A stretch of 64,000 bases of DNA from Microbacterium psychrotolerans (lineage in GTDB: Bacteria; Actinomycetota; Actinomycetes; Actinomycetales; Microbacteriaceae), in contig NZ_JAVFWO010000004.1 of the NCBI RefSeq assembly GCF_031085295.1, positions 248,001 to 312,000 of the forward strand, read 5' to 3'. Positions 1 to 64,000 of this stretch are shown here, in pieces. The notes under the pieces were generated by a model. That model had not been told where the DNA came from. It saw only the letters and a program-made list of their open reading frames with translations, and did no database searches. The number at the start of each line of letters is the position of its first letter. Within the stretch, counting starts at the first letter, position 1. The translations under genes and the position numbers were made by a program.

Positions 1-425
1 CCTATCTCGCCGACAACGCGGCACAGCGTCGCAAGGGGACGGCGGCGGTCCTCGGCCGTTACGTCACCGACGTGGTCTTCCGCTCGACGGTCGTGAGGGT
101 CGCCGCCGCGCGGGGAACCGCCCCCACGTGGGTCTACCGCTTCTCGTGGCCGTCGCCCACGCGGCGGTGGGCGCTCCACTGCCTGGACGTGCCGTTCTGG
201 TTCGACTGCCTCGATGAGCCCCACGTGGCCGCGATCGCCGGTGACGCTCCGCCGCGACGGCTCGCCGCCGCGATCCACGGCGCCGCGGTCGCGCTCGTCC
301 GCGGCGACGACCCCGGGTGGCGCCCCTGGTCGGCCGCACCCGGGACGACACGGGTGTTCGGTGGCGCGGCATCCGCTCCGGATGTCGTCGCCGACGGCTA
401 CCGCAGCGTGCGTGCCCTCGTCTGA
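1..425 (+). CDS. Carboxylesterase, type B family (C-terminal fragment)
   Basis: The frame is open from base 3 to a TGA at 423-425, so only the last 140 residues are in the window. The pattern 'WVYRFSWPSP' followed by 'ALHCLDVPFWFDCLDE' matches the end of the alpha/beta-hydrolase domain of para-nitrobenzyl-esterase-like carboxylesterases, where a GA(C)HxxDxPFxF segment carries the catalytic histidine region. The catalytic serine and acid would lie upstream, outside the window. Substrate cannot be told. It is followed by a palindromic repeat (451-526) and then by a gene on the opposite strand, so it ends its transcription unit. Confidence 0.75.
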   Translation, partial: YLADNAAQRRKGTAAVLGRYVTDVVFRSTVVRVAAARGTAPTWVYRFSWPSPTRRWALHCLDVPFWFDCLDEPHVAAIAGDAPPRRLAAAIHGAAVALVRGDDPGWRPWSAAPGTTRVFGGAASAPDVVADGYRSVRALV

Positions 426-450
426 CCCGACGACGGCGCCTCAGTGCGCA

Positions 451-526
451 CGAACTCCGCAGAATTGCGCGAATCTCGCGGAGTTCGAGCCGATCGCTGC
501 GTATCCGGCGTGATTCTGCGGAGTTG
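451..526. repeat. REP-like palindrome, family A, copy 1
   Basis: A 13-base arm at 453-465 (AACTCCGCAGAAT) is exactly complementary to 513-525, and a nested inverted pair GAACTCCGC/GCGGAGTTC lies at 452-460 and 478-486. The same core recurs at 20304-20378 and 34894-34976. It fills the gap between the convergent esterase and LLM oxidoreductase genes, where it could also fold as a bidirectional terminator. Confidence 0.7.
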
Positions 527-531
527 ATGGG

Positions 532-1518
532 TCAGGCGAGGGCGCTGACCACCTCGCGCTCGAACAGCTCGACGCCCGAGAGGTCGTAGGCGGCCTCGGG
601 GAAGTAGTGGATGGCGTACCCGATGCCGTGGCGCTCGCGCTCGGCGAGGCGCTCGACGACCTGCTCCACTGCGCCGAAGGCGGGCGAGGTCACGTAGTCG
701 TGCTCGATCTGGTCGGCGCGCTCCTGTCCGACGAACGGGAGCAGGCGCGCCTTCACGGCCGCGAGGCGGTCGTGCGCCTCGGCCTCGGTCGCGCCGACGA
801 TCGTGTTGAAGTTCGAGCTGCGGGTGATCTCCGAGAAGTCGCGACCGAGCGCGTCGCAGTGCTCGCGCAGGATCGCGCTCTTGCGGTCGATGTCATCGAG
901 CGAGCCGGCGAAGTTCGTGTACGACGCGTACTTCGCCGCGATCTTCAGCGTCACCTTCTCGCCACCGCCGGCGACCCAGAGCGGGATGCCGCCGTCCTGC
1001 AGGGGCAGCGGCTGCACGATGGCACCGTCGACCTGGTAGTGCTTCCCGTCGAGCGTGGCACGGCCGGTGGTCCAGGCCTGCTGCATGATGTCGACGCCTT
1101 CGCGCAGCATCCGCAGTCGCTCCGGCACAGGCGGGAAGCCGTAGCCGTACGCCTCCCACTCGTGCTCGTACCAGCCGCCGCCGATGCCCATCTCGGTGCG
1201 TCCCCCCGACACGATGTCGACGGTGGCGGCGACCTTCGCGAGGTAGGCGGGAATGCGGTAGCCCATGCACGTGCACATCTGGCCGAGACGGATGCGGTCG
1301 GTCGATGCCGCGAACGCCGCCATCAGCGTCCACGCCTCGTGCGTCGCCTCCTCGCTCGGCACGGGGGTGGTGTGGAAGTGGTCGTAGACCCACAGCGACT
1401 CCCACGCGCCCGCGTCGGCCCGCTGCGCCAGTCCGTTCATCACCTCCCAGTGCTCAGAGGGGTCGATGCCGACCAGATCGAATCGCCAGCCTTGGGGGAT
1501 GAAGGTACCGAAGCGCAT
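532..1518 (-). CDS. LLM-class F420-dependent oxidoreductase
   Basis: A 328-residue luciferase-like monooxygenase fold protein. The N-terminus 'MRFGTFIPQGW' is a typical first beta strand of this family. The segment 'GGGWYEHEWEAYG' near the middle and 'PLWVAGGGEKVTLKIAAKYA' are hallmark motifs of actinobacterial F420-dependent LLM enzymes. It is cytosolic. The reaction is probably hydride transfer with reduced F420, but the substrate is unknown. An in-frame ATG two codons upstream (1524) is equally possible; neither has a clear ribosome binding site. The reading frame stays open further upstream, but that part has shadow-like composition. It is separated from the methyltransferase upstream by a palindromic repeat and is probably monocistronic. 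Confidence 0.85.
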   Translation of the reverse strand: MRFGTFIPQGWRFDLVGIDPSEHWEVMNGLAQRADAGAWESLWVYDHFHTTPVPSEEATHEAWTLMAAFAASTDRIRLGQMCTCMGYRIPAYLAKVAATVDIVSGGRTEMGIGGGWYEHEWEAYGYGFPPVPERLRMLREGVDIMQQAWTTGRATLDGKHYQVDGAIVQPLPLQDGGIPLWVAGGGEKVTLKIAAKYASYTNFAGSLDDIDRKSAILREHCDALGRDFSEITRSSNFNTIVGATEAEAHDRLAAVKARLLPFVGQERADQIEHDYVTSPAFGAVEQVVERLAERERHGIGYAIHYFPEAAYDLSGVELFEREVVSALA

Positions 1519-1582
1519 GCGCATCAGCCTATGGGGAGGACGGATGCCTCTGCCCGGCCCCGCGGACCCCTCGTCGCCGGAG

Positions 1583-1669
1583 CCGCGAAAGGGTATATTT
1601 CCGCCCCGCCGCTCGCGCTTGCAGGAACCGCGAAAGGGCGCGCCCGTGCGGAGATCTACCCTTCCGCGG
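1583..1669. repeat. REP-like palindrome, family B
   Basis: The 22-base arm at 1583-1604 (begins CCGCGAAAGGGTAT) matches the reverse complement of 1648-1669 at 19 of 22 positions. A third partial copy, AACCGCGAAAGGG, sits at 1626-1638 between the arms. The element lies between two same-strand genes (methyltransferase stop at 1691, oxidoreductase start at 1518). It could act as a terminator for the methyltransferase. No other copy was found in the window. Confidence 0.65.
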
Positions 1670-1690
1670 TTCTGGGGCGGGTTCGGGGGG

Positions 1691-2779
1691 TCACGGCGCC
1701 GGAAGGACGCGGGCGTGCGGCATCCGTTCCCGCATGACGGCGATCGCCTCGGGGTTGTGATCGACGAGGACGGCGTCGCGGCCGAGCGCCGAGGCCACCG
1801 CACCCGTGGTGCCGCTCCCCGCGAAGAAGTCGAGCACCCGGTCACCCGGGCGCGACGAGGCCTGCACGATCCGACGAAGGATCCCCTCAGGCTTCTGCGT
1901 CGGGTACCCGGTCTTCTCGCGCCCGGTCGTCGGCACGATGGTGTGCCACCACACGTCCGTGGGGAGCTTGCCGCGCTCGGCCTTCTCGGGCGTGACCAGC
2001 CCCGGCGCCATATAGGGCTCGCGGTCCACGGCATCCGAGTCGAACCAGTACGCCTTCGGATCCTTGACGTACACGAGGATCGTGTCGTGCTTGGTCGGCC
2101 AGCGCTTGCGGGTCTTGGCGCCGTAGTCGTAGGCCCAGATGAGCTCGTTGAGGAACCGCTCCCGCCCGACGAGCGCGTCCATCAGCACCTTGGCGTAGTG
2201 CGCCTCGCGGTAGTCGAGGTGAAGGTACAGCGTGCCGTCATCGGCGAGCAGACGCCAGGCCTCGAGCAGCCGCGGCTCGAGGAAGCCCCAGTAGTCGTCG
2301 AACCGGTCGTCGTAGGCCCGCAGATCGCCGCGGATGCGCTCGTACTCGCGACCGTGGAACCCGCGCCGCACGACTCCGGCGGCGTCCGCCCCGCGGGTCC
2401 CGCGGGCACGGTCCGCCCCGCCGACCCCGCGAGACGACACCGGGTCGCCGAGACCATGGGAACCGCCCATCGTCTCGTCCACCCGTTGTTCTCTCACCGA
2501 GAGGGAGCCGGCGCGAGCGTCGGACGATGCGGCGGGGGACGGATGCCGCGACCGGGCGGTCTCGATCGAGCGCTCCTGCGGGCGGCCGGTGTTGAACGGC
2601 GGGTCGAGGTAGATCAGCGTGAACGAGGCGTCGGGCAGCCGGCGGATGACCTCGAGGTTGTCGCCCTCGTGGATTTCGACGGACCCGGTGGCTGCCGCCG
2701 AAGCGGGCGCCGGGGTGGAGCCGGGGGCCGCTGCGCGGCCGCGGGGCGCGGCATCCGTTCCTCCCGCAGCCGAGCTCAC
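1691..2779 (-). CDS. Site-specific DNA methyltransferase, beta class (N6-adenine or N4-cytosine)
   Basis: A 362-residue amino-methyltransferase with motif IV 'YLDPPFNTG' before motif I 'DFFAGSGTTG', the order of the beta class. Other conserved parts are 'LHLDYREAHYAKVLMD' and 'GYPTQKPEGILRRIVQASSRPGD'. A GTG at 2777-2779 is the best start: it lies 13 bases after the lipoate ligase stop on the same strand, and the frame further upstream is a shadow of that gene. About 75 low-complexity residues rich in R, S, A and G sit right after DPPFNTG, where the target-recognition part starts. No restriction endonuclease is adjacent, so it looks like an orphan methyltransferase. The methylated sequence is unknown. 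Confidence 0.85.
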   Translation of the reverse strand: MSSAAGGTDAAPRGRAAAPGSTPAPASAAATGSVEIHEGDNLEVIRRLPDASFTLIYLDPPFNTGRPQERSIETARSRHPSPAASSDARAGSLSVREQRVDETMGGSHGLGDPVSSRGVGGADRARGTRGADAAGVVRRGFHGREYERIRGDLRAYDDRFDDYWGFLEPRLLEAWRLLADDGTLYLHLDYREAHYAKVLMDALVGRERFLNELIWAYDYGAKTRKRWPTKHDTILVYVKDPKAYWFDSDAVDREPYMAPGLVTPEKAERGKLPTDVWWHTIVPTTGREKTGYPTQKPEGILRRIVQASSRPGDRVLDFFAGSGTTGAVASALGRDAVLVDHNPEAIAVMRERMPHARVLPAP

Positions 2780-2792
2780 GCGCCCCGGCCCG

Positions 2793-3842
2793 TCACGGGA
2801 CCCGGCGCAACCACGCGTCGGTCGCGAACTTGGACTCCACGAGCGCCTCGGCCTCGGCGTACTCGTCGTCGGTGATATGACCGGGGACGGCGCCGTAGAG
2901 GTTCGAGAACGTCTCCTCGAGCTTGGCGATGATGGCCTCGCGCGGAAGGCCGGTCTGGCGGCGCAGCGGGTCCACGCGCTTGGCCGCCGACGTCGTGCCC
3001 TTGTCGCTGAGCTTCTCACGGCCGATGCGCAGGACCTCGGTCATGACCTCGCCGTCCATGTCGTAACTGAGGGTCGCGTGGTGCAGCACTCCCCCGTTGG
3101 CGAGGCGCTTCTGCGCTGCTCCGCCGATCTTGCCCTGCGGCGAGGCGATGTCGTTGAGCGGCTGGTACGTGGCGTCGATGCCGAGAGCACGCAGCGCCTG
3201 CAGCACCCAGTCGTCGAGGAAGGCGTAGGAATCCGCGAACGTCAGCCCGGCGACCAGCGATGCCGGCACGTACAGCGAGTACGTGACGATCGAGTTGGCG
3301 CCCATCAGCATCGCGCCGCCACCGGAGATGCGGCGCACGACGTCGAAGCCGTGCTTGGCGGCGCCGTCGGGGTCGACCTCGTTGCGCAGGGACTGGAACG
3401 AGCCGATCACGACCGCGTTCTCGTCCCACTCCCAGATGCGCAGCGTGGGACGCCGCCGGCCGTCGCCGACACGGCCGGTGAGCACCTCGTCGAGGGCGAG
3501 GTTCATGCGCGGTGAGACCGGCTTGTCGTGGACGATCTCCCAGTCGAAGTCGCGCCAGCCGGGCGCGGTGACGAGGGCCCGGCGCACCGCAGTGCCGACC
3601 GCCTCCGGCGTGAAGCCCAGCAGCTGCGCGCCGCTCGGGAGCGCCGACCGCACGGCGGCGGCGATGGCGGCGACATCCGCCTCGATCGGCAGTCCGTTCA
3701 CCGCGGCGTCGATGTCGTCGAGCGCGTCATCCGGCTCGAGGAAGAAGTCGCCCGCGAGGTGGAAGTCCGCGATGCGGCCGTCGCGCTCCTCGAGGTCGAC
3801 GACGACGAGCTTTCCGCCGGGGACCTTGTATTCGCCGTGCAT
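2793..3842 (-). CDS. Lipoate--protein ligase family protein with N-terminal accessory domain
   Basis: 349 residues. The C-terminal 250 hold the lipoyl-ligase fold with 'RRISGGGAM' and the lysine motif 'GKIGGAAQKR', which carries the catalytic lysine that contacts lipoyl-adenylate. Residues 1 to about 95 ('HGEYKVPGGKLVVVDLEERDGRI', shortened here, then 'FFLEPDDALDDI') resemble the small accessory domain normally found at the C-terminus of LplA, here placed first. The enzyme should attach lipoate or octanoate to E2 or GcvH domains in the cytosol. It starts at ATG 3842 and is followed after 13 bases by the methyltransferase, so the two may be cotranscribed. Confidence 0.85.
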   Translation of the reverse strand: MHGEYKVPGGKLVVVDLEERDGRIADFHLAGDFFLEPDDALDDIDAAVNGLPIEADVAAIAAAVRSALPSGAQLLGFTPEAVGTAVRRALVTAPGWRDFDWEIVHDKPVSPRMNLALDEVLTGRVGDGRRRPTLRIWEWDENAVVIGSFQSLRNEVDPDGAAKHGFDVVRRISGGGAMLMGANSIVTYSLYVPASLVAGLTFADSYAFLDDWVLQALRALGIDATYQPLNDIASPQGKIGGAAQKRLANGGVLHHATLSYDMDGEVMTEVLRIGREKLSDKGTTSAAKRVDPLRRQTGLPREAIIAKLEETFSNLYGAVPGHITDDEYAEAEALVESKFATDAWLRRVP

Positions 3843-3949
3843 GCGTTCAGCCTATTGCCCGGCCCGTGGGTCCAGCCGGGCCGGGCACCCGGCCGGCGGA
3901 GGTCGCGGGGCGGCCGGGCGCCGCCCGAAGGCGACGCCCGGCCGCCGGA

Positions 3950-4276
3950 TCAGTTGATGCCGGGGATGACGAGCCAGCGGTTGACGAGCACGATCCACAG
4001 CGCGATGACGGCGAGCGCCGCGATCGCGATGCCGACGCCCTGGCGCCCCCGGACGATGAGCCCGACGACGATGACGATCAGGGTCGCGATGGCCAGCACC
4101 AGCGCCCCGAACGGGATGCCGGGGAGGAACAGCGACAGGATGAACAGTGCGGCGACGACGATCTCGATGATGCCGACGAGGGTGTTGCCCTTGCCGCGGA
4201 CGCGCAGGATGCCGTCGACGAGGGCGAGCACGCCGCCGACGAGCGCGATGAGCAGGAGCCAGCTGAGGATGATCAA
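3950..4276 (-). CDS. Small hydrophobic membrane protein
   Basis: 108 residues with about four closely packed hydrophobic segments (roughly residues 2-20, 34-52, 54-75 and 82-100) and few charged residues, so it should be an integral membrane protein. Arginines at 25, 27 and 76-78 suggest cytosolic loops. The start is a TTG at 4274-4276, with AAAGG about 13 bases upstream. I do not recognise the family beyond a general resemblance to small multi-pass actinobacterial hypothetical proteins. It stands alone between the lipoate ligase and the cellulase, both on the same strand. Confidence 0.65.
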   Translation of the reverse strand: MIILSWLLLIALVGGVLALVDGILRVRGKGNTLVGIIEIVVAALFILSLFLPGIPFGALVLAIATLIVIVVGLIVRGRQGVGIAIAALAVIALWIVLVNRWLVIPGIN

Positions 4277-4395
4277 GGCGGGGGGAACCTTTCGCGAGGG
4301 ATGCCCCGGCGGGTGCCGGGGCGCGGTCAGCCTATCGACGCGCAGAACCGCGACCGCGAAACGACCGGGGTCTGGACTCGGCGCCCGCGCGACTG

Positions 4396-4444
4396 GTAAG
4401 AGGCGGCGGCGGGGAGGCGAGCATCCGTCACCGCCGCCTCTTAC
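4396..4444 (-). terminator. Hairpin downstream of the GH6 gene
   Basis: A perfect 14-base stem pairs 4396-4409 with 4431-4444 around a 21-base loop, starting 16 bases after the GH6 stop codon on its strand. There is no long T run, as is usual for intrinsic-like terminators in high-GC actinobacteria. Confidence 0.7.
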
Positions 4445-4460
4445 GGGGTCGACACGCCCA

Positions 4461-6068
4461 CTACGACGTGCAGGCGAGTCCGTCGAGAAGGAACTGCCAC
4501 GGCGTGCTGGCGGCGCCCTTCGCGTGGATCACCGTGTCGGGCGCATTGCCCGCCTTCTTGGTCGCGCCGCTGACGGTGACGATGCCGTCGTCCTGAACGA
4601 CGACGGCGCGCGTCGCCTTCGTCACGGTTTGCCCCTCCGGGACGGCGAACGCGAGCGTCCAGCGGTCGGCTACGGCACCCGAGAGGCGCACGGTCGCCGA
4701 GAACGAGCTTTCAGCGGGGTCGGCGACCCACGCGACGTGGCAGTCCAGCGGGGCGATCGGCGGATCCGCGAGAGCGATGAGCTCGCGCGCCTGCTCCACG
4801 AACCACTGCCCTGCCGCGGGGTCCTCGATGCCGCGCTCCGGGTCGAGCGGGCCGGCGGTTCCGCGGTAGCACTTGCCGTCGGACTCCCCCGGGACCTTGA
4901 TCCACAGGTACGCGTCGACCAGCGGCACGTCGGTCGTCGTGTCAGGACGAAGGCCCAGGCCGCGGTCCGGCGGGTTGCACCAGTCCTCGTTCGCGGGGTA
5001 GGCGCCCACCGGGTACTGCCACGGGCCGAGCCCGTTGCGGCTGGTGTCGATCACGAAGTGCGTGGTCGCCTCGACGCCGCCGAGGATGAGCTCGTAGCGC
5101 GAGTCGACCCCGCTCGTGTTCAGTGCCGGGTCGGCGGCATCCGCACTCCACTCGCTGTACTGCGATATGGCGACGCCGGTCCAGTCGTTCGCCGGGCCGC
5201 CGTTCCAGTACTGGTTGCCGCATGAGCCGAAGTCGCCCGGGTTCACCTCGGTGACGTACGCGAGACACTGCGAGATCCAGGTGCCGAAGGCGGTGGAGTT
5301 GGCGGTGAACTGGTAGTTCGACGCGTTGAGGAAGAAGCCGTCCGCATCCTGCACGCCACCCTTGATCAGGCGGTCGGAGATCTCGCCGACGTTCAGCCAG
5401 CTCGCGCCGGTCCCATCGAGATAGACGGATGCCGCCGGCAGCGCCCCGATCGCGTCCACAGCGTGGTTGAGCTGGGCGAAGCGCTCGGCCGCGGCGGTAT
5501 CCGCCGGCACCTCGGCGGGCTGGCACCACTCGTGCTGGCCGTCGAGCGTGACGTAGTGCGGGATGATGCCGAGCCCGTCGGGCTCGAGGATCACGGTGGC
5601 CGCCCGGTCGCCGATGCCGGCCGCGAATCCGTCGATCCAGGCCGCATACGCCGCGGTGTCGGCCGCTCCTCCCGCCGAGTACTGCGCGCAGTCGCGGAAC
5701 GGCAGGTTGTACGCGACGAGCACGGGCATGCGCCCCTGCGCGGCCGCGGCCGTGACGACGTCGTCCACTGCCGCCTCCACCTCGGCGGGCGTCCCCGAGG
5801 TGAACCAGTCGGCGGAGGCGATCGAGCCCAGCAGCTGGGCGTCGTCCCGCGCCTGGCCAGTGAGCGACTGCGCCGCCTCGAGGGTGGTGCTCCACGGGTT
5901 GACGTAGAGCTCGGAGCCGACGAGCCCGGAGTCGGCGTCCACCTCCTCCGCGGCGGCGGCGCCGGTGCTCAACGGGACGGCCAGGCCGATCGCGAGCGCA
6001 GCTACGGCACCCAAGGCCAGGATGCGCCCTCGCGAGCGCAGGCGAAGGCGGGCGGGATGAGGGGTCAT
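4461..6068 (-). CDS. Secreted glycoside hydrolase family 6 (cellulase/cellobiohydrolase) with C-terminal CBM-like domain
   Basis: 535 residues. Residues 1-40 form a Sec signal peptide ending in an Ala-rich cleavage region before 'EEVDADSG'. The GH6 domain runs to about residue 425: 'YNLPFRDCAQYS' (D126 is the predicted general acid), 'ILEPDGLG', 'LDGTGASWLN', 'VIDTSRNG' and 'LWIKVPGESDG'. The last 100 residues, with cysteines near both ends and a beta-rich W-containing pattern, look like a CBM2-type cellulose-binding module. ATG 6068 is preferred over the ATG seven codons upstream because AGGAG lies 8 bases before it. The exported enzyme should cut beta-1,4-glucan. A CelR/CebR-type operator lies 97 bases upstream. 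Confidence 0.92.
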   Translation of the reverse strand: MTPHPARLRLRSRGRILALGAVAALAIGLAVPLSTGAAAAEEVDADSGLVGSELYVNPWSTTLEAAQSLTGQARDDAQLLGSIASADWFTSGTPAEVEAAVDDVVTAAAAQGRMPVLVAYNLPFRDCAQYSAGGAADTAAYAAWIDGFAAGIGDRAATVILEPDGLGIIPHYVTLDGQHEWCQPAEVPADTAAAERFAQLNHAVDAIGALPAASVYLDGTGASWLNVGEISDRLIKGGVQDADGFFLNASNYQFTANSTAFGTWISQCLAYVTEVNPGDFGSCGNQYWNGGPANDWTGVAISQYSEWSADAADPALNTSGVDSRYELILGGVEATTHFVIDTSRNGLGPWQYPVGAYPANEDWCNPPDRGLGLRPDTTTDVPLVDAYLWIKVPGESDGKCYRGTAGPLDPERGIEDPAAGQWFVEQARELIALADPPIAPLDCHVAWVADPAESSFSATVRLSGAVADRWTLAFAVPEGQTVTKATRAVVVQDDGIVTVSGATKKAGNAPDTVIHAKGAASTPWQFLLDGLACTS

Positions 6069-6164
6069 GGAATTCTCCTGGGTCGTCATCGACCGCCGGG
6101 CGTCCTCGCCCGGGGAGTGGCACCGCGCGAACGGCGACCCTCGGCGGCCTCAGCGCCGCGGGGT

Positions 6165-6180
6165 GTGGGAGCGCTCCCAC
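6165..6180. promoter_or_regulatory. CelR/CebR-type operator upstream of GH6
   Basis: A perfect 16-base palindrome contains TGGGAGCGCTCCCA at 6166-6179. This 14-mer is the published binding site of the LacI-family cellulose regulators CelR (Thermobifida) and CebR (Streptomyces). It lies in the promoter region of the GH6 gene, so cellobiose-type induction is expected. No cebR gene is adjacent, so the regulator should be encoded elsewhere. Confidence 0.88.
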
Positions 6181-6255
6181 GGTGATCACTGCGGCCAGGA
6201 TGGCGCATCCGGCGAGCGGCGTCAACGGCTCGGCGCCGCGACCCAGGGGCGACGA

Positions 6256-7107
6256 TCAGTCTCGGGCGGGCATTCGCTGGTCGAGCCAGGCGAGGAGGTC
6301 GGCGCGGACGTCCTGCTGCACGAGCTCGTTGAAGATCTCGTGGCGGGCACCCGGGTAGACGAGCGTCGTCACGTCGGTGAATCCGGAGCGCGTGCGGTAC
6401 GCGTCGGCCAGCCGGTGCACGCTGCGCGGGCCACCGACGGTGTCGTCCCTGCCGACCATGAGGAGCGTCGGGATGTCGCGGCCGAGGTTCTTGCGCGGGA
6501 GACCGTACATGCGAAGGGAGTCCAGCACCCCGATGAGCTTGATCGGGTCTTCACTGGTGGTGAGGGGATCGTCCAGGAAGGCCCGCCCCACCGACAGATC
6601 GCTCGAGAGCCACTCGGTGCCCATCGCATCGGGACCGTCCCAGGGCTTGTTCAGTCCACTCGTGCGGATCGCACCCGGCATGCGCAGTGCCGAGCCGGTC
6701 AGGATCAGTCCGTCGTACGCCTCGGGATGCGCGTTCACCAGCATCTGGGCGAGCACGGAGCCGCCGGAGTGGCCCAGCAGCACGAGCGGCAGGTCGGCGT
6801 TCTCGGCGCGGATCTGCTCGGTGAACTTCCACATGGCGCCGAGCGCTGCCCGCAGGCCGCCGGGTCCCAGGTGGCCGAGGAGGGCGACGTCTCCGCCGTG
6901 CTGGGTCATGCCGGTGCGACCGTGGCCGCGATGGTCGGCCGCCCACACCGCGTAGCCGTGCGCGGTGAGAGCTTCGATCAGCACGGCGTACCGTCCCGCG
7001 TGCTCGCCGACGCCGTGCAGCAGCTGCACGACCGCCCGCGCTTCGGTCTTCGCCGGATGGACGTCGAAGAAGATCGTGATGCCGTGCGCATCGATGAACT
7101 CGGGCAT
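6256..7107 (-). CDS. Alpha/beta hydrolase, monoacylglycerol-lipase-like
   Basis: 283 residues with the serine-hydrolase order of motifs: 'LLHGVGEHAGRY' (oxyanion region), 'DHRGHGRT', nucleophile elbow 'GHSGGS', acid in 'VGRDDTVGG', and catalytic histidine in 'ARHEIFNE'. 'LLHGVGEHAGRY' and 'DHRGHGxT' are characteristic of Hydrolase_4 (lysophospholipase or monoglyceride lipase) proteins. No signal peptide, so cytosolic. The ATG at 7107 begins the conserved part; an upstream in-frame extension would cross the divergent promoter. It is divergent from the MarR-MFS pair, which share its control region. The substrate is probably a short ester. Confidence 0.85.
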   Translation of the reverse strand: MPEFIDAHGITIFFDVHPAKTEARAVVQLLHGVGEHAGRYAVLIEALTAHGYAVWAADHRGHGRTGMTQHGGDVALLGHLGPGGLRAALGAMWKFTEQIRAENADLPLVLLGHSGGSVLAQMLVNAHPEAYDGLILTGSALRMPGAIRTSGLNKPWDGPDAMGTEWLSSDLSVGRAFLDDPLTTSEDPIKLIGVLDSLRMYGLPRKNLGRDIPTLLMVGRDDTVGGPRSVHRLADAYRTRSGFTDVTTLVYPGARHEIFNELVQQDVRADLLAWLDQRMPARD

Positions 7108-7178
7108 GCGCAGAAGTCTAGGTGCGGGACGCCGACGCATCGCGCACGAACCCGGGAGGCGGCATCCGGCGACTTTCT

Positions 7179-7204
7179 TTAGCAAAGCTAATGAGCTATG
7201 CTAA
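7179..7204. promoter_or_regulatory. Probable MarR operator between hydrolase and marR-type gene
   Basis: TTAGCAAAGCTAA at 7179-7191 is an inverted repeat, and the half-site GCTAA recurs at 7200-7204 next to GCTATG. The AT-rich palindrome stands out from its GC-rich surroundings and sits just before the MarR gene in a divergent intergenic region, as expected for an autoregulated MarR system. It overlaps an upstream in-frame ATG at 7198. Confidence 0.6.
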
Positions 7205-7212
7205 GTAATCGC

Positions 7213-7686
7213 ATGAGCAGCAACGTGATCCCCATCCCTGAGACCGGCAGCGACCCGGGCGACCAGCCCGACCTCTCCTCCGCGGCTTCGCGGCTGCGCA
7301 TCGCGACGTTCCGCCTCGCCCGCCGAATGCGCACGCAGCGCGCGGTCGACTCGATGAGCGATGGGCAGTTCGCGGTGCTCGCGGCGCTCCGCGTGCACGG
7401 CGCCCACACCCTCGGCGAGCTCGCCGAGCGCGAGCGCGTGTCGGCTCCGTCGATGAACCGCACCGTCAACTGCCTGCAGGAGTCGGGCTACATCTCGCGC
7501 GCGGCCGACGAGAGCGATGGTCGCAAGGTGGTCATCTCGCTCACGCCCGAGGGCGAGGCCGTCGTCGAAGAGACGGCGCGGCGCCGCGACGCCTGGGTGG
7601 AGTCCTCGCTGGCCGAGCTGACGGCGCAAGAGCGCGAGACACTCGCCGCCGCCGCCGAGATCATGGCCCGGATGGTCGCCCGATGA
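7213..7686 (+). CDS. MarR family transcriptional regulator
   Basis: 157 residues from ATG 7213 (an in-frame ATG at 7198 would add five residues but lies inside the operator-like palindrome). The winged helix-turn-helix is clear: 'TLGELAERERVSAPSMNRTVNCLQESGYISRA' region followed by the wing 'DESDGRKVVISLTPEG'. A C-terminal helix for dimerisation follows. Its stop codon overlaps the ATG of the MFS transporter (ATGA at 7683), so it should repress the transporter and itself. The ligand is unknown but is probably a small lipophilic compound exported by the transporter. No ribosome binding site is visible, which fits a leaderless transcript. Confidence 0.88.
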   Translation: MSSNVIPIPETGSDPGDQPDLSSAASRLRIATFRLARRMRTQRAVDSMSDGQFAVLAALRVHGAHTLGELAERERVSAPSMNRTVNCLQESGYISRAADESDGRKVVISLTPEGEAVVEETARRRDAWVESSLAELTAQERETLAAAAEIMARMVAR

Positions 7687-9044
7687 GCGCGATGTTCCGG
7701 TCGTTCTCGGCCTTCAACTACCGCGTCTGGTTCATCGGTGCCCTGGTGTCGAACATCGGCGCCTGGATGCAGTCGACGGCGATCAGCTGGGTCGTGCTCA
7801 CGGAGCTCACCGAGAACGACGCCGCGGCGATGGGCGTCACGATGGCCCTGCAGTTCGCCCCGCCGCTGCTCCTCGTAGGCGTGACGGGTCTGGTCGCGGA
7901 CCGCTTCGACCGCCGCAAGCTGCTGCTCGTCACCCAGAGCATGCTCCTCCTGCTCGGCGTCGCCATCGGTGTGCTGATCTTCGCCGGCGCGATGACCCTG
8001 CCGATCATGTACGGCTTCGCGCTGGCACTGGGCGTAGTCGCCGCGTTCGACAACCCGGCACGCCAGGCGTTCGTCTCCGACCTCGTCGCGCGCGAGAACG
8101 CCTCGAACGCGGTCGCGCTCAACGCCGCGTCGTTCAACGGCGCCCGCATGATCGGCCCCGCCGTCGCGGGCATCGTGATCGTCGCCATCGGCACGGGCTG
8201 GGTGTTCGTGGCGAACGCGGTCACCTTCCTCGCGATGCTGGCGGCCCTGTTGCTGATCCGCACCCACGAGCTGGTGCCGCGCGTCAAGGCGCCGCAGTCG
8301 TCGCGCCTCGCGGACGGCTTCCGTTACGTCGGCGGGCGACCGGATCTCATCGTCACGTTCGCCATGGTGTTCCTCATCGGCGCGTTCGGCATGAACTTCC
8401 CGATCCTCGCGTCGACCATGGCGGTCGAGTTCGACAAGGAGGCCGACGGATTCGGCCTGCTCAGCTCGATCCTGGCGATCGGCTCGGTCGCCGGGGCACT
8501 GCTGGCGGCCCGTCGCGATCGGGCCCGGCTGCGCGTGCTCATCGTCGGCACCGCGATGTTCGGGGTCGCGGCGCTGGTGTCGGCGTTCATGCCGACGTAC
8601 TGGCTGTACGCCGTCACGCTGATGTTCACCGGGTTCGCGGTCGTCACGATGATGACCACGGCGAACGGGTATGTGCAGACCACGACCGACCCGGTGCTGC
8701 GTGGTCGCGTGCTGGCGCTGTACATGGCGATCCTCATGGGCGGCACCCCGATCGGCGCGCCGATCGTCGGCTGGGTCGCGGCCGAGTTCGGTCCGCGCAG
8801 CGCGATCCTCGTGGGCGCCGTCGCCGCCTTCGTCGCCTTCGCGATCGGCGCGACGTGGCTGCTGGTCTCGGGCCGGCTGCATCGCCACGAGCGCAAGCGG
8901 TTCCGCCTCACGCTCGACGAGACGCGTCCGCTCAAGGTCGTCGCTCCCGAGGAGTTCAGCGACGAGGTGGCCGGCACGACCCCCATCCCGCTGTCCCGCG
9001 ACGACGACGATGAGCTCCCGGCGCGCACGCGCGCCGCGAGCTGA
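7683..9044 (+). CDS. MFS transporter, MFS_3/EntS-like drug or siderophore exporter type
   Basis: 453 residues with about twelve membrane segments. 'NYRVWFIGALVSNIGAWMQSTAISWVV' (shortened: 'NIGAWMQSTA') and 'ADRFDRRKLLL' are characteristic of the MFS_3 group of exporters related to enterobactin exporter EntS. 'AAFDNPARQAFV' is the matching loop motif. The last 60 residues are a charged cytosolic tail. The start overlaps the MarR stop by four bases, so the pair is translationally coupled. Likely role is efflux of a compound sensed by the MarR protein. Confidence 0.85.
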   Translation: MSAMFRSFSAFNYRVWFIGALVSNIGAWMQSTAISWVVLTELTENDAAAMGVTMALQFAPPLLLVGVTGLVADRFDRRKLLLVTQSMLLLLGVAIGVLIFAGAMTLPIMYGFALALGVVAAFDNPARQAFVSDLVARENASNAVALNAASFNGARMIGPAVAGIVIVAIGTGWVFVANAVTFLAMLAALLLIRTHELVPRVKAPQSSRLADGFRYVGGRPDLIVTFAMVFLIGAFGMNFPILASTMAVEFDKEADGFGLLSSILAIGSVAGALLAARRDRARLRVLIVGTAMFGVAALVSAFMPTYWLYAVTLMFTGFAVVTMMTTANGYVQTTTDPVLRGRVLALYMAILMGGTPIGAPIVGWVAAEFGPRSAILVGAVAAFVAFAIGATWLLVSGRLHRHERKRFRLTLDETRPLKVVAPEEFSDEVAGTTPIPLSRDDDDELPARTRAAS

Positions 9045-9091
9045 CCCGCTGCCCGCGCACGTCTGATGCGCGGAAGGTAGGAAGCAGGACG

Positions 9092-11539
9092 TCAGGGGGA
9101 CGCGGGACCTGCGATGGTGAGTGACGCGACGGCAGGCACGAGGCCGTCGGCGGACACCGTCACCGTCGCCGCGCCTCGCCCGGTCGGCCGGACGATCGCG
9201 AGCGCGCGGCCCTCGAAGGTCGTGACGGACGGACCGGCGAAGGACTCCTCGGTGCGGATGCGGCCGGTGCCGAGTCCCACGAGCTCGGCATCGCCCTCGA
9301 CCGTCACCGTGACCAGGCGGTCGGCATCCGAGGCGACCACGCCCTCGGCATCGGCCAGCGCGATGGCCACGAAGCCGAGCCCTTCGGCGGTGATCTCGGG
9401 CCGCTCGGCGGATGCCGTGAGCCCCGGCTCTCCGGCGGTGCGCACCGCGGTGCGACCGATCTCCTGGCCGCCGCTGCGGGCGATCGCGACGAGCTCGCCG
9501 GGCCGGTACTCGGTCTCGAACCGTGCGCGGAACGCCTTCTCCGCCCCCACTGTCGCCACGCCCAGCGAGACGCCGTCGCGGAGCAGCTCGACCTCCTCGG
9601 CCGGCGCATAGACGTCGACCGTGACGGGGGCGCCGGGCTCGGCATCCCACGTCCACGATGACGCCGAGTCGTCCCACGACCACGGCGTCGTCGCGGTCGG
9701 GCGGCCGTGGTGCCGTGGCGGGTGCACCGTCAGATACGGCTCTGTTCGCAGCCCGAACACGATCTCGCGGTAGAACGAGACCGGGCGGCGGTGCCCGGTG
9801 ATGTCGATGTCGCCGCAGCCGGCGAGCAGGTGCGGGTACGGCCCCGCCGTGCCGGTCGGCTCGTAGCCCGGCTCGTCGGTGTAGTCGACGCGGCCGATGC
9901 CGGCCTCGCCGAGATAGTCCCATCCGGTCCACGTGAAGTCGCCGATGACGTGGTCGAGGCGCTCGACGAGCTCCCACATCTTCTCGATGCGCGACGGGAA
10001 GGTCTCGGATCCGACGATGACACGATTCGGGAACAGCTCGCGATCGAGCTCGTAGCGCGACTCGGCGTAGTTGAAGCCGACGACGTCGAGCACCGCCGCC
10101 GATTCCTCGGTCGACTTCGTCACCAGCTCCGACGCGTTGGCTGCGGCCATCATGTCGCCCATCGTCGCCATCATCGTGTTCGGGTCGGAGGCGTCGGCGC
10201 CGGCTGCGTCGCCGGGCGCGGCATCCGCCCCCAGACGGTCGAGGTTGGCGATGATGCCGTTGATCCCGTTCGTCACCAGGCGGGTGTCGTCGCGGTCGCG
10301 GATCGCCTCGGCCAGCCGCCGGCTCCACGCCGATCCGGCCGGCGTGGCGAGCTCGAGGATCTCATTCCCGATCGAGTACATGATGACGCTCGGGTGGTTC
10401 AGGTCCTTGGCGACGAGGGCGTCGACGTCGTGACGCCACCGTGCGGCGAAGCCGGGAGCCGCATCGAACGCGACCTTCGAGCGGGTCCACGTGTCGGTCA
10501 GCTCGTCCATCACGAACACGCCGTGCCGGTCGCACGCGTTGAGCATCGCGCGGCTCATCGGGTTGTGGGCGCTCCGCAGCGCGTTGAACCCTGCCGCTTT
10601 GAGCAGCCGCACGCGCCGGTCCTCGGCGTCGGCGAATGTGGCGGCCCCGAGGGGCCCGCTGTCGTGGTGCACGCAGGCGCCGCGCAGCTTCACGGTCTCA
10701 CCGTTGACGCGGAGCCCGCGCCGCGCATCGACCTGGAGGCGACGGATGCCGAAGGTCGCGGTGTCCGCGTCGATCACGCGTCCGTCCTCGTCGGCGAGGG
10801 TGGTCCGCACGTGGTGGAGCGACGGCGTGGTTTGGCTCCAGAGCGCCGGGTGGTCGACGGTGAGGCGCACGCGCGCCACGGCCTCGGAGTCGGGGAGCAC
10901 CGTCACCGGCGCCGTCCCCGACGCAGCCTCGGAGCCGTTCGGCGCCGTCACCGCCCACATGAGGCGCAGCGTGCGGGTGTGCCGCGAGCCGTTGCGGACG
11001 GTCGTCGCGATGCTCGCGATCGCCCGGTCGGCGTCGATGTCGGGCGTCGTCACGCTCGTGCCGTCGAGCGGGATGTGCAGCGGATCGGCCACCACGAGGT
11101 GCACGGGCCGATAGATGCCGGCGCCGGAATACCACCGGCTGTCGCGGTGCGCGCGAGCCTCGACAGTGATGCGGTTCTGCTCCCCGTAGCGGAGGTAGGG
11201 GTCGAGCACGGCTTCGAACGCGTTGTATCCGTTGGGCTCGTGCACGACCGCGTCGCCGTTGAGGAAGACGACGGCGTCGCGGTAGACGCCCTCGAACTCG
11301 AGCCGCACGGTCTTGTCGCGCCACCCGTCCGGCACGTCGAACGACTTGGCGTACTCGAAGACTCCGCCGGGGACGTAGCCGGTGTGCACGCCCTGGTCGC
11401 TGTCGGCCGAGCGGGGCAGGTCGCGCACCGCGTCGTGCGGCAGGCGCACGGGGCGCGGCGCCGACTCGGGGGTCGGCGCCTCGAAGGCACCGAGCTTGGG
11501 GCCGACCGTCCAGCCATCGAGGAAAGGCTCGCGGATCAT
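9092..11539 (-). CDS. Glycoside hydrolase family 2 (beta-galactosidase-like)
   Basis: 815 residues. Sugar-binding jelly-roll domain about 1-150 ('RLPHDAV', 'YRDAVVFLNGD', 'SRWYSGAGIYRPV'), immunoglobulin-like domain about 160-270, TIM barrel about 275-600, then C-terminal beta domains. In the barrel 'NALRSAHNPMSR' and 'MYSIGNEIL' carry the acid/base (E393), and 'VIVGSETFPSR' carries the predicted nucleophile E512. No signal peptide, so it acts in the cytosol on imported oligosaccharides. The start ATG overlaps the TetR stop by four bases (ATGA), so the regulator and enzyme are one operon. It is divergent from an oligosaccharide/peptide-type ABC transporter, its likely substrate source. Confidence 0.92.
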   Translation of the reverse strand: MIREPFLDGWTVGPKLGAFEAPTPESAPRPVRLPHDAVRDLPRSADSDQGVHTGYVPGGVFEYAKSFDVPDGWRDKTVRLEFEGVYRDAVVFLNGDAVVHEPNGYNAFEAVLDPYLRYGEQNRITVEARAHRDSRWYSGAGIYRPVHLVVADPLHIPLDGTSVTTPDIDADRAIASIATTVRNGSRHTRTLRLMWAVTAPNGSEAASGTAPVTVLPDSEAVARVRLTVDHPALWSQTTPSLHHVRTTLADEDGRVIDADTATFGIRRLQVDARRGLRVNGETVKLRGACVHHDSGPLGAATFADAEDRRVRLLKAAGFNALRSAHNPMSRAMLNACDRHGVFVMDELTDTWTRSKVAFDAAPGFAARWRHDVDALVAKDLNHPSVIMYSIGNEILELATPAGSAWSRRLAEAIRDRDDTRLVTNGINGIIANLDRLGADAAPGDAAGADASDPNTMMATMGDMMAAANASELVTKSTEESAAVLDVVGFNYAESRYELDRELFPNRVIVGSETFPSRIEKMWELVERLDHVIGDFTWTGWDYLGEAGIGRVDYTDEPGYEPTGTAGPYPHLLAGCGDIDITGHRRPVSFYREIVFGLRTEPYLTVHPPRHHGRPTATTPWSWDDSASSWTWDAEPGAPVTVDVYAPAEEVELLRDGVSLGVATVGAEKAFRARFETEYRPGELVAIARSGGQEIGRTAVRTAGEPGLTASAERPEITAEGLGFVAIALADAEGVVASDADRLVTVTVEGDAELVGLGTGRIRTEESFAGPSVTTFEGRALAIVRPTGRGAATVTVSADGLVPAVASLTIAGPASP

Positions 11540-12303
11540 GCCTCTGCTCCCTCGGCCGCCGCGCCGGTCGCCGCGATCGCGGCGTCGCCTGGCTCGACGG
11601 CGTCGACGGATGCCGCCTCTGCCGAGCGGGCGTCGAGCACCTGCTCGAGGCCCGCGAGGTCGTAGCCCACGATCATGCTGCGGAACGCCTCGGCGAGCGC
11701 CTCCGCCATGTCGGTGGACCCGGGGTCGAGCAGCCACTGCACCTGGAGGCCGTCCATGAGGGCGATGGTGGCGACGGCGGCGCGGCCCGGGTCGACGCCC
11801 GGATTGAGGCGGCCCGCTTCGGCGACGCGGCGGAAAGACGCGGCGACGCTCTCGCGCACGGACTCGTAGCGGTTCACGAAGTAGGCATGGGCCGGGTGCG
11901 CCGGCGACGTCGCCTCGGCGGACAGCGTGCAGTACAGCTCGACGACCCCGGGGATCGACGCGTTGTGCTCGGCGAGCTTCACCAGTCCGCGGAGGGCCTC
12001 GATGCCGTCCGGCAGATCGAAGTCCACGAGCGCACGCGCCAGCGCATCACGGTGATCGAGCACGGCCATCAGCAGCGCGCTCTTGCTCCGGAAGTGGTGC
12101 AGAAGCCCCGCTTCGCTCATACCGACCCGCTCGGCTACCTCGCGCAGCGAGCCGGCGCGATAGCCGGACTCGGCGAACACCTCGAGGGCCGCGTCCAGGA
12201 TCGCCGTGCGGGTCGCGGCGGACTTCGCGTACTCGCCGCGGGGCTTGCGCTTCCCCGTGGGAGCGGTCCCTTCGCGCGTCGCGGCAGAGGTCGTCTCGGT
12301 CAT
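11536..12303 (-). CDS. TetR family transcriptional regulator
   Basis: 255 residues. After a basic N-terminus the helix-turn-helix is 'REVAERVGMSEAGLLHHFRSK' (positions about 55-75; motif cores 'VAERVGMS' and 'LLHHFRSK'). The ligand-binding part contains 'ALMDGLQVQWLLDP', typical of actinobacterial TetR proteins that control sugar-utilisation clusters. ATG 12303 is chosen; an ATG 13 codons upstream would run into the promoter. It is cotranscribed with GH2 (four-base overlap) and divergent from the binding-protein gene at 12500. A 29-base palindrome at 12394-12422 is its probable operator. Confidence 0.88.
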   Translation of the reverse strand: MTETTSAATREGTAPTGKRKPRGEYAKSAATRTAILDAALEVFAESGYRAGSLREVAERVGMSEAGLLHHFRSKSALLMAVLDHRDALARALVDFDLPDGIEALRGLVKLAEHNASIPGVVELYCTLSAEATSPAHPAHAYFVNRYESVRESVAASFRRVAEAGRLNPGVDPGRAAVATIALMDGLQVQWLLDPGSTDMAEALAEAFRSMIVGYDLAGLEQVLDARSAEAASVDAVEPGDAAIAATGAAAEGAEA

Positions 12304-12393
12304 CGTCTCACCGTATCCCCGGGTCGTCTGGCGCACCTCCATCGGTGCCCGCCGAGGTCCTTCCCCTCCGTTGTATAACGAATTCCTAGTAGT

Positions 12394-12422
12394 CGCTAGC
12401 TTTTTGTGTCAAAAACCTAGCG
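12394..12422. promoter_or_regulatory. 29-base palindromic operator between TetR and ABC transporter
   Basis: CGCTAGCTTTTTG at 12394-12406 and CAAAAACCTAGCG at 12410-12422 are complementary at 12 of 13 positions around a TGT centre. The site is AT-rich in a GC-rich region and sits in the middle of the divergent promoter region, so it can control both the TetR-GH2 operon and the transporter operon. Confidence 0.72.
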
Positions 12423-12499
12423 CTCGCTCGATATTGCTGTTAGCGTCTCCCGGCAGTAGGCGATCCGCAGGGGCATCGCCACAGATGAAGGGACCAAGG

Positions 12500-14029
12500 A
12501 TGTTCCGTTGGAAGGCCACAGCAGCCACCATCGCGATCGCCGCGATCGCCCTCACCGGCTGCGCCGGTGGCGGGGACGACTCCGGCACGAGCGACTCCGG
12601 CCGAGCCGACCGGCTCACCCTCACCGCCATCATCGGCCCGACGAGCTACGACATCGGTCAGGGCGCCGAGTACGGCAACCGCAGCCCGTTCTTCCAGGCG
12701 GTGTTCGACACGCTGCTGCAGAAGAACGGCGAGGGCGAGATCGAGCCCTGGCTCGCCACCGAGTGGGAGTACAACGAAGACAACACGGTGCTCACGCTGA
12801 CGCTCCGCGACGACGTCGAGTTCACCGACGGCACCCCGCTCGACGCCGAGGCCGTCGTGGGCAGCCTCGAGCGCTTCCGCGACGGCACTGCTCCCCAGGC
12901 GGCGACCCTCGCCGGCAAGGAGTTCGCGGCCGTCGATGCGACCACCGTCACGATCACCCAGCCCGCGCCCGACCCGTCGCTGGTCAACCTCCTGTCGATC
13001 GCACCGGGACTCATCCAGGCGCCCTCCACGTTCGACGACCCCGACTCGGCCACCGAGCCGATCGGCTCCGGCCCCTACGTGCTCGACACCGCCGCCAGCG
13101 TCACCGGCACCACGTACGTCTACACGGCCAACCCGGACTACTGGAACCCTGACGTCGTCAAGTACGACAACCTGACGATCAACGTCATCGAAGACCCGAC
13201 CGCCACCCTGAACGCCCTCAAGGCGGGCGAGGCCAACGGAGCGAAGATCGTGAACAACGACACGATCCCCGAGATCGAGGCATCCGGCTGGACGATCGAG
13301 GCCAACGAGCTCGACTTCCAGGGCCTGCTGCTGTTCGACCGCGCCGGCACGATGGCGCCCGAGCTGGCCGACGTCAACGTCCGCAGGGCGATCAACATGG
13401 CGTTCGACCGCGAGGCGCTCCTCGAGGCGCTCCAGGCGGGCTACGGCACCGTGACCGAGCAGGTCTTCCCGACCACGTCGGTCGGGTACGACGAGGCGCT
13501 CGACAGCACGTACGAGTACGACCCCGAGGGCGCCAAGGAACTCCTCGCCGAGGCCGGCTACCCCGACGGGTTCACGCTGAACATGATGTCGACCCCCGCC
13601 TTCCAGACCACGTTCGACCTCGTCGCGCAGCAGCTCTCCGACATCGGGATCACGGTGAACTACACCGACCCCGGCACGGGCAACTTCATCACCGACATGC
13701 TCGCGCCGAAGTACCCGGCGACGTGGATGGCGCTGGAGCAGAACCCGGACTGGCAGCTGATCAACTTCATGATCGCGCCCGAGGCGACGTTCAACCCGTT
13801 CCACTCGCAGGACCCGCAGGTGGACGAGTACATCAGCACCATCCAGAACGGCACGCAGGACGAGGCCGACCAGGCGACGAAGGATCTGAACGCCTGGATC
13901 GTCGAGAACGCCTGGTTCGCCCCGTTCTTCCGGGTGCAGGGCACCTACGCGGTCGACGCGAACACGGACCTCGAGTTCTGGCCGTCGAACGCCTACCCCT
14001 CGATCTTCGGATTCTCGCCGAAGAACTGA
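12500..14029 (+). CDS. ABC transporter substrate-binding lipoprotein, family 5
   Basis: 509 residues. Signal peptide about 1-21 with lipobox 'LTGC', so the mature protein is a lipoprotein on the outer face of the membrane. The SBP_bac_5 signature is present: 'PWLATEWEYNEDNTVLTLTLR' region (core 'LATEWEYN'), 'GTPLDAEAVVGSLERF', 'IGSGPYVL' and 'VNVRRAINMAFDR'. This family is named for peptides, but in actinobacteria many members bind oligosaccharides; the flanking GH2, GH3 and GH43 genes favour a plant sugar. ATG 12500 has GAAGGGA 7 bases upstream; an ATG five codons earlier is in frame. A strong hairpin follows the stop codon. Confidence 0.9.
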   Translation: MFRWKATAATIAIAAIALTGCAGGGDDSGTSDSGRADRLTLTAIIGPTSYDIGQGAEYGNRSPFFQAVFDTLLQKNGEGEIEPWLATEWEYNEDNTVLTLTLRDDVEFTDGTPLDAEAVVGSLERFRDGTAPQAATLAGKEFAAVDATTVTITQPAPDPSLVNLLSIAPGLIQAPSTFDDPDSATEPIGSGPYVLDTAASVTGTTYVYTANPDYWNPDVVKYDNLTINVIEDPTATLNALKAGEANGAKIVNNDTIPEIEASGWTIEANELDFQGLLLFDRAGTMAPELADVNVRRAINMAFDREALLEALQAGYGTVTEQVFPTTSVGYDEALDSTYEYDPEGAKELLAEAGYPDGFTLNMMSTPAFQTTFDLVAQQLSDIGITVNYTDPGTGNFITDMLAPKYPATWMALEQNPDWQLINFMIAPEATFNPFHSQDPQVDEYISTIQNGTQDEADQATKDLNAWIVENAWFAPFFRVQGTYAVDANTDLEFWPSNAYPSIFGFSPKN

Positions 14030-14034
14030 GTCCT

Positions 14035-14067
14035 CGCCCCGCCCGCGCGTCGCGCGCGGGCGGGGCG
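14035..14067 (+). terminator. GC hairpin between binding protein and permease genes
   Basis: Perfect 15-base arms at 14035-14049 and 14053-14067 with a three-base loop, starting 6 bases after the stop codon. There is no T run. Hairpins here often raise binding-protein mRNA levels over those of the permeases by blocking 3' decay or by partial termination. Confidence 0.7.
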
Positions 14068-14092
14068 ACACCACCCACGGGAAGCGACAGAC

Positions 14093-15034
14093 ATGCTTGC
14101 ATTCATCCTCAGACGCCTGCTGTCCGGCGTCATCCTCATCGCGGTGATCTCCTTCCTCGCGTTCGTGCTCCTCTACGCCGCCGGGGGCGACATCCCCCGT
14201 CGCATCCTCGGAGAGAACGCGACCGCCGAGACCGTCGCCAAGAAGGCCGAGGAGCTGGGCCTCGACCGGCCACTGCTCACCCAGTACTTCGATTGGCTGA
14301 CCTCGGCGTTCACCGGCGATCTCGGCCGCAGCTGGTTCAACGGAGAACTGGTCACGACCAGCGTCACCAATCGCGTCGCTGTGACGCTGTCGATCGTGAT
14401 CGGAGCGACGGTGATCTCGGCGATCATCTCCGTCGTCGTGGGGGTTCTCGCCGCCCGGCGCGGCGGGGCCATCGACGGCACCGTCCAGGTGTTCTCGCTG
14501 ATCGGCTTCGCGATCCCCGGCTTCCTCATCGCGCTCTTCCTGGTGCTCGTCTTCGCGATCAACCTCGGCTGGTTCAAGGCGACGGGGTACGTCCCGCTCA
14601 CGACGTCGGTGCCCGGTTGGCTGTCATCGGTCACGCTGCCGATCATCGCCCTTTCGATCGGCGCGATCGCGACGGTCACCCAGCAGGTGCGCGGCTCGGT
14701 CATCGACGCCATGTCCCGCGACTACGTACGCACGCTCCGCTCCCGCGGGCTGAGCACGAACTCGGTGGTCTACCGTCACGTGCTCCGCAACGCCGGCGGC
14801 CCCGCCCTCGCGGTCCTCGCCGTGCAGTTCATCGGCCTTCTCGGCGGCGCGGTGATCGTGGAGCAGGTCTTCGCCATCCCCGGCATGGGCCAGCTCACCG
14901 TGCGGGCGACGACGCTCGGCGACATCCCTGTCGTCATGGCCCTGGTGATCGTCTTCGCGATCATCGTCGTCGTCGTCAACCTCCTCATCGACCTCGCCCA
15001 AGCGGCGCTGAACCCGAAGGTGCGACTGTCATGA
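14093..15034 (+). CDS. ABC transporter permease, OppB/DppB type
   Basis: 313 residues with six membrane segments. The N-terminal 'MLAFILRRLLSGVILI' helix and the large extracytoplasmic loop ('ELGLDRPLLTQYFDWL', 'GDLGRSW') are typical of DppB-type permeases. The EAA-like loop is 'RDYVRTLRSRGLSTNSVVYRH' in part ('YVRTLRSRGL'), and 'QVFAIPGMGQL' follows. It pairs with the OppC half of the next gene, whose start overlaps this stop (ATGA at 15031). Confidence 0.92.
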   Translation: MLAFILRRLLSGVILIAVISFLAFVLLYAAGGDIPRRILGENATAETVAKKAEELGLDRPLLTQYFDWLTSAFTGDLGRSWFNGELVTTSVTNRVAVTLSIVIGATVISAIISVVVGVLAARRGGAIDGTVQVFSLIGFAIPGFLIALFLVLVFAINLGWFKATGYVPLTTSVPGWLSSVTLPIIALSIGAIATVTQQVRGSVIDAMSRDYVRTLRSRGLSTNSVVYRHVLRNAGGPALAVLAVQFIGLLGGAVIVEQVFAIPGMGQLTVRATTLGDIPVVMALVIVFAIIVVVVNLLIDLAQAALNPKVRLS

Positions 15035-16908
15035 CCGCTGTCGACGTTCCCCTCGACGTCCCCGTCGCGCCGGTGCGCGTGGCGCTCTGGCGACGTCTCG
15101 TGCGGCGGCCCCTGGGGCTCGCCTCGCTCCTCTTCCTCGCGTTCGTGGCGGTCATCGCGATCATCGGACCGTGGATCGCCCCGCAGGACCCCAACTACGC
15201 CGACATCCGCAACGTGCTGGCGCCACCCAGCGCCGAGCACATCCTCGGCACCGACGGCAGCGGCCGCGACGTGCTGTCGCGACTGCTGGTGGCGACGCAG
15301 ATCAGCGTCACGGCGGCACTCCTCGCCCTCGTCGTCGCCGTCGTCCTGGGCGTGACCAGCGGCCTCATCGCGGGCTACTACCAGGGCTGGTTCAACAGCA
15401 CGGCGACATGGGTGACCGAGCTGAACATGGCGCTGCCCGGCATCGTCGTGCTGCTGGCGGCCCGGGCGGTGCTGGGCCCGTCGGTGTGGATCTCGATGTT
15501 CATCTTCGGCATCCTGCTCGCCCCGGCCTTCTACCGCCTGGTGTACGCCTCCGTCACCGCGGTGCGCTCGGAGCTGTACGTCGACGCCGCACGCGTCTCA
15601 GGGCTCAGCGACACCCGCATCATCGGTCGCCATGTGCTGTCGGTCGTGCGCGCGCCCATCATCATCCAGGGCGCGATCATCGCGGGCATCGCCATCGCGA
15701 TCCAGTCCGGGCTGGAGTTCCTGGGCCTCGGCGACATCGGCGTCCCCACGTGGGGCCAGATGCTCAACGACGGGTTCAAGAACATCTACAAGGAGCCCAT
15801 CCTGATGCTCTGGCCGTCGCTCGCGATCGGCCTCACGTGCATCGCGCTGACGCTCCTGGCCAACGTCATGCGCGATGAGCTGGAGCGCACCGTGTCGGTG
15901 CGGCGCAAGCGTCGTCGCGCCGTCGCGACCGCGACCGGCTCGATCGCCGCCGTCACCACCTCGCTCTCGACCGGTGGCGGAGACGTCGTCGACCTCGACG
16001 AGCCGCCGGTCTTCGAGAGCTCCGGGGTCATCCGCCACCAGGACGACGTGCGCAGCAAGGCGACCGAGAAGGTGCTCGAGGTCCGTGACCTCCGAGTCGG
16101 CTACGACCAGCCGGACGGCTCGCACGTCGAGGTCGTCCACGGCGTCTCGCTCGACATCCGCAAAGGCGAGGTCCACGGCCTCATCGGGGAGTCGGGCTCG
16201 GGCAAGACGCAGACGGCGTTCGCCGTCCTGGGCCTGCTCCCCCGCGGCGGTCACGTGACCGCCGGCTCGATCCTGTACGAGGGCACCGAGCTCGCCGGCG
16301 GCGACGAGCGCGCGTACGCCGGCGTCCGCGGCCAGCGCATCGGCTATATCCCGCAGGAGCCGATGTCGAACCTCGACCCCGCGTTCACGATCGGCAGCCA
16401 GCTGGTCGAGCCGCTGCGCAAGAACCTCGGGCTCTCGAAGAAGGCCGCGACCGACCGCTCGCTCGAGCTGCTGGCGCGGGTCGGCATCCCGAACCCGAAA
16501 CGCACGTTCGACGCGTACCCGTTCGAGGTCTCGGGCGGCATGGCGCAGCGTGTGCTCATCGCCGGCGCGGTCTCGACCGACCCCGACCTGATCATCGCTG
16601 ACGAGCCGACCACGGCCCTCGATGTGACGGTGCAGGCCGAGGTGCTCGAGCTGCTGCGCGATCTGCAGGCCGAGCGGCACATGGCCATGCTGCTGGTGAC
16701 GCACAACTTCGGCGTCGTGGCCGACCTCTGCGACCGGGTCACGGTCATGCAGAGCGGCCTGTTCGTCGAGCAGGGACCCGTGCGCGCCATCTTCAACGAC
16801 GCGCAGCACCCCTACACGCGGGCGCTGCTGGATGCGATCCTCGACGAGGGTCCCGCCCGCGGCCCGCTCGTCACCGTCCCGTCGACCGAGAAGGGAGCAC
16901 GAGCATGA
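15031..16908 (+). CDS. ABC transporter permease/ATPase fusion (OppC-OppD type)
   Basis: 625 residues that join two normally separate subunits. Residues 1 to about 290 are an OppC-like permease: 'LGTDGSGRDVLSRLL', 'ALPGIVVLL' and the EAA-like 'YVDAARVSGLSDTRIIGRH' in part. After a linker of about 60 residues, an OppD-like ATPase follows: Walker A 'GESGSGKTQ', Q-loop 'IPQEPMSNLDP', signature 'VSGGMAQR', Walker B 'LIIADEPTTALD', and H-loop 'LVTHNFG'. The oligopeptide-type C-terminal segment 'QHPYTRALLDAI' is present. Fusions of this kind are known in actinobacterial dipeptide/nickel-type transporters. The stop overlaps the next ATPase start. Confidence 0.92.
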   Translation: MTAVDVPLDVPVAPVRVALWRRLVRRPLGLASLLFLAFVAVIAIIGPWIAPQDPNYADIRNVLAPPSAEHILGTDGSGRDVLSRLLVATQISVTAALLALVVAVVLGVTSGLIAGYYQGWFNSTATWVTELNMALPGIVVLLAARAVLGPSVWISMFIFGILLAPAFYRLVYASVTAVRSELYVDAARVSGLSDTRIIGRHVLSVVRAPIIIQGAIIAGIAIAIQSGLEFLGLGDIGVPTWGQMLNDGFKNIYKEPILMLWPSLAIGLTCIALTLLANVMRDELERTVSVRRKRRRAVATATGSIAAVTTSLSTGGGDVVDLDEPPVFESSGVIRHQDDVRSKATEKVLEVRDLRVGYDQPDGSHVEVVHGVSLDIRKGEVHGLIGESGSGKTQTAFAVLGLLPRGGHVTAGSILYEGTELAGGDERAYAGVRGQRIGYIPQEPMSNLDPAFTIGSQLVEPLRKNLGLSKKAATDRSLELLARVGIPNPKRTFDAYPFEVSGGMAQRVLIAGAVSTDPDLIIADEPTTALDVTVQAEVLELLRDLQAERHMAMLLVTHNFGVVADLCDRVTVMQSGLFVEQGPVRAIFNDAQHPYTRALLDAILDEGPARGPLVTVPSTEKGARA

Positions 16909-17768
16909 GCACTCCGACGCCGCAGACGCCGCTGCTCGACATCAAGGACCTCGTCGTCGAGTACCCGGGCAAGGGCTTCCGCGCCCAGCCGTTCCGGGCG
17001 CTCAAGGGCGTCTCGCTCGACATCCTGCCGGGCGAGACCGTGGGTCTGGTCGGCGAGTCGGGATCGGGCAAGACCACGCTGGGCCGTGCCGCGCTCGGCC
17101 TCGCACCCGTCACCGAGGGCTCGATCCAGTACGAGGGCAAGGAGATCGCCCACCTGAAACGGCAGGAGCGCCGCACGCTCAGCTCCGAGATCCAGGTCGT
17201 GTTCCAGGACCCGTACTCGTCGCTGAACCCGTCGATGACGATCGAGCAGATCCTCACCGAGCCGCTGACCGCTGCCGGCGTCGCCGGCAAGGAGGCGAAG
17301 GCGCGTGTGCACGATCTGCTCGACCAGGTGGGCCTGCCCGCCGACGCACGTGGACGCCTGCCGCGCGAGTTCTCGGGCGGCCAGCGCCAGCGCGTCGCGA
17401 TCGCGCGGGCTCTCGCCCTGCGACCGCGCCTCATCGTGTGCGACGAGCCCGTGTCGGCGCTGGATCTCTCGACCCAGGCGCGCGTGCTCGACCTGTTCAT
17501 CGACATCCAGGACCGCACCGGCGTGGCCTACCTGTTCGTGACGCACGACCTCGCGGTGGTGCGCCACATCAGCCACCGGGTCGCCGTGATGTACCGCGGC
17601 GAGATCGTCGAGTCGGGCGACGGCGAGCGCGTCACCTCGCAGCCCGAGCACCCGTACACGCAGCGGCTGTTCATGGCCGCGCCGGTGCCCGACCCCGACA
17701 AGCAGGAGGAGCGTCGCATCGCCCGGCGCGCCCTGCTCGCCTCCGAGGCGGCCGCCGGCGCCGTCTGA
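16905..17768 (+). CDS. ABC transporter ATP-binding protein, OppF type
   Basis: 287 residues. Walker A 'GESGSGKTTLG', Q-loop 'VFQDPYSSLNPSMTI', signature 'FSGGQRQRVAIARAL', Walker B 'LIVCDEPVSALD' and H-loop 'LFVTHDLAVV' are all intact. The family C-terminus 'EHPYTQRLFMAAPVPDP' is present. It pairs with the OppD half of the preceding fusion to drive import. The start ATG overlaps the preceding stop by four bases; the operon appears to end at the hairpin 17774-17822. Confidence 0.93.
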   Translation: MSTPTPQTPLLDIKDLVVEYPGKGFRAQPFRALKGVSLDILPGETVGLVGESGSGKTTLGRAALGLAPVTEGSIQYEGKEIAHLKRQERRTLSSEIQVVFQDPYSSLNPSMTIEQILTEPLTAAGVAGKEAKARVHDLLDQVGLPADARGRLPREFSGGQRQRVAIARALALRPRLIVCDEPVSALDLSTQARVLDLFIDIQDRTGVAYLFVTHDLAVVRHISHRVAVMYRGEIVESGDGERVTSQPEHPYTQRLFMAAPVPDPDKQEERRIARRALLASEAAAGAV

Positions 17769-17773
17769 CGACT

Positions 17774-17822
17774 CGGATGCCGCAGCCCGGCCCGGCCCGT
17801 GGGTGGCGGGCTGCGGCATCCG
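17774..17822 (+). terminator. Hairpin ending the ABC transporter operon
   Basis: Perfect 16-base arms at 17774-17789 and 17807-17822 enclose 17 bases, starting 6 bases after the OppF stop. The stem is built from CGGATGCCGC and its complement, the heptamer that is common throughout the window. There is no T run. Confidence 0.7.
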
Positions 17823-17857
17823 TCCTCTTGACCCTTCTCCAGAAAGAACCTCCCCCG

Positions 17858-20287
17858 ATGACCGACATCGCCACGCACCCCGACGCGGTGCGCCACCTCG
17901 TGCCCCTGCTCGAGCGCCTGACCCTCGAGCAGAAGGCGGCGCTCGTGCAGGGCGCCGACTTCTGGACCACCGTCCCGCTTCCCGAGATCGGGCTGCGCGC
18001 GATGACGCTGTCGGACGGTCCTGCGGGCGTCCGCGGTCCGCGCTGGGACGAGCGCGAGCCGTCGCTGAACCTTCCGTCGGGGTCGGCGCTGGCCGCGTCG
18101 TGGGACGTCGACCTGGCGTACCGGTACGGGGCGGCCGCGGCATCCGAAGCCCGGCGCAAGAACGTCGACGTCGTGCTCGGACCGACGATCAACCTCCACC
18201 GCTCGCCGCTCGGCGGCCGCCACTTCGAGTGCTTCAGCGAAGACCCGGAACTCAGCGCCGCGCTCGCCGCCGCGTACGTGCGCGGCCTGCAGGACAACGG
18301 GGTCGCGGCCACGCCCAAGCACTACGTCGCCAACGACTCCGAGACCGACCGCTTCACCGTCGACGTCCGCGTCGACGAGCGGGCGCTGCGCGAGCTCTAC
18401 CTCGTGCCGTTCGAACGCGCCGTCGAGGCCGGCGCCTGGACCCTCATGAGCGCCTACAACGCCGTCGACGGCGTCACGATGACCGAGAACGACCTGCTCG
18501 AGACGCCGCTCAACTCCGAGTGGGGCTTCGACGGCGTGGTCATCAGCGACTGGACCGCGGTGCGCTCGCTCGACGCGGTGCCCGCCGCGCAGGACCTCGC
18601 TATGCCCGGTCCCGCCCCCGCGTGGGCGGACCTCGTCTCGGCGGTCCGCGACGGGCGCCTCAATGAGGCCGACCTCGACCGCAAGGTGCTGCGCCTGCTG
18701 CTGCTCGCGGAGCGGGTCGGCGCGCTCGGCGACGCCGCCCCGGTGGAGCCCGCGCCACTGGACGGGCCCGCGTTCGCGCGCGCCGCCGCGATCGAAGGCA
18801 CCGTGCTGCTGAGCAACGAGGGCGTGCTGCCCTTGGATGCCGCCTCGCTCGGTCGTGTCGCGGTCATCGGCCAGAACGCGCGCGAGGCACGGACCCAGGG
18901 CGGCGGCAGCGCCACGGTGATCCCCGAGGCGGTCGTCTCGCCGCTCGACGCGATCCGCGCCGCGGTGCCGGGCGCCGAGGTGCGGTACGAGATCGGCGCG
19001 GTGGTGCAGGAGGGCGTCGCCGAGATCCCGCTCGCGCAGCTGCGCAACCCGGCCACCGGCGAGGCGGGCATGCGCGTCGCGTTCTTCGACGCCGACGGCA
19101 CCGAGCTCTTCGCCGAGAACCGCCGCTCGACCGCCCTGGTGTGGTTCGGCGGCGACGCTCCCATCGCGGCGAGCGCGACCGTCGTGTTCGAGACGCTGTA
19201 CACCCCCGCCGAGACCGGCGACATCGAGCTGGGCTTCGCCGGCGCGAACCCGGGCCGGCTGTTCGTCGACGAGCGCCTCGTGCTCGACGACGCGCCCGTC
19301 ATCGAGGGCTCCGACCTCGGCGCCGCGTTCCTCAACCCGCCGTCCATCACAGCGACGGTCGCCGTGGAGGCCGGCCGCGAGACGGCCGTGCGCGTGGAGT
19401 TCACCCGCGCAGCCGCCGGAGCGCTGTCGGGCGCGCTCAGCGCGACGCTCGGCATCGCCCCTGAGCGCACCGATCCCGAGGAGCTCATCGCGCGCGCCGT
19501 GGCGGAGGCCGCGGCATCCGATGTCGCGATCGTCGTCGTGGGCACCAACGCGAAGGTCGAGTCGGAGGGCTACGACCGCACCAGCCTCGACCTGCCCGGC
19601 CACCAGGACGACCTGGTGCGCGCGGTCGCCGCAACCGGGACCCCGACGGTGGTCGTGGTCAACGCCGGTTCGCCGGTCGTCCTGCCGTGGGCCGGCGAGG
19701 TCGCCGCGATCGTGCAGGGCTACTTCGGCGGGCAGGAGTTCGGCCACGCCGTCGCCGACGTGCTGACCGGCGCGGCCGAGCCCGGCGGGCGCCTGCCCAC
19801 CACCTGGCCCGCTGCCCTCGCTGACGTTCCGATCACCGAAGTGGTGCCCACCGACGGTCGCCTCGACTACCGCGAGGGCCTGCACATCGGCTACCGCGCA
19901 TGGCTGAAGGCGGATGCCGAGCCGGCGTTCCCGTTCGGCCACGGCCTCGGCTACACGACGTGGTCGTGGGGTACCGCGCAGCGGGTGGGCGACGCCGTCG
20001 AGGTGACGCTCGCGAACACCGGCGACCGCGCCGGCAAGCAGATCGTGCAGGTCTACGCCGAGCGCGCCGAATCCGCGGTCGAGCGCCCCGAGCGCTGGCT
20101 CGTGGGATTCGCGACGGTGCAGGCCCGTCCCGGCGAGACCGTGACCGCCGCCATCCGGGTGCCCTCACGACGCCTCGCGCACTGGGCCGGCGAATGGGTC
20201 GTCGAGCCGGGCGACTTCACCCTGCGCGCCGGTGCCTCGGTCGCCGACCTCCCGCTTACCGTGAACTGGACGGTCGCGGCGCGCTAG
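17858..20287 (+). CDS. Glycoside hydrolase family 3 beta-glucosidase with PA14 insert
   Basis: 809 residues. N-terminal TIM barrel: 'LSDGPAGVRG', 'GRHFECFSEDP', 'TPKHYVAND' (K154, H155) and 'VVISDWTA', where D231 is the predicted nucleophile. The second GH3 domain is interrupted at about residues 395-525 by a PA14-like beta domain ('FETLYTPAETGDIELGF' in part), seen in many cytosolic GH3 beta-glucosidases. A fibronectin-III-like domain ends the protein ('NTGDRAGKQIVQVY'). No signal peptide. It should release terminal beta-linked glucose, xylose or a similar unit from oligosaccharides imported by the transporter just upstream. Confidence 0.93.
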   Translation: MTDIATHPDAVRHLVPLLERLTLEQKAALVQGADFWTTVPLPEIGLRAMTLSDGPAGVRGPRWDEREPSLNLPSGSALAASWDVDLAYRYGAAAASEARRKNVDVVLGPTINLHRSPLGGRHFECFSEDPELSAALAAAYVRGLQDNGVAATPKHYVANDSETDRFTVDVRVDERALRELYLVPFERAVEAGAWTLMSAYNAVDGVTMTENDLLETPLNSEWGFDGVVISDWTAVRSLDAVPAAQDLAMPGPAPAWADLVSAVRDGRLNEADLDRKVLRLLLLAERVGALGDAAPVEPAPLDGPAFARAAAIEGTVLLSNEGVLPLDAASLGRVAVIGQNAREARTQGGGSATVIPEAVVSPLDAIRAAVPGAEVRYEIGAVVQEGVAEIPLAQLRNPATGEAGMRVAFFDADGTELFAENRRSTALVWFGGDAPIAASATVVFETLYTPAETGDIELGFAGANPGRLFVDERLVLDDAPVIEGSDLGAAFLNPPSITATVAVEAGRETAVRVEFTRAAAGALSGALSATLGIAPERTDPEELIARAVAEAAASDVAIVVVGTNAKVESEGYDRTSLDLPGHQDDLVRAVAATGTPTVVVVNAGSPVVLPWAGEVAAIVQGYFGGQEFGHAVADVLTGAAEPGGRLPTTWPAALADVPITEVVPTDGRLDYREGLHIGYRAWLKADAEPAFPFGHGLGYTTWSWGTAQRVGDAVEVTLANTGDRAGKQIVQVYAERAESAVERPERWLVGFATVQARPGETVTAAIRVPSRRLAHWAGEWVVEPGDFTLRAGASVADLPLTVNWTVAAR

Positions 20288-20303
20288 ACGTCGGGCGGCA
20301 TCC

Positions 20304-20378
20304 GAAGTTCGCAGAATCGCGCGAAACTCGGAGCGTCTCGCCGGACCCCTGCGAACTACGCGAGATTCTGCGAAGTTC
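20304..20378. repeat. REP-like palindrome, family A, copy 2
   Basis: The arms at 20304-20323 and 20359-20378 are complementary at 18 of 20 positions and share the core TTCGCAGAATC with the copies at 451-526 and 34894-34976. It occupies most of the gap between the GH3 and serine hydrolase genes. Confidence 0.72.
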
Positions 20379-20445
20379 GTACGCGGATGCCGCGCCCGGC
20401 CGCTGCCCACACCCGCAGACCCGCTTCACCGACGAGAGGACCGCG

Positions 20446-21576
20446 ATGCACGACGTCACCACCGAGAACCTGCAGGGACGCGCCGACGGGCGCCTGGACG
20501 AGATCGTCGCGCGCCTCGACGGCTTCCTCGCTGCCGACCCCGATCTCTCCTTCCAGGTCGCGGCGTTCCACCGCGGTGACCCCGTCCTCGACGCGTGGGG
20601 CGGGCCGCACCTGGTCGAGGACTCCGTCATGGTGCCCTACTCGGTCACGAAGAACACGATCGGGCTGTCCATCGGCCTCCTGGTCGAGCGGGGCGAGCTG
20701 GACCTCGATGAGCGCGTCGCCCACTACTGGCCGGAGTTCGCCGCGAAGGGCAAGGGCCGCGTCACTGTGCGGCAGCTGCTCTCGCACCAGGCGGGTCTGC
20801 CGCAGGCGACGCCGCCGCTGACGTGGGCGGAGCTGCTCGACGACCACGCCGCCGCCGACCGGCTCGCCGAGACGTGGGCGTTCTGGCAGCCGGGGAGCGC
20901 GTTCGGCTATCACGCCGTGACGATCGGCAACCTCGGCTCGGAGCTCGTGTACCGGGTCACCGGTCGCACGCTGCACGAGTTCTACGAGCAGGAGATCCGC
21001 GCGCCGTACGGCATCGACTTCTATCTGGGGCTTCCGCCCGCGCACGAGGCGCGCCGCGTCCCGGTGCTGCCGATGATCCGGCCGGTCTCCGACAAGACGG
21101 AGATGCAGCCGACCGCGCTCGGCCTGCACACCTGGGTCACCCCCGGCCCTCCCGTCGATCTCGCCAACGAGGAGGTGAGCTGGCGCTACGGCCATCCGGC
21201 GGGTTCGGGCACCGGCACCGCGCGCGGTCTCGCCCGCCTCTTCGCCGCCGCGACGACGGGGGTGGAGGGTGCGGCCCCGTTCCTCTCGGCCGACACCGTG
21301 GCGCAGATCGGCCAGCAGCAGGTGCACGGCTTCGACGAGGTGCTGGGCCTCCCCGACCGGGCGCACGCGATCATCTTCCAGAAGTCGACGGCGACGGTCC
21401 CCTTCGGCGGGCCGCGCGCCTTCGGTCACGACGGGGCGATGGGCGCGCTCGCCTGCGTCGATCCCGACAGCGGCCTCGCCTTCGCCTGGACCATCGCGCG
21501 CGGCGCATGGCCGGGCGGCGCGGACCCCCGGGCCGTCGCGCTCGCCCGCGAGCTCGGCGTCCTGCTCTCGTCCTGA
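20446..21576 (+). CDS. Serine hydrolase, beta-lactamase class C/EstB-like family
   Basis: 376 residues of the penicillin-binding-protein-like fold. 'SVTK' at 66-69 is the SxxK nucleophile motif, 'YHAV' at 155-158 takes the place of YxN, and 'GHDGAMG' near 342 takes the place of the KTG box. 'LLSHQAGLP' and 'FGYHAVTIGNLG' are characteristic of EstB-type esterases. There is no signal peptide, so a cytosolic esterase (for example of acetylated oligosaccharides) is more likely than cell-wall work. ATG 20446 has GAGAGGA six bases upstream. It sits between GH3 and GH43, which suggests de-esterification of plant oligosaccharides. Confidence 0.85.
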   Translation: MHDVTTENLQGRADGRLDEIVARLDGFLAADPDLSFQVAAFHRGDPVLDAWGGPHLVEDSVMVPYSVTKNTIGLSIGLLVERGELDLDERVAHYWPEFAAKGKGRVTVRQLLSHQAGLPQATPPLTWAELLDDHAAADRLAETWAFWQPGSAFGYHAVTIGNLGSELVYRVTGRTLHEFYEQEIRAPYGIDFYLGLPPAHEARRVPVLPMIRPVSDKTEMQPTALGLHTWVTPGPPVDLANEEVSWRYGHPAGSGTGTARGLARLFAAATTGVEGAAPFLSADTVAQIGQQQVHGFDEVLGLPDRAHAIIFQKSTATVPFGGPRAFGHDGAMGALACVDPDSGLAFAWTIARGAWPGGADPRAVALARELGVLLSS

Positions 21577-21609
21577 ACCCGCCCCGCCCGCCCGAACCCG
21601 GAGCACCCC

Positions 21610-23124
21610 GTGACCACGCTGTACAACCCCCTCCTCAACGGCTTCCACCCCGACCCCAGCGTCGTCGCGGTCGACGGCGTCTACTACCTCGCCACCTCGA
21701 CGTTCGAGTACCTGCCGGGCATCCCGATCCACCGCTCCACCGACTTCGAGTCGTGGGAGCTGATCGGGCACGTCGCCACGCGTCCGGGGCAGCTGGCCGT
21801 CGAAGAGGTGCCGACGGCGGGCGGGGCGTGGGCGCCGACGATCCGCCACCGTGACGGCGTCTTCCACCTCGTCATCACCGACGCGATGGGGCGCGGCATG
21901 CTGCACTTCACCGCGACGGACGCCGCCGGCCCGTGGAGCGACGGCGATCTGATCCGCAAGGCCGACGGATCGGGCTCGATCGACGGCATCGATCCCGACA
22001 TCGCGTGGGATGCCGACGGCACGGTGTACATCACCTTCTCGGGCCTCCTGCTGGGCGGCGAGCAGGCCGGGCAGCATCTCGGCATCCAGCAGGTGAAGGT
22101 CGACCTCGACAGCCACCTCGCGCTCGAGGAGCCGCGCTCGCTGTGGTCGGGCACCGGCGGCGGCTTCCCCGAGGCACCGCACCTGTACGAGGTGGACGGG
22201 CGCTGGTACCTCATGATCGCCGAGGGCGGGACCGAGCGCGGCCACGGCATCTCGATCGCGCGCGGGGACTCGCCCGAAGGACCGTTCGAGACCGCCCCGC
22301 AGAACCCGCTGGTCACCGCGCGCGGCACCACGCGTCCGGTGCAGAACACCGGTCACGGCGACCTCGTGGTCGGGCCCGACGGCGACTGGCTGTGCGTGCT
22401 GCTGGGCGTCCGACCGCGCAGCATGACGCGCGCGTTCTCCGCTCTCGGTCGCGAGACGTTCGTGACGCCCGTGCGCTGGGAGGCCGACGGCTGGCCCGCG
22501 ATCGACGCGGTGCTGCTCAACCCCCGGCCCGGCACGCGCGTCGAGATCGGGTTCGCGCCGGATCGCGAGCTCGACGGCGAGTGGATCGCCGTGCGCGCAC
22601 TCCCCGCTGCCCACGCGGACCTGACCTCGCGGCCGGGCTGGATGACGCTCCGCGCCGATGGATCGACGCTCGACCAACCGCGACCCGTCTTCGTCGGGCG
22701 CCGCCAGGAGCACCTCACGCACGCGGTCACGGTGACCATGGACGTCACCGCAGGCGTCGGCGGGCTCGCCGTGCGCTACGACGAGCGGTTCCACGTCGAG
22801 GTCGAAGCGGGCGGCGGCGAGATCGTCGGGCGCGCCTGCATCGGCGGGCTGGTGCAGGAGTGGCGCTCGCCGTTCGGCGGCGGCACGCTCGAGCTCCACC
22901 TCGAGTCGCGCAAGCCCGCGCCGGCGCAGGGCTTCCCGCGCACGAGCGACGTCTTCCACCTCGGCGCGACCGTCGACGGCGAGCGCGTCGAACTGGGCGA
23001 GGTCGACGGCCGCTTCCTGTCGTCGGAGACCACCGAGTCCTTCACCGGCCGCGTCATCGGCGTCTACGCCGTCGCCGGCGAGATCGCCGTCGAGCGCTGG
23101 ATCGCCGAGGGCGACGACGACTGA
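21610..23124 (+). CDS. Glycoside hydrolase family 43 (beta-xylosidase/arabinofuranosidase-like)
   Basis: 504 residues. The five-bladed propeller (about 1-300) shows the family triad: base D15 in 'FHPDPSV', pKa modulator in 'GIDPDIAWD' (D128/D130), and acid E188 in 'FPEAPHLY'. 'ATSTFEYLPGIPI' is typical of the xylosidase subfamily. The last 190 residues form the beta-sandwich usually fused to these enzymes. No signal peptide, so it acts on imported xylo- or arabino-oligosaccharides. The start is a GTG at 21610, 33 bases after the serine hydrolase stop. Confidence 0.92.
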   Translation: MTTLYNPLLNGFHPDPSVVAVDGVYYLATSTFEYLPGIPIHRSTDFESWELIGHVATRPGQLAVEEVPTAGGAWAPTIRHRDGVFHLVITDAMGRGMLHFTATDAAGPWSDGDLIRKADGSGSIDGIDPDIAWDADGTVYITFSGLLLGGEQAGQHLGIQQVKVDLDSHLALEEPRSLWSGTGGGFPEAPHLYEVDGRWYLMIAEGGTERGHGISIARGDSPEGPFETAPQNPLVTARGTTRPVQNTGHGDLVVGPDGDWLCVLLGVRPRSMTRAFSALGRETFVTPVRWEADGWPAIDAVLLNPRPGTRVEIGFAPDRELDGEWIAVRALPAAHADLTSRPGWMTLRADGSTLDQPRPVFVGRRQEHLTHAVTVTMDVTAGVGGLAVRYDERFHVEVEAGGGEIVGRACIGGLVQEWRSPFGGGTLELHLESRKPAPAQGFPRTSDVFHLGATVDGERVELGEVDGRFLSSETTESFTGRVIGVYAVAGEIAVERWIAEGDDD

Positions 23125-23187
23125 CGGATGCCGCGCCCGTGGCCACCCGGGTCCAAGCCCGGCCCCGGGCGCCGTTCGCAGGTCGCA

Positions 23188-23220
23188 ACACGCGGCATCC
23201 GACCCGCCGTAGCCGCGTGT
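23188..23220. terminator. Inverted repeat between convergent GH43 and nucleoside-hydrolase-like genes
   Basis: ACACGCGGC at 23188-23196 pairs with GCCGCGTGT at 23212-23220 across a 15-base loop. The position between two converging genes fits a bidirectional terminator, although no T run is present. Confidence 0.5.
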
Positions 23221-23264
23221 CGTGACACCCGAACCCCGAGCCCCGAAGGGAGACGGGCGGGACG

Positions 23265-24728
23265 CTAGGGGGCGGTGACGGTGAGGATCACGCGCTGGTA
23301 CGCCTTGAGCGGGTGCTCGCCGGCGTCGTCCGAGGCCTCGGCGATGACGTGGATCGTGTCGCCCGGCCGTGCGTCCACCGGGACGCGCACGGCAGTCGCC
23401 GAACCTTCGGCGGCGTCGAGCACGGCATCCGCCTCGCACGTCCCCGCCTCGCGGTAGACCCACCAGCGCACCCGCACGGCGTCGCCGTCGGGATCGTCCG
23501 CGACCGCGGTCAGCGACACGTCGCCACCGGCCGGAACTCCGAGGTCGGTGCCCTGCTCGATCCGCAGCCGCGGGTGGTGGTTCGCCTCTTCGTACCGGGC
23601 GGCGACGCTCCAGCGCAGCCGCGCGGCGAAGTCGGCCTGCGCGTCCGCGAACCAGCGGGTGACGGACGCCTCGTCGCCACCGCGACCGAAACCGGAGTCC
23701 GCGATGGCCCACGTATCGGCGCCGTCGTCGGTGCGCACGGCGAGGCCGCCCCAGCCGCCGAACGCGGGGTGCTCGTGACTGCGGAGCCCCGGCACGAGCA
23801 GGTTCAGCATGTTCGTGGTGTCGCCCTCCGAGATCCACTCCCCCGCCGGCTGCGGGTCCATCCAGACCTGGTAGCCGAGATCGCGGAGCTCCTGCGCCGT
23901 GTGTCCCGACAGGTGGAAGTAGTCGGTGACGTCGCCCGGCACCATCTGGCGCCCGTCGCCCCACACGCGGTACAGCGCGCCGAGGGGCCCGGCGCTGGTG
24001 ACGTTCTCACGCATCCAGTCGGCGCTCAGCAGGCGGTGGTCGGCGGCGGGGACGGTGCGGCGCGCCATGTAACCCCATGCCAGCGTGGCCACTTCCACCA
24101 CGCGGATGCCGGGCCAGCCCTGTGCGATGTACTCGTCGTAGCTGGCGTCCTGGGAGGCGAACTTGGTGATCACGGCCTTCGCCGAGACCTCGGCGCGCAC
24201 CCTCTCCCAGTCGTCCGACCCGCCGAAGCGCTCCTCGATGGAGAGGAGGGCGCGGGCGACGGTGCTGGGCCCCGCCCACAGCTGCAGGAACACCGGACCG
24301 GGACGGTCGTCCAGCAGCGCGTCGGCGATGAGCCTCGAACCGGGCGACTCCTCGGACATGTCGCCCTCGAACGCGACGTTGCCTTCGCGGATCACCGACC
24401 GCAGCCGCTCGGGGCTCGGGTAGCGAGGATCGTGCACGACCAGGTTCGGGTGCACCTGCGCATACGCGTCGACCGCGTCGTCGATGAACCTCTCGCCGGG
24501 CGCCCACCGCCACGAGGTCTGCGGCTCGTCGTACTCGCGGTCGGGGAGGAAGAACGTCGTGCCCGCCCCGTCGCCGCGCCAATGGAACCGGCTGCTCGCG
24601 TAGATCAGACCCTCGATCTCGAGCTCGTTGCTGTACAGCAGCAGCCGGATCATCGAGTTGAGGTCGTCGAGCTCGGGATCCGCGGTGATGATCGTCCGCG
24701 GCCGCGCCGCGGTCGTCGTGGGGGTCAT
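23265..24728 (-). CDS. DUF1593/Sde182-type nucleoside-hydrolase-like protein
   Basis: 487 residues. The N-terminal 310 residues match the DUF1593 group, a nucleoside-hydrolase-like domain also found in the cellulose-binding protein Sde182: 'ITADPELDDLNSMIRLLLYSNE' in part keeps the DxxxDD metal-site pattern, followed by 'GLIYASSRFHW', 'QLWAGPSTVARAL' and 'ISEGDTTNMLNL'. The last 90 residues are a beta-sandwich ('VSLTAVADDPDGDAVRVRWW' in part). No signal peptide is seen. It starts inside the stop of the upstream nucleoside hydrolase (ATGA). The reaction is not established for this family. The neighbourhood suggests cleavage of a furanosyl bond. Confidence 0.82.
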   Translation of the reverse strand: MTPTTTAARPRTIITADPELDDLNSMIRLLLYSNELEIEGLIYASSRFHWRGDGAGTTFFLPDREYDEPQTSWRWAPGERFIDDAVDAYAQVHPNLVVHDPRYPSPERLRSVIREGNVAFEGDMSEESPGSRLIADALLDDRPGPVFLQLWAGPSTVARALLSIEERFGGSDDWERVRAEVSAKAVITKFASQDASYDEYIAQGWPGIRVVEVATLAWGYMARRTVPAADHRLLSADWMRENVTSAGPLGALYRVWGDGRQMVPGDVTDYFHLSGHTAQELRDLGYQVWMDPQPAGEWISEGDTTNMLNLLVPGLRSHEHPAFGGWGGLAVRTDDGADTWAIADSGFGRGGDEASVTRWFADAQADFAARLRWSVAARYEEANHHPRLRIEQGTDLGVPAGGDVSLTAVADDPDGDAVRVRWWVYREAGTCEADAVLDAAEGSATAVRVPVDARPGDTIHVIAEASDDAGEHPLKAYQRVILTVTAP

Positions 24729-25771
24729 GAAACGCCCCCCTGCCACCGCTCGAACTCGGCGAGCTTCAGGTACATGTCCTCGAACATCAGCCGCGTGTCG
24801 ACCCAGGTGTAGACCCGCATCGGGCGGGCGCCGGCGACATCGCTGTAGGCCCCGTCCTCGCCTAGCGCCGGCGTCGGCCGCTCCACGTACCGGCTCGACG
24901 ACGGATCCGGCTCGAACACCGACTGCAGCGCGGTGAGCAGCACCAGCGGCGAGTCGCCGAGGGCGTACGTCTCCGACGCGCCACCCAGGTGCGGGGCGAC
25001 CATCGCGCACACGAAGGCCACCTCGTCGTAGAGGTAGCGTCCGAGCGGACCCGCCGCCGCCACGCGCATGCGCAGCTCGGCATCCGACACCAGACACTGC
25101 CGGTAGACGTCCCGGGGCACCTGCCACAGCGGGATCGTCGAGTCGTTGAACACGACCTGCCCGGCAACCGGGTCGATGAGCAGGTTGTACTCGATCGCCA
25201 TGGGGTTCGGCGGCGGCACGGCGAGGCCCTCATGCTCGCCGCCGCCGATCCACACGAGTGTCAGGCGCTCCGCGATGCGCGGCTCGGTCAGAAATGCCGA
25301 GGCGATGTCGGTGAGACCGCCGCCGGCGACGTAGAACAGGGGGCTCGAGACGTCGTCCCGCAGGGCCTCGGCGATGATGGCGTCGACGGCCGGCGCAGGA
25401 CGCGGGGTCGAGCGGTCCTGCAGCGGCTCATCCGCCCCGGCGACGATGACCTCGGTCGACGTGAGCCCCATGCGTGAGAAGACGTCGCGGACCACCGCCT
25501 CGGCGTTCTGCGCGCTGCGGCCGGAAGGGTCGAACGGGTCGTCCGCGCGCAGGTGCGAAGCCACCACGATTCGGATGTCGACGCTCGGCGAGAGCAGGTG
25601 ATGCACGAGCTGGTAGAGGTCGTCGGGGTCGCCCGCGAAGTCGTTGTCGATGATGACGCGCGCACGCGGCCCGCCGACGGGCGGGATCTGCTGCCAGGGC
25701 GTCTCGCCGAGGCTCCACCGGTTCGGCGGGCTGTCCGCCGGGCGGGTGCTCGCGCTCGGAATCTGCGTCAT
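24725..25771 (-). CDS. Inosine-uridine-preferring nucleoside hydrolase family protein
   Basis: 348 residues. 'IIDNDFAGDPDDLYQL' near residue 40 is the family calcium-binding DxDxxxDD cluster, and 'ADEPLQD', 'YVAGGGLTDIA' and 'NLLIDPVAGQVVFN' follow the usual order. Classical members hydrolyse the N-glycosidic bond of ribonucleosides. Here the gene is coupled to a DUF1593 gene, and an operator-like site shared with the apionate operon lies at 25820-25838, so the true substrate could be another furanoside. ATG 25771 has AAGGGAAG about 7 bases upstream. Cytosolic. Confidence 0.85.
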   Translation of the reverse strand: MTQIPSASTRPADSPPNRWSLGETPWQQIPPVGGPRARVIIDNDFAGDPDDLYQLVHHLLSPSVDIRIVVASHLRADDPFDPSGRSAQNAEAVVRDVFSRMGLTSTEVIVAGADEPLQDRSTPRPAPAVDAIIAEALRDDVSSPLFYVAGGGLTDIASAFLTEPRIAERLTLVWIGGGEHEGLAVPPPNPMAIEYNLLIDPVAGQVVFNDSTIPLWQVPRDVYRQCLVSDAELRMRVAAAGPLGRYLYDEVAFVCAMVAPHLGGASETYALGDSPLVLLTALQSVFEPDPSSSRYVERPTPALGEDGAYSDVAGARPMRVYTWVDTRLMFEDMYLKLAEFERWQGGVS

Positions 25772-25819
25772 CGTCGACTTCCCTTTCGCCGCGGCGTCAC
25801 GAACGATCTCGTCGGCAAC

Positions 25820-25838
25820 TGTAACACCGGTTGACCAA
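25820..25838 (-). promoter_or_regulatory. GntR/FCD-type operator, site 3 (nucleoside hydrolase operon)
   Basis: Read on the minus strand the site is TTGGTCAACCGGTGTTACA. It shares TTGGTCAACCGGT with 31171-31183 and GGTCAACCGGT with 27952-27962. It lies 49 bases upstream of the nucleoside hydrolase start, next to a possible -10 box TACAGT. This ties the two nucleoside-hydrolase-like genes to the same regulator. Confidence 0.72.
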
Positions 25839-25874
25839 TCCCGACGGCTCGCGCGACGCGACGACGTGCCCCGG

Positions 25875-27125
25875 TCAGCGCGGCTCGCGGACCCCGACCC
25901 TCTCGAGGTGCGCGTTCGTGAAGCGTCCGTCGGGGTCGAGACGCTCGAACACCGCACGCGCGTCCGCCAGACGCGGGTGGACGCGCTCCATGGCGGCACG
26001 GTCGAAGCCGTGCAGCTTGCCCCAGTGCGGCCGGGCGTCGAACGGCTCGAGCGCCGCCTCGATGCGCCCGAGGGCTGCGGCGACCTCGTCCGGGTGGTTG
26101 AACCAGGTGAAGTGGATGATCACGACGTCGCGACGGTAGGCGGGGCTCAGCCACAGCTCGTCGGCTGCGGCGGTGCGCAGCTCGGTCCAGATGAGATGGG
26201 GACGGATGCCGTCGCCCAGGGCCCGCACCGCGTTCAGCGCGGCGGGCGCATCGGCGCGGGCGACGAAGTACTCGCTCTGGATCTCGTCGCCGAACGACGG
26301 CTGGGCGTCCAGGCGGAAGTGCGGCAGTCGCAGCATCCACGGCCCCGGGACCCCCGCGAGCTCGGTGACGTTGTCCTCGACTCCGAGCGGCGAGTCGCCG
26401 GTGAGCGCGCGGACGCCGTCGAAGATCGTGTCGGGCACGACGTCGTCGTCGGTGTCGAGGCGCGTCTTGATCCACACGTAGCCGACCGACGGCTCCTCCC
26501 ACCGCGAGAACACCGAGACGCTGTAACCCGCAGAGGTGAGCTCGTCGTAGTGCGCAAGCGCGGCATCCCAGCTGACTCCGGTGTAGATGTCCTGCCGGAC
26601 GCGGAAGGCGGGCTCGATGTCGAGGGTCAGCGACACGACGATGCCGTACGCGCCGAGGCCGACGACGAGCGCGTCGAAGTCGGCGTCTCCGCGGCGCACC
26701 TCGCGGAGCTCGGCGTCGGCGCCCACGTAGCGCAGGGCGCGGACGGACGCCGAGAGCACGGGGTTCGCATCGCCCGACCCGTGCGTGCCGGTCGCCGTCG
26801 CGCCGCCGACGTTGATATGCGGAAGCGAGCCCATGTTGCGCAGCGCCCAGCCGCGGTCATCGAGCCACACCGCCAGCACCCCGTAGCGGATGCCGGCCGG
26901 CACGGTGACCGTCTGCGCGGCCTCGTCGAGCTCGAACTCGGCCGCGAAGCCGGTCACGTCCACGAGCGTCCCGGTGGTGTCGGGGAGGTCGGTGAACGAA
27001 TGGCGTGTACCCAGCGCGCGGACGCGCCCGGGCTCGCGGAGCACCCGCTGCACGTCGTCGATCGACGTCGCGTCGACGATCCGCGGCGCGGCGTACTCGT
27101 AGGTTCCGGCCCAGTTGCGCGCCAT
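25875..27125 (-). CDS. Alditol oxidase-like FAD-linked oxidoreductase
   Basis: 416 residues, the usual length for alditol/xylitol oxidase (AldO). FAD-binding domain motifs: 'ALGTRHSF' (the histidine position linked to FAD in AldO), 'GWALRNMGSLPHINVGGA' and 'TATGTHGSG'. The C-terminal substrate domain of the arabinono-lactone oxidase type ends with 'HWGKLHGF' and 'PDGRFTNAHLERV'. It should oxidise a polyol C1 hydroxyl to the aldose with O2 as acceptor. ATG 27125 has AAGGAGG seven bases upstream. It follows the GntR gene by 45 bases on the same strand. Whether its substrate is a branched polyol such as apiitol is only a guess. Confidence 0.87.
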   Translation of the reverse strand: MARNWAGTYEYAAPRIVDATSIDDVQRVLREPGRVRALGTRHSFTDLPDTTGTLVDVTGFAAEFELDEAAQTVTVPAGIRYGVLAVWLDDRGWALRNMGSLPHINVGGATATGTHGSGDANPVLSASVRALRYVGADAELREVRRGDADFDALVVGLGAYGIVVSLTLDIEPAFRVRQDIYTGVSWDAALAHYDELTSAGYSVSVFSRWEEPSVGYVWIKTRLDTDDDVVPDTIFDGVRALTGDSPLGVEDNVTELAGVPGPWMLRLPHFRLDAQPSFGDEIQSEYFVARADAPAALNAVRALGDGIRPHLIWTELRTAAADELWLSPAYRRDVVIIHFTWFNHPDEVAAALGRIEAALEPFDARPHWGKLHGFDRAAMERVHPRLADARAVFERLDPDGRFTNAHLERVGVREPR

Positions 27126-27170
27126 GGCGCCTCCTTCACTGCTCGATACGGGCACTGCTCGCTACGGGGC

Positions 27171-27908
27171 TCAGGGAGCGGCTTCTGCGGCGAGGCGCTG
27201 GGAAGCGGTCGCCATGTGCGTCGCCATCGCCGAGGCGGCGGCATCCTCGTCCCCCGCCTCGATCGCCCGAAAGACGGCCCCGTGCTCGTCGATCGCGATG
27301 CGGGCCTCGGCGTCGTCATGAACCGCTCGATCGGCGTACACCTGCAGCAGCGAGCGCACGACGTGCAGCAGGTCGACGAGCGTGTCATTGCCGGCGGCGG
27401 TGGCCAGCGCGTTGTGGAAGTCGAGGTCGGCGCGGGCGAAGGACTTGAGGTCGCTGACGCCGCTGCGCATGCGGGCGAGCGAGCCCGACAGCGAGGACAG
27501 ATCGGATGCCGCAGCCCGACCGGCAGCGAGGCGGGCGACGTAGATCTCGAGCCCCGAGCGCAGCTCGAGCAGCTCCGCGGTGTTCTTGCTGCCGATGAGC
27601 AGCCCCCACCGCAGCGTCTGCGGCAGCAGCTCACTGGCGGTGCCGCGCAGGTACGTGCCCGAGCCCGGACGGACGTCGACGATGCCGAGGATCTCCAATG
27701 CGGCGAGCGCCTCGCGCACCGCGGATCTGCCGACGCCCAGGGTGGACGCGAGCTGGCGCTCGGGCGGAAGCCTCGTTCCAGCCTCGAGATCGCCGCTCGT
27801 GAACAGGTCCATGAGCCGGCGAGCGACCTCCGACACCGGCGTCCCGCTGGGCAGCGCGCCGAGCGCGGCAGTGATCTCGGCCGAGCGGTCGTCGGGATAG
27901 GCGGGCAT
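27171..27908 (-). CDS. GntR family regulator, FCD (FadR) type
   Basis: 245 residues. The N-terminal winged helix is clear: 'GTRLPPERQLASTLGVGRSAVREALAAL' in part ('LPPERQLASTLGVGRS') and 'VRPGSGTYL'. The C-terminal FCD domain has the metal-site order 'LDFHNALATAAGN', 'DEHGAVFRAI' and 'ATHM'. FCD regulators usually sense small organic acids, which fits a sugar acid such as D-apionate. It is divergent from the binding-protein gene at 28054, with an AACCGGTT site between them. It is therefore the best candidate to bind all three sites at 25820, 27952 and 31173. Confidence 0.9.
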   Translation of the reverse strand: MPAYPDDRSAEITAALGALPSGTPVSEVARRLMDLFTSGDLEAGTRLPPERQLASTLGVGRSAVREALAALEILGIVDVRPGSGTYLRGTASELLPQTLRWGLLIGSKNTAELLELRSGLEIYVARLAAGRAAASDLSSLSGSLARMRSGVSDLKSFARADLDFHNALATAAGNDTLVDLLHVVRSLLQVYADRAVHDDAEARIAIDEHGAVFRAIEAGDEDAAASAMATHMATASQRLAAEAAP

Positions 27909-27943
27909 GCGAACAACCTACGGCAGTCGCGGCATCCGCGGGA

Positions 27944-27972
27944 TTGCTTTCGGTCAACCGGTTTGTCAGACT
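27944..27972 (+). promoter_or_regulatory. Promoter with GntR/FCD-type operator, site 1 (orphan binding protein)
   Basis: TTGCTT at 27944-27949 and CAGACT at 27967-27972 are spaced by 17 bases, and the spacer holds CGGTCAACCGGTTTGT. The operator GGTCAACCGGTTTGTCA (27952-27968) is identical over 17 bases to 31173-31189. Binding inside the spacer would block RNA polymerase directly. Confidence 0.75.
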
Positions 27973-27995
27973 GTCGACAGGCGACGATGGTCGCC

Positions 27996-28024
27996 TTTCT
28001 CACGGGTTCGTGAGAAAACGTTTC
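27996..28024. promoter_or_regulatory. Palindrome and LacI-type half-sites in the leader of the 28054 gene
   Basis: TTTCTCACG at 27996-28004 pairs exactly with CGTGAGAAA at 28009-28017 around a four-base centre. It runs into GAAAACGTTTCC at 28013-28024, whose AAACGTTT core resembles LacI-family operators and the two sites at 49484 and 49529. Both lie downstream of the predicted promoter, so they could act as a roadblock or as an mRNA hairpin. Confidence 0.5.
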
Positions 28025-28053
28025 CTGACGCTCGATGACGAGAGGCGATCACG

Positions 28054-29367
28054 ATGAAGTTCCGGAGCAGGAAGCTCATGGCGGGCACGGCGGGGGTGGC
28101 ACTGGCGGCCCTGGTCGGACTGACGGGATGCGCCTCCGGCGCGCCGGCCGGCACGCAGCCGACCCTCGACCCCGACGAGGAGGTCTCGATCACCTTCACG
28201 TTCTGGGGCAACGACGTGCGCGCCGAGCTGTACAACGAGGCCATCGCGGTCTTCGAGGAGCAGCACCCCAACATCGACGTCGACATCATCTTCCTGGCGC
28301 CCACGGACTACTGGGAGAAGCGGCAGATCGAGGCCGCCGGCTCGGGGCTGCCCGACGTCGTGACCATGGACCTGGCGTACCTGCGGCAGTACTCGCAGAG
28401 CGGGTCGCTGCTCGACCTCGAGCCCTATCTCGGCACCATCATCCAGACCGACGCGATCGATCCGCAGGTGCTGTCGGCCGGGGTCGTCGACGATGTCACG
28501 ACGGCCGTGCCCCTCTCGACGAACTCGTGGGGCATGTTCCTCAACACGACGCTGCTCGACCAGCTCGGCGTCGAGGCCTTCACCGACGGCACGTGGGAGG
28601 ACTACTACGACTGGATCGCCGAGGTCAGCGACGCCGGGAAGGCCGCGGGCGTCGACGTGTGGGGCGGCGTGGACCCGACCGGACGCATCGAGAACTTCGA
28701 GCTGCAGCTGCGCGCCGAGGGCGACAACCTGTTCGACGAGGACGGCACCCCCGGCTTCGACGAGGAGCGGCTCGCGGAGTTCTGGGACTCCGTCTCCACT
28801 CAGCGCGACGCCGGCCAGCTGGTCCCGCAGCAGCGCATCGCCGAGGTGCAGCCGCTGACGGCGTTCGACAGCGCGCTGAGCGCCAGCGACGCGACGTGGG
28901 ACAACACCGGCGCCGGGTTCCTCGCCAACCTGGGCGAGGGCTACGACATCCAGCTGATTGCTCCGCCGCTCTCTGTGGAGGACGGCAAGGATCTGTACCT
29001 GAAGGCCTCGCAGATGTACTCGATCGCCTCGAACTCGGAGCACCCGGCTGCGGCGGCGACGCTGATCGACTTCCTCATCAACTCGCCCGAGTCGGGTGAG
29101 ATCTTCGGCACCAACCGAGGTCTCCCCGCCTCCGAGACGGCGCGGGAGTCCGCCGACCTCGACGAGCTGAGCCAGACCATCGCGGACTACGAGGCATCGA
29201 TCGCCGACCGTCTCGGCGCCGCGCCGCCGGTGCCGATCGTCGGCTACGGCTCGCTGCACGAGAAGTTCCGCGAACTCGGCGAGGAGCTGAACTTCGGGAC
29301 GATGACCGTCGACGAGGCCGTGACGCAGTTCTTCGCCGAGATGGACGTCGTCGTCAGCAGCCAGTAG
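28054..29367 (+). CDS. Extracellular sugar-binding lipoprotein, family 1 (orphan)
   Basis: 437 residues. Signal peptide with lipobox 'LTGC' near residue 26, then the family-1 solute-binding fold: 'ITFTFWGNDVRAELYNEAIAVFEEQHPNI' in part ('FWGNDVRAELYN'), 'EAAGSGLPDVVTMDLAYL' and 'VPLSTNSWGMFLNTTLLDQLG' in part. Members deliver mono- or oligosaccharides to carbohydrate ABC transporters. No permease gene is adjacent: the next genes are an unassigned enzyme and an MFS transporter. It may dock on permeases encoded elsewhere, for example those at 54251-56049. Promoter site 1 puts it under the GntR/FCD regulator. Confidence 0.88.
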   Translation: MKFRSRKLMAGTAGVALAALVGLTGCASGAPAGTQPTLDPDEEVSITFTFWGNDVRAELYNEAIAVFEEQHPNIDVDIIFLAPTDYWEKRQIEAAGSGLPDVVTMDLAYLRQYSQSGSLLDLEPYLGTIIQTDAIDPQVLSAGVVDDVTTAVPLSTNSWGMFLNTTLLDQLGVEAFTDGTWEDYYDWIAEVSDAGKAAGVDVWGGVDPTGRIENFELQLRAEGDNLFDEDGTPGFDEERLAEFWDSVSTQRDAGQLVPQQRIAEVQPLTAFDSALSASDATWDNTGAGFLANLGEGYDIQLIAPPLSVEDGKDLYLKASQMYSIASNSEHPAAAATLIDFLINSPESGEIFGTNRGLPASETARESADLDELSQTIADYEASIADRLGAAPPVPIVGYGSLHEKFRELGEELNFGTMTVDEAVTQFFAEMDVVVSSQ

Positions 29368-29433
29368 CGACGGTCGTGCGGGGCGGGCTGTCGCGCCCGC
29401 CCCGCACTTCGTCACCGACCACAGAGGAGTCCC

Positions 29434-31119
29434 GTGGCCGAATCCGCTCCCCTTCCCGCCGCTCTTCCCGCCTCGCCGGCTCCCCGGCCGTCTCTCGGCA
29501 TCCAGGGACCGGTCGTCGCCTTCCAGGACCCCTGGACCGGCGACGCCTCGGACGCGATCATGCGCACGGGCACCGGCATCCCCATCCCGTCCCAGGATCC
29601 GGCGCCGACTCCGGGAGAGTTCGTCGCGGCGCTGCGCGAGCTGGGCGCCGACTTCTACGTGCACCACGTTATCCCGACGGTGCACGACCACACCGCGCTG
29701 CTGCGCGACCTCGACGATGCCGGGATCGACGTCGTGCTGGGCAACGAGTACGGCAACATCAACGGCCCGTACGTCGAGGGCACCAACCGCCACGACCTGC
29801 CGCTCGACCTGCTGCGGGATGCCGCCGCCTCGGGCCGCCTGGCCGGTGTGCTGTACGACGAGCCCGAGCACCTGCAGATCCACGCCGACCAGTACCGCAC
29901 CGACGCGCACCTGCCCCACTTCGGGCAGACCGACGGGCTCGGCGCCGAGGAGGCGATCGCCGTGATCGACACCACGGTCCGCGGCATCGTCCGGGATGTC
30001 GACGCCGCCGTCGCCGACTCGGGAGGCGGGAGTGTCCCGGTGCTCGCCGAGCAGGTGTTCCCGGTGATGTTCCACACGCTCGCGCGGGCCGGGATGACTC
30101 CGGCGCCCAAGGTCATGAAGGAGTCCTTCCAGCCGCTGCAGCTCGCGACCGCGCTCGGCGCGGCACGGCAGTACGACCGCGAGCTCTGGATCTGCGCCGA
30201 CCTCTGGGGTCCCGACGTGGGGCCATGGCTCACGCGCGCGCCCGGCTTCCCCGGCCATTCCCCCGCCGAGTTCGCCTCCGCCCTGCGGCTCGCCTACCTG
30301 TTCGCGCCGACCCGGCTGTTCGTCGAGAACATCGACGTGCTGGTGCGCCATCGCGGCGCGGGAGCGTTCGAGCGCACCGCCCACGGCGAGGTGTGGCAGG
30401 AGTTCGTGCGCGACTTCGTGCCGCGGCATCCGCTTCGCTGGAGCCACCGCGACGCACGCGCCGACATCGCCCTCGTCCACGCCGACGACAGCGACTTCGG
30501 ACGCGGCGAGCGCCCCTTCGGCAACCGCGCCGCGACGGCGCCCGCTGCGGCGGGCAGCGTCTTCGGGGCGTGGCACGCTCTCAGCCACGGGCAGCTGCCC
30601 GGCCACGGCAGCTGCCTGCACATCCCGGGCTATGACTTCCCGCGTCATCAGCTCAACGGGATCGAGCGGTCGCGGTTCCCGCTCGACGCGGGAGCGACCG
30701 AGCAGACCCGTCTGCACGGCCTCTTCCAGGCGACGCGGAACGTGCTCGTCTTCGATGAGCTGGTGCGCCCCGACCAGCTCGCGGATGCCGGCCTGATCGT
30801 CGTCGCCGGCAGCCGCCTGCCCGGAGCGACGCTGGACGCGCTCCGGGCGCGAGCGGACGCCGGCGCGACGGTGCTCGTCGCCGCGTGGCTGTACGGCGGC
30901 GAGCACGCGAACAGCGAGCGCGTGGGGCGCGGGCGGTGGATCGTCTACGAGAGCTTCGACGATTCCGACGCACAGGAGGCGATCGCCGCTCACGCCGGCG
31001 CGGCCGACGTGTGGACCCAGCGCTTCGCCGATGTGGAGGTGCGGATCCGCGCCACCAGCCCCGGCGGCGAGACGCTCGACTTCGAGATCGCGGACGCCCC
31101 GCACGATCGGATCGACTGA
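29434..31119 (+). CDS. Unassigned protein, glycosidase-like (TIM barrel plus Rossmann-like domain)
   Basis: 561 residues that I cannot place in a named family. GTG start at 29434 with AGAGGAG upstream. The pattern of strands and helices in residues 25-350 suggests a beta/alpha barrel: 'ADFYVHHVIPTVHDH', 'IDVVLGNEYGNINGPYVEG' in part, 'GVLYDEPEHLQIHADQY' and 'ELWICADLWGP'. 'YDEPEH' and 'GNEYGN' offer acidic residues in the places used by clan-A glycosidases. Residues 440-530 ('GLIVVAGSRLPG', 'GATVLVAAWLYGGEHA') look like the flavodoxin-like domain found after GH42-type barrels. No signal peptide. It lies 66 bases after the orphan binding protein, so a cytosolic glycosidase for its ligand is a fair guess. 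Confidence 0.72.
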   Translation: MAESAPLPAALPASPAPRPSLGIQGPVVAFQDPWTGDASDAIMRTGTGIPIPSQDPAPTPGEFVAALRELGADFYVHHVIPTVHDHTALLRDLDDAGIDVVLGNEYGNINGPYVEGTNRHDLPLDLLRDAAASGRLAGVLYDEPEHLQIHADQYRTDAHLPHFGQTDGLGAEEAIAVIDTTVRGIVRDVDAAVADSGGGSVPVLAEQVFPVMFHTLARAGMTPAPKVMKESFQPLQLATALGAARQYDRELWICADLWGPDVGPWLTRAPGFPGHSPAEFASALRLAYLFAPTRLFVENIDVLVRHRGAGAFERTAHGEVWQEFVRDFVPRHPLRWSHRDARADIALVHADDSDFGRGERPFGNRAATAPAAAGSVFGAWHALSHGQLPGHGSCLHIPGYDFPRHQLNGIERSRFPLDAGATEQTRLHGLFQATRNVLVFDELVRPDQLADAGLIVVAGSRLPGATLDALRARADAGATVLVAAWLYGGEHANSERVGRGRWIVYESFDDSDAQEAIAAHAGAADVWTQRFADVEVRIRATSPGGETLDFEIADAPHDRID

Positions 31120-31164
31120 CGCCCCGCGGGCTCGGATCGATGGAGGCTCGGCATCCGCACCGGC

Positions 31165-31193
31165 TTGCAATTGGTCAACCGGTTTGTCACAAT
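31165..31193 (+). promoter_or_regulatory. Promoter with GntR/FCD-type operator, site 2 (apionate operon)
   Basis: TTGCAA at 31165-31170 and CACAAT at 31188-31193 are spaced by exactly 17 bases, and the spacer is the operator itself. The stretch 31173-31189 is identical to 27952-27968, and the geometry relative to the -35 and -10 boxes is the same. The MFS start codon follows 45 bases later. Confidence 0.78.
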
Positions 31194-31238
31194 GGTGCGG
31201 TCAACCACCTCGATCACCGTCGATGAGCAGGAGTCACC

Positions 31239-32654
31239 GTGGACCACAATCAGACCGTCGCCGACGCGCCGCCCGTCGCGCGCTCCGCGATCCGAAAGGT
31301 GTCGACGCGCCTCGTGCCGTTCGTGGCGCTGATGTTCTTCATCAACTACCTCGACCGCACCGCGATCGGCTTCGCCGCCCCCAACGGCATGAACGAGGAC
31401 CTCGCCCTCAGCGCCGCTCAGTTCGGGTTCGCGTCGGGCGTCTTCTTCATCGGCTACATCCTCCTCGAGGTGCCCTCCAACCTGGCCCTGCACAGGTTCG
31501 GCGCGCGGCGCTGGCTCTCCCGCATCATGGTCAGCTGGGGCATCGTCGCGCTGCTGTTCACCTGGGTGCAGAACTTCGAGCAGCTCGTCGTGCTGCGCTT
31601 CCTGCTCGGTGTGGCCGAGGCCGGATTCTTCCCCGGGGCGATCCTCTTCCTCAGCCTCTGGGTGCCCGCGCAGTACCGCGGTCGCATCCTCATGCTCTTC
31701 TACCTGGCGCAGCCCCTCACCACCGTCATCGGCGCCCCGCTCGCCGGCTGGCTCATCCAGCAGCACGGCGCCCTCGGGCTCGAGGGCTGGCGCTTCATGT
31801 TCCTCGGCGTCGCTGTCCCCGCCATCGTCGTGGGCGTCATCGCGTGGTTCTACCTCAAGGACAAGCCGGCCGACGCGAAGTGGCTGACGCGCGACGAGCA
31901 GGTCTGGCTCACCGACGCGCTGCAGAAGGAGACGTCCGCGACGCAGAAGAAGGAGCACGGCCACGTCTCGGCGCGCTTCGCTTTCAAGAGCGGCCGTGTG
32001 TGGGTGCTGTCGTTCATCTACTTCGGCTTCATCTACGGCCTCTACGCGCTCGCGTTCTTCCTGCCGACGATCATCGAGGGCTTCCAGTCGCAGACGGGCC
32101 AGACCTTCGACACGCTGCAGAAGGGTCTCATCACCGCGATCCCGTACCTGCCGGCTGCGATCGTCATGTACTTCTGGTCGCGCGACGCGTCCAAGCGGGG
32201 CCTCAAGACCTGGCACATCGCAGGGCCTGCGATCGCCGGTGCGATCAGCATCCCGCTCGCCCTGTTCGCCGGCTCACCCGCGGCGACCATCGCGGTCATC
32301 ACTGTCACGGCGTGTGCGATCTTCGCCGCCCTGCCGAACTTCTGGACGCTGCCCACCCGCTTCCTCACCGGGGCCGCGGCCGCGGCCGGCGTCGCGCTCA
32401 TCAACACGATCGGCAACCTGGCGGGCTTCTCCGCGCCGTTCGTCACGGGCGCCGTGCACGACTGGACCGGAGGGTACGAGGTGCCGATGTTCATCGTCGG
32501 CTTCGTCATGCTGGTGTCGGCCGTGCTCATGGTGCTGCTTGCCCGCAGCAACCGCATCAACCCGGTCACGGTCGACGAGACGACGACCGACGACACCGCC
32601 GTCGACGCGGAGGCTCTGCGGGCCGCGGCCGACCCGAAGGGCGACGCGCGATGA
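31239..32654 (+). CDS. MFS transporter, anion:cation symporter (ACS) type, probable sugar-acid importer
   Basis: 471 residues with about twelve membrane segments. 'LMFFINYLDRTAIGFAAP' and 'GYILLEVPSNLALHRFGARRWLSR' (cores 'NYLDRTAIGFA', 'EVPSNLAL') are diagnostic for the ACS family, which includes hexuronate and galactarate importers. 'AEAGFFPGAILFLSLWVP' is the matching third-helix motif. ACS carriers move organic anions, so import of D-apionate or its lactone-derived acid is consistent with the genes that follow. GTG start with AGGAG six bases upstream. Its stop overlaps the next start (ATGA at 32651), so it heads the operon. Confidence 0.88.
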   Translation: MDHNQTVADAPPVARSAIRKVSTRLVPFVALMFFINYLDRTAIGFAAPNGMNEDLALSAAQFGFASGVFFIGYILLEVPSNLALHRFGARRWLSRIMVSWGIVALLFTWVQNFEQLVVLRFLLGVAEAGFFPGAILFLSLWVPAQYRGRILMLFYLAQPLTTVIGAPLAGWLIQQHGALGLEGWRFMFLGVAVPAIVVGVIAWFYLKDKPADAKWLTRDEQVWLTDALQKETSATQKKEHGHVSARFAFKSGRVWVLSFIYFGFIYGLYALAFFLPTIIEGFQSQTGQTFDTLQKGLITAIPYLPAAIVMYFWSRDASKRGLKTWHIAGPAIAGAISIPLALFAGSPAATIAVITVTACAIFAALPNFWTLPTRFLTGAAAAAGVALINTIGNLAGFSAPFVTGAVHDWTGGYEVPMFIVGFVMLVSAVLMVLLARSNRINPVTVDETTTDDTAVDAEALRAAADPKGDAR

Positions 32655-34414
32655 CGCGCCTGTGGAACGAGCCCGCCGATTTCGCGGACGAGATGATCGA
32701 CGGCTTCGTCGCGGCCAACGGCCGCTACGTCCGCCGCGTCCCGGGCGGCGTGGTGCGCAGCACCACCTCGCCGGCAGGGCAGGTCGCCGTCGTGATCGGC
32801 GGCGGGTCGGGCCACTACCCCGCGTTCGGCGGGCTCGTCGGTCCGGGGCTCGCGCACGGTGCGGCGATGGGCAACCTCTTCGCCTCGCCGTCGACGCAGC
32901 AGGTGCACGCGGTGGCGAAGGCCGCCGACAACGGTGGCGGCGTGTTCTTCACCTACGGCAACTACGCCGGCGACGTGCTCAACTTCGACGCGGCGCAGGA
33001 GCGGCTGCGCGCCGAGGGCATCGCGTGCGAGACCGTCACGGTGACCGACGACATCTTCAGCGCCACGGCCGACGAGAAGCACAAGCGCCGCGGCATCGCC
33101 GGCGACCTCACCGTGTTCCGCATCGCCGGGGCCGCCGCGGCGGCGGGCGCCGACCTCGCCGAGGTCACACGGCTCGCGCAGCACGCCAACGAGCGCACGC
33201 GGTCGTTCGGCGTCGCGTTCACCGGCTGCACACTGCCCGGCGCCGACGACCCGCTGTTCACCGTTCCCGAAGGCCGGATGGCGATCGGGCTCGGCATCCA
33301 CGGCGAACCCGGCATCGACGAGACGGGCATCCCCACGGCCGACGGCCTGGCGGAACTGCTCGTCGAGAAGCTGCTCGCCGAGGTGCCGGATGGGGTCGAC
33401 GCGGTCCGGGGGGCCCGCGTCGTCCCCATCCTCAACGGCCTGGGCTCGCTGAAGTACGAGGAGATGTTCGTCGTCTACCGGCGGATCGCCCAGCTGCTGA
33501 CCGACGCCGGCATCGAGATCGTCGACCCGCACGTGGGCGAGTACTGCACGAGCTTCGACATGGCCGGCACGTCGCTGACGCTGTTCTGGCTCGACGACGC
33601 ACTGGAGTCGCTGTGGGAGACCCCGGTCGACACCCCCGCCTACCGGCGCGGCTCGGTCGCTCCGCAGGAGCGGTCGGACGCAGCGACCGCGGCGGATGTC
33701 GCCGATGTGATCGAGCCCGGCGACGCGGCATCCCGTGCCGCTGCCGGGACCGTGCTGGCCGTCGTGCGCACGATCGCCGACACCGTCGACGCCCACGTCG
33801 ACGAACTCGGCCGGCTGGACGCGATCGCCGGCGACGGCGACCACGGCATCGGCATGCAGCGCGGCTCGCACGCCGCGCTGGCCGCCGCGGCGACCGCGGT
33901 GGATGGCGGAGCCGGCGCCCGCACCACTCTGGCGCGGGCGGCGGACGCGTGGGCCGACAAGGCCGGTGGCACTTCCGGCGCCCTCTGGGGCGTCATCCTG
34001 AACGCCGTCGCCGCGAAACTGGGCGACCAGGGCCGCCCCGACGCCGCAGCCGTGGCTGCCGGCGTCGCCGCCGGATCACGAGGCGTCACCGACTACGGCA
34101 AGGCCGAGGTCGGCGACAAGACGCTCGTCGACGCGCTCGTGCCCTTCACCTCGACGCTCACCCAGGCCGTCGACGCCGGCGCCCGGCTGACCGACGCGTG
34201 GCGGACGGCAGCGGATGCCGCCACCCGCGCCGCCGCTGCGACCGTCGACCTGCTGCCCCGCATGGGTCGCGCCCGCACGCACGGTCAGAACAGCGTGGGC
34301 ACGCCCGATCCCGGCGCGATCTCGCTCGCGCTGATCGTGACCGCCATCGCAGACACACTCGCCGTCGACACGGCCGAGACCTCAATGAAGGAGAACGCTC
34401 ATGGCACAGCCTGA
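32651..34414 (+). CDS. lerK: Dihydroxyacetone-kinase family protein, probable L-erythrulose kinase
   Basis: 587 residues with fused DhaK (about 1-340) and DhaL (about 365-587) domains, the ATP-dependent single-chain type. '[12 protein letters not shown]' is the DhaK phosphate region, and H217 in 'GIHGEPGI' is the histidine that binds the ketose covalently. In DhaL 'AGDGDHGIG' supplies the magnesium aspartates (D395, D397), followed by 'GGTSGALWG'. Proteins of this type were characterised in mycobacterial tetritol pathways as L- or D-erythrulose kinases. The next two genes are the matching isomerases, so L-erythrulose 1-phosphate is the expected product. Plain dihydroxyacetone phosphorylation cannot be excluded. 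Confidence 0.85.
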
Positions 34415-34886
34415 GACCGCCCAGCCCCTGCGCATCGTGATCGGCGCGGACGACGCCGGCTTCGACTACAAGGAGATCCTCAAGAAGGACCTCGAGCAGA
34501 ACCCCGGCGTCGCCTCCGTCATCGACGTCGGCGTGGACGCGGAGGGGCACACCCCGTACCCCAAGGTCGCGATCGAGGCGGCGCAGCAGGTCGCCGCCGG
34601 CACCGCCGACCGCGCCCTGCTGATCTGCGGCACGGGCCTGGGCGTCGCGATCGCGGCGAACAAGGTGCCCGGCATCCGCGCCGTCACCGCCCACGACTCT
34701 TACTCCGTCGAGCGCGGCGTGCTCTCCAACAACGCGCAGGTGCTCACGATGGGCCAGCGCGTCGTGGGCGTCGAGCTCGCCCGACGCCTGGTCCGCGAAT
34801 GGCTGACCTACCGCTTCGACACGTCGTCGGCCTCGGCCGACAAGGTCGCCGTCATCGACGAGTTCGAGAACACGGGCTCCTGCTGA
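34401..34886 (+). CDS. derI: RpiB/LacAB-type sugar-phosphate isomerase, probable D-erythrulose-4-phosphate isomerase
   Basis: 161 residues. '[12 protein letters not shown]' at the N-terminus, the active-site cysteine C76 in '[17 protein letters not shown]', and '[19 protein letters not shown]' in part are the family motifs. The start is at 34401 with AAGGAG eight bases upstream, 14 bases inside the kinase gene. Ribose-5-phosphate isomerase B and tetrulose-phosphate isomerases share this fold. Because it lies between an erythrulose-type kinase and a TPI-like gene, conversion of D-erythrulose 4-phosphate to D-erythrose 4-phosphate is the best reading. The product enters central metabolism. Confidence 0.85.
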
Positions 34887-35872
34887 TGAGCGGGCACGAA
34901 CTCCGCAGGGACGCACCGATCTCGCAGGATTCCGCGCGGATTCTGCGAGAATCGCGCGACTCTGCGGAGTTCGTGCACCCGCGGGTCACGGTCGGGGTGA
35001 GCCTGAAGACGTACTTCGGGCACGAGCGCGCCCGCACGTGGTTCGCCGATGTGGCGCGCCGCGCGGCCGCGCATCCCGCCGTGACCGCCGGCGACGTGCG
35101 GCTCTTCGTCATCCCCACGTACCTGCAGATCCCTGCGGCGCTCGAAGCTTTCGCAGGCACCCCGGCGCTGATCGGCGCACAGGACGTCTCGGAGTTCGCG
35201 CCCGGCGCGTACACCGGAGAGGTCACCGCGGCCGAACTCGCCGAGGTCGGGGTCGCGGTCGCCGAGATCGGGCACGCCGAGCGCCGCCGCCTGTTCGACG
35301 AGACCGACGCCGTCACCGCCGCCAAGGCCGCCGCCGCGCTCGCGCACGGCATCACGCCGGTGCTGTGCATCGGCGAGGCCGAGCGCCTCGGCAGCCCCGC
35401 TGCGGCGCTGGCGAACGTCGAGCAGCTCGCCGCCGACCTCGACGGCGTGCCGGCCGGCCCGGTCATCGTCGCGTACGAGCCGGTGTGGGCGATCGGCGCG
35501 GCCGAGCCCGCCCCCGACGAGCACATCGCCACCGTGACCCGCTCCCTCCGCGGCGCGCTCGACGCCGACCCGGCGCGCGCCGGCAGCGTCGTGATCTACG
35601 GCGGGTCGGCGGGCCCGGGCCTGCTCACCCGCCTGGGCGAGAGCGTCGACGGCCTGTTCCTCGGCCGCTTCGCCCACGACCCCGACGCCCTGTTCGCGGT
35701 GCTCGACGAGGCCGGCGTTCTCGCGTCCGCCCGCACCCGCACCGCACCGTCAGATCCGGCGAAACCCCAGTGGATGGACGAGACCGTGGGAGAACCCCAG
35801 GGTCTCGTCCCCGCGCCCGGGTCTCACGGAGAGCTCGGGTCCCACGGCGAGACGCCGGGGGCGAGCGCATGA
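34886..35872 (+). CDS. lerI: TPI-like isomerase, probable L-erythrulose-1-phosphate isomerase, with repeat-derived ends
   Basis: 328 residues from an ATG that overlaps the DerI stop (TGATG). The triosephosphate-isomerase core starts near residue 34. K41 in 'GVSLKTYFG', H130 in 'IGHAERR' and E198 in 'AYEPVWAIG' match the catalytic trio, while the usual asparagine before the lysine is serine and loop 6 is changed, as in tetrulose-phosphate isomerases. Residues 4-31 are encoded by a REP-like palindrome (34894-34976). Residues 284-328 form a tail that overlaps a second palindrome (35776-35810). A GTG at 34997 would give a plain core without the N-terminal extension. It should convert L-erythrulose 1-phosphate to D-erythrulose 4-phosphate. 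Confidence 0.85.
   Translation: MSGHELRRDAPISQDSARILRESRDSAEFVHPRVTVGVSLKTYFGHERARTWFADVARRAAAHPAVTAGDVRLFVIPTYLQIPAALEAFAGTPALIGAQDVSEFAPGAYTGEVTAAELAEVGVAVAEIGHAERRRLFDETDAVTAAKAAAALAHGITPVLCIGEAERLGSPAAALANVEQLAADLDGVPAGPVIVAYEPVWAIGAAEPAPDEHIATVTRSLRGALDADPARAGSVVIYGGSAGPGLLTRLGESVDGLFLGRFAHDPDALFAVLDEAGVLASARTRTAPSDPAKPQWMDETVGEPQGLVPAPGSHGELGSHGETPGASA
34894..34976. repeat. REP-like palindrome, family A, copy 3, inside the lerI reading frame
   Basis: A perfect 15-base inverted repeat pairs GCACGAACTCCGCAG (34894-34908) with 34962-34976, and a second, inner pair GATTCTGCGAGAATC lies at 34939-34953. The core matches the copies at 451-526 and 20304-20378. It starts 8 bases after the DerI stop and is read as residues 4-31 of the TPI-like protein if ATG 34886 is used. 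Confidence 0.75.
35776..35810. repeat. Palindrome with GGACGAGACC arms in the lerI 3' end
   Basis: GGACGAGACC at 35776-35785 is exactly complementary to GGTCTCGTCC at 35801-35810. The CGAGACC/GGTCTCG core and flanking CCCCAG runs resemble the larger palindrome at 53479-53543. It encodes part of the C-terminal tail of the TPI-like protein, outside the catalytic core. Confidence 0.6.
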
Positions 35873-36663
35873 TCGGCCTCGGCACGTACGCCTTCTTCTG
35901 GCAGCACTCCGACCAGGTGCCCGAGCCGCTGTCGCTCGTCGACGCTCTCGAGGCGACCCGGGCGCTCGGCATCGAGCTGTTCCAGATCTGCGACTACGCC
36001 CCGCTCGAGTCCATGAGCGACGCGGAGCTGACGGATGCCGCCGCCGCCGCGCGCGACCTCGGCATCGCGATCGAGCTGGGCACGAAGGGCATCGAGCCCG
36101 ACCGGCTGGCGCGTTTCCTCGGCCTCGCCGGCGTCTTCGATGCACGCCTCGTGCGCAGCATGCTCTACTCGCCCGATACCCGCCCCACGATCGCGCAGGC
36201 GGAGGAATGGCTGCGCACCGCGCTGCCGGCCTATGAGGCCGCTGGCGTCGACCTCGCCCTCGAGACGTACGAGCAGCTCGCGACCGCCGATCTGGTCGGC
36301 CTGGTCGAACGCATCGACAGTCCGCGCCTCGGCATCTGTCTCGACCCGGCGAACGTCGTCGCGCGGCTCGAGCTGCCGCGCGACTGCGTCGAGGCCACCG
36401 CCCCCCACGTCAAGAACGTGCACGTCAAGGACTTCGCCTTCGCCCGCCAGGCCGGCTGGGTCGGCTTCACCTACGGCGGCGCGCCGATGGGCGAAGGACT
36501 GCACGACTACCCCCACCTGCTCGAGACCGTCCGGCCCCGCGAACGCGGGGTCAACGAGATCGTCGAGCACTGGCTCTCCTGGCAGGGAGACGCCGAGACC
36601 ACCGTCCGCACCGAGCGGGAATGGACCCGCCGAACCATCGAATATCTGAGGAGCACGACATGA
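35869..36663 (+). CDS. oiaC: Sugar-phosphate isomerase/epimerase family, probable 3-oxo-isoapionate decarboxylase
   Basis: 264 residues of the AP-endonuclease-2-like barrel. The metal ligands of this fold are visible as E in 'LALETYEQ', D in 'GICLDPANVV', H in 'KNVHVKDFAF', and E in 'GVNEIVEHW'. Proteins of this family beside an apionate oxidoisomerase were assigned as 3-oxo-isoapionate decarboxylase, which yields L-erythrulose and CO2. Here the gene lies directly between the erythrulose-phosphate isomerases and ApnO, with four-base overlaps on both sides, so the assignment is strong by context. Cytosolic. Confidence 0.82.
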   Translation: MIGLGTYAFFWQHSDQVPEPLSLVDALEATRALGIELFQICDYAPLESMSDAELTDAAAAARDLGIAIELGTKGIEPDRLARFLGLAGVFDARLVRSMLYSPDTRPTIAQAEEWLRTALPAYEAAGVDLALETYEQLATADLVGLVERIDSPRLGICLDPANVVARLELPRDCVEATAPHVKNVHVKDFAFARQAGWVGFTYGGAPMGEGLHDYPHLLETVRPRERGVNEIVEHWLSWQGDAETTVRTEREWTRRTIEYLRSTT

Positions 36664-37526
36664 GCACCACCTCGACCGAGACGTACAAGATCGCCGTCGT
36701 CGGCGCCGGCGGGAAGATGGGCATGCGCGTGTCTGACAATCTCGTCAAGACCGCCCACCAGGTCGCGTACGTCGAGAACTCGCCCGCCGGCCAGCAGCGC
36801 ACGATCGATGCAGGCCGCGAGCTGACGGATGCCGCCACCGCCGTCGCCGACGCCGACATCGTCGTGCTGGCGGTGCCGGACCTCGCGCTCGGACCCGTCA
36901 CCGCCGACCTCGTGCCGCAGCTCAAGGCCGGCGCGATCGTGCTGACCCTCGACCCCGCCGCGGCGTACGCCGGACTGCTGACCACCCGCGACGACGTCAT
37001 CCAAGCGGTGGCGCACCCCTGCCACCCGTCGATCTTCCTGCAGCGCCAGACGCCCGAGGAGTGGGCCGACACCTTCGGCGGCATCGCCGCACCGCAGGAC
37101 GCGATCGCCGCGATCGAGTCCGACGACCCCGAGAAGCAGGCGATCGTCGAGGCGACCGTCCGCGCGATCTACGCACCCGTGATCGACGTCCACTGGGTCA
37201 CCATCAAGCAGCTCGCGCAGCTCGAGCCGACCCTCGTCGAGACGGTCGCGTGCATGATCGGCGCGCTGCTCAACGAGGCCCTGCAGGAGGCCGTGAACAC
37301 GATGGGCGTCCCCGAGGCGGCTGCGCGCAGCATCCTGTACGGCCACACCCAGGTCGCCCTCGCCAACGGCCTCCGCGGCGACAACCCGTTCTCGGACGCC
37401 TGCCTCATCGCGATGGACTACGGCCGCGAGAGCATCATCAAGGAGGATTGGAAGAAGATCTTCCGCGACGACGAGCTCGACAAGAACCTCGCACGGATGC
37501 TGCACCTCGACCACATCGAGCGCTGA
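36660..37526 (+). CDS. apnO: Probable D-apionate oxidoisomerase
   Basis: 288 residues. Rossmann motif 'AVVGAGGKMGMRVSDNL' (G-x-GG-x-MG) at the N-terminus, 'LAVPDLALGPV', 'AHPCHPSIFL', then a helical phosphogluconate-dehydrogenase-like C-terminal domain ('IGALLNEALQEAVNTMG' in part, 'ALANGLRGDNPFSDA'). This architecture, annotated in databases as phosphogluconate dehydrogenase C-terminal domain protein, is that of D-apionate oxidoisomerase. That enzyme oxidises D-apionate with NAD and rearranges it to 3-oxo-isoapionate. ATG 36660 has GAGGAG seven bases upstream and overlaps the OiaC stop. Presence of ApnL nearby supports the role. Confidence 0.85.
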   Translation: MSTTSTETYKIAVVGAGGKMGMRVSDNLVKTAHQVAYVENSPAGQQRTIDAGRELTDAATAVADADIVVLAVPDLALGPVTADLVPQLKAGAIVLTLDPAAAYAGLLTTRDDVIQAVAHPCHPSIFLQRQTPEEWADTFGGIAAPQDAIAAIESDDPEKQAIVEATVRAIYAPVIDVHWVTIKQLAQLEPTLVETVACMIGALLNEALQEAVNTMGVPEAAARSILYGHTQVALANGLRGDNPFSDACLIAMDYGRESIIKEDWKKIFRDDELDKNLARMLHLDHIER

Positions 37527-37534
37527 GGACGACG

Positions 37535-38287
37535 ATGACCAGACTTGAAGGCAAGACCGCCCTCGTCACCGGTTCGGGCACCGGCATCGGCCGCGCCGTC
37601 GCGGAGCGGTTCGCCCGTGAGGGCGCGCGCGTCATCATCGCCGACCGGGACGCCGCTGCGGCGAGCGAGACCGCGGACGCCATCGGCCCCTCCGCCCGGG
37701 CTGCCGTCATGGACATCTCCGACGAGGCGTCGGTCGAAGCCGCCTTCGGACTGCTCGGCGCCGAGGGCTGGGCGCCGGACGTCGTCGTCGCCAATGCCGG
37801 CGTGCAGCTGTTCGGGCAGGACGCGGCCGCCGCCGACCTCGATCTCGACGTGTGGAAGCGCACGATCGACATCAACCTGACCGGCACCTTCCTCACCGTC
37901 AAGCACGCGGTCCGGTCGATGCTCGTGAGCGGCGGCGGTTCGATCATCCTCACCGGCAGCCCGACCGGGATCAACGGCGAGGGCCGCGACTTCACCGCGT
38001 ACAGCGCGTCGAAGGCGGGGATCCACGGCCTCGGACGCACGGTCGCGGCGGCGTACGCCGATCGCGGCATCCGGGTCAACACCGTCGTTCCGGCGTATAC
38101 CGAGACCTCACTGGTCACCACGATCACGAGCGACCCGGAGGCGCGCGCGGCGATCATCGGCCGCATTCCGATGGGCCGCGCCGGAGCGCCGGGAGATGTC
38201 GAGGGGATCATGGTGTTCCTCGCGTCGGACGACGCCGCGTTCGCGACGGGCGCGCTGTTCGCGGTCGACGGGGGCATGACGATCTGA
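37535..38287 (+). CDS. Short-chain dehydrogenase/reductase (candidate D-apiose dehydrogenase)
   Basis: 250 residues, classical SDR length. 'TGSGTGIGRAVAERFA' is the cofactor motif, followed by 'VVANAGVQ' (NNAG position), catalytic S in 'ILTGSPTGINGEG', 'YSASKAG' (YxxxK) and 'VNTVVPAYTET'. An acidic residue after the second strand ('IIADRD') favours NAD(H). It starts 8 bases after ApnO. Known D-apiose dehydrogenases belong to the Gfo/Idh/MocA family, and none is visible here. This SDR is therefore the best local candidate to make D-apionolactone, but that is only inferred from position. Another sugar or polyol substrate is possible. Confidence 0.88.
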   Translation: MTRLEGKTALVTGSGTGIGRAVAERFAREGARVIIADRDAAAASETADAIGPSARAAVMDISDEASVEAAFGLLGAEGWAPDVVVANAGVQLFGQDAAAADLDLDVWKRTIDINLTGTFLTVKHAVRSMLVSGGGSIILTGSPTGINGEGRDFTAYSASKAGIHGLGRTVAAAYADRGIRVNTVVPAYTETSLVTTITSDPEARAAIIGRIPMGRAGAPGDVEGIMVFLASDDAAFATGALFAVDGGMTI

Positions 38288-38301
38288 GCGCCGCGCAAGC
38301 C

Positions 38302-38317
38302 CCGCCCCTCGGGGCGG
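38302..38317 (+). terminator. Short GC hairpin after the SDR gene
   Basis: CCGCCCC at 38302-38308 can pair with GGGGCGG at 38311-38317, leaving a tight two-base loop or six pairs with a four-base loop. It lies 15 bases after the SDR stop and before the lactonase. It may attenuate rather than end transcription. Confidence 0.3.
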
Positions 38318-38402
38318 CTCCGCTGTCGCAAGCGGTCGCCGCAGCACGCGAATCGTGGCAGCGGAGCAGCGGCAGCCCGCGGCGAGGACGAGGATGGAGC
38401 GC

Positions 38403-40232
38403 ATGAGCGACGTGTGGGGCGGAGGGCCGGGGAACCGGTGGCAGAGCGGAGCGTGGTCGCTCGAGCTGCGCGACGACGAATTCGCCGACATCGCGTACGA
38501 CGGGCACGTCGTGCTGCGGTCGGTGCGCGCCGTCGTGCGCGACCGCAACTGGGACACGGCGGGCCTGGTGGTCGACCGCGTCGCCGCATCCGACCTCGCA
38601 CTGACGCTGCACGTGCACTCGGCGGGCCTCGGCGCGGACCTGAGCGGCATCGTCCGCGCCGAGGTGCGGGGGCCCGGGCGCCTGCGCGTGCTCACCGACC
38701 TCGAGTCGCGGACGGAGTTCGCGACCAACCGCACCGGCCTGGTCGTGCTGCACCCGCCCGCGCTGGCCGGTGCGGCCGTCCGCGTCCGGCACTCCGACGG
38801 AACGGTCGTCCACTCCCAGTTCCCCGAGCGCATCAGCCCGCACCAGCCCGCGCTCGACATCGCCGGACTCTCGTGGTCGCGCGGGGGTCTCGAGGTGGAC
38901 GTGCGCTTCACCGGCGACGTCTTCGAGATGGAGGACCAGCGCAACTGGACGGATGCCTCGTACAAGACGTACAGCCGCCCGCTCGCCCTGCCCTTCCCGT
39001 ACACGCTCGCCGCCGGCGAACGGGTCGTGCAGACGATCGACATCGCCGTGTCGGGCACTCCCACGACCGCTGATCCCGATCCCGTGGCCCGCATCCGGCT
39101 CGAGGAGGGGCCGCCGCTCCCGGCGATCGGCGTCTCGGCCTCGACCGCGCCCGACCCGGCCCCGGCGGACCGGTGGCCGGCGGATGGTGGCGCCTGGCCG
39201 GCGACGGTGCTCGTCGAGCTCGACCTCGCGACCCGCAACTGGCGCGCAGCCCTCGATCGCGCCGCCGGCCGTGATCGCGCCGAAAGCAGCCCCGGGTCGC
39301 CGGGTGAGAGCGACCGAGACGAAGCGGCGCCGCGCCCGCTCGATGTGCGCTTCGTGCTCGACGAGTCCGACCCCGCGAGCATCGACGAAGCCGTGCACGC
39401 GCTCCGGGGCCTCCCGGTCGCGCGCGTCACCGCTTTCCGGCCCACCGGCCCGGCGCGCCATGTCTCCGATCTCGACGCGATCGCCCGGCTGCGCCACGCG
39501 CTGACCGAGGCGGGACTCGACATCGCTGTGGTCGGCGGAGTGCGCTCGCACTTCACCGAGCTCAACCGCGAGCACCATCGCCTGCCGCGCGGGCTCGCCG
39601 GCATCGTGTTCAGCAGCACGCCGCTGTTCCACAGCCTCAGCACCGCGCAGCTGGTCGAGTCGCTGCCGATGCAGCGCATCGTCGCGACGCAGGGCGTGCG
39701 CATCGCCGCGGGCATCCCGGTGCACATCGGCCCGATCTCGCTGCGTCCGCACTTCAACGACGTGGCGACGACTCCCCCGCCGATGCCCGAGCACGACGAC
39801 CTGCGCGACGGCTACGGCTCGGCACTGCTCGACGCGGTCGACCCGCGGCAGTCGGCACCGCAGCTCGCTGCCTGGACCATCGCCAGCGCCGCCGCCCTCG
39901 CCGTGCCCGGCGTCGCCACGCTCGCCTACTTCGAGGAATGGGGGCCGCGCGGCGTCCGCACGGCCGACGGCACCCCGCTTCCCGCGCTCGCCGCAGTCTC
40001 GGCTCTCGCCGCGATGGCCGGTGCGCCGGGTCTGCGCGGCGACTCCCCCGACGGTCTCGTGTGGGCGCTCGGCGCCCGCACCGCCGACGGCGGGAGCGAC
40101 AGCGGCGCCGGCGCGCGTGACACCGTACTCCTCGCGAATCTGGACGATCGCGCGCGACAGGTCGAGGTGACCCTTCCGGGTGGCGAGACCCGCACCGCCG
40201 AGGTGCCGCCGGGGTCGTTCCTGCCGCTCTGA
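38403..40232 (+). CDS. apnL: Probable D-apionate lactonase
   Basis: 609 residues from ATG 38403; ATG 38394 is in frame and also has a good GAGGA site. The segments 'VVRDRNWDTAG', 'FATNRTGLVVLHPP', 'FPERISPHQPALDI' and 'FEMEDQRNWTDASYKTYSRPLA' (each quoted in part) are the conserved blocks of D-apionate lactonase. Catalytic residues are not known to me. The enzyme opens D-apionolactone, the product of D-apiose oxidation, to D-apionate for ApnO. No signal peptide, so cytosolic. It closes the run of apionate genes and converges with the P450 operon. Confidence 0.85.
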   Translation: MSDVWGGGPGNRWQSGAWSLELRDDEFADIAYDGHVVLRSVRAVVRDRNWDTAGLVVDRVAASDLALTLHVHSAGLGADLSGIVRAEVRGPGRLRVLTDLESRTEFATNRTGLVVLHPPALAGAAVRVRHSDGTVVHSQFPERISPHQPALDIAGLSWSRGGLEVDVRFTGDVFEMEDQRNWTDASYKTYSRPLALPFPYTLAAGERVVQTIDIAVSGTPTTADPDPVARIRLEEGPPLPAIGVSASTAPDPAPADRWPADGGAWPATVLVELDLATRNWRAALDRAAGRDRAESSPGSPGESDRDEAAPRPLDVRFVLDESDPASIDEAVHALRGLPVARVTAFRPTGPARHVSDLDAIARLRHALTEAGLDIAVVGGVRSHFTELNREHHRLPRGLAGIVFSSTPLFHSLSTAQLVESLPMQRIVATQGVRIAAGIPVHIGPISLRPHFNDVATTPPPMPEHDDLRDGYGSALLDAVDPRQSAPQLAAWTIASAAALAVPGVATLAYFEEWGPRGVRTADGTPLPALAAVSALAAMAGAPGLRGDSPDGLVWALGARTADGGSDSGAGARDTVLLANLDDRARQVEVTLPGGETRTAEVPPGSFLPL

Positions 40233-40297
40233 CGCCGCCGCGCCCCCACTCGCCGCCGCCGCACGCACGGGCGTCACCGCGTCCCGTTGACGCCCGC

Positions 40298-41494
40298 TCA
40301 GGGAGCGGCGGCACTCCACGCGACCTCGACGGCGCCGGCTTCGTATGTCGCGACGGGATGTGCGAACGGCAGCGGGGAGAGCTGCTCGGCATGCACCAGA
40401 CGGATGCCGGGAGCCGCGGCGAGCAGCTGTCCGACGGCCTCGCGGATCTCGAGGCGCGCGAGCTGCTGGCCGACGCAGCCGTGCGGCCCGTGCCCGAACC
40501 CGAGATGACCGAACGCGTCGCGGGTGACGTCGAACATGTCGGGATCCTCGTACTGCCGCTCATCGTGATTCGCGGCGACGGGAGAGACGGCGACGGTCGT
40601 GCCGGCGGCGATGGCGACGCCGTGCAGCTCGAGGTCCTCCCGCGCCGTCCGCGGGAACAGCGTGACGAACATCGCGCCCACCCGCATGAACTCCTCGATC
40701 GCTCCCGAGAGGGCCGCGGGATCGTCCCGCAGGATGGCGAGCTGGTCGGGATGGGTGAGCAGAGCCACCATCGCCGTGGCGATGAGGTACGCCACCGAAT
40801 CGCGGCCCGAGGTCATCAGGACCAGCAGGATCCCTTCGACCTCGGCACGCGTCCACTCGCCCTGCAGCAGGTGGGTGACCACGTCGTCGCCGGGTGCGTC
40901 CTCCCTCCCGGCGAGGAGGTCGCGGATGTAGTCGAACTTCTCCTGAGTCGTCGACGTTCCGGTCACGAAGAGCTCGCCGAACCGCGGCGCCAGCGCGTCG
41001 GGCACGCCCAGGACGAGGCAGTGCGTGCGCATCGAGATCGGCGTCGCGTAGTGCGCGAACAGGTCAGCGGGCTGGTCACGGGCGAGGAACTCGGCGAGCT
41101 GCGAGGTAACGATGGCGGCGACCGCATCCTCACGCGCCCGCACCGCCCGCATCGAGAACTGCGAGATGATCGCCCGTCGCATGCGGAGGTGCTGATCGCC
41201 GTCGAGCGCGAGCAGGTTCGAGGCGGCGAGGGCGGCGTGTCCGGCCTCGTCGAGATCGTCGAGGTACGTCCCCTCCTGCGGGTGAGGGAATCGGTGGACC
41301 GCGACGGTGAACCGCGGGTCCGCCAGCACATCGCGCGCCAGCGCATGCCGGGTGACGATGAGTCCGTCGGGCCCGTCGGGGTAGCGCAGCGGCGTCGCGG
41401 GCGCCTCGTCGCGCCAGGTCGCCAGCGCCGGCGAGGGCGCGAGAGGCGTGCCGTCGGTCGGGAGGCGACGCTCGTGGTACGGGCATCCGGTCAT
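40298..41494 (-). CDS. Cytochrome P450
   Basis: 398 residues, typical soluble bacterial P450 length. The heme loop 'FGHGPHGCVGQQLAR' puts the ligand at C340. The K-helix motif is 'EEFMR' (E268, R271). The I-helix reads 'MTSGRDSVAYL', where the usual D-T pair is D232-S233. It is the last gene of a tight operon with its own ferredoxin reductase and ferredoxin (ATGA overlaps at 41491 and 42618), a complete class I electron chain. The substrate is unknown. The CYP group resembles catabolic or tailoring actinobacterial enzymes, and there is no biosynthetic core gene nearby. Confidence 0.92.
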   Translation of the reverse strand: MTGCPYHERRLPTDGTPLAPSPALATWRDEAPATPLRYPDGPDGLIVTRHALARDVLADPRFTVAVHRFPHPQEGTYLDDLDEAGHAALAASNLLALDGDQHLRMRRAIISQFSMRAVRAREDAVAAIVTSQLAEFLARDQPADLFAHYATPISMRTHCLVLGVPDALAPRFGELFVTGTSTTQEKFDYIRDLLAGREDAPGDDVVTHLLQGEWTRAEVEGILLVLMTSGRDSVAYLIATAMVALLTHPDQLAILRDDPAALSGAIEEFMRVGAMFVTLFPRTAREDLELHGVAIAAGTTVAVSPVAANHDERQYEDPDMFDVTRDAFGHLGFGHGPHGCVGQQLARLEIREAVGQLLAAAPGIRLVHAEQLSPLPFAHPVATYEAGAVEVAWSAAAP

Positions 41495-42621
41495 ACGAGA
41501 CTCCCTTCGGCGCGGAGGAGGTCGGCCCGGGCCAGCCGGAATTCGCGCGCCATGTTCCAGCCGACGAGCGCCTCCACGCGCCCCTCGCGCCGGGCAGCGA
41601 AGACGAAGCGGTCGCCGTCACCCTCGCCCGCGATCACGTGCAGCTCGGCGTCGGGACGCACCGTGCCGTGGACGAGGATGCGCGTGCCGAAGAGCGTCGT
41701 CCAGAAGAACGGCTCGATGGGCGGGGACGCCGCACCGGTGGCGATGGCACGGGCCACCGCCTGCGCCTGCAGGATCGCCGTCTGCTGGTGCTCGGTGCGT
41801 CGTGGACGGCCGTCCGACGGATCGGTCCAGGCCGCGACATCGCCGACCGCGTGGATCCCGTCGGCCGCGCGGCCGTTCACATCGCAGACCACCCCGTCGG
41901 CGATCTCGAGGCCGGAGCCGCGCAGCCACTCGACGGCGGGGGTGCAGCCGACGGCGCTCACGACGACCGACGCGCCGACGATGGTGCCGTCGGCGAGGCG
42001 CACGCCGGCGGCGTCCACAGTGACGACGTGCGCCCAGGTGCGCAGCTCGACGCCGTTCTCGCGCAGCAGGCCGCCGACGCGCTCCGAGAGGGGCGGCCCG
42101 AGGCCGCCGAGCGACACCCCCTCGCCGCGGGCGATCAGAGTCACCGCGCATCCCCCTGCGTGCGCCGACGAGGCCACCTCGCAGCCGAGCACCCCCGCGC
42201 CGATGATCGCGATCCGGTCGCCCCGCGCGAGCAGGCGGCGCAGGCGGTGCGCGTCCTCGATCGTCCGCAGCGTCTGCGACGCCCGGAACGGCTGCCGCGG
42301 CACTGCGCCGGTGGCGATCACCAGCTCGTCGTAGGCGATCCGTTCGCGACCGACCGCCACTTCGCGTCGCCGCGGGTCGAGCCCCGTCGCGCGGCGGCCG
42401 AGGCGGAAGGTCGCGTCGAGCCCGCTGAGCTCGGCGCCGCCGCGGATCGGAGCGGCATCCCACTCTCCGGAGAGGACCTGCTTCGACAGGGCCGGGCGAC
42501 TGTAGGGTGCGTGGCGTTCGGCGCCGAGAAGGGTGATGCGCCCGTCGAACCCCTGGGCACGCAGGCTCTCGGCTGTCGTCAGCCCCGCGACCGAGGCGCC
42601 GACGATCAGCACATGCGTCAT
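41491..42621 (-). CDS. FAD-dependent ferredoxin reductase
   Basis: 376 residues of the rubredoxin/ferredoxin reductase (NirB-like, AifA-like) family. 'IVGASVAGLTTAESLR' is the FAD dinucleotide site, 'APYSRPALSKQVL' is a family hallmark, 'IIGAGVLGCEVAS' is the NADH site, and 'GIHAVGDVAAW' is the second FAD contact. It passes electrons from NAD(P)H to the small ferredoxin upstream, which feeds the P450. Both of its ends overlap the neighbouring genes by four bases, so the three are translationally coupled. Confidence 0.92.
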   Translation of the reverse strand: MTHVLIVGASVAGLTTAESLRAQGFDGRITLLGAERHAPYSRPALSKQVLSGEWDAAPIRGGAELSGLDATFRLGRRATGLDPRRREVAVGRERIAYDELVIATGAVPRQPFRASQTLRTIEDAHRLRRLLARGDRIAIIGAGVLGCEVASSAHAGGCAVTLIARGEGVSLGGLGPPLSERVGGLLRENGVELRTWAHVVTVDAAGVRLADGTIVGASVVVSAVGCTPAVEWLRGSGLEIADGVVCDVNGRAADGIHAVGDVAAWTDPSDGRPRRTEHQQTAILQAQAVARAIATGAASPPIEPFFWTTLFGTRILVHGTVRPDAELHVIAGEGDGDRFVFAARREGRVEALVGWNMAREFRLARADLLRAEGSLV

Positions 42622-42815
42622 CGGTCCGCCACGCGGATCGCCCGCGCGGGGCACAGCGATGCCGCCCGCACGGCCGCCGCGATCTCGTCCTGGGCGGTCG
42701 GGTCGGGGTCGAGCACGACGACGATGCCGTCATCGTCCTGGTCGAACAGCGTGCCCGCCACGAGCGCGCATTGGCCCGCGCCCACGCAGGCCGTGGTGTC
42801 GGCGAAGATCGTCAT
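42618..42815 (-). CDS. Small [3Fe-4S]-type ferredoxin
   Basis: 65 residues. 'ACVGAGQCALVAG' provides two cluster cysteines with the CxxxxxC spacing, and 'ASLCPARAIRV' the third, so a [3Fe-4S] cluster of the P450-partner type is expected. It is the first gene of the operon with ferredoxin reductase and P450. The start ATG at 42815 faces the divergent AraC gene across about 60 bases. Confidence 0.9.
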   Translation of the reverse strand: MTIFADTTACVGAGQCALVAGTLFDQDDDGIVVVLDPDPTAQDEIAAAVRAASLCPARAIRVADR

Positions 42816-42855
42816 GAGAGCAATATCCGCCGATTCAACGGCGTATTCCACGTGT

Positions 42856-42885
42856 ATGTTGACGTCATGTCGGAGGATGTTGACG
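42856..42885 (+). promoter_or_regulatory. Direct repeat, probable AraC-family binding site
   Basis: ATGTTGACG occurs at 42856-42864 and again at 42877-42885, exactly 21 bases apart. Two direct half-sites two helical turns apart are the classic AraC-family arrangement. The repeat overlaps the possible ATG starts of the AraC gene, so the true start may be GTG 42889, with GGAGG at 42872-42876. Confidence 0.55.
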
Positions 42886-43758
42886 GCCGTGCCTGACTCC
42901 CGCGTCCGGGGGCGCCACGCCACGCTCGAACAGCACGGCATCGCGGCCGAGAGGTTCATGGACTTCGTCAGTCCCACTCTCGACCTCCACGGGGTCGACG
43001 TCGTCCTGCTCACCTTCGTGCTGCGCGGCACCGGCCGCCACGTCCTCGACGAGACCGAGTACGCGATCACCGGCCCGTCGTTCGCGGTCACCCGCACCGG
43101 AGAGCGCCACGGGCTCGTCACCGACGGCGATGCGCTCGAGGTCGTCAACGTCTACCTCGACGTCGACGCGCATCCGATCCTGCCGCTGTCGCCGCCACTG
43201 GACCGCGCGCTCGCCGCCCTCCTGCCCCTGGGCGATGCACCCCGCGTGCGGCTCCCCCAGGTCGCGATCGACGATGTGGCCTCGACCCGTGCACTGCTCG
43301 AACTGCTGGAACGCGAGACGCTTCGCCCGGGGCCCGGCACGGGCGACAGTGTCGCGGCCCTGCGGCGGGCGCTGCTGGTCGAGTGCGCGCGGGCGATCAC
43401 GGCCCACGGCTTCCTCCCCGCCCGCAGCAGCCGCAGCCGCACCGACGTCGCCGTCGACGAGGTGCGCGCGCACCTGGATCGCTCCTTCACCGAGAACCAG
43501 AGTCTCGCCGACCTGGCGGCACGGGTGCACCTGGAGCGCACCTACCTCTCGCGTGCCTTCGCCGCCTCGACCGGCGAGACGATCTCGGAGTACGTCGCGC
43601 GTCTGCGGATCGGCTACGCCGCCACCCTCCTGCGCACGACCGATCGCAGCATCGCGGACATCGCCGCCACCGCGGGCTTCCGCGACCTGTCTCACTTCGG
43701 CCGGACGTTCAAGCGCCTGCTCGGCGTCGCCCCCCGCGACTACCGCCGCACTCCGTGA
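42877..43758 (+). CDS. AraC family transcriptional regulator
   Basis: 293 residues from ATG 42877. ATG 42856 and GTG 42889 are alternatives. The N-terminal half is a cupin-like effector domain ('LRGTGRHVLDE', 'RTGERHGLV'). The C-terminal 100 residues hold the two helix-turn-helix units: 'SLADLAARVHLERTYLSRAFAAS' in part and 'SIADIAATAGFRDLSHFGRTFKRLLGVAPRDYR' in part. It is divergent from the ferredoxin-reductase-P450 operon, so it likely activates that operon in response to its substrate. The effector may be a sugar, since AraC-type cupins usually bind small polar molecules. Confidence 0.9.
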   Translation: MLTAVPDSRVRGRHATLEQHGIAAERFMDFVSPTLDLHGVDVVLLTFVLRGTGRHVLDETEYAITGPSFAVTRTGERHGLVTDGDALEVVNVYLDVDAHPILPLSPPLDRALAALLPLGDAPRVRLPQVAIDDVASTRALLELLERETLRPGPGTGDSVAALRRALLVECARAITAHGFLPARSSRSRTDVAVDEVRAHLDRSFTENQSLADLAARVHLERTYLSRAFAASTGETISEYVARLRIGYAATLLRTTDRSIADIAATAGFRDLSHFGRTFKRLLGVAPRDYRRTP

Positions 43759-43806
43759 CCTCCGCGCGCGAAGGTCCCCGCACCGCGTTCAACCGTCTTC
43801 ACTGAT

Positions 43807-45964
43807 TCAGGAGGAGGGAGCGCTCACCCCGATGCCGGAGCGCACCTCCCGCCAGACCCGCACATCCCAGGGTGCGAGCGCGACCTCCGTGCCCGCCCGG
43901 TGCACGGCGTCGTCGAGGACGGATGCCGCGTCCGCCGCGATCCGCACCGTGCGGGTTTGCGGCGACCAGTTGTGCACCACCCACACGCGACCCCGACCGC
44001 CCGTCAGGGAGTGCGCGGTGACCGAGGCCGGCCGCGCCGCGAGGATGGCGGAGGCACCCGGGCGCGCAATCGCCGCGTGCGCATCGCGCCCGGCTCCCCC
44101 GGTTCGCGGCATCCGTGATCACGGCAGCCAGCGTGGCACGGTCGAGGAGCGTCCCGACGGTCGTGATCGTGCCCGCGCCGACGCCCCGGCGCGTGACGGC
44201 CGCCCATCGGCCGAACAGCGGATGCCGGTACCCGAGGACGACGTCGGCGCCGTCGGGCTCGAGTCCGTCGACCCAGCCGTGCGCGGTGCCGGCGACCACG
44301 CCGTCGCGCTCGACCTCGATCGGCTCGGCGAGCGCCGCGAATTCCCGGTAGCCGACGCCGGCCGCCGGTCCGACGATCGCGGGCGCCCGCACGGGTCGCA
44401 TGCGGCCTTCGTCGTCGCCGTACCCGGTGCGCGGGCCGATCACGAGCCGTCCGCCGAGGCGGGCGTACTCGACGAGCGTGTCGAGGGTCGGATCGGATGC
44501 CGCGATGAGCCCCGGCACGACGAGCACCGGGTATAGCCGCACGAGGTCGCCCGCGCCGGGCAGCTGCCGGTCGTTCACGATTCCCACCTGCAGTCCGGCG
44601 TCGACCGCCGCGCGTCCGAACGCGCCGACGATCCGCCCGTACGAGCCGCGGTCGGCATCGGTGCCACGCGCGAGCGGCGGCTCGAACGTCATCATCCACT
44701 CACTGTCGTGCGCGTACACGAGACCGACGTCGGCGTCGGGTTCGGCATCCGTCAGCCAGGGCGCCGCCGCCGCGAACTGCCGGCCGATCCCGGCGATCTC
44801 GGCGTGGATGCGCCCGGGTGCGAGGTCGTGACCGAGGATGCCGCCCCAGTGCACCTCGGCACCCGAGTGCAGCGTGTGCCAGTGCCAGTACGACACGAGC
44901 CGGGCCCCGCGCGCGGCGAGCAGCCATGCCGCCTGGGCCAGCTGCCCGTCGTACGGCGGGCGGGTGAGCCACGCGGGGCCGATGGAGGCCGCACCCGTCT
45001 CTGTCACGAGGAACGGCCCCTGCCGGGAGGCTCGCATGCGGTCGGCCATGAGCACGAACTGCGGCACGTCGTCGGCGTACCACTGGCCGCCCGCCCCTTC
45101 GCGCTCGAGGTCTATCGCGTCCTGGGCGAGGTGGTAGGCGTTGCCGCTGGCGATGTCGAGCCGCGCGGCCACGGCGACGTCGTCCATGGCCGGCCGCTGA
45201 TAGGCGATGCAGGTCGTGAGGAACGTGTCTTCGGCCACGAGCGGGCGGACGAGGTCGGCCTGCCAGCCGATGAAGTCCGCGGTCAGCTCGGCCTGGAACC
45301 GCCGCCAGGCGAGGTCGTAGGCGGGGGTGGTGTTGCCCGACGGCGACCACAGCTCGTCCCACTCGGCGATGCGGTGCGACCAGTACGTCAGCCCCCATGC
45401 GCGGTTGAGCATGTCGACATCGCCGTAGCGGTCGGCGACCCAGTCGCGGAAGTGCCCGACGACGTGGTCGTTGTGCATCAGATGCAGGCCGGCCTCGTTG
45501 TCGAGCTGCACGCCGATGACCGCCGGATGCCGGCCATGCCGGCCGATGACGGCGCGGATGACGCGTTCCGCGTATCCGCGGAACAGCTCCGACGTGTAGT
45601 CCACCTCCTGGCGGCCGCCCCAGGGCACGGTGCTGCCGTCCTTGCGCACGACCGCGAGCTCGGGGTGCGCACGCGCGAGCCACGGCGGCACGGCGTACGT
45701 GGGAGTGCCCAGGATCACGTCGATCCCGTGCTCGTGCGCTGCGTCGAGCACGGGCGTCAGCCACTCGAGATCGAATTCGCCGTCACGCGGTTCCCATGTG
45801 GACCACACCGATTCGCCGACCCGGATGCACGTGATGCCCGCATCCGTCATCAGTCGAAGGTCGGCCTCGAGCCGCGACGGGTCGGGCAGGTACTCGTTGT
45901 AGTACGCCGTCCCCAGGCGCGGTCCGCGGCGCCAGGCCTTCAGGCGATCGGATGCCGCCGCCAC
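43807..45964 (-). pseudogene. GH42-like beta-galactosidase, C-terminal frameshift
   Basis: GTG start at 45964, two bases after the upstream stop. The barrel is intact: 'GTAYYNEYLPDPSRLEADLRL' in part, acid/base E157 in 'VQLDNEAG', nucleophile E322 in 'LVTETGAASIG', then the trimerisation-like domain ('PGLIAASDPTLDTLVEY' in part). At 44096-44100 a run of five C (five G on the coding strand) disrupts the frame near residue 621. The uncorrected frame runs to 43799 with shadow-like composition, whereas removing one base restores a normal C-terminal beta domain ('VWVVHNWSPQTRTV', 'APWDVRVWRE') ending at 43807. Either a sequencing error, a real mutation or slippage. It is the last gene of the LacI operon. 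Confidence 0.85.
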
Positions 45965-45966
45965 GG

Positions 45967-47496
45967 TCAGCCCGCCACGCGCGTGATGCGCAGCGCCAGC
46001 GCCTCGCCGGCGGGCAGCTCGATCGGCGCGGAGGCCCGATCGTAGGCGTCGTTGCGCTGCACGTCGTCGAGAGTGAAGCGCCGGCCGACGGGCGTGATCG
46101 TCATGTTCCACGTGTCGATGACGTCGACCTCGAACGTATCGCCCGGCTCGGGCCGCTCACCCGGGAAACCGATCGGCAGCCGGAAGCCCCACGTCTCCGG
46201 CGCCGACCGGCCGAGGTACTGCACGTAGAGACGGCGCGGGACGCCGGCGACATGCGCCGGGTCGTCCCACTTGTCGATGGGATCGAGCCCCGCGCCCTCG
46301 ACCTCTTCGAGGACCCGCCGGAGGAACGCCAGCCGCGCAGGCGATGCGCCCCGGAGCGGGCCACCCTCGACCATGTGGAGGCTCCCTGACGCGGTCACGA
46401 AGCTCTCGCCGTGCGAGGCGTAGCATCCGGCCACCGTCGCGACCCAGAACTGGTGCACCAGCTCCTCGGCGCTGAGGTGACCCCACCGGTCGAGGATGTC
46501 TCCCTCGTACTTGATCTCGTCGAGGACGACCGGCTTGCCGTACACGTCGCGGTACAGGTTGGCGCGCCCGAAATCCGTCGTGGCGGAGCCGTTCTGGATC
46601 GACGCGTGGGTCACCCACGGCTTGTTGTTGTCGTACAGCTCGATCCAGTTGTGGATGGAACGCAGATGGTCGAAGGGGTCGATCTCGGCCAGCAGCGCAC
46701 CGGTGCGGTCCCACCGCTCGGCCGGGCGCTCGAGCTGATCGAACTCGTTGCAGAGCGACCACCACACGTGCGGGTACGCGGCCAGTCGCGCCACGAGGTA
46801 GCGCAGGTAGACGGCGTCCTCCTCCTCGGTGAGCTCGTTGAGACCGAACTGGCCGCGGTCGTAGGCGTTGTAGATGAGCACGTCGGCCTGGATGCCGCGC
46901 TCACCGAGCACCTCGACGGCACGGTCGAGGCGCTGGAAGAACTCGGGCACCGGCTTGGTCACGTCCCAGCGGCCGTCTGTCTTCTCGAACGGCATCAGGC
47001 TCGGGACGTGCTCGATGTAGCCGCCGCCCTGCGGGAAGACCATGAACCGGAACTTGTTGAAGCCGGCCTCGGCGATCGCATCCACAGTCGACGAGAACAG
47101 CGGCTCGTCTTGGTGCAGCCAGTTGTACGCGGTCGCGCCGACCGGTCGGAACGGCGTGCCGTCGGCGTGCGCGAAGTGGAAGCGGTGGGCGACGCGCACC
47201 GGCCCGTGCTCGGCGCCGCGCGCCACGTCGACCGTTCCCGTCCTGGCCGACAGCGCGGCATCCGCGCTCTCGGTGGTCCACGACCACTCCCCTTCGAGGT
47301 CCGGCGCGAAGCGCACCCGGTAGGTGGTGCCGCCATCCCAGAAGCCGGGCACGACCCGTTCGGCACCCGATGCCCGATGCCGCAGCCGCAGGGTGAGGGG
47401 CGTGCGGTCGACCGGGATGAGGTCGGCCCCCTCGAAGGTCAGCTCGATCGGCCGATAGAGCTCGGAGGACTGGGGAGCGCGAGGCTCAGAGGACAC
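45967..47496 (-). CDS. DUF5060/DUF4038 (apiosidase-like) glycoside hydrolase
   Basis: 509 residues. Residues 10-95 are a DUF5060 beta-sandwich ('ELTFEGADLIPVDRTPLTLR' in part, 'GFWDGGTTYRVRF'). Residues 100-420 are a DUF4038-type barrel, the domain that defines apiosidases of family GH140: 'HADGTPFRPVGATAYNW', acid/base E251 in 'WWSLCNEFDQ', and nucleophile E327 in 'VVLDEIKYEGD'. A C-terminal beta domain of the DUF5605 type follows. No signal peptide, so it acts on imported oligosaccharides. It lies between LacI and GH42. An apiose- or galactose-linked pectin fragment is a reasonable substrate, but the exact bond is not shown by the sequence. Confidence 0.85.
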   Translation of the reverse strand: MSSEPRAPQSSELYRPIELTFEGADLIPVDRTPLTLRLRHRASGAERVVPGFWDGGTTYRVRFAPDLEGEWSWTTESADAALSARTGTVDVARGAEHGPVRVAHRFHFAHADGTPFRPVGATAYNWLHQDEPLFSSTVDAIAEAGFNKFRFMVFPQGGGYIEHVPSLMPFEKTDGRWDVTKPVPEFFQRLDRAVEVLGERGIQADVLIYNAYDRGQFGLNELTEEEDAVYLRYLVARLAAYPHVWWSLCNEFDQLERPAERWDRTGALLAEIDPFDHLRSIHNWIELYDNNKPWVTHASIQNGSATTDFGRANLYRDVYGKPVVLDEIKYEGDILDRWGHLSAEELVHQFWVATVAGCYASHGESFVTASGSLHMVEGGPLRGASPARLAFLRRVLEEVEGAGLDPIDKWDDPAHVAGVPRRLYVQYLGRSAPETWGFRLPIGFPGERPEPGDTFEVDVIDTWNMTITPVGRRFTLDDVQRNDAYDRASAPIELPAGEALALRITRVAG

Positions 47497-47539
47497 GGGG
47501 ATTCTCCTTCGATGTCGTATCCGTGGGTGATGGGCGAAG

Positions 47540-48613
47540 TCAGGGAGCGAGCCGGCGAGAGCTCTCGCGCACGATCAGCTCGGGGGCGAAGACGCGCTGA
47601 GCGATACCCTCAGGCTGCGCCGGCGCCGTCTCTGCGGACGGGCCGGTCTGGCGCTCGATCGCCTCGAAGAGGAGGTCGACGGCCGCGGCGCCGAAGTCGC
47701 CGTGGCGGGCCCGGACGCTCGTGAGCGGGATGAGGGATGCCTCGGCGAACTCGTTGTCGTCGTAGCCGACGAGGGCCACCTCGCCGGGCACCGAGACACC
47801 GCCGGCGACCAGCGCCTGCAGCAGGCCCAGAGCCAGCACGTCGTTGGCGGCGAACACGCCGTCGGGGCGGTCGGCAGCAGGGCGGGCGGCCAGAGCGGCG
47901 CCCACGGCACGGCCGGCCGCGATCGAGCGCTCCGCGACCTCGATGACCTCCGGGCCGCCGATGTCCGGATGTGCACCTGTGGCCTGCCGCGCGCCGTCGA
48001 GCCGGTCGGTCACCTGCTGCACCGGCAGCGGGCCGCCGACGAACGCGAGGCGGCGGCATCCCTGCTCGATGAGGTGCTCGGCCGCCTGACGCCCTCCCGA
48101 GACGTCGTCGATCGACACGGACGGCTGCCGTTCGTCGTACGCGCGGCGGCCGACGAGCACCGACGGCGTGCCCCGCTCGCGCATCGCGGCAAGACGGCTC
48201 TCGACCGGCTCGAACGACGACACCAGCAGGCCGCGGACCTGCCGCTGCTCGAACGCCTCGAGGTATGCGTCCTCGCGCTCGCGGTCGCCGTGGGAGTGCG
48301 CGAAGAAGACGGTCATGCCGAGCCGCTCGGCGCGATACTCGACCTCCTGCGCGATCTCGCTGAAGTGCGGGTTGCTGACGTCGGGTGAGAGGTACCCGAT
48401 CAGACTGCTCACCCCGAGTCGCAGCTGCCGCCCGGCGCTGCTCGGGACGAACCCCAGCTCGTCGATCGCCTCGGCGATGCGGCGCGCCCGCTCGGCGGAG
48501 ACGCGATCGGGATGGTTGAGGTACGCCGAGACGGTGCCGACGGCCACACCGGCACGAGCGGCGACCTGCCGGATCCCCGGCCGGGCGCCCTGTCCCATCC
48601 CCTGCGGCGACAT
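47540..48613 (-). CDS. LacI family transcriptional regulator
   Basis: 357 residues. Helix-turn-helix and hinge at the N-terminus: 'IRQVAARAGVAVGTVSAYLNHP' in part, with 'VAVGTVSAYLN' as the recognition helix and 'AIDELGFVPSSAGRQL' as the hinge. The periplasmic-binding-like core follows ('VSNPHFSEIAQEVE', 'FAANDVLALGLLQAL'). It starts one base after the SDR stop and is followed by the apiosidase-like gene. Two GAAACGTTTC palindromes at 49484 and 49529, upstream of the operon and of divergent GH78, are its expected operators. The effector is probably a released monosaccharide. Confidence 0.92.
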   Translation of the reverse strand: MSPQGMGQGARPGIRQVAARAGVAVGTVSAYLNHPDRVSAERARRIAEAIDELGFVPSSAGRQLRLGVSSLIGYLSPDVSNPHFSEIAQEVEYRAERLGMTVFFAHSHGDREREDAYLEAFEQRQVRGLLVSSFEPVESRLAAMRERGTPSVLVGRRAYDERQPSVSIDDVSGGRQAAEHLIEQGCRRLAFVGGPLPVQQVTDRLDGARQATGAHPDIGGPEVIEVAERSIAAGRAVGAALAARPAADRPDGVFAANDVLALGLLQALVAGGVSVPGEVALVGYDDNEFAEASLIPLTSVRARHGDFGAAAVDLLFEAIERQTGPSAETAPAQPEGIAQRVFAPELIVRESSRRLAP

Positions 48614-48614
48614 G

Positions 48615-49445
48615 TCAGCGCCAGTCGTGCTCGGCCGCGAAGCCGAGTCGTTCGCGGATCCTGCGGGTCGACATCAGCGACTCGAACTCGCCGAAGTCGT
48701 CGGCGACCGGGGTGCCCGGGAACCAGCGCGCCGCGACCTCGCGCGACGGCTGCGCGTTGCCCGATCCGGGGGCGGCCACGTTGTACACCTCGAAGCCCGG
48801 CTGAGCCGCGGAGAGCGCCAGCGCCACCGCCAGCGCGCCGTCGCGGGCGTCGATCCACGAGCCGACGAGGTCGCGCCGGTAGTCGGGCTCGGCCGCGCGC
48901 TGGAACGTCGCGTACTCGTCCTCGGCCACCACGTTGGTGAACCGCAGCGCGGTGATCGAGGTCTCGGGATGCCACCGTGCGAGCTGGGCGGCGATCGCCT
49001 CCTCGGCGACCTTGCCGAGCCCGTACGTGTTGTTCGCGCTGGTGTAGGCCTCGTCGACGGGGAGCGACGGCGGTGCCTCCTCGAACGGGAAGCCCATCGC
49101 CGTGATGCTGGATGCGAGCACGATCGTGCGGACGCCCGCGCGATGCGCCGCGAACAGCGCGTTGAACGACACGGTGACGTTGTTGTGGAAGGTGGCGGCG
49201 TCCGGCACGAGGCCGTTCACCGGGATCGCCGCGAGGTGCACGAGGGCGTCGAGCCCGTCGTGGCGCGCCGTCACCGAGAGGAACGCGTCGAGCGTCTGCC
49301 CGAAGTCGGTGAGGTCGACGCGGGTGAAGCCCGGCCCCGGTGTTCCGGCGAGATCGAAGCCCATCACGTCGTGGCCGTCGGCGCGCAGCCGCTCGACCGT
49401 GGCCCGCCCGAGCTTGCCTCCGCTGCCGGTGACGCCGATCCGCAT
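48615..49445 (-). CDS. NAD(P)-dependent extended SDR (uronate/sugar dehydrogenase-like)
   Basis: 276 residues. 'GVTGSGGKLGRATVERL' is the TGxxGxxG cofactor site, 'LVHLAAIPV' and 'SSITAMG' follow, and 'YGLGKVAEE' carries the YxxxK catalytic pair. The length and these motifs fit NAD-dependent epimerase/dehydratase proteins close to uronate dehydrogenase. It is the first gene of a four-gene operon with LacI, the apiosidase-like hydrolase and GH42, so it likely oxidises or reduces a sugar released by those enzymes. Rhamnose, galactose or galacturonate are all possible. Confidence 0.85.
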   Translation of the reverse strand: MRIGVTGSGGKLGRATVERLRADGHDVMGFDLAGTPGPGFTRVDLTDFGQTLDAFLSVTARHDGLDALVHLAAIPVNGLVPDAATFHNNVTVSFNALFAAHRAGVRTIVLASSITAMGFPFEEAPPSLPVDEAYTSANNTYGLGKVAEEAIAAQLARWHPETSITALRFTNVVAEDEYATFQRAAEPDYRRDLVGSWIDARDGALAVALALSAAQPGFEVYNVAAPGSGNAQPSREVAARWFPGTPVADDFGEFESLMSTRRIRERLGFAAEHDWR

Positions 49446-49483
49446 CCCGTACCTCTCTGTGCCGTGATCCGTCGTTTCGACTT

Positions 49484-49493
49484 GAAACGTTTC
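49484..49493. promoter_or_regulatory. LacI-type operator O1
   Basis: GAAACGTTTC is a perfect palindrome with the central CG of LacI-family sites, 39 bases upstream of the SDR start. An identical 10-mer lies at 49529-49538. Confidence 0.8.
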
Positions 49494-49528
49494 GAACTGA
49501 GTGACACACTCACTGTACACATCAAACC

Positions 49529-49538
49529 GAAACGTTTC
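49529..49538. promoter_or_regulatory. LacI-type operator O2
   Basis: Identical to O1, with centres 45 bases apart in the divergent region between the SDR-LacI operon and GH78. Paired sites could let one LacI protein repress both directions together, possibly by looping. Confidence 0.8.
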
Positions 49539-49592
49539 AGTTTCCGTTCGCCGTCGAACTGCGACAGGCGGGCGCCCGGAGAGAGGCCACGG

Positions 49593-52205
49593 ATGTCCGT
49601 CACCGTCGACGCACCCCGCATCGAGCACCACCGCGAAGCCCTCGGGATCGGCGAGCGGATGCCGCGCCTCTCGTGGCGGGTCTCCTCCGCGCCGCCCGGC
49701 TGGCGGCAGACCGCGTACTCGGTCGAGGTCGAACGCGGCGGCGATGTCACGACGTACGTGGTCGACTCGGCCGAGCAGGTGCTCGTGGACTGGCCGGCCG
49801 AACCGCTGCACTCGCGCGAGATCGTCACGGTGCGCATCGCCGTCCGGGGCGCGGACGGCGCGTGGTCGACGGCATCCGGCCCCACCGTCGTGGAAGCCGG
49901 CCTGCTCGAGCCGGGCGACTGGGTCGCGCGTCCGGTGGGCTCCTTCCGCAACGAGAACCCGCACTCGGACGAGCGCCGGCCCTCGCTCGTCCGCCGCGCG
50001 TTCGAGGTGCGCGACGACATCGTGCGCGCACGCCTCTACGCGACCGCGCACGGGGTCTACGAGGCCGAGCTCAACGGCGAACGCGTCGGCGACGACACGC
50101 TCTCGCCCGGCTGGACCGTGTACGGCCGGCGTCTGCGGTACTACACGTACGACGTCACCGGCCTGGTGCGCCCCGGGCACAACGCGCTCGGCGCCTGGCT
50201 CGGCGACGGCTGGTACCGGGGGCGGCTCGGCTGGCGGGGCGGCTTCCGCAACGTCTACGGATACGACCAGTCCTTCCTCGGCCAGCTCGAGCTGACCTAC
50301 GCCGACGGCACTCGCGACGTCGTGGCGACCGACGCGTCCTGGCGCTGTGCGCCCAGCCCCATCCTCCACAGCGGCCTCTACGACGGCGAGGACTACGACG
50401 CACGCGAGGAGCAGTCCGGCTGGTCGACCGCGGACTTCGACGATTCCGGCTGGGACGGGGTGCAGGAGCGCCACCGAGACCCCGCCACCCTCGTCGCCCC
50501 GACGGCGCCGCCGGTGCGCGCGACCCAGGAGCTGCGGCCGATCGACGTGCTCACCGGCCCGAGCGGCTCACGCATCCTCGACTTCGGGCAGAACCTCGTC
50601 GGCCGCGTGCGCATCCGGGTCTCGGGCGACGCCGGCACCACGGTGACGCTGCGCACCGCCGAGGTGATGCAGGACGGCGAGATCTACACCCGACCGCTCC
50701 GCGCGGCCCGCTCGACCGACAACTACACGCTCGCCGGCCGCGACGTCGAGGAATGGGAGCCGCGCTTCACCTTCCACGGCTTCCGCTACGTCGAGGTGAC
50801 GGGGTGGCCCGGCGACCTCGACGCCGATGCGGCGGCCGGCGCACTGGTGGCCCGGGTGTACCACACCGACCTCGAGCGCACCGGATGGTTCGAGTCGTCC
50901 GACCCCGCCCTCAACCGCCTGCACGAGAACGTCGTGTGGGGCATGCGCGGCAACTTCGTCGACATCCCCACCGACTGCCCGCAGCGCGACGAGCGCATCG
51001 GCTGGACAGGCGACATCCAGGTCTTCGGCCCGACCGCCTCGACGCTCTTCGACGTATCGGGCATGCTCTCGGGCTGGCTCCGCGACGTCGCGATCGAGCA
51101 GCTGCCGGACGGCACGGTGCCCTGGTACGTGCCGGTCATCCCCGCCGTCGACAAGTGGACGCCGCTGCGTCCGGGCGCCGCGTGGGGCGACGTCGCCACC
51201 CTGCTGCCCTGGACGCTCTACGAGCGCTTCGGCGACACCGGGGTGCTGCGCGCGCAGTTCGACAGCGCCCGCCGCTGGGTCGATCTGCTCGAGCGCCTCT
51301 CCGGCCTGTCCCGACTGTGGGACACCGGCTTCCAGCTGGGCGACTGGCTCGACCCGGCGGCACCGCCGGACGACCCGGCCGACGCGCTCACCGACCGCTA
51401 CCTCGTCGCGACGGCCTACTTCGCGAAGTCGGCGCGCACCGTTGCGCGCATGGCGGAGGTGCTGGGACTCGGCGAGGAGCAGGCGCACTACGACGAACTC
51501 GCCGACGAGGTCGTGGCCGCCTTCGACGGCGCCTACGTGAACGACGACGGCACCATGACCAGCGACGCGCAGACCGCGTACGCCCTCGGCCTGCGGTTCG
51601 ACCTCATCACCGATCCACGGAAGCGGGATGCCGCGGCCGCACGGCTCGCCCAGCTCGTGCACGAGGCGGGCAACCGCATCGCGACCGGCTTCGTGGGGAC
51701 GCCGCTGGTCTCGGACGCCCTGAGCGCCGGCGGGCAGGTTTCGACCGCCTACGACCTCATCCTCGAGCGCGAGTGCCCGTCGTGGCTCTACCAGGTGGAG
51801 CAGGGGGCGACCACAGTCTGGGAGCGGTGGGACTCATTGCTGCCCGACGGGACCGTCAATCCCGGCCAGATGACCTCGTTCAACCACTACGCGCTGGGCG
51901 CCGTCGCCGACTGGATGCACCGCGTCATCGGCGGTCTCGTGCCCGACGCCCCCGGCTACCGGCGCATCCGGTTCGCCCCGCGCCCCGGCGGCGGGCTGAG
52001 CTCCGCGTCGGCACGCCAGCTCACCGCCTACGGCGAGGCGGCGATCTCGTGGCGCATCGCCGACGGACGGCTCCACGTCAAGGTCACGGTGCCGGTCGGC
52101 GCCGAGGCCGTGCTCGACCTCGAGGGCTCTCCCGAGGAGACGCTCAGCCCCGGCAGGCACACCCGTGTCGTCGACGTACCGGTCGAGGTCGGCGCGGCGG
52201 TCTGA
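49593..52205 (+). CDS. Glycoside hydrolase family 78 alpha-L-rhamnosidase
   Basis: 870 residues with the usual order: N-terminal fibronectin-like domain ('PRLSWRVSS'), rhamnosidase N-domain ('ARLYATAHGVYEAELNGERVGDD' in part, 'LSPGWTVYGRRLRYYTYDV' in part), concanavalin-like domain, the (alpha/alpha)6 barrel with 'IPTDCPQRDERIGWTGDIQ' (general acid in DxxxRDE), and the C-terminal beta domain. 'EQGATTVWERWDS' is a second family block. No signal peptide. It should hydrolyse terminal alpha-L-rhamnose from rhamnogalacturonan fragments or plant glycosides. ATG 49593 has GAGAGAGG upstream. Divergent from the LacI operon and under the same operators. Confidence 0.94.
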   Translation: MSVTVDAPRIEHHREALGIGERMPRLSWRVSSAPPGWRQTAYSVEVERGGDVTTYVVDSAEQVLVDWPAEPLHSREIVTVRIAVRGADGAWSTASGPTVVEAGLLEPGDWVARPVGSFRNENPHSDERRPSLVRRAFEVRDDIVRARLYATAHGVYEAELNGERVGDDTLSPGWTVYGRRLRYYTYDVTGLVRPGHNALGAWLGDGWYRGRLGWRGGFRNVYGYDQSFLGQLELTYADGTRDVVATDASWRCAPSPILHSGLYDGEDYDAREEQSGWSTADFDDSGWDGVQERHRDPATLVAPTAPPVRATQELRPIDVLTGPSGSRILDFGQNLVGRVRIRVSGDAGTTVTLRTAEVMQDGEIYTRPLRAARSTDNYTLAGRDVEEWEPRFTFHGFRYVEVTGWPGDLDADAAAGALVARVYHTDLERTGWFESSDPALNRLHENVVWGMRGNFVDIPTDCPQRDERIGWTGDIQVFGPTASTLFDVSGMLSGWLRDVAIEQLPDGTVPWYVPVIPAVDKWTPLRPGAAWGDVATLLPWTLYERFGDTGVLRAQFDSARRWVDLLERLSGLSRLWDTGFQLGDWLDPAAPPDDPADALTDRYLVATAYFAKSARTVARMAEVLGLGEEQAHYDELADEVVAAFDGAYVNDDGTMTSDAQTAYALGLRFDLITDPRKRDAAAARLAQLVHEAGNRIATGFVGTPLVSDALSAGGQVSTAYDLILERECPSWLYQVEQGATTVWERWDSLLPDGTVNPGQMTSFNHYALGAVADWMHRVIGGLVPDAPGYRRIRFAPRPGGGLSSASARQLTAYGEAAISWRIADGRLHVKVTVPVGAEAVLDLEGSPEETLSPGRHTRVVDVPVEVGAAV

Positions 52206-52247
52206 CCGCGGGCGCGGACGGGCACGCCTGACCGCTGAGGGGCCTGT

Positions 52248-52284
52248 GGATTGCGGATGCCGCGCGCCGCGGCATCCGCGATCC
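52248..52284 (+). terminator. Hairpin downstream of GH78
   Basis: GCGGATGCCGCG at 52253-52264 pairs exactly with 52268-52279 around a three-base loop, and the stem extends outward by one G-T and four further pairs to 52248 and 52284. It starts 43 bases after the GH78 stop. Again the stem is made of the GGATGCC/GGCATCC heptamer. Confidence 0.72.
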
Positions 52285-52465
52285 GCATCGTTCGCGCGCC
52301 GGGAACCGCGTCGGTGAGCGCGACCCAGGCCTGCAGTCATGCGCGCGTCCGGGCGCCGATCAGGCGTTTCGCCGGAACTCGGGCTGGCTTCACAGGCTCG
52401 GAGTGAATATCCTTTCGTTAGCGAATCCGAATACACACCTCGGATCGTCACGATCGGAGACCGCC

Positions 52466-53443
52466 GTGCCCCTGACGCCCTACACCCGGCCCGCAGACGG
52501 CCAGGTGCGCCTGCTCACGAAGGTCGCGCGCATGTACCACGAGCGCGGCGTGCGCCAGGCCGACATCGCGGCCGCGCTCAATATCTCACAGGCGAAGGTC
52601 TCGCGTCTGCTCAAGCGCGCGGAATCCGTCGGCATCGTGCGGACGATCGTCACGGTCGCGCCGGGGGTCTACGCCGAGCTGGAAGAGCAGCTCGAGGAGA
52701 AGTACGGGCTGGCCGAGGCCGTCGTGGTCGACGTCGACCACGACGCCGACGAGGGCGAGCTGCTCGCGTCGCTCGGGGCCGGAGCGGCCGCTTATCTGGA
52801 GGCCACGCTCTCGGGAAGCGACCGGATCGGCGTCTCGTCGTGGAGCCAGACGATCCTCGCGATGGTCGACCGCATGCGTCCCTTCACCGTGCGGGGGGCT
52901 ACGGAGGTGGTGCAGCTGCTCGGCGGCGTCGGCGCCCCCGAGGCGCAGAGCCACTCCAACCGCATCCTCGGCGAGCTGGCGCGCACGCTCGGCGCCGAAC
53001 CGGTCTACGTGCAGGCGCCGGGGGTCGTCGGCGACCCGGCGATCCGCGACAGTCTGCTGCAGGATCCTTCGATGCAGGAGGTCGCGCGCCACTGGAACGA
53101 CCTCACGATGGCGATCATGGGCATCGGCAGCATCGAGCCGTCCGATGTGCTGGCGACCAGCGGCAACGCGTTCGCCGCCGAGGAGCGCCGCGACCTGCTC
53201 GATCAGGGCGCCGTCGGCGACATCTGCCACCGCATCTTCCGCGCCGACGGCTCGCTCGTGCGGGGCGCCGTCGACGACCGCATCATCGCGATCACCGTCG
53301 AGAACCTGCGCCGCATCCCGCGTCGCGTCGGCATCGCCGGCGGGGACCGCAAGCTCGAGGCGATCCACGGCGCGCTCGCCGGCGACTGGGTCACGACGCT
53401 CGTGACCGACCTCCGCTCGGCCGAGGCCCTCGCCGCGCGCTGA
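52466..53443 (+). CDS. SorC/DeoR-type sugar-binding transcriptional regulator
   Basis: 325 residues from a GTG at 52466 with CGGAGA eight bases upstream; a GTG 21 codons earlier is in frame but would read through a promoter-like AT-rich stretch. Helix-turn-helix 'VRQADIAAALNISQAKVSRLLKRA' in part ('ADIAAALNISQAKVSRL'). The rest is the sugar-phosphate-binding domain of the SorC group: 'IGVSSWSQTILAMVDRM' in part, 'VVQLLGGVG', 'GIGSIEPSD', 'GAVGDICHRIF'. Effectors of this group are phosphorylated sugars. It converges with the racemase-ABC operon, the nearest transport target. Confidence 0.9.
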   Translation: MPLTPYTRPADGQVRLLTKVARMYHERGVRQADIAAALNISQAKVSRLLKRAESVGIVRTIVTVAPGVYAELEEQLEEKYGLAEAVVVDVDHDADEGELLASLGAGAAAYLEATLSGSDRIGVSSWSQTILAMVDRMRPFTVRGATEVVQLLGGVGAPEAQSHSNRILGELARTLGAEPVYVQAPGVVGDPAIRDSLLQDPSMQEVARHWNDLTMAIMGIGSIEPSDVLATSGNAFAAEERRDLLDQGAVGDICHRIFRADGSLVRGAVDDRIIAITVENLRRIPRRVGIAGGDRKLEAIHGALAGDWVTTLVTDLRSAEALAAR

Positions 53444-53478
53444 CCCGCCCCGGCTGCCGTGAGCGCGCTCTCGCTGCC

Positions 53479-53543
53479 GAACCAGGGGATTCCCGCCCAG
53501 ACCCGGGGCGACGCCCCTGGTCTCGTGCCGGATCCCCTGTTTC
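53479..53543. repeat. Large imperfect palindrome, family C
   Basis: The left half starting GAACCAGGGGAT (53479) and the reverse complement of the right half (starting GAAACAGGGGAT, ending 53543) match along most of their length. The inner arms are AGACCCGGGGCG and its near-complement CGCCCCTGGTCT, around a short centre. It fills the gap between the convergent SorC-type gene and the racemase gene. It shares the CGAGACC core with 35776-35810. Confidence 0.65.
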
Positions 53544-53566
53544 GCGGCTGACGCGGGCGGAGCCGC

Positions 53567-54229
53567 TCAGTCCGAGAGGAGCGAGGCGGCGAGGCGCTCG
53601 ACGCCCAGCCGCGGGCTGGTGAGCACCGGAACGTCGACAGAGACCGCGTCGGCGGCGGTGGCCATGGACGCCTGGGCGAGCACGACGACATCGGTCTCGG
53701 CCGCGCCCCGCTCGATGGCTGCCGCGACGAGGCGGTCGTGCGTGGCGCGGTCGCCGCTCGCGACCGCAGCGAAGGCGCCTTCGATGACCTCGCTCGAGAA
53801 CTCCGGGTCCACGCCGGCGAGCGCGGCGCGCTCCCGCAGCAGCCCCAGCGTCGGCCGGCAGGTGGTCGGCAGCGTGGCGAGCACGCGGATGCGGCGTCCG
53901 GCCCGCACCGCGGCGTCCGCCATCGCCTCGTCGACGCGCAGCACCGGCACCCCGGCCGCAGCGGCAGCGGGGGCGGCGAGTTCCGAGATCGAGGAGCACG
54001 TGAACATGACGGCATCCGCTCCCCCGGCCGCGGCGGCGCGGACGAGGTCCTCGACGCGGGCCGGCACCGAGCTCGCGCGCTCCTCGTCGCCGAGGTCGGC
54101 GACGATGCGGTCGTCGAGGTAGTTCACGATGGTCGCGTCCGGCAGGAACTCGGTGGCCAGCGCTCCGAACGGGGCGATGTTGACCGCTCCGGTGTGCAGG
54201 AACGCGATGCGGGGTGCGGACGAGGTCAT
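53567..54229 (-). CDS. Aspartate/glutamate racemase superfamily protein, single-cysteine variant
   Basis: 220 residues. The first half-site is 'AVMFTCSSISEL', which has the expected active-site cysteine. In the second half-site 'VVVLAQASMATA', alanine replaces the second cysteine that true racemases need. The fold covers Asp/Glu racemases, hydantoin racemases, maleate isomerases and decarboxylases. A one-cysteine protein is unlikely to be a two-base racemase. It follows the sugar ABC permease by 21 bases, so it belongs to that operon. Its role in sugar or sugar-acid metabolism is unknown. Confidence 0.82.
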   Translation of the reverse strand: MTSSAPRIAFLHTGAVNIAPFGALATEFLPDATIVNYLDDRIVADLGDEERASSVPARVEDLVRAAAAGGADAVMFTCSSISELAAPAAAAAGVPVLRVDEAMADAAVRAGRRIRVLATLPTTCRPTLGLLRERAALAGVDPEFSSEVIEGAFAAVASGDRATHDRLVAAAIERGAAETDVVVLAQASMATAADAVSVDVPVLTSPRLGVERLAASLLSD

Positions 54230-54250
54230 GTGAACGAGCCTTCCAGCTTC

Positions 54251-55165
54251 TCAGCCCTTGAGGGCGCCGCCGGCCATGCCGGCCATGATCTTCTTGTTGA
54301 GCGTCAGGAACAGGATCAGCAGCACGACGATGTTGATGCTCACGGCCGCGAAGAGCGGTCCGTACTGCGTCGAGCCGTACTCGTCGCTCAGGCTCAGCAG
54401 GCCCACCTGGATGGTCGCCAGGTCGGGCCGCGTCGTGAAGGTCAGCGCGATGAGCAGGTCGTTCCAGACGCTGAAGAACTGCACCAGCGCGATCGTGATG
54501 ATCGAGTTCTTCATCATCGGGATGCCGATCACGAAGAACGATCGCAGCGGCCCCGAGCCGTCGACGGTCGCCGCCTCGAAGATCTCGCGCGGCACCGACC
54601 GGAAGTAGGTCGCCATCAGGAACGTCGTCAAAGGCAGGCCCATGACGGTGTACGTGATGATGAGCGGCCACAGCGTGTCGGTGATGCCGATGCGGAAGTA
54701 GGTGATGAACAACGGCACGAGGATCATCTGGCCGGGCACCATGATGCCGGCGAGGATGTACAGCAGGACCCCGTTGCGGCCCTTCCAGATCATCACCTCG
54801 AGGGCGTAGCCCGCGGCGACGCCGATGAAGACGATGAGCAGCACCGACGGGATCGTCACCATCACGCTGTTGAGCCAGTTGCGGGCCACGTTGCCGTTCG
54901 TGAGCGCGGTGACGTAGTTGTCGAAGTTCCACGTCTCGGGCAGCGACAGCGCGGGGTTGGAGAGGAACTCGGACTGCGTCTTGAACGAGCCGAGCACCAT
55001 CCAGACCTGCGGATAGAGCACCACGACCATGAGAACCGCGACGAGGATCCACACCGGCAGCCGGCGCAGGGCCTTCACAAGGCCGCGCCGCGCACGGCTC
55101 GGGCCGGGCTTGTGGACCGTGGGGGTGGCGACCGTGTAGGCGGTATCAGTCTGGGTCAGAGTCAT
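54251..55165 (-). CDS. Carbohydrate ABC transporter permease, MalG type
   Basis: 304 residues with six membrane segments. After a 35-residue cytosolic N-terminus come 'ILVAVLMVVVLYPQVWMVLGSFK' in part and the family block 'NFDNYVTAL'. The EAA loop is 'PREIFEAATVDGSGPLRSFF' in part, and 'WNDLLIALTF' is the MalG-type segment. It starts two bases after the MalF-type stop and forms the membrane channel with it. No ATPase gene lies in this cluster, so a shared MsiK-like ATPase is likely. Confidence 0.92.
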   Translation of the reverse strand: MTLTQTDTAYTVATPTVHKPGPSRARRGLVKALRRLPVWILVAVLMVVVLYPQVWMVLGSFKTQSEFLSNPALSLPETWNFDNYVTALTNGNVARNWLNSVMVTIPSVLLIVFIGVAAGYALEVMIWKGRNGVLLYILAGIMVPGQMILVPLFITYFRIGITDTLWPLIITYTVMGLPLTTFLMATYFRSVPREIFEAATVDGSGPLRSFFVIGIPMMKNSIITIALVQFFSVWNDLLIALTFTTRPDLATIQVGLLSLSDEYGSTQYGPLFAAVSINIVVLLILFLTLNKKIMAGMAGGALKG

Positions 55166-55167
55166 TG

Positions 55168-56049
55168 TCAGACCTCCGCCTTGCGGCGCGACGATCGGAA
55201 GATCGCCAGGGTGAACACGAGGCAGAGCGCGGTGAGGATCACGGCGATCGTGGAGCCGTAGCCGTACTCGGCGTACTCGAACGCCGTGCGGTACATGTAC
55301 AGCGTCATCGGCGCGGTCGAGGTGCCGGGCCCGCCGCCGTTGAGGGCGAGCAGGCTGTCGAAGACCTTGAGGGTGGCGTTGAGGCTGAAGATGATCGACG
55401 ACAGCAGGATGGGCAGCGACAGCGGCACCACGATGTGGCGGACGAGCTTAAGGCCGTTGGCTCCGTCGAGCCGGGCCGACTCGATGACCTCTTCGGGGAT
55501 GTCGAGCAGCCCGGCGTAGAGAAGGACGGCGTAGAAGCCCATCGAGCTCCACAGCGTCATGGCGATGGCCGTGGTCATCGTTCCGACGGTCGACGCCAGC
55601 ACCTCGACGCTCTCACCGCCGAAGAAGTTGATGATGTCGTTGATCGGGCCCTGGTTGTCGCCGACGGCGACGAAGCTGCGGAACAGCATGGCCACCGCCA
55701 CGGTCGGCAGCACCGTGGGGAAGAACACGAGCGTCCGCACCAGAGTCGAGCCCTTGCGGAGGACGAAGACGTAGAGGAGGGCCAGCGCGTAGCCCAGAGC
55801 GACCTGCAGGGCGGTGGCGACGATCGCGAAGAAGACGCTCACCCACATCGACTGGAGCGCGGCCGGGTCGGTGAAGAAGGTGGTGAAGTTCTGCAGCCCC
55901 ACCCAGTCGAAGCCGCGGAGCGAGTTGCCCTCGAAGAACGAGAGGCCGAGGGACCAGCCCACCGGCACGACCTTCAGGAGCGTGTACAGCAAGAGGGCCG
56001 GTGCCAGCAGGATGAAGATCGTCTTCCGATCTCCGAAGATCGAGTTCAT
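55168..56049 (-). CDS. Carbohydrate ABC transporter permease, MalF type
   Basis: 293 residues with six membrane segments. 'APALLLYTLLKVVPVGWSL' begins the first helix, 'GLQNFTTFF' is the usual post-helix block, and the EAA loop is 'PEEVIESARLDGANGLKLV' in part. ATG 56049 starts the hydrophobic N-terminus directly; no strong ribosome binding site is visible. It lies 65 bases downstream of the binding-protein stop and pairs with the MalG-type subunit. Confidence 0.92.
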   Translation of the reverse strand: MNSIFGDRKTIFILLAPALLLYTLLKVVPVGWSLGLSFFEGNSLRGFDWVGLQNFTTFFTDPAALQSMWVSVFFAIVATALQVALGYALALLYVFVLRKGSTLVRTLVFFPTVLPTVAVAMLFRSFVAVGDNQGPINDIINFFGGESVEVLASTVGTMTTAIAMTLWSSMGFYAVLLYAGLLDIPEEVIESARLDGANGLKLVRHIVVPLSLPILLSSIIFSLNATLKVFDSLLALNGGGPGTSTAPMTLYMYRTAFEYAEYGYGSTIAVILTALCLVFTLAIFRSSRRKAEV

Positions 56050-56114
56050 CTGCGAACTGCTTTCTGTCGTGGACCGGCTCCCCGAGCGACCGCCCGGGGA
56101 GCCGGTGCGGGGTC

Positions 56115-57458
56115 TCAGCCGTTGGCGTCGATGCTCGCCTGCAGCTGGGCCATGTAATCCTCGGCGGTCATCTGGCCGGTCGTGAGCAGCGTCACGTTGG
56201 TCGACGCCAGCGAGTTGCTCTTCGAGTCCATCAGCGCCTCGAACCACAGTACGGTCTCGTCGATGCCCGCGATCCGCTCCTGGATCTCGGCGGTGTTCTC
56301 CGAGATGTCGGTGACGTCGCCGTTGACCTTGAAGCCCGAGATGACGCCGGCATCCTGCAGCGCCTGCTGGCCGTAGTTCTCGGCGATGCAGCTCACCCAG
56401 TCGACGACCTTCGGGCCGAACTGCTCGGCGTTGATGATCATCGGAGCGCCCGCGTTCGCCGCATACTGGTCGATCGAGCCCTCGCCGCCGTCGACCTCGG
56501 GGAATGGCATGAAGCCGACGTTCTCGCCGCCGATCTCATTGCGCTCGGGGTCGTTGATCGCGCTCAGCAGCCACGAGCCGTCGTACGTCATCGCGGCCTG
56601 GCCGGTGAGGAACATGTTCGACGAGGTGTCGCCGTCGCGGGTCGAGAAGCCCTCGCCGAAGTAGCCGGCCTCGGCGAAGTCGGCGAGCGCCTGCGCGCCG
56701 GCGACGTACTCGGGGTCGGTGAGCTTCGCGTCGCCGTCGCGGACGGCGGCCATCGCGTCGGGCCCGACGTTGCGGAAGATGTACATGCCCATGATGCGGG
56801 TGAGCGGCCAGCCGTTGGCGCCCGCCTCGGTCATCGGGACGACACCGGCGCCGGCCAGCGTGTCGGCGGCGTCGACCAGGTCGTCCCAGGTCTGCGGCTC
56901 TTCGATGCCGTTGTCGGCGAGGATCTCCTTGTTGTAGAAGATCCCCTCGATGTTGTACTGGTACGGCATGGAGTACATGCCGCCGTAGACCTGTTCGACG
57001 GTGGAGGCCGCGGCCGGCAGCACGTTGTCCCACGTGCCGGCGTCTTCGAGGGCGGCCTTCAGGTCGCCGACGAGGCCGGCCGCGTTGAGGTCGCCGTCGG
57101 GACGGATGAGCGCCGTGCCGGCGATCGTGTGTGTGGGCAACGCGCCCTGGCTGGCCAGCAGCGTGACCTTCTGCACCGTGTCGGCCTGTGCGACCTTCTG
57201 GTGCTCCAGCGGCAGCGCCTCGTTCTCGGCCTCGCACGCACCCTCGGATAGCGCGGTGAGCTGCTCCTCGAGCACGGGGTTCTCGTTCGCCGTCATCACG
57301 GTGAACGTTTCGGGATCGGTGCCGCCGGCGCCGGAGCCGCCCTCCGAGGAGCCGTTGTCGGTGTCGGCGCTGCCGCCGGCGCAGGCGGCCAGCGGCAGCA
57401 CCGCGGCCAGTGCGATCCCCAGCGCCGCGATGCGGCGGCGGTTGCTGCGTGTGTTCAT
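56115..57458 (-). CDS. Sugar ABC transporter substrate-binding lipoprotein, family 1
   Basis: 447 residues. Signal peptide with lipobox 'LAAC' near residue 26, a Gly/Ser-rich linker, then the family-1 fold: 'MYSMPYQYNIEGIFYNKEIL' in part, 'PQTWDDLVDAADTL', 'GWPLTRIMGMYIFRN', 'GQAAMTYDGSWLLSAI'. It should capture a mono- or oligosaccharide outside the cell for the two permeases that follow. ATG 57458 has AAGGAGG seven bases upstream. It is divergent from GH127-OiaX-OiaK, which makes an apiose- or arabinose-containing ligand attractive. Confidence 0.92.
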   Translation of the reverse strand: MNTRSNRRRIAALGIALAAVLPLAACAGGSADTDNGSSEGGSGAGGTDPETFTVMTANENPVLEEQLTALSEGACEAENEALPLEHQKVAQADTVQKVTLLASQGALPTHTIAGTALIRPDGDLNAAGLVGDLKAALEDAGTWDNVLPAAASTVEQVYGGMYSMPYQYNIEGIFYNKEILADNGIEEPQTWDDLVDAADTLAGAGVVPMTEAGANGWPLTRIMGMYIFRNVGPDAMAAVRDGDAKLTDPEYVAGAQALADFAEAGYFGEGFSTRDGDTSSNMFLTGQAAMTYDGSWLLSAINDPERNEIGGENVGFMPFPEVDGGEGSIDQYAANAGAPMIINAEQFGPKVVDWVSCIAENYGQQALQDAGVISGFKVNGDVTDISENTAEIQERIAGIDETVLWFEALMDSKSNSLASTNVTLLTTGQMTAEDYMAQLQASIDANG

Positions 57459-57526
57459 AGCGTCCTCCTTGACGACGACCATGCGGGTGAAAGGTACGAG
57501 CACGACAGTAGGCACGATTTCGATGT

Positions 57527-57598
57527 GTGTCAACAGTCAGTACTGAAATTCTATTCACTTTGACACGATTCAAGGGTTAGACTGCATTTCCATGCAGT
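57527..57598. promoter_or_regulatory. Divergent control region with two inverted repeats
   Basis: GTGTCAA at 57527-57533 pairs with TTGACAC at 57560-57566, and ACTGCAT at 57581-57587 pairs exactly with ATGCAGT at 57592-57598 around TTCC. The region is AT-rich and lies between the divergent binding-protein and GH127 genes. The two palindromes could bind separate regulators, one for each direction. TTGACA at 57560-57565 could also serve as a -35 box towards GH127. Confidence 0.5.
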
Positions 57599-57701
57599 GT
57601 TGCGAGAACTTTCAACGCTGCCTAATCTGACCTGCACCCCACCTGGCTTGCCGCGATGCAGCAGCGAGCACGAGACTGAACGCCACTCGGAAGGAACAGC
57701 C

Positions 57702-59693
57702 ATGACCGCCACGACCGCGACCCGGGCTCACGCCCGGCTGCGACCCCTCGGCGCCGACAGTGCGCGCTGGGCGAGCGGCTTCTGGGGAGACATCCACGAT
57801 CGCACGCGCGACGTGACGATCCCCCAGATCTGGTCCTCGCTGAGCGACCCCGCGATCAGCGCGGGCCTCACGAACTTCCGCATCGCGGCCGGCCTCGAGA
57901 GCGGCGAGCACGCCGGTCCGCCGTTCATGGACGGCGACTTCTACAAGTGGCTCGAAGCCGCCATCGCCCGCCTCGAGACCGATCCCGACCCTGAGCTCGC
58001 CGCGCGCATCGAGCAGATCGCGGAGTTGATCGCCTCGGTGCAGCGCGACGACGGGTACCTGCACACGCCGACGATCATCTCGAGCCGCAACCATGAGGAC
58101 GCGATCGCCCTCGCCGACCGCTTCGACTTCGAGACCTACAACCTCGGCCACCTGATCACCGCGGGCGTGCGCCACTACGAGGTGACCGGGTCGACCACCC
58201 TCCTCGATGCCGCGCGCAAGGCCGCCGGCTTCCTGGAAGACCTCGCGACGAACAAGCCGCTGGAGCTCGCCCGCAGCGCCATCTGCCCGTCCCATTACAT
58301 GGCGGTCATCGACCTCTACCGTGCGACCGGCGACGAGCAGTACCTGCGTCTGTCAGAGGCGTTCATCCGGGTGCGCGACGACTTCGAGGGCGGCGACGAC
58401 AACCAGGATCGCCTCCCGGTGCGCGAGCAGACCGTCGTCGCGGGCCACGCCGTGCGTGCCAACTACCTGTACGCCGGCCTTGCCGACCTCATCGCCGAGA
58501 ACGGCGACCAGGAGCTGGAGGCGGTGCTCGAGCGGCTGTGGCACGACGTCGTGGACACCAAGCTCTACATCACCGGCGGCGCCGGAGCGCTGTATGACGG
58601 AGCATCGCCCGACGGCTCCCCGTGGCAGGACCAGATCAGCCGCGTGCACCAGGCCTACGGCCGCTCGTACCAGCTGCCGCACACCACCGCGCACAACGAG
58701 TCGTGCGCGAACATCGGCCTCATCCTGTGGAGCGAGCGGATGCTGTCGCTCACGGGCGACGCCAAGTACGCCGACGTCATCGAGCAGGTCGCGTTCAACA
58801 GCCTGCTCTCGAGCATCAGCCTCGCCGGATCGGAGTACTTCTACACCAACCCGCTGCGTCAGGTGCGCGACCTGCCCTTCCCGCTGCGCCGCCCGGGCGA
58901 TACCGCCCTCCACCCGACACCGCCGCCCCCGCCGTCCGACGAGCGGCTGCGCGAGCCGTACCTCAGCTGCTTCTGCTGCCCGCCGAACATCGCGCGCACC
59001 CTGGCCCGCTTCCACGAGCGCGCGGCATCCGTCGGCGAGGAGGGACTGTACGTCCACCTGTACGGCGGCAGTGCGCTCGACGTCACGAACGAGGACGGCG
59101 GCCGGCTCGCCCTGCGTGAGGACAGCGACTACCCCTGGAGCGAGAGGATCGCCTTCACCGTCACGGATGCCGCGGGCCGCGGCATCCCGCTGCACCTGCG
59201 CATTCCGGGCTGGTCGTCCGGCGCCACGCTGACCGTCAACGGCCAGCCGGTGGCGGTGAGCGAGCCCGGCACGTACACCCGCATCGACCGTGCGTGGCAG
59301 CAGGGCGACCTCATCGAGCTGACGCTGCCGATGCCCGTCCGGGTGCTCCGCGCCCACCGCCTGGCCGAGGAGGCCACCAACCAGGTCGCGGTGCGCCGCG
59401 GACCGGTCGTCTACTGCGTCGAGAGCGCGGATCTGCCCGACGGCGTCGTGCTCGAACAGGTCGCTCTCCGCCGGGGCGCGCGCTTCACGCCGGCCGAGAC
59501 GGAGGTCGCCGGCCACCGCGTCATGGCCCTCGGGACCGAGGCGGTCGTGCTGCCCGGCACCGCCGAGGCCGCGCTCTACGACGACGTCGCCGACGCCGAT
59601 CTCACCACCGCGCCCGTGCGGCTCGTCCCTTACTTCGCATGGGGCAACCGCGGGGCCGGCGAGATGTCGGTCTGGCTCCCCCTGGTGTGGTGA
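57702..59693 (+). CDS. Glycoside hydrolase family 127 (beta-L-arabinofuranosidase-like)
   Basis: 663 residues. The (alpha/alpha)6 barrel keeps the zinc-thiolate active site of HypBA1-type enzymes: E333 and C335 in 'HNESCANIG', and C425/C426 in 'LSCFCCPPNIAR', one of which is the cysteine nucleophile. 'ITGGAGALYDG' and 'AYGRSYQLPH' are other family blocks. Two beta-sandwich domains follow. Cytosolic. Characterised members cleave beta-L-arabinofuranosides; one in the Bacteroides RG-II system acts on a different branched furanose acid. ATG 57702 has AAGGA six bases upstream. It heads an operon with OiaX and OiaK, which links its product to apionate breakdown. Confidence 0.93.
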   Translation: MTATTATRAHARLRPLGADSARWASGFWGDIHDRTRDVTIPQIWSSLSDPAISAGLTNFRIAAGLESGEHAGPPFMDGDFYKWLEAAIARLETDPDPELAARIEQIAELIASVQRDDGYLHTPTIISSRNHEDAIALADRFDFETYNLGHLITAGVRHYEVTGSTTLLDAARKAAGFLEDLATNKPLELARSAICPSHYMAVIDLYRATGDEQYLRLSEAFIRVRDDFEGGDDNQDRLPVREQTVVAGHAVRANYLYAGLADLIAENGDQELEAVLERLWHDVVDTKLYITGGAGALYDGASPDGSPWQDQISRVHQAYGRSYQLPHTTAHNESCANIGLILWSERMLSLTGDAKYADVIEQVAFNSLLSSISLAGSEYFYTNPLRQVRDLPFPLRRPGDTALHPTPPPPPSDERLREPYLSCFCCPPNIARTLARFHERAASVGEEGLYVHLYGGSALDVTNEDGGRLALREDSDYPWSERIAFTVTDAAGRGIPLHLRIPGWSSGATLTVNGQPVAVSEPGTYTRIDRAWQQGDLIELTLPMPVRVLRAHRLAEEATNQVAVRRGPVVYCVESADLPDGVVLEQVALRRGARFTPAETEVAGHRVMALGTEAVVLPGTAEAALYDDVADADLTTAPVRLVPYFAWGNRGAGEMSVWLPLVW

Positions 59694-59698
59694 CGCGC

Positions 59699-60955
59699 AT
59701 GTCTGTTCAGCACGTCACCGCGACCTACGTCATCGAGACCTCGCTGCCGCTGCAGCACGCCGCCGAGGTGCTCGCCGGCGAGCAGTCCACCGGCACCTTC
59801 GTCCGCGTCGAGCGCGAGTCCGACGACCTGCGTGCGCGGTTCGCCGCCCTGGTCGAATCGATCGACGAACTCCCGCTCACCGGCGCCACTCCCCTGCCCG
59901 GATCCGTCGGCGATCCCGCGCTCCGCCGCCGCGCCCGGCTGCGGCTGAGGTTCCCGCTCGACAACTTCGGCCCCTCGCTGCCGAACCTCCTGGCGGCGGT
60001 CGCGGGCAACCTGTTCGAGATCAAGGAGTTGTCGGCCATCCGCCTCGTCGACCTCGAACTGCCGCCGGCGTTCGCCGAGCGCTACGCCGGCCCCGCCTTC
60101 GGCGTCGACGGCACGCGGCGGCTGATGGGCCGGCCCGACGGCGCCATGATCGGCACGATCGTCAAGCCCAGCATCGGGCTCTCGCCGGCCGAGCTCGCCG
60201 AGGTGGTGTCCGAGCTCGCCGAGGCCGGCATCGACTTCATCAAAGACGACGAGCTGCAGGGCAACGGGCCGTCGGCGCCGCTCGCGGAACGGGTGCGCGC
60301 GGTGATGCCGGTGCTCGAGCGCTACGCCGACCGCACGGGCCGCAAGCCCATGTACGCGTTCAACATCACCGACGACATCGGGCGCCTCGAGGCGAATCAC
60401 GACCTCGTCGTCGGCGCGGGCGGCACGTGCGTGATGGCCTGCGTGAACCTGATCGGCCTGCCGGGACTGGAGTTCCTCCGGCGCCACAGCGACGTGCCGA
60501 TCCACGGGCACCGCGCCATGTTCGGCTCGTTCGGACGGTCGGAGCAGGTGGGGATAGGGTTCCGTGCGTGGCAGAAGCTCGCGCGCCTCGCCGGCGCCGA
60601 CCACCTGCACACGAACGGCATCAGCAACAAGTTCTACGAGACGGACGACCAGGTGCTCGACTCCATCGCGGCGGTGCGCGAGCCGCTGCTCGGCCTCACG
60701 CCGACGCTTCCCGTGCTGTCGTCGGGACAATGGGGCGGCCTCGCGCATGCCACCTACGCCGCGGTCGGCACCACCGACCTGCTCGTGCTCGCCGGCGGCG
60801 GCATCCACGGTCATCCGGACGGTGCGGCGGCCGGGGTGGCGAGCATGCGCGAGGCGTGGGCATCGGCCGCGCGCGGCGAGAGCGTGGACCATGCGTTCGA
60901 GAACTCCGCGGCGCTGCGCCGGGCGGCGGAGCTGTTCGGCCCCGTCCGTGTCTAG
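59699..60955 (+). CDS. oiaX: RuBisCO-like protein, probable 3-oxo-isoapionate-4-phosphate decarboxylase
   Basis: 418 residues of the RuBisCO large-subunit fold without a small-subunit partner. 'GTIVKPSIGL' (K156) and 'GIDFIKDDELQG' keep the carbamylated lysine K182 and metal ligands D184 and E185. 'GHRAMFG' and 'SSGQWGGLAH' line the phosphate side. These are the marks of a form IV RuBisCO-like protein. It is coupled to a DUF1537 kinase, the pair that defines the OiaK/OiaX branch of D-apionate catabolism. The product would be L-erythrulose 1-phosphate. A transcarboxylase/hydrolase (OiaT) or another DUF1537-linked RLP role is the main alternative. It starts five bases after GH127. Confidence 0.85.
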   Translation: MSVQHVTATYVIETSLPLQHAAEVLAGEQSTGTFVRVERESDDLRARFAALVESIDELPLTGATPLPGSVGDPALRRRARLRLRFPLDNFGPSLPNLLAAVAGNLFEIKELSAIRLVDLELPPAFAERYAGPAFGVDGTRRLMGRPDGAMIGTIVKPSIGLSPAELAEVVSELAEAGIDFIKDDELQGNGPSAPLAERVRAVMPVLERYADRTGRKPMYAFNITDDIGRLEANHDLVVGAGGTCVMACVNLIGLPGLEFLRRHSDVPIHGHRAMFGSFGRSEQVGIGFRAWQKLARLAGADHLHTNGISNKFYETDDQVLDSIAAVREPLLGLTPTLPVLSSGQWGGLAHATYAAVGTTDLLVLAGGGIHGHPDGAAAGVASMREAWASAARGESVDHAFENSAALRRAAELFGPVRV

Positions 60956-62207
60956 GGCTCGCGTCGCCTTCTACGGCGACGACTTCACCGGCAGCGTCGA
61001 CGCGCTGCTGCAGTTCGCACGGCGCGGCTGGACCGGGCGCCTGTTCACGGGGCTGCCGGATGCCGAGACCCTGCGTCGCGCGGCCGACGAGGTCGACGTT
61101 GTCGGTGTGGCCGGGATCTCGCGGTCCCTCGCACCGACGGAGATGGACGACGAGCTGCGACCGGTGTTCGCCGCCTTCGCGGACCTCGAGCCTCAGCTCG
61201 TGCAGTACAAGGCCTGCTCGACCGCGGACTCCGCACCGCACGTCGGGAGCCTCGGCCGGGTCGTCGAACTCGCCCGGGAGGTCTTCGGCGACCGTGCGGT
61301 GCCGATGCTCTTCGCCCAGCCGGACTTCGGCCGCTATACCCTCTTCGGTCAGCACTTCGCTGCCGAGCGAGGCATCGTGTACCGGCTCGACCGGCAGCCG
61401 ACGATGTCGCAGCACCCCTCGACCCCGATGACCGAGGCCGACCTCGCCGTGCACGTCGGTCGCCAGACGGAGCTTCCGATCGGCGCGGTGCCGCTCGTCG
61501 AGTTCGACGCCCTCGCCGCGCGACTCCAGGCCGCGCCGGAGGCCGGGCTCGTCCTCGACACCCTCACCGACGAGCACCTCGTCACGATCGGCGAGGCGCT
61601 CGTGGCGCTGCCCGCGCCGGTGTTCGCGATCGGCTCGGGCGGACTCTCGCACGGCGTCGCCGCCGCAGCGCCGGGCGAGGCGCCCGCCGTGCCCACCTCC
61701 ACCGCAGCGCACGGTCCGGTGCTCGTCGTGTCGGGCAGCCGCTCCGCCCAGACACGACGGCAGGCGGATGCCGCCGCCGACGCAGGCTGGCTCGTCCGGC
61801 CGCTTCCGCTCGGCGGTCCCGTGCCGGCGGCCGTGATCTCCGAGGTCGTCGGGTCACTGCGGTCGGACCGCGGGGTCGTGCTGACCTCCGACGACGCCGA
61901 CACCGCGACGTCGGATGAGCGGCCGGTGCTGGAGGCGATCGCCGAGGCCGCGGCATCCGTCATCTCCACCATCGCGCGCGACGGCGCGTCACGACGCGTG
62001 ATCGTCTGCGGCGGCGACACGTCGAGCCGCGTGACCCGGTTGCTCGCCGTCGAGTCGCTGTCGATCGCCGCGAACCCGTGGGGCAACGTCGTCCTGCTGC
62101 GCGCCGATGCCGAGGACCCCGCGATCGACGGGCTCGAGCTGCTGCTCAAGGGCGGCCAGGTCGGCGCGGACTCGCTCTTCATCGACGTGGCGGCGCTCGG
62201 CTCCTGA
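60948..62207 (+). CDS. oiaK: Four-carbon acid sugar kinase family (DUF1537), probable 3-oxo-isoapionate kinase
   Basis: 419 residues from a GTG at 60948 that overlaps the RLP stop by eight bases. 'FYGDDFTGSVDAL' is the N-terminal sugar-acid site of DUF1537 kinases; 'QYKACSTADSAPHVGSLGR' in part is the second. In the C-terminal nucleotide domain 'LVVSGSRSAQT', 'VCGGDTSSRV' and 'LLLKGGQVGADSLFID' in part are the family motifs. It should phosphorylate 3-oxo-isoapionate at O4 to supply OiaX. Its product joins the main operon at the LerI step, bypassing LerK. Confidence 0.85.
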   Translation: MSRARVAFYGDDFTGSVDALLQFARRGWTGRLFTGLPDAETLRRAADEVDVVGVAGISRSLAPTEMDDELRPVFAAFADLEPQLVQYKACSTADSAPHVGSLGRVVELAREVFGDRAVPMLFAQPDFGRYTLFGQHFAAERGIVYRLDRQPTMSQHPSTPMTEADLAVHVGRQTELPIGAVPLVEFDALAARLQAAPEAGLVLDTLTDEHLVTIGEALVALPAPVFAIGSGGLSHGVAAAAPGEAPAVPTSTAAHGPVLVVSGSRSAQTRRQADAAADAGWLVRPLPLGGPVPAAVISEVVGSLRSDRGVVLTSDDADTATSDERPVLEAIAEAAASVISTIARDGASRRVIVCGGDTSSRVTRLLAVESLSIAANPWGNVVLLRADAEDPAIDGLELLLKGGQVGADSLFIDVAALGS

Positions 62208-62229
62208 CCCGCCGGTAGGTTGGAACGCC

Positions 62230-62703
62230 GTGAGCCGCCTCTTCGTCGTCCCGTCCTCGTACGTCTATCTCCGCCGCGGCGGAGCGGTCCTCCTGCAGCG
62301 GCGGCAGAACACGGGGTACATGGACGGATGCTGGGCGGCCGGCGCGGCCGGCCACGTCGAGCTCGGTGAGACCGCCGTCGCGGCCGCGATCCGCGAGGCG
62401 CGCGAGGAGCTGGGTCTCGTGCTCGCGCCGGAGGCGCTGTCAGCCGTCGCGGTGATGCAGCGCACCGACGGCACCGACAACCCGATCGAACAGCGCGTGG
62501 ACTGGTTCTTCGTGTGCGACGACTGGTCCGGCGAGCCGCAGATCCTCGAGCCCCGCAAGTGCGCCGAGCTCGCGTGGTTCGATCTCGACGCGCTCCCCGA
62601 TCAGATGCCCGACTACGAGCGGGAGGCGCTCGTCGCGCTTCGCCGCGGCGCCGCCGCGACCCTGCTCAGCCGCGGCTTCTCGGCACTCGTGAACGGCTCG
62701 TAG
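62230..62703 (+). CDS. NUDIX hydrolase
   Basis: 157 residues from GTG 62230. The NUDIX box 'GHVELGETAVAAAIREAREELGL' (quoted in pieces: 'GHVELGE', then 'REAREELGL') fits GX5EX7REUXEEXGU. The N-terminus 'SSYVYLRRGGAVLLQRRQNTGYMDG' in part, and 'QRVDWFFVCDDW', match a common actinobacterial NUDIX group of unknown substrate. It begins 22 bases after the kinase, but its link to sugar metabolism is doubtful; it could be a housekeeping pyrophosphohydrolase. Confidence 0.88.
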   Translation: MSRLFVVPSSYVYLRRGGAVLLQRRQNTGYMDGCWAAGAAGHVELGETAVAAAIREAREELGLVLAPEALSAVAVMQRTDGTDNPIEQRVDWFFVCDDWSGEPQILEPRKCAELAWFDLDALPDQMPDYEREALVALRRGAAATLLSRGFSALVNGS

Positions 62704-62717
62704 CAGTCGAACGTCTC

Positions 62718-62891
62718 GTGCTCGACGACGCGACCGCACAGACCCTGCAGCTCGTCGAGGTCGATGGAGTCGTCCTGCATCGCTGCGAGTACCGCGTCGA
62801 GGGCCGCCGCTGGCGCAACACCGACGCGCTCGAAGTCCGCGACGGCCGGGTGACATCCGCCGAGGTGCACTTCGGAGGAGCGGTCGCCTGA
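62718..62891 (+). pseudogene. NTF2/SnoaL-like C-terminal fragment
   Basis: This open frame of 57 codons (GTG 62718 to TGA 62891) reads 'LVEVDGVVLHRCEYRVEG', 'RWRNTDALEVRDGRVTSAEV' (in part) and 'FGGAVA'. It closely resembles the last half of SnoaL/NTF2-like proteins, where 'FRN' and 'VRDGRI' precede a final strand. The frame continues upstream into the NUDIX gene without a plausible beginning, so it looks like a 5'-truncated remnant. A very short functional protein cannot be ruled out. Confidence 0.45.
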
Positions 62892-63021
62892 CGGCCACCC
62901 GGTCGTCGCAGGACGCTCCGACACTGCCGTCGGGTGGATGACGGAAGAGCCACTCGAATCACCCGTTTCGGAATCCGGGGCGGTCTGTCATGCTGTCTCC
63001 CACCGCACATTGGAAGTCATC

Positions 63022-64000
63022 ATGAAGCGGTCATCGAAGGACTCGGCGAAGGCGCCAGCGCCGCCTTACACGCGCACCCTCGCGGGCGTTCTCGGTGGTC
63101 TCGTGGGGCTCGTGATGCTCAGCGCGATAGCGGGCCTGCTGGTGGTCGCGCCCCTCGCACCCGTCCTCGCGATCTCCGGGCACGCGGCGAGCAGGGCGGT
63201 GTCGCTGTTCGACGGCATGCCGAGCTACCTCGAGATCGATCGGCTCATGCTGCCGACGACGATCTACGCCCGAGACCCCGCGAGCGGACAGGACGTCGAG
63301 CTGACGTCGTTCTACGACCAGAATCGGGTCCCCGTCACCTTCGATCAGGTCGCGCCTGTCATGTACGACGCGATCCTGGCGTCTGAGGATCCCCGCTACT
63401 ACGAGCACGGCGGCATCGACATCGTCGGCACGACCCGCGCCCTCATCAAGAACGCCCAGGGCGGTGCGACCCAGGGCGGCTCCTCGATCAGCCAGCAATA
63501 CGTGAAGAACGTACTGGTGCAGCGCTGCGAGCGCGACGCCGTCGAGACCGAGACCCAGTCGCGCGATGACGTGCTGCGGGAATGCTGGCTCGACGCGACC
63601 CAGGCGAGCGGTGTGGAGGGCTACCAGCGCAAACTGCAGGAGATCCGGTACGCCATCCAGGTCGAGCAGCAGTACTCCAAGAACGACATCCTCCTCGGCT
63701 ATCTCAACATCGCGAACTTCGGCGGCACGACCTACGGCATCGAAGCAGCAGCCCGCTACTACTTCAGCACCACGGCCGCGGGGCTCACGCTCACCCAGGC
63801 CGCCACGCTCGCGGGCATCGTGCAGAATCCCAACACGTTCCGCATCGACCGGACAACCGGGTCGATCACCGGCGCGGACGGGACCACCTACAACAAGGCG
63901 GCCGACGGCGCGATCGACGATGTGACACCAGGCACGCTCGCGGGGCTGGATTCGCTCCTCGCCGACGGCACCATCACGCCGGAGCAGTACCTCGCGGCAG
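63022..64000 (+). CDS. Penicillin-binding protein, GT51 transglycosylase (N-terminal part)
   Basis: The frame from ATG 63022 is open to the window end, giving the first 326 residues. One membrane helix at about residues 20-50 anchors it ('LGGLVGLVMLSAIAGLLV' in part). The transglycosylase domain shows 'ASEDPRYYEHGGID' (catalytic glutamate of the EDxxFxxHxG motif), 'QGGSSISQQYVKN' and 'YAIQVEQQYSKNDIL'. A cysteine-containing loop ('VQRCERDA', 'LRECWLD') interrupts the domain, as in some actinobacterial class A PBPs. The transpeptidase domain should follow beyond the window. It polymerises peptidoglycan outside the membrane. Confidence 0.9.
   Translation, partial: MKRSSKDSAKAPAPPYTRTLAGVLGGLVGLVMLSAIAGLLVVAPLAPVLAISGHAASRAVSLFDGMPSYLEIDRLMLPTTIYARDPASGQDVELTSFYDQNRVPVTFDQVAPVMYDAILASEDPRYYEHGGIDIVGTTRALIKNAQGGATQGGSSISQQYVKNVLVQRCERDAVETETQSRDDVLRECWLDATQASGVEGYQRKLQEIRYAIQVEQQYSKNDILLGYLNIANFGGTTYGIEAAARYYFSTTAAGLTLTQAATLAGIVQNPNTFRIDRTTGSITGADGTTYNKAADGAIDDVTPGTLAGLDSLLADGTITPEQYLAA

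Follow-up and report, generated by a model that had tools for sequence, protein, structure and literature searches.

The window analyzed here, a stretch of 64,000 nucleotides from Microbacterium psychrotolerans, contains a GntR/FCD regulator and proposed repressor (27171..27908, minus strand) that stands between two groups of genes. It carries both a GntR winged helix (PF00392, 5.2e-18) and an FCD domain (PF07729, 2.1e-25), each above its Pfam cut-off, a combination that places it in the FadR subfamily. An earlier note on this DNA had described it as the sole FCD regulator of the area, adjoining a repeated site, and indeed it is the only one of the 15 FCD matches of the genome that falls inside the window. 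Of 79 sequences gathered, 60 were aligned, and at least 97% of these keep D161, H165, H209, and H231, presumably the metal-binding residues of the FCD domain; solved relatives align over this D/H/H/H region. On the same strand, the gene for a FAD-linked lactone-oxidase-like protein (25875..27125; ALO 2e-19, FAD_binding_4 2.1e-17) is probably co-transcribed with the regulator.

On the plus strand, an extracellular solute-binding protein with no adjoining permease genes (28054..29367; PF01547 6.4e-24) is paired with a 561-aa protein (29434..31119) that is present in 8 of the 80 loci of relatives compared below. Searches of Pfam, NCBIfam, and PDB sequences gave nothing for the latter, whose predicted model is unreliable (pLDDT 47.8) and too poor for a fold search. 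The genes that follow on this strand begin with an MFS transporter (31239..32654; MFS_1 4.8e-49) that scores below the cut-off of a D-galactonate transporter model (4.2e-80) and probably carries a sugar acid. Next to it lie a dihydroxyacetone-kinase-family protein (32651..34414; Dak1, Dak2; PRK14479 4.9e-226), proposed to be an L-erythrulose kinase, and an RpiB-type isomerase (34401..34886; TIGR02133 3.4e-59), a proposed D-erythrulose-4-phosphate isomerase that matches the model of that enzyme below its cut-off (3e-46). They are followed by a triose-phosphate-isomerase-like isomerase (34973..35872; TIM 8e-47) and by a xylose-isomerase-like TIM barrel protein (35869..36663; AP_endonuc_2 3.6e-19), a proposed 3-oxo-isoapionate decarboxylase that we take to resemble OiaC and whose homolog has the same neighbours on an Erwinia plasmid. 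The last three genes encode a PGDH_C oxidoreductase (36660..37526; PGDH_C 1e-56), presumably ApnO-like and proposed to be a D-apionate oxidoisomerase, an SDR dehydrogenase (37535..38287) that may be an apiose dehydrogenase, and a 612-aa protein (38394..40232), a proposed D-apionolactonase that we assume to be similar to ApnL, with a 32% homolog within a Rhizobium cluster; neither Pfam nor PDB sequences gave a match for it.

The gene set of a D-apionate operon is found in one string at the level of families only (PGDH_C, TIM barrel, Dak, TIM, RpiB), and related strings are present on annotated plasmids. The identity of the substrate is suggested by the neighbours of the homologs: those of the PGDH_C oxidoreductase occur in clusters with an annotated OiaX or a RuBisCO-like protein, and homologs also cluster with a DUF2291/Rbs-type importer. 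In one relative (L045), an importer of this type lies downstream of a copy of the operator core described below. The enzymes would act on D-apionate and its products.

On the other side of the regulator, two genes on the minus strand encode nucleoside-hydrolase-like proteins. NH1 (24725..25771; PF01156 1.2e-17), a divergent protein and candidate apioside hydrolase, is the only PF01156 match of the genome, and its predicted model (pLDDT 88.1) has the nucleoside hydrolase fold, superposing on 1mas with a Z of 29.5 and an rmsd of 2.7 over 271 aligned residues. NH2 (23265..24728) is of the Sde182 type (PF07632 1.9e-61, PF21027 8.3e-18; 2yhg 1.1e-32).

As had been claimed, the three sites precede the gene of the binding protein, the D-apionate-type operon, and the pair of nucleoside-hydrolase-like genes. 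The 17-mer GGTCAACCGGTTTGTCA is identical at 27952-27968 and 31173-31189 on the plus strand, and the close copy reported on the other strand is present with 3 mismatches at 25820-25836. The window holds 3 matches where dinucleotide shuffles predict 0.08. The genome-wide scan that had been proposed as a check covered 4,538,994 bases on 15 contigs and showed that random copies are not frequent: the two copies in the window are the only exact ones, no further copy has fewer than 3 mismatches, and those with 3 mismatches are the third site and nine others. A copy of the core at C7:856526, a variant at C10:553349 (the loci of these two being L104 and L105), and a dyad-like sequence at C10:342475 (L170) were considered as further members of the regulon and rejected, each falling within a called gene. 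With these three set aside, the regulon in this genome is, at the thresholds used, the cluster in the window alone.

The sites are real; nonetheless, the conserved unit is not the 17-mer but a dyad, and the TTGTCA end of the 17-mer belongs to the promoter. As judged from sequence, the operator is a 16 bp dyad, AYYGGT-CA-ACCGGT, with a 2-nt centre and a weaker outer pair. The predicted dyads are TTTCGGTCAACCGGTT (27948..27963, plus strand) in the gap that separates the regulator from the binding-protein gene, AATTGGTCAACCGGTT (31169..31184, plus strand) ahead of the transporter/apionate operon, and GATTGGTCAACCGGTG (25825..25840, minus strand) ahead of the nucleoside-hydrolase-like pair; by this measure the third site is about as good as the other two. 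In 80 loci of relatives with regulator orthologs, the core GGTCAACCGGT occurs 122 times, 120 of them intergenic, in sequence of which called genes cover 1,405,384 of 1,541,539 bases. The reversed core has 0 copies there, and 200 letter shuffles give a mean of 1.16, or 0.96 without the one shuffle that reached 41. Because the copies were collected by searching for the core, their inner positions cannot vary, and the count free of this effect is that of the dyad pattern AYYGGTNNACCRRT alone, which occurs with a 2-nt centre at 101 intergenic positions and 3 in genes, versus 0 and 0 with a 3-nt centre and 0 and 1 with a 1-nt centre. The dyad is imperfect, with TGGT as the left box in most copies and ACCG, not ACMA, on the right. 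Where no promoter overlaps, its outermost pair is weak (A 41%, T 30%).

The link between genes that would otherwise look unrelated, which the earlier note had drawn from the sites, is backed by their distribution. Among 198 genomes of the genus, 55 have both a regulator ortholog and TTGGTCAACCGGTT, one has only the regulator, one only the site, and 141 neither, so that 55 of the 57 genomes with either one have both (Fisher p 8e-47, uncorrected for relatedness). Of the two exceptions, G446 has a site ahead of a lactonase-like gene and no regulator ortholog, and G470 has the regulator and lacks the exact 14-mer. In the genus, 70 of 77 sites lie within 25 kb of the regulator, and the core is found no more than 400 nt upstream of the ortholog in 69 of the 80 loci and anywhere in the locus in 79. 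Across the family, 55 of 396 genomes carry 74 sites between them, and the 14-mer occurs in 24 of 85 genera, in 21 of these near regulon genes. Outside the genus there are 67 sites, 60 of them with a regulon gene no more than 6.5 kb away; among the other seven, two are inside genes, one is near a contig end, and one is in a stretch without called genes. Co-occurrence alone does not single out this regulator, because regulator and operon are linked; the neighbouring FCD protein remains the most likely regulator of the three sites. The short operator is nearly unchanged across many soil actinobacteria, where through it one repressor probably controls the genes for apiose use.

The substrate of the nucleoside-hydrolase-like proteins is the point at which the strongest alternative arises, namely that they act on nucleosides and that the regulon joins two unrelated diets. 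Their fold is that of nucleoside hydrolases, and such genes were not found near the family sites outside the genus, which would fit this proposal and also means that apiose use does not require them. The residues point the other way: at the sequence level, NH1 and its aligned relatives depart from the DxDxxxDD fingerprint, with five residues instead of three before DD in 18 of 18 covering sequences (19 aligned), and where a His, Trp, or Cys is expected before the last Ca-binding Asp, 19 of 19 NH1-type sequences have Gly272-Asp273, aligned with His-Asp of 1mas (roles according to PMC8910321). Gly272 is not decisive, given that some true nucleoside hydrolases also lack that residue, and the Sde_0182 domain, a relative of NH2, is reported to be inactive on nucleosides (both according to PMC8910321). 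Furthermore, where a genome matches PF01156 weakly at best, the regulator is enriched, and where the best match is strong it is not. An action on nucleosides is, on balance, unlikely.

In other genomes, five of the seven sites away from the regulator precede operons with nucleoside-hydrolase-fold genes, from which it is suggested that the divergent proteins release apiose from apiosides. Whether NH1-like PF01156 outliers and Sde182-type NH2-like proteins make up a new class of O-glycoside hydrolases cleaving D-apiofuranosides, an apiosidase family on the nucleoside hydrolase fold that is induced together with the pathway consuming the sugar it releases, we regard as an even bet. A core copy stands ahead of the orthologous gene in seven loci (L016, L017, L019, L032, L033, L041, and L056) and is missing from that position in L026, which has an NH1 ortholog. 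The 57 family loci fetched from outside the genus contain no nucleoside-hydrolase gene, though a Quadrisphaera locus (L059) has two. The link to these genes is the surprising part of the regulon, and it is optional.

The two plus-strand sites had been placed in the 17-base spacers of promoters, and 17-nt spacers were seen between promoter-like boxes at both, TTGCTT (27944-27949) and CAGACT (27967-27972) at the first (27944..27972) and TTGCAA (31165-31170) and CACAAT (31188-31193) at the second (31165..31193), each overlapping the operator. A simple sigma-70 consensus scan of 23000-32000, which did not score these boxes, found no promoter. In the relatives, TTG stands at the same distance from the core in 78 of 122 copies, and in these the next bases are C in 95% and then A twice, in 92% and 86%; the -10 box ends in T in 99%. 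The third site is closely followed by a -10-like TACAGT. A dyad between the -35 and -10 boxes at the main promoters suggests steric repression, which speaks against the FCD protein being an activator or dual regulator. Some FadR-type proteins do activate, and the relatives contain 14 core pairs less than 120 bp apart (nine at 20-23 bp, three at 32 bp), which would fit such a role; we nonetheless consider it improbable.

The least probable alternative, with hardly any weight left, is that the site contains the target of another regulator, for example a LacI-type protein recognizing the CCGG-centred palindrome AACCGGTT: LacI-type operators often carry a central CG, and a LacI-family gene is present at 47540-48547, with similar genes in some of the 80 loci, but it lies about 16 kb from the closest site, 55 of the 56 site-bearing genomes of the genus have the FCD ortholog, and the symmetry is strong about the CA centre instead. 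The 80 loci contain ACCGGT at 198 intergenic positions, with GGTCA on both sides at none of them, on exactly one side at 120, and on neither at 78, and on these counts the palindrome was rejected as the operator.

The explanation that we consider highly probable as a whole is that of a dimeric FCD repressor (27171-27908) on the dyad AYYGGT-CA-ACCGGT. In both plus-strand promoters the dyad takes up most of the space between -35 and -10, and for this reason RNA polymerase would be kept out once the protein is bound. The signal for release from DNA would be a pathway acid, with D-apionate as the likeliest guess from the enzymes present, that binds to the FCD domain at its metal. This would turn on the binding protein and its 561-aa partner, the transporter and the operon leading from apionate to erythrose-4-phosphate, the gene of the regulator, and the pair of proteins with the nucleoside hydrolase fold, whose probable role is to split D-apiose off plant apiosides. 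Apiose is a branched sugar that occurs in plant cell walls and glycosides; for its use, a regulator, an operator, and a gene set can now be tested across a broad group of bacteria from soil and plants. As a tool for genome searches, the operator flags nucleoside-hydrolase-fold proteins with no assigned substrate and suggests that these are apioside hydrolases, which, if true, could define a new enzyme family.

Catabolic clusters for D-apiose and D-apionate were reportedly described by Carter et al. in 2018. The PGDH_C oxidoreductase, a homolog of the 612-aa protein, and a nearby FadR-type regulator are shared with such clusters, and the Rbs-type importer with DUF2291 is common to the Rhizobium cluster and the relative L045. 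The Rhizobium cluster has a RuBisCO-like branch, whereas here a barrel protein, a Dak kinase, and two isomerases are found, as on the Erwinia plasmid, where the regulator beside the operon is of another kind; the nucleoside-hydrolase-like genes are an addition of the present locus. With the nucleoside hydrolases of PF01156 and the Sde182-type PF07632, the likeness lies in the predicted fold and the E-x-N stretch of NH1, and the difference in the altered fingerprint, the Gly in place of the catalytic His, and the operator link to apionate-type genes. No published apionate regulator was found in the open-access literature searched. As a proposed FCD repressor of sugar-acid catabolism, the system is a new member of a kind already known, sharing the winged helix and FCD domain, the D/H/H/H set, and divergent genes with the acid-catabolism regulators of the FadR subfamily (UxuR, GntR, ExuR, DgoR, LldR, and NanR). 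Sites of this subfamily consist of TKGT/ACMA boxes with GT and AC 2 or 3 nt apart, the 2-nt distance being found in several groups including UxuR and GntR (PMC4494728); here GGT-NN-ACC has the same 2-nt distance (GT-CA-AC), with a right box that differs in its last base. What sets the present system apart from these regulators is the CA centre, the GG in the right arm, and the apionate-type target genes.

The earlier note had claimed three matching operators around a GntR/FCD regulator, and their presence is borne out by the window sequence, with exact copies of the 17-mer at 27952-27968 and 31173-31189 on the plus strand and a copy with three mismatches at 25820-25836 on the minus strand. A genome-wide scan confirmed that the site is rare, as it returned these two exact copies and no other copy with fewer than three mismatches. 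The FCD regulator, a proposed repressor of the FadR subfamily, is encoded on the minus strand (27171-27908), where its neighbours encode a lactone-oxidase-like protein and the nucleoside-hydrolase-like proteins NH1 (24725-25771) and NH2 (23265-24728). The plus strand carries first a solute-binding protein and a 561-aa protein without family, followed by an MFS transporter, a Dak kinase, RpiB, TIM, a xylose-isomerase-like barrel, a PGDH_C oxidoreductase, an SDR and a 612-aa protein.

Conservation of the operator was studied in 80 loci, the best of 101 with regulator orthologs. The string GGTCAACCGGT is found in 79 of these, the exception (L065) having a one-base variant. The core occurs in 122 copies, 120 of them intergenic. 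In 69 loci the regulator has a copy no more than 400 nt upstream; five of the remaining 11 (L086, L088, L089, L091 and L094) instead carry one immediately ahead of a catabolic gene. TTGCAA-like and -10-like boxes enclose the core in 78 copies. Where TTG is missing at the -35 distance (44 copies), bases are preferred over a stretch that starts three positions ahead of the core (A, 80%) and ends one position past it (T, 77%); the outermost A is weak. The symmetry axis is a CA dinucleotide, and AYYGGTNNACCRRT occurs 101 times between genes versus 3 times inside them, while other centre lengths occur 0 or 1 times. The operator agrees in this with those published FadR-subfamily operators that have a 2-nt GT-AC distance (PMC4494728). 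Core copies closer together than 120 bp form fourteen pairs; the distance is 20-23 bp in nine, 32 bp in three, and 68 and 107 bp in one each. Given that spacings of 21 and 32 bp approximate two and three helix turns, this suggests that binding at paired copies may be cooperative.

A core copy precedes a GntP-family permease gene (L072:10773-12194), as expected for sugar-acid uptake; at the corresponding position, L067 carries a gene that resembles it in size and N-terminus. The 561-aa protein of the window (29434-31119), which gave no PDB match and no reliable model, is found in 8 of the 80 loci; it always adjoins the solute-binding protein, and core copies flank the pair on either side. Beside the regulon, at 17858-23124, are genes that we read from their sequences as GH3-like, beta-lactamase-like and GH43-like; their relatives recur in the 80 loci, and no core copy precedes them in the window.

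Across 198 Microbacterium genomes, the regulator ortholog (at least 69% identity) is present in 56, TTGGTCAACCGGTT in 56, and both in 55; FCD matches at 40-45% (in G215 and G505, and the second in G474) were left out as orthologs. A search of 396 Microbacteriaceae genomes gave 74 occurrences of the 14-mer, spread over 55 genomes and 24 genera. When the neighbourhoods of all 67 family sites outside the genus were retrieved as 57 loci, 60 sites proved to have one or more regulon genes no further than 6.5 kb away, and 45 loci an FCD match of at least 200 bits; in three genera (those of G237, G104 and G348), all sites are without a regulon gene nearby.

Of 77 sites in the genus, seven lie away from the regulator, and five of these precede operons with a nucleoside-hydrolase-fold gene (PF01156 in L107, L109, L111 and L112; PF07632 in L108), at least four of which also have transporter genes. 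This link is independent of synteny with the regulator. The other two lie before a 612-aa homolog (L106) and inside a gene (L110). The genome of L106 lacks a regulator ortholog, and the neighbours of its site match the left end of the window; in L108, a 696-aa protein without Pfam match (9145-11235) is divergent from the operator-linked Sde182-type gene. The 80 regulator loci hold 17 NH1-type genes (at least 34% identity), of which, by our reading of gene maps and assuming co-transcription, seven stand directly behind a core copy, three behind a copy and importer genes, two directly behind the regulator and four at the distal end of the apionate operon; one (L026) has no copy. NH1 is the one PF01156 match in its own genome. 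Taking only each genome's best match among those listed, weak PF01156 matches (1e-9 to 1e-36) occur in 19 of 56 genus genomes with the regulator versus 6 of 142 without it (p 1.4e-7), whereas strong ones occur in 23 of 56 versus 73 of 142 (p 0.21). No nucleoside-hydrolase-like gene was found near the site in the 57 family loci outside the genus, which makes such genes optional members of the regulon.

The model of NH1 keeps the nucleoside hydrolase fold (pLDDT 88.1; Z 29.5 against the solved structure 1mas) and its sequence keeps the E-x-N stretch, but differs from nucleoside hydrolases in a longer fingerprint and in having Gly in place of the catalytic His. Because apiose occurs as a furanoside, the simplest reading of the nucleoside-hydrolase-like genes is that they encode an apioside hydrolase; their absence from the family loci outside the genus counts against it. 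The nucleoside-hydrolase-like domain of Sde_0182 is described in a review as inactive on nucleosides and possibly interacting with furanose sugars (PMC8910321). In open-access searches, no listed paper describes, by its title or the beginning of its abstract, this regulator, its operator or such a role for the hydrolases. The regulator belongs to an already known kind; the hydrolase assignment, if true, would be new.

The names ApnO, OiaC and ApnL are proposed as putative for genes of the window, by analogy with related clusters and with a report of growth on D-apiose. That report describes a Rhodobacteraceae strain with both this growth and a D-apiose gene set (PMC11747546). On pRL1 of Rhizobium leguminosarum, homologs of the 612-aa and PGDH_C proteins lie about 6 kb apart, near a RuBisCO-like protein, a four-carbon acid sugar kinase, a Gfo/Idh oxidoreductase, dhaK and dhaL, a DUF2291/Rbs-type importer and a FadR-family regulator. 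A Marivivens plasmid has a PGDH_C homolog near an OiaX-annotated gene and a NanR-type regulator. In both of these alphaproteobacterial clusters (L171 and L173), apionate-type genes are accompanied, as in the window, by a FadR-type regulator. On an Erwinia plasmid, the MFS, Dak, TIM, barrel and PGDH_C genes are ordered as in the window, but the regulator is of a different kind.
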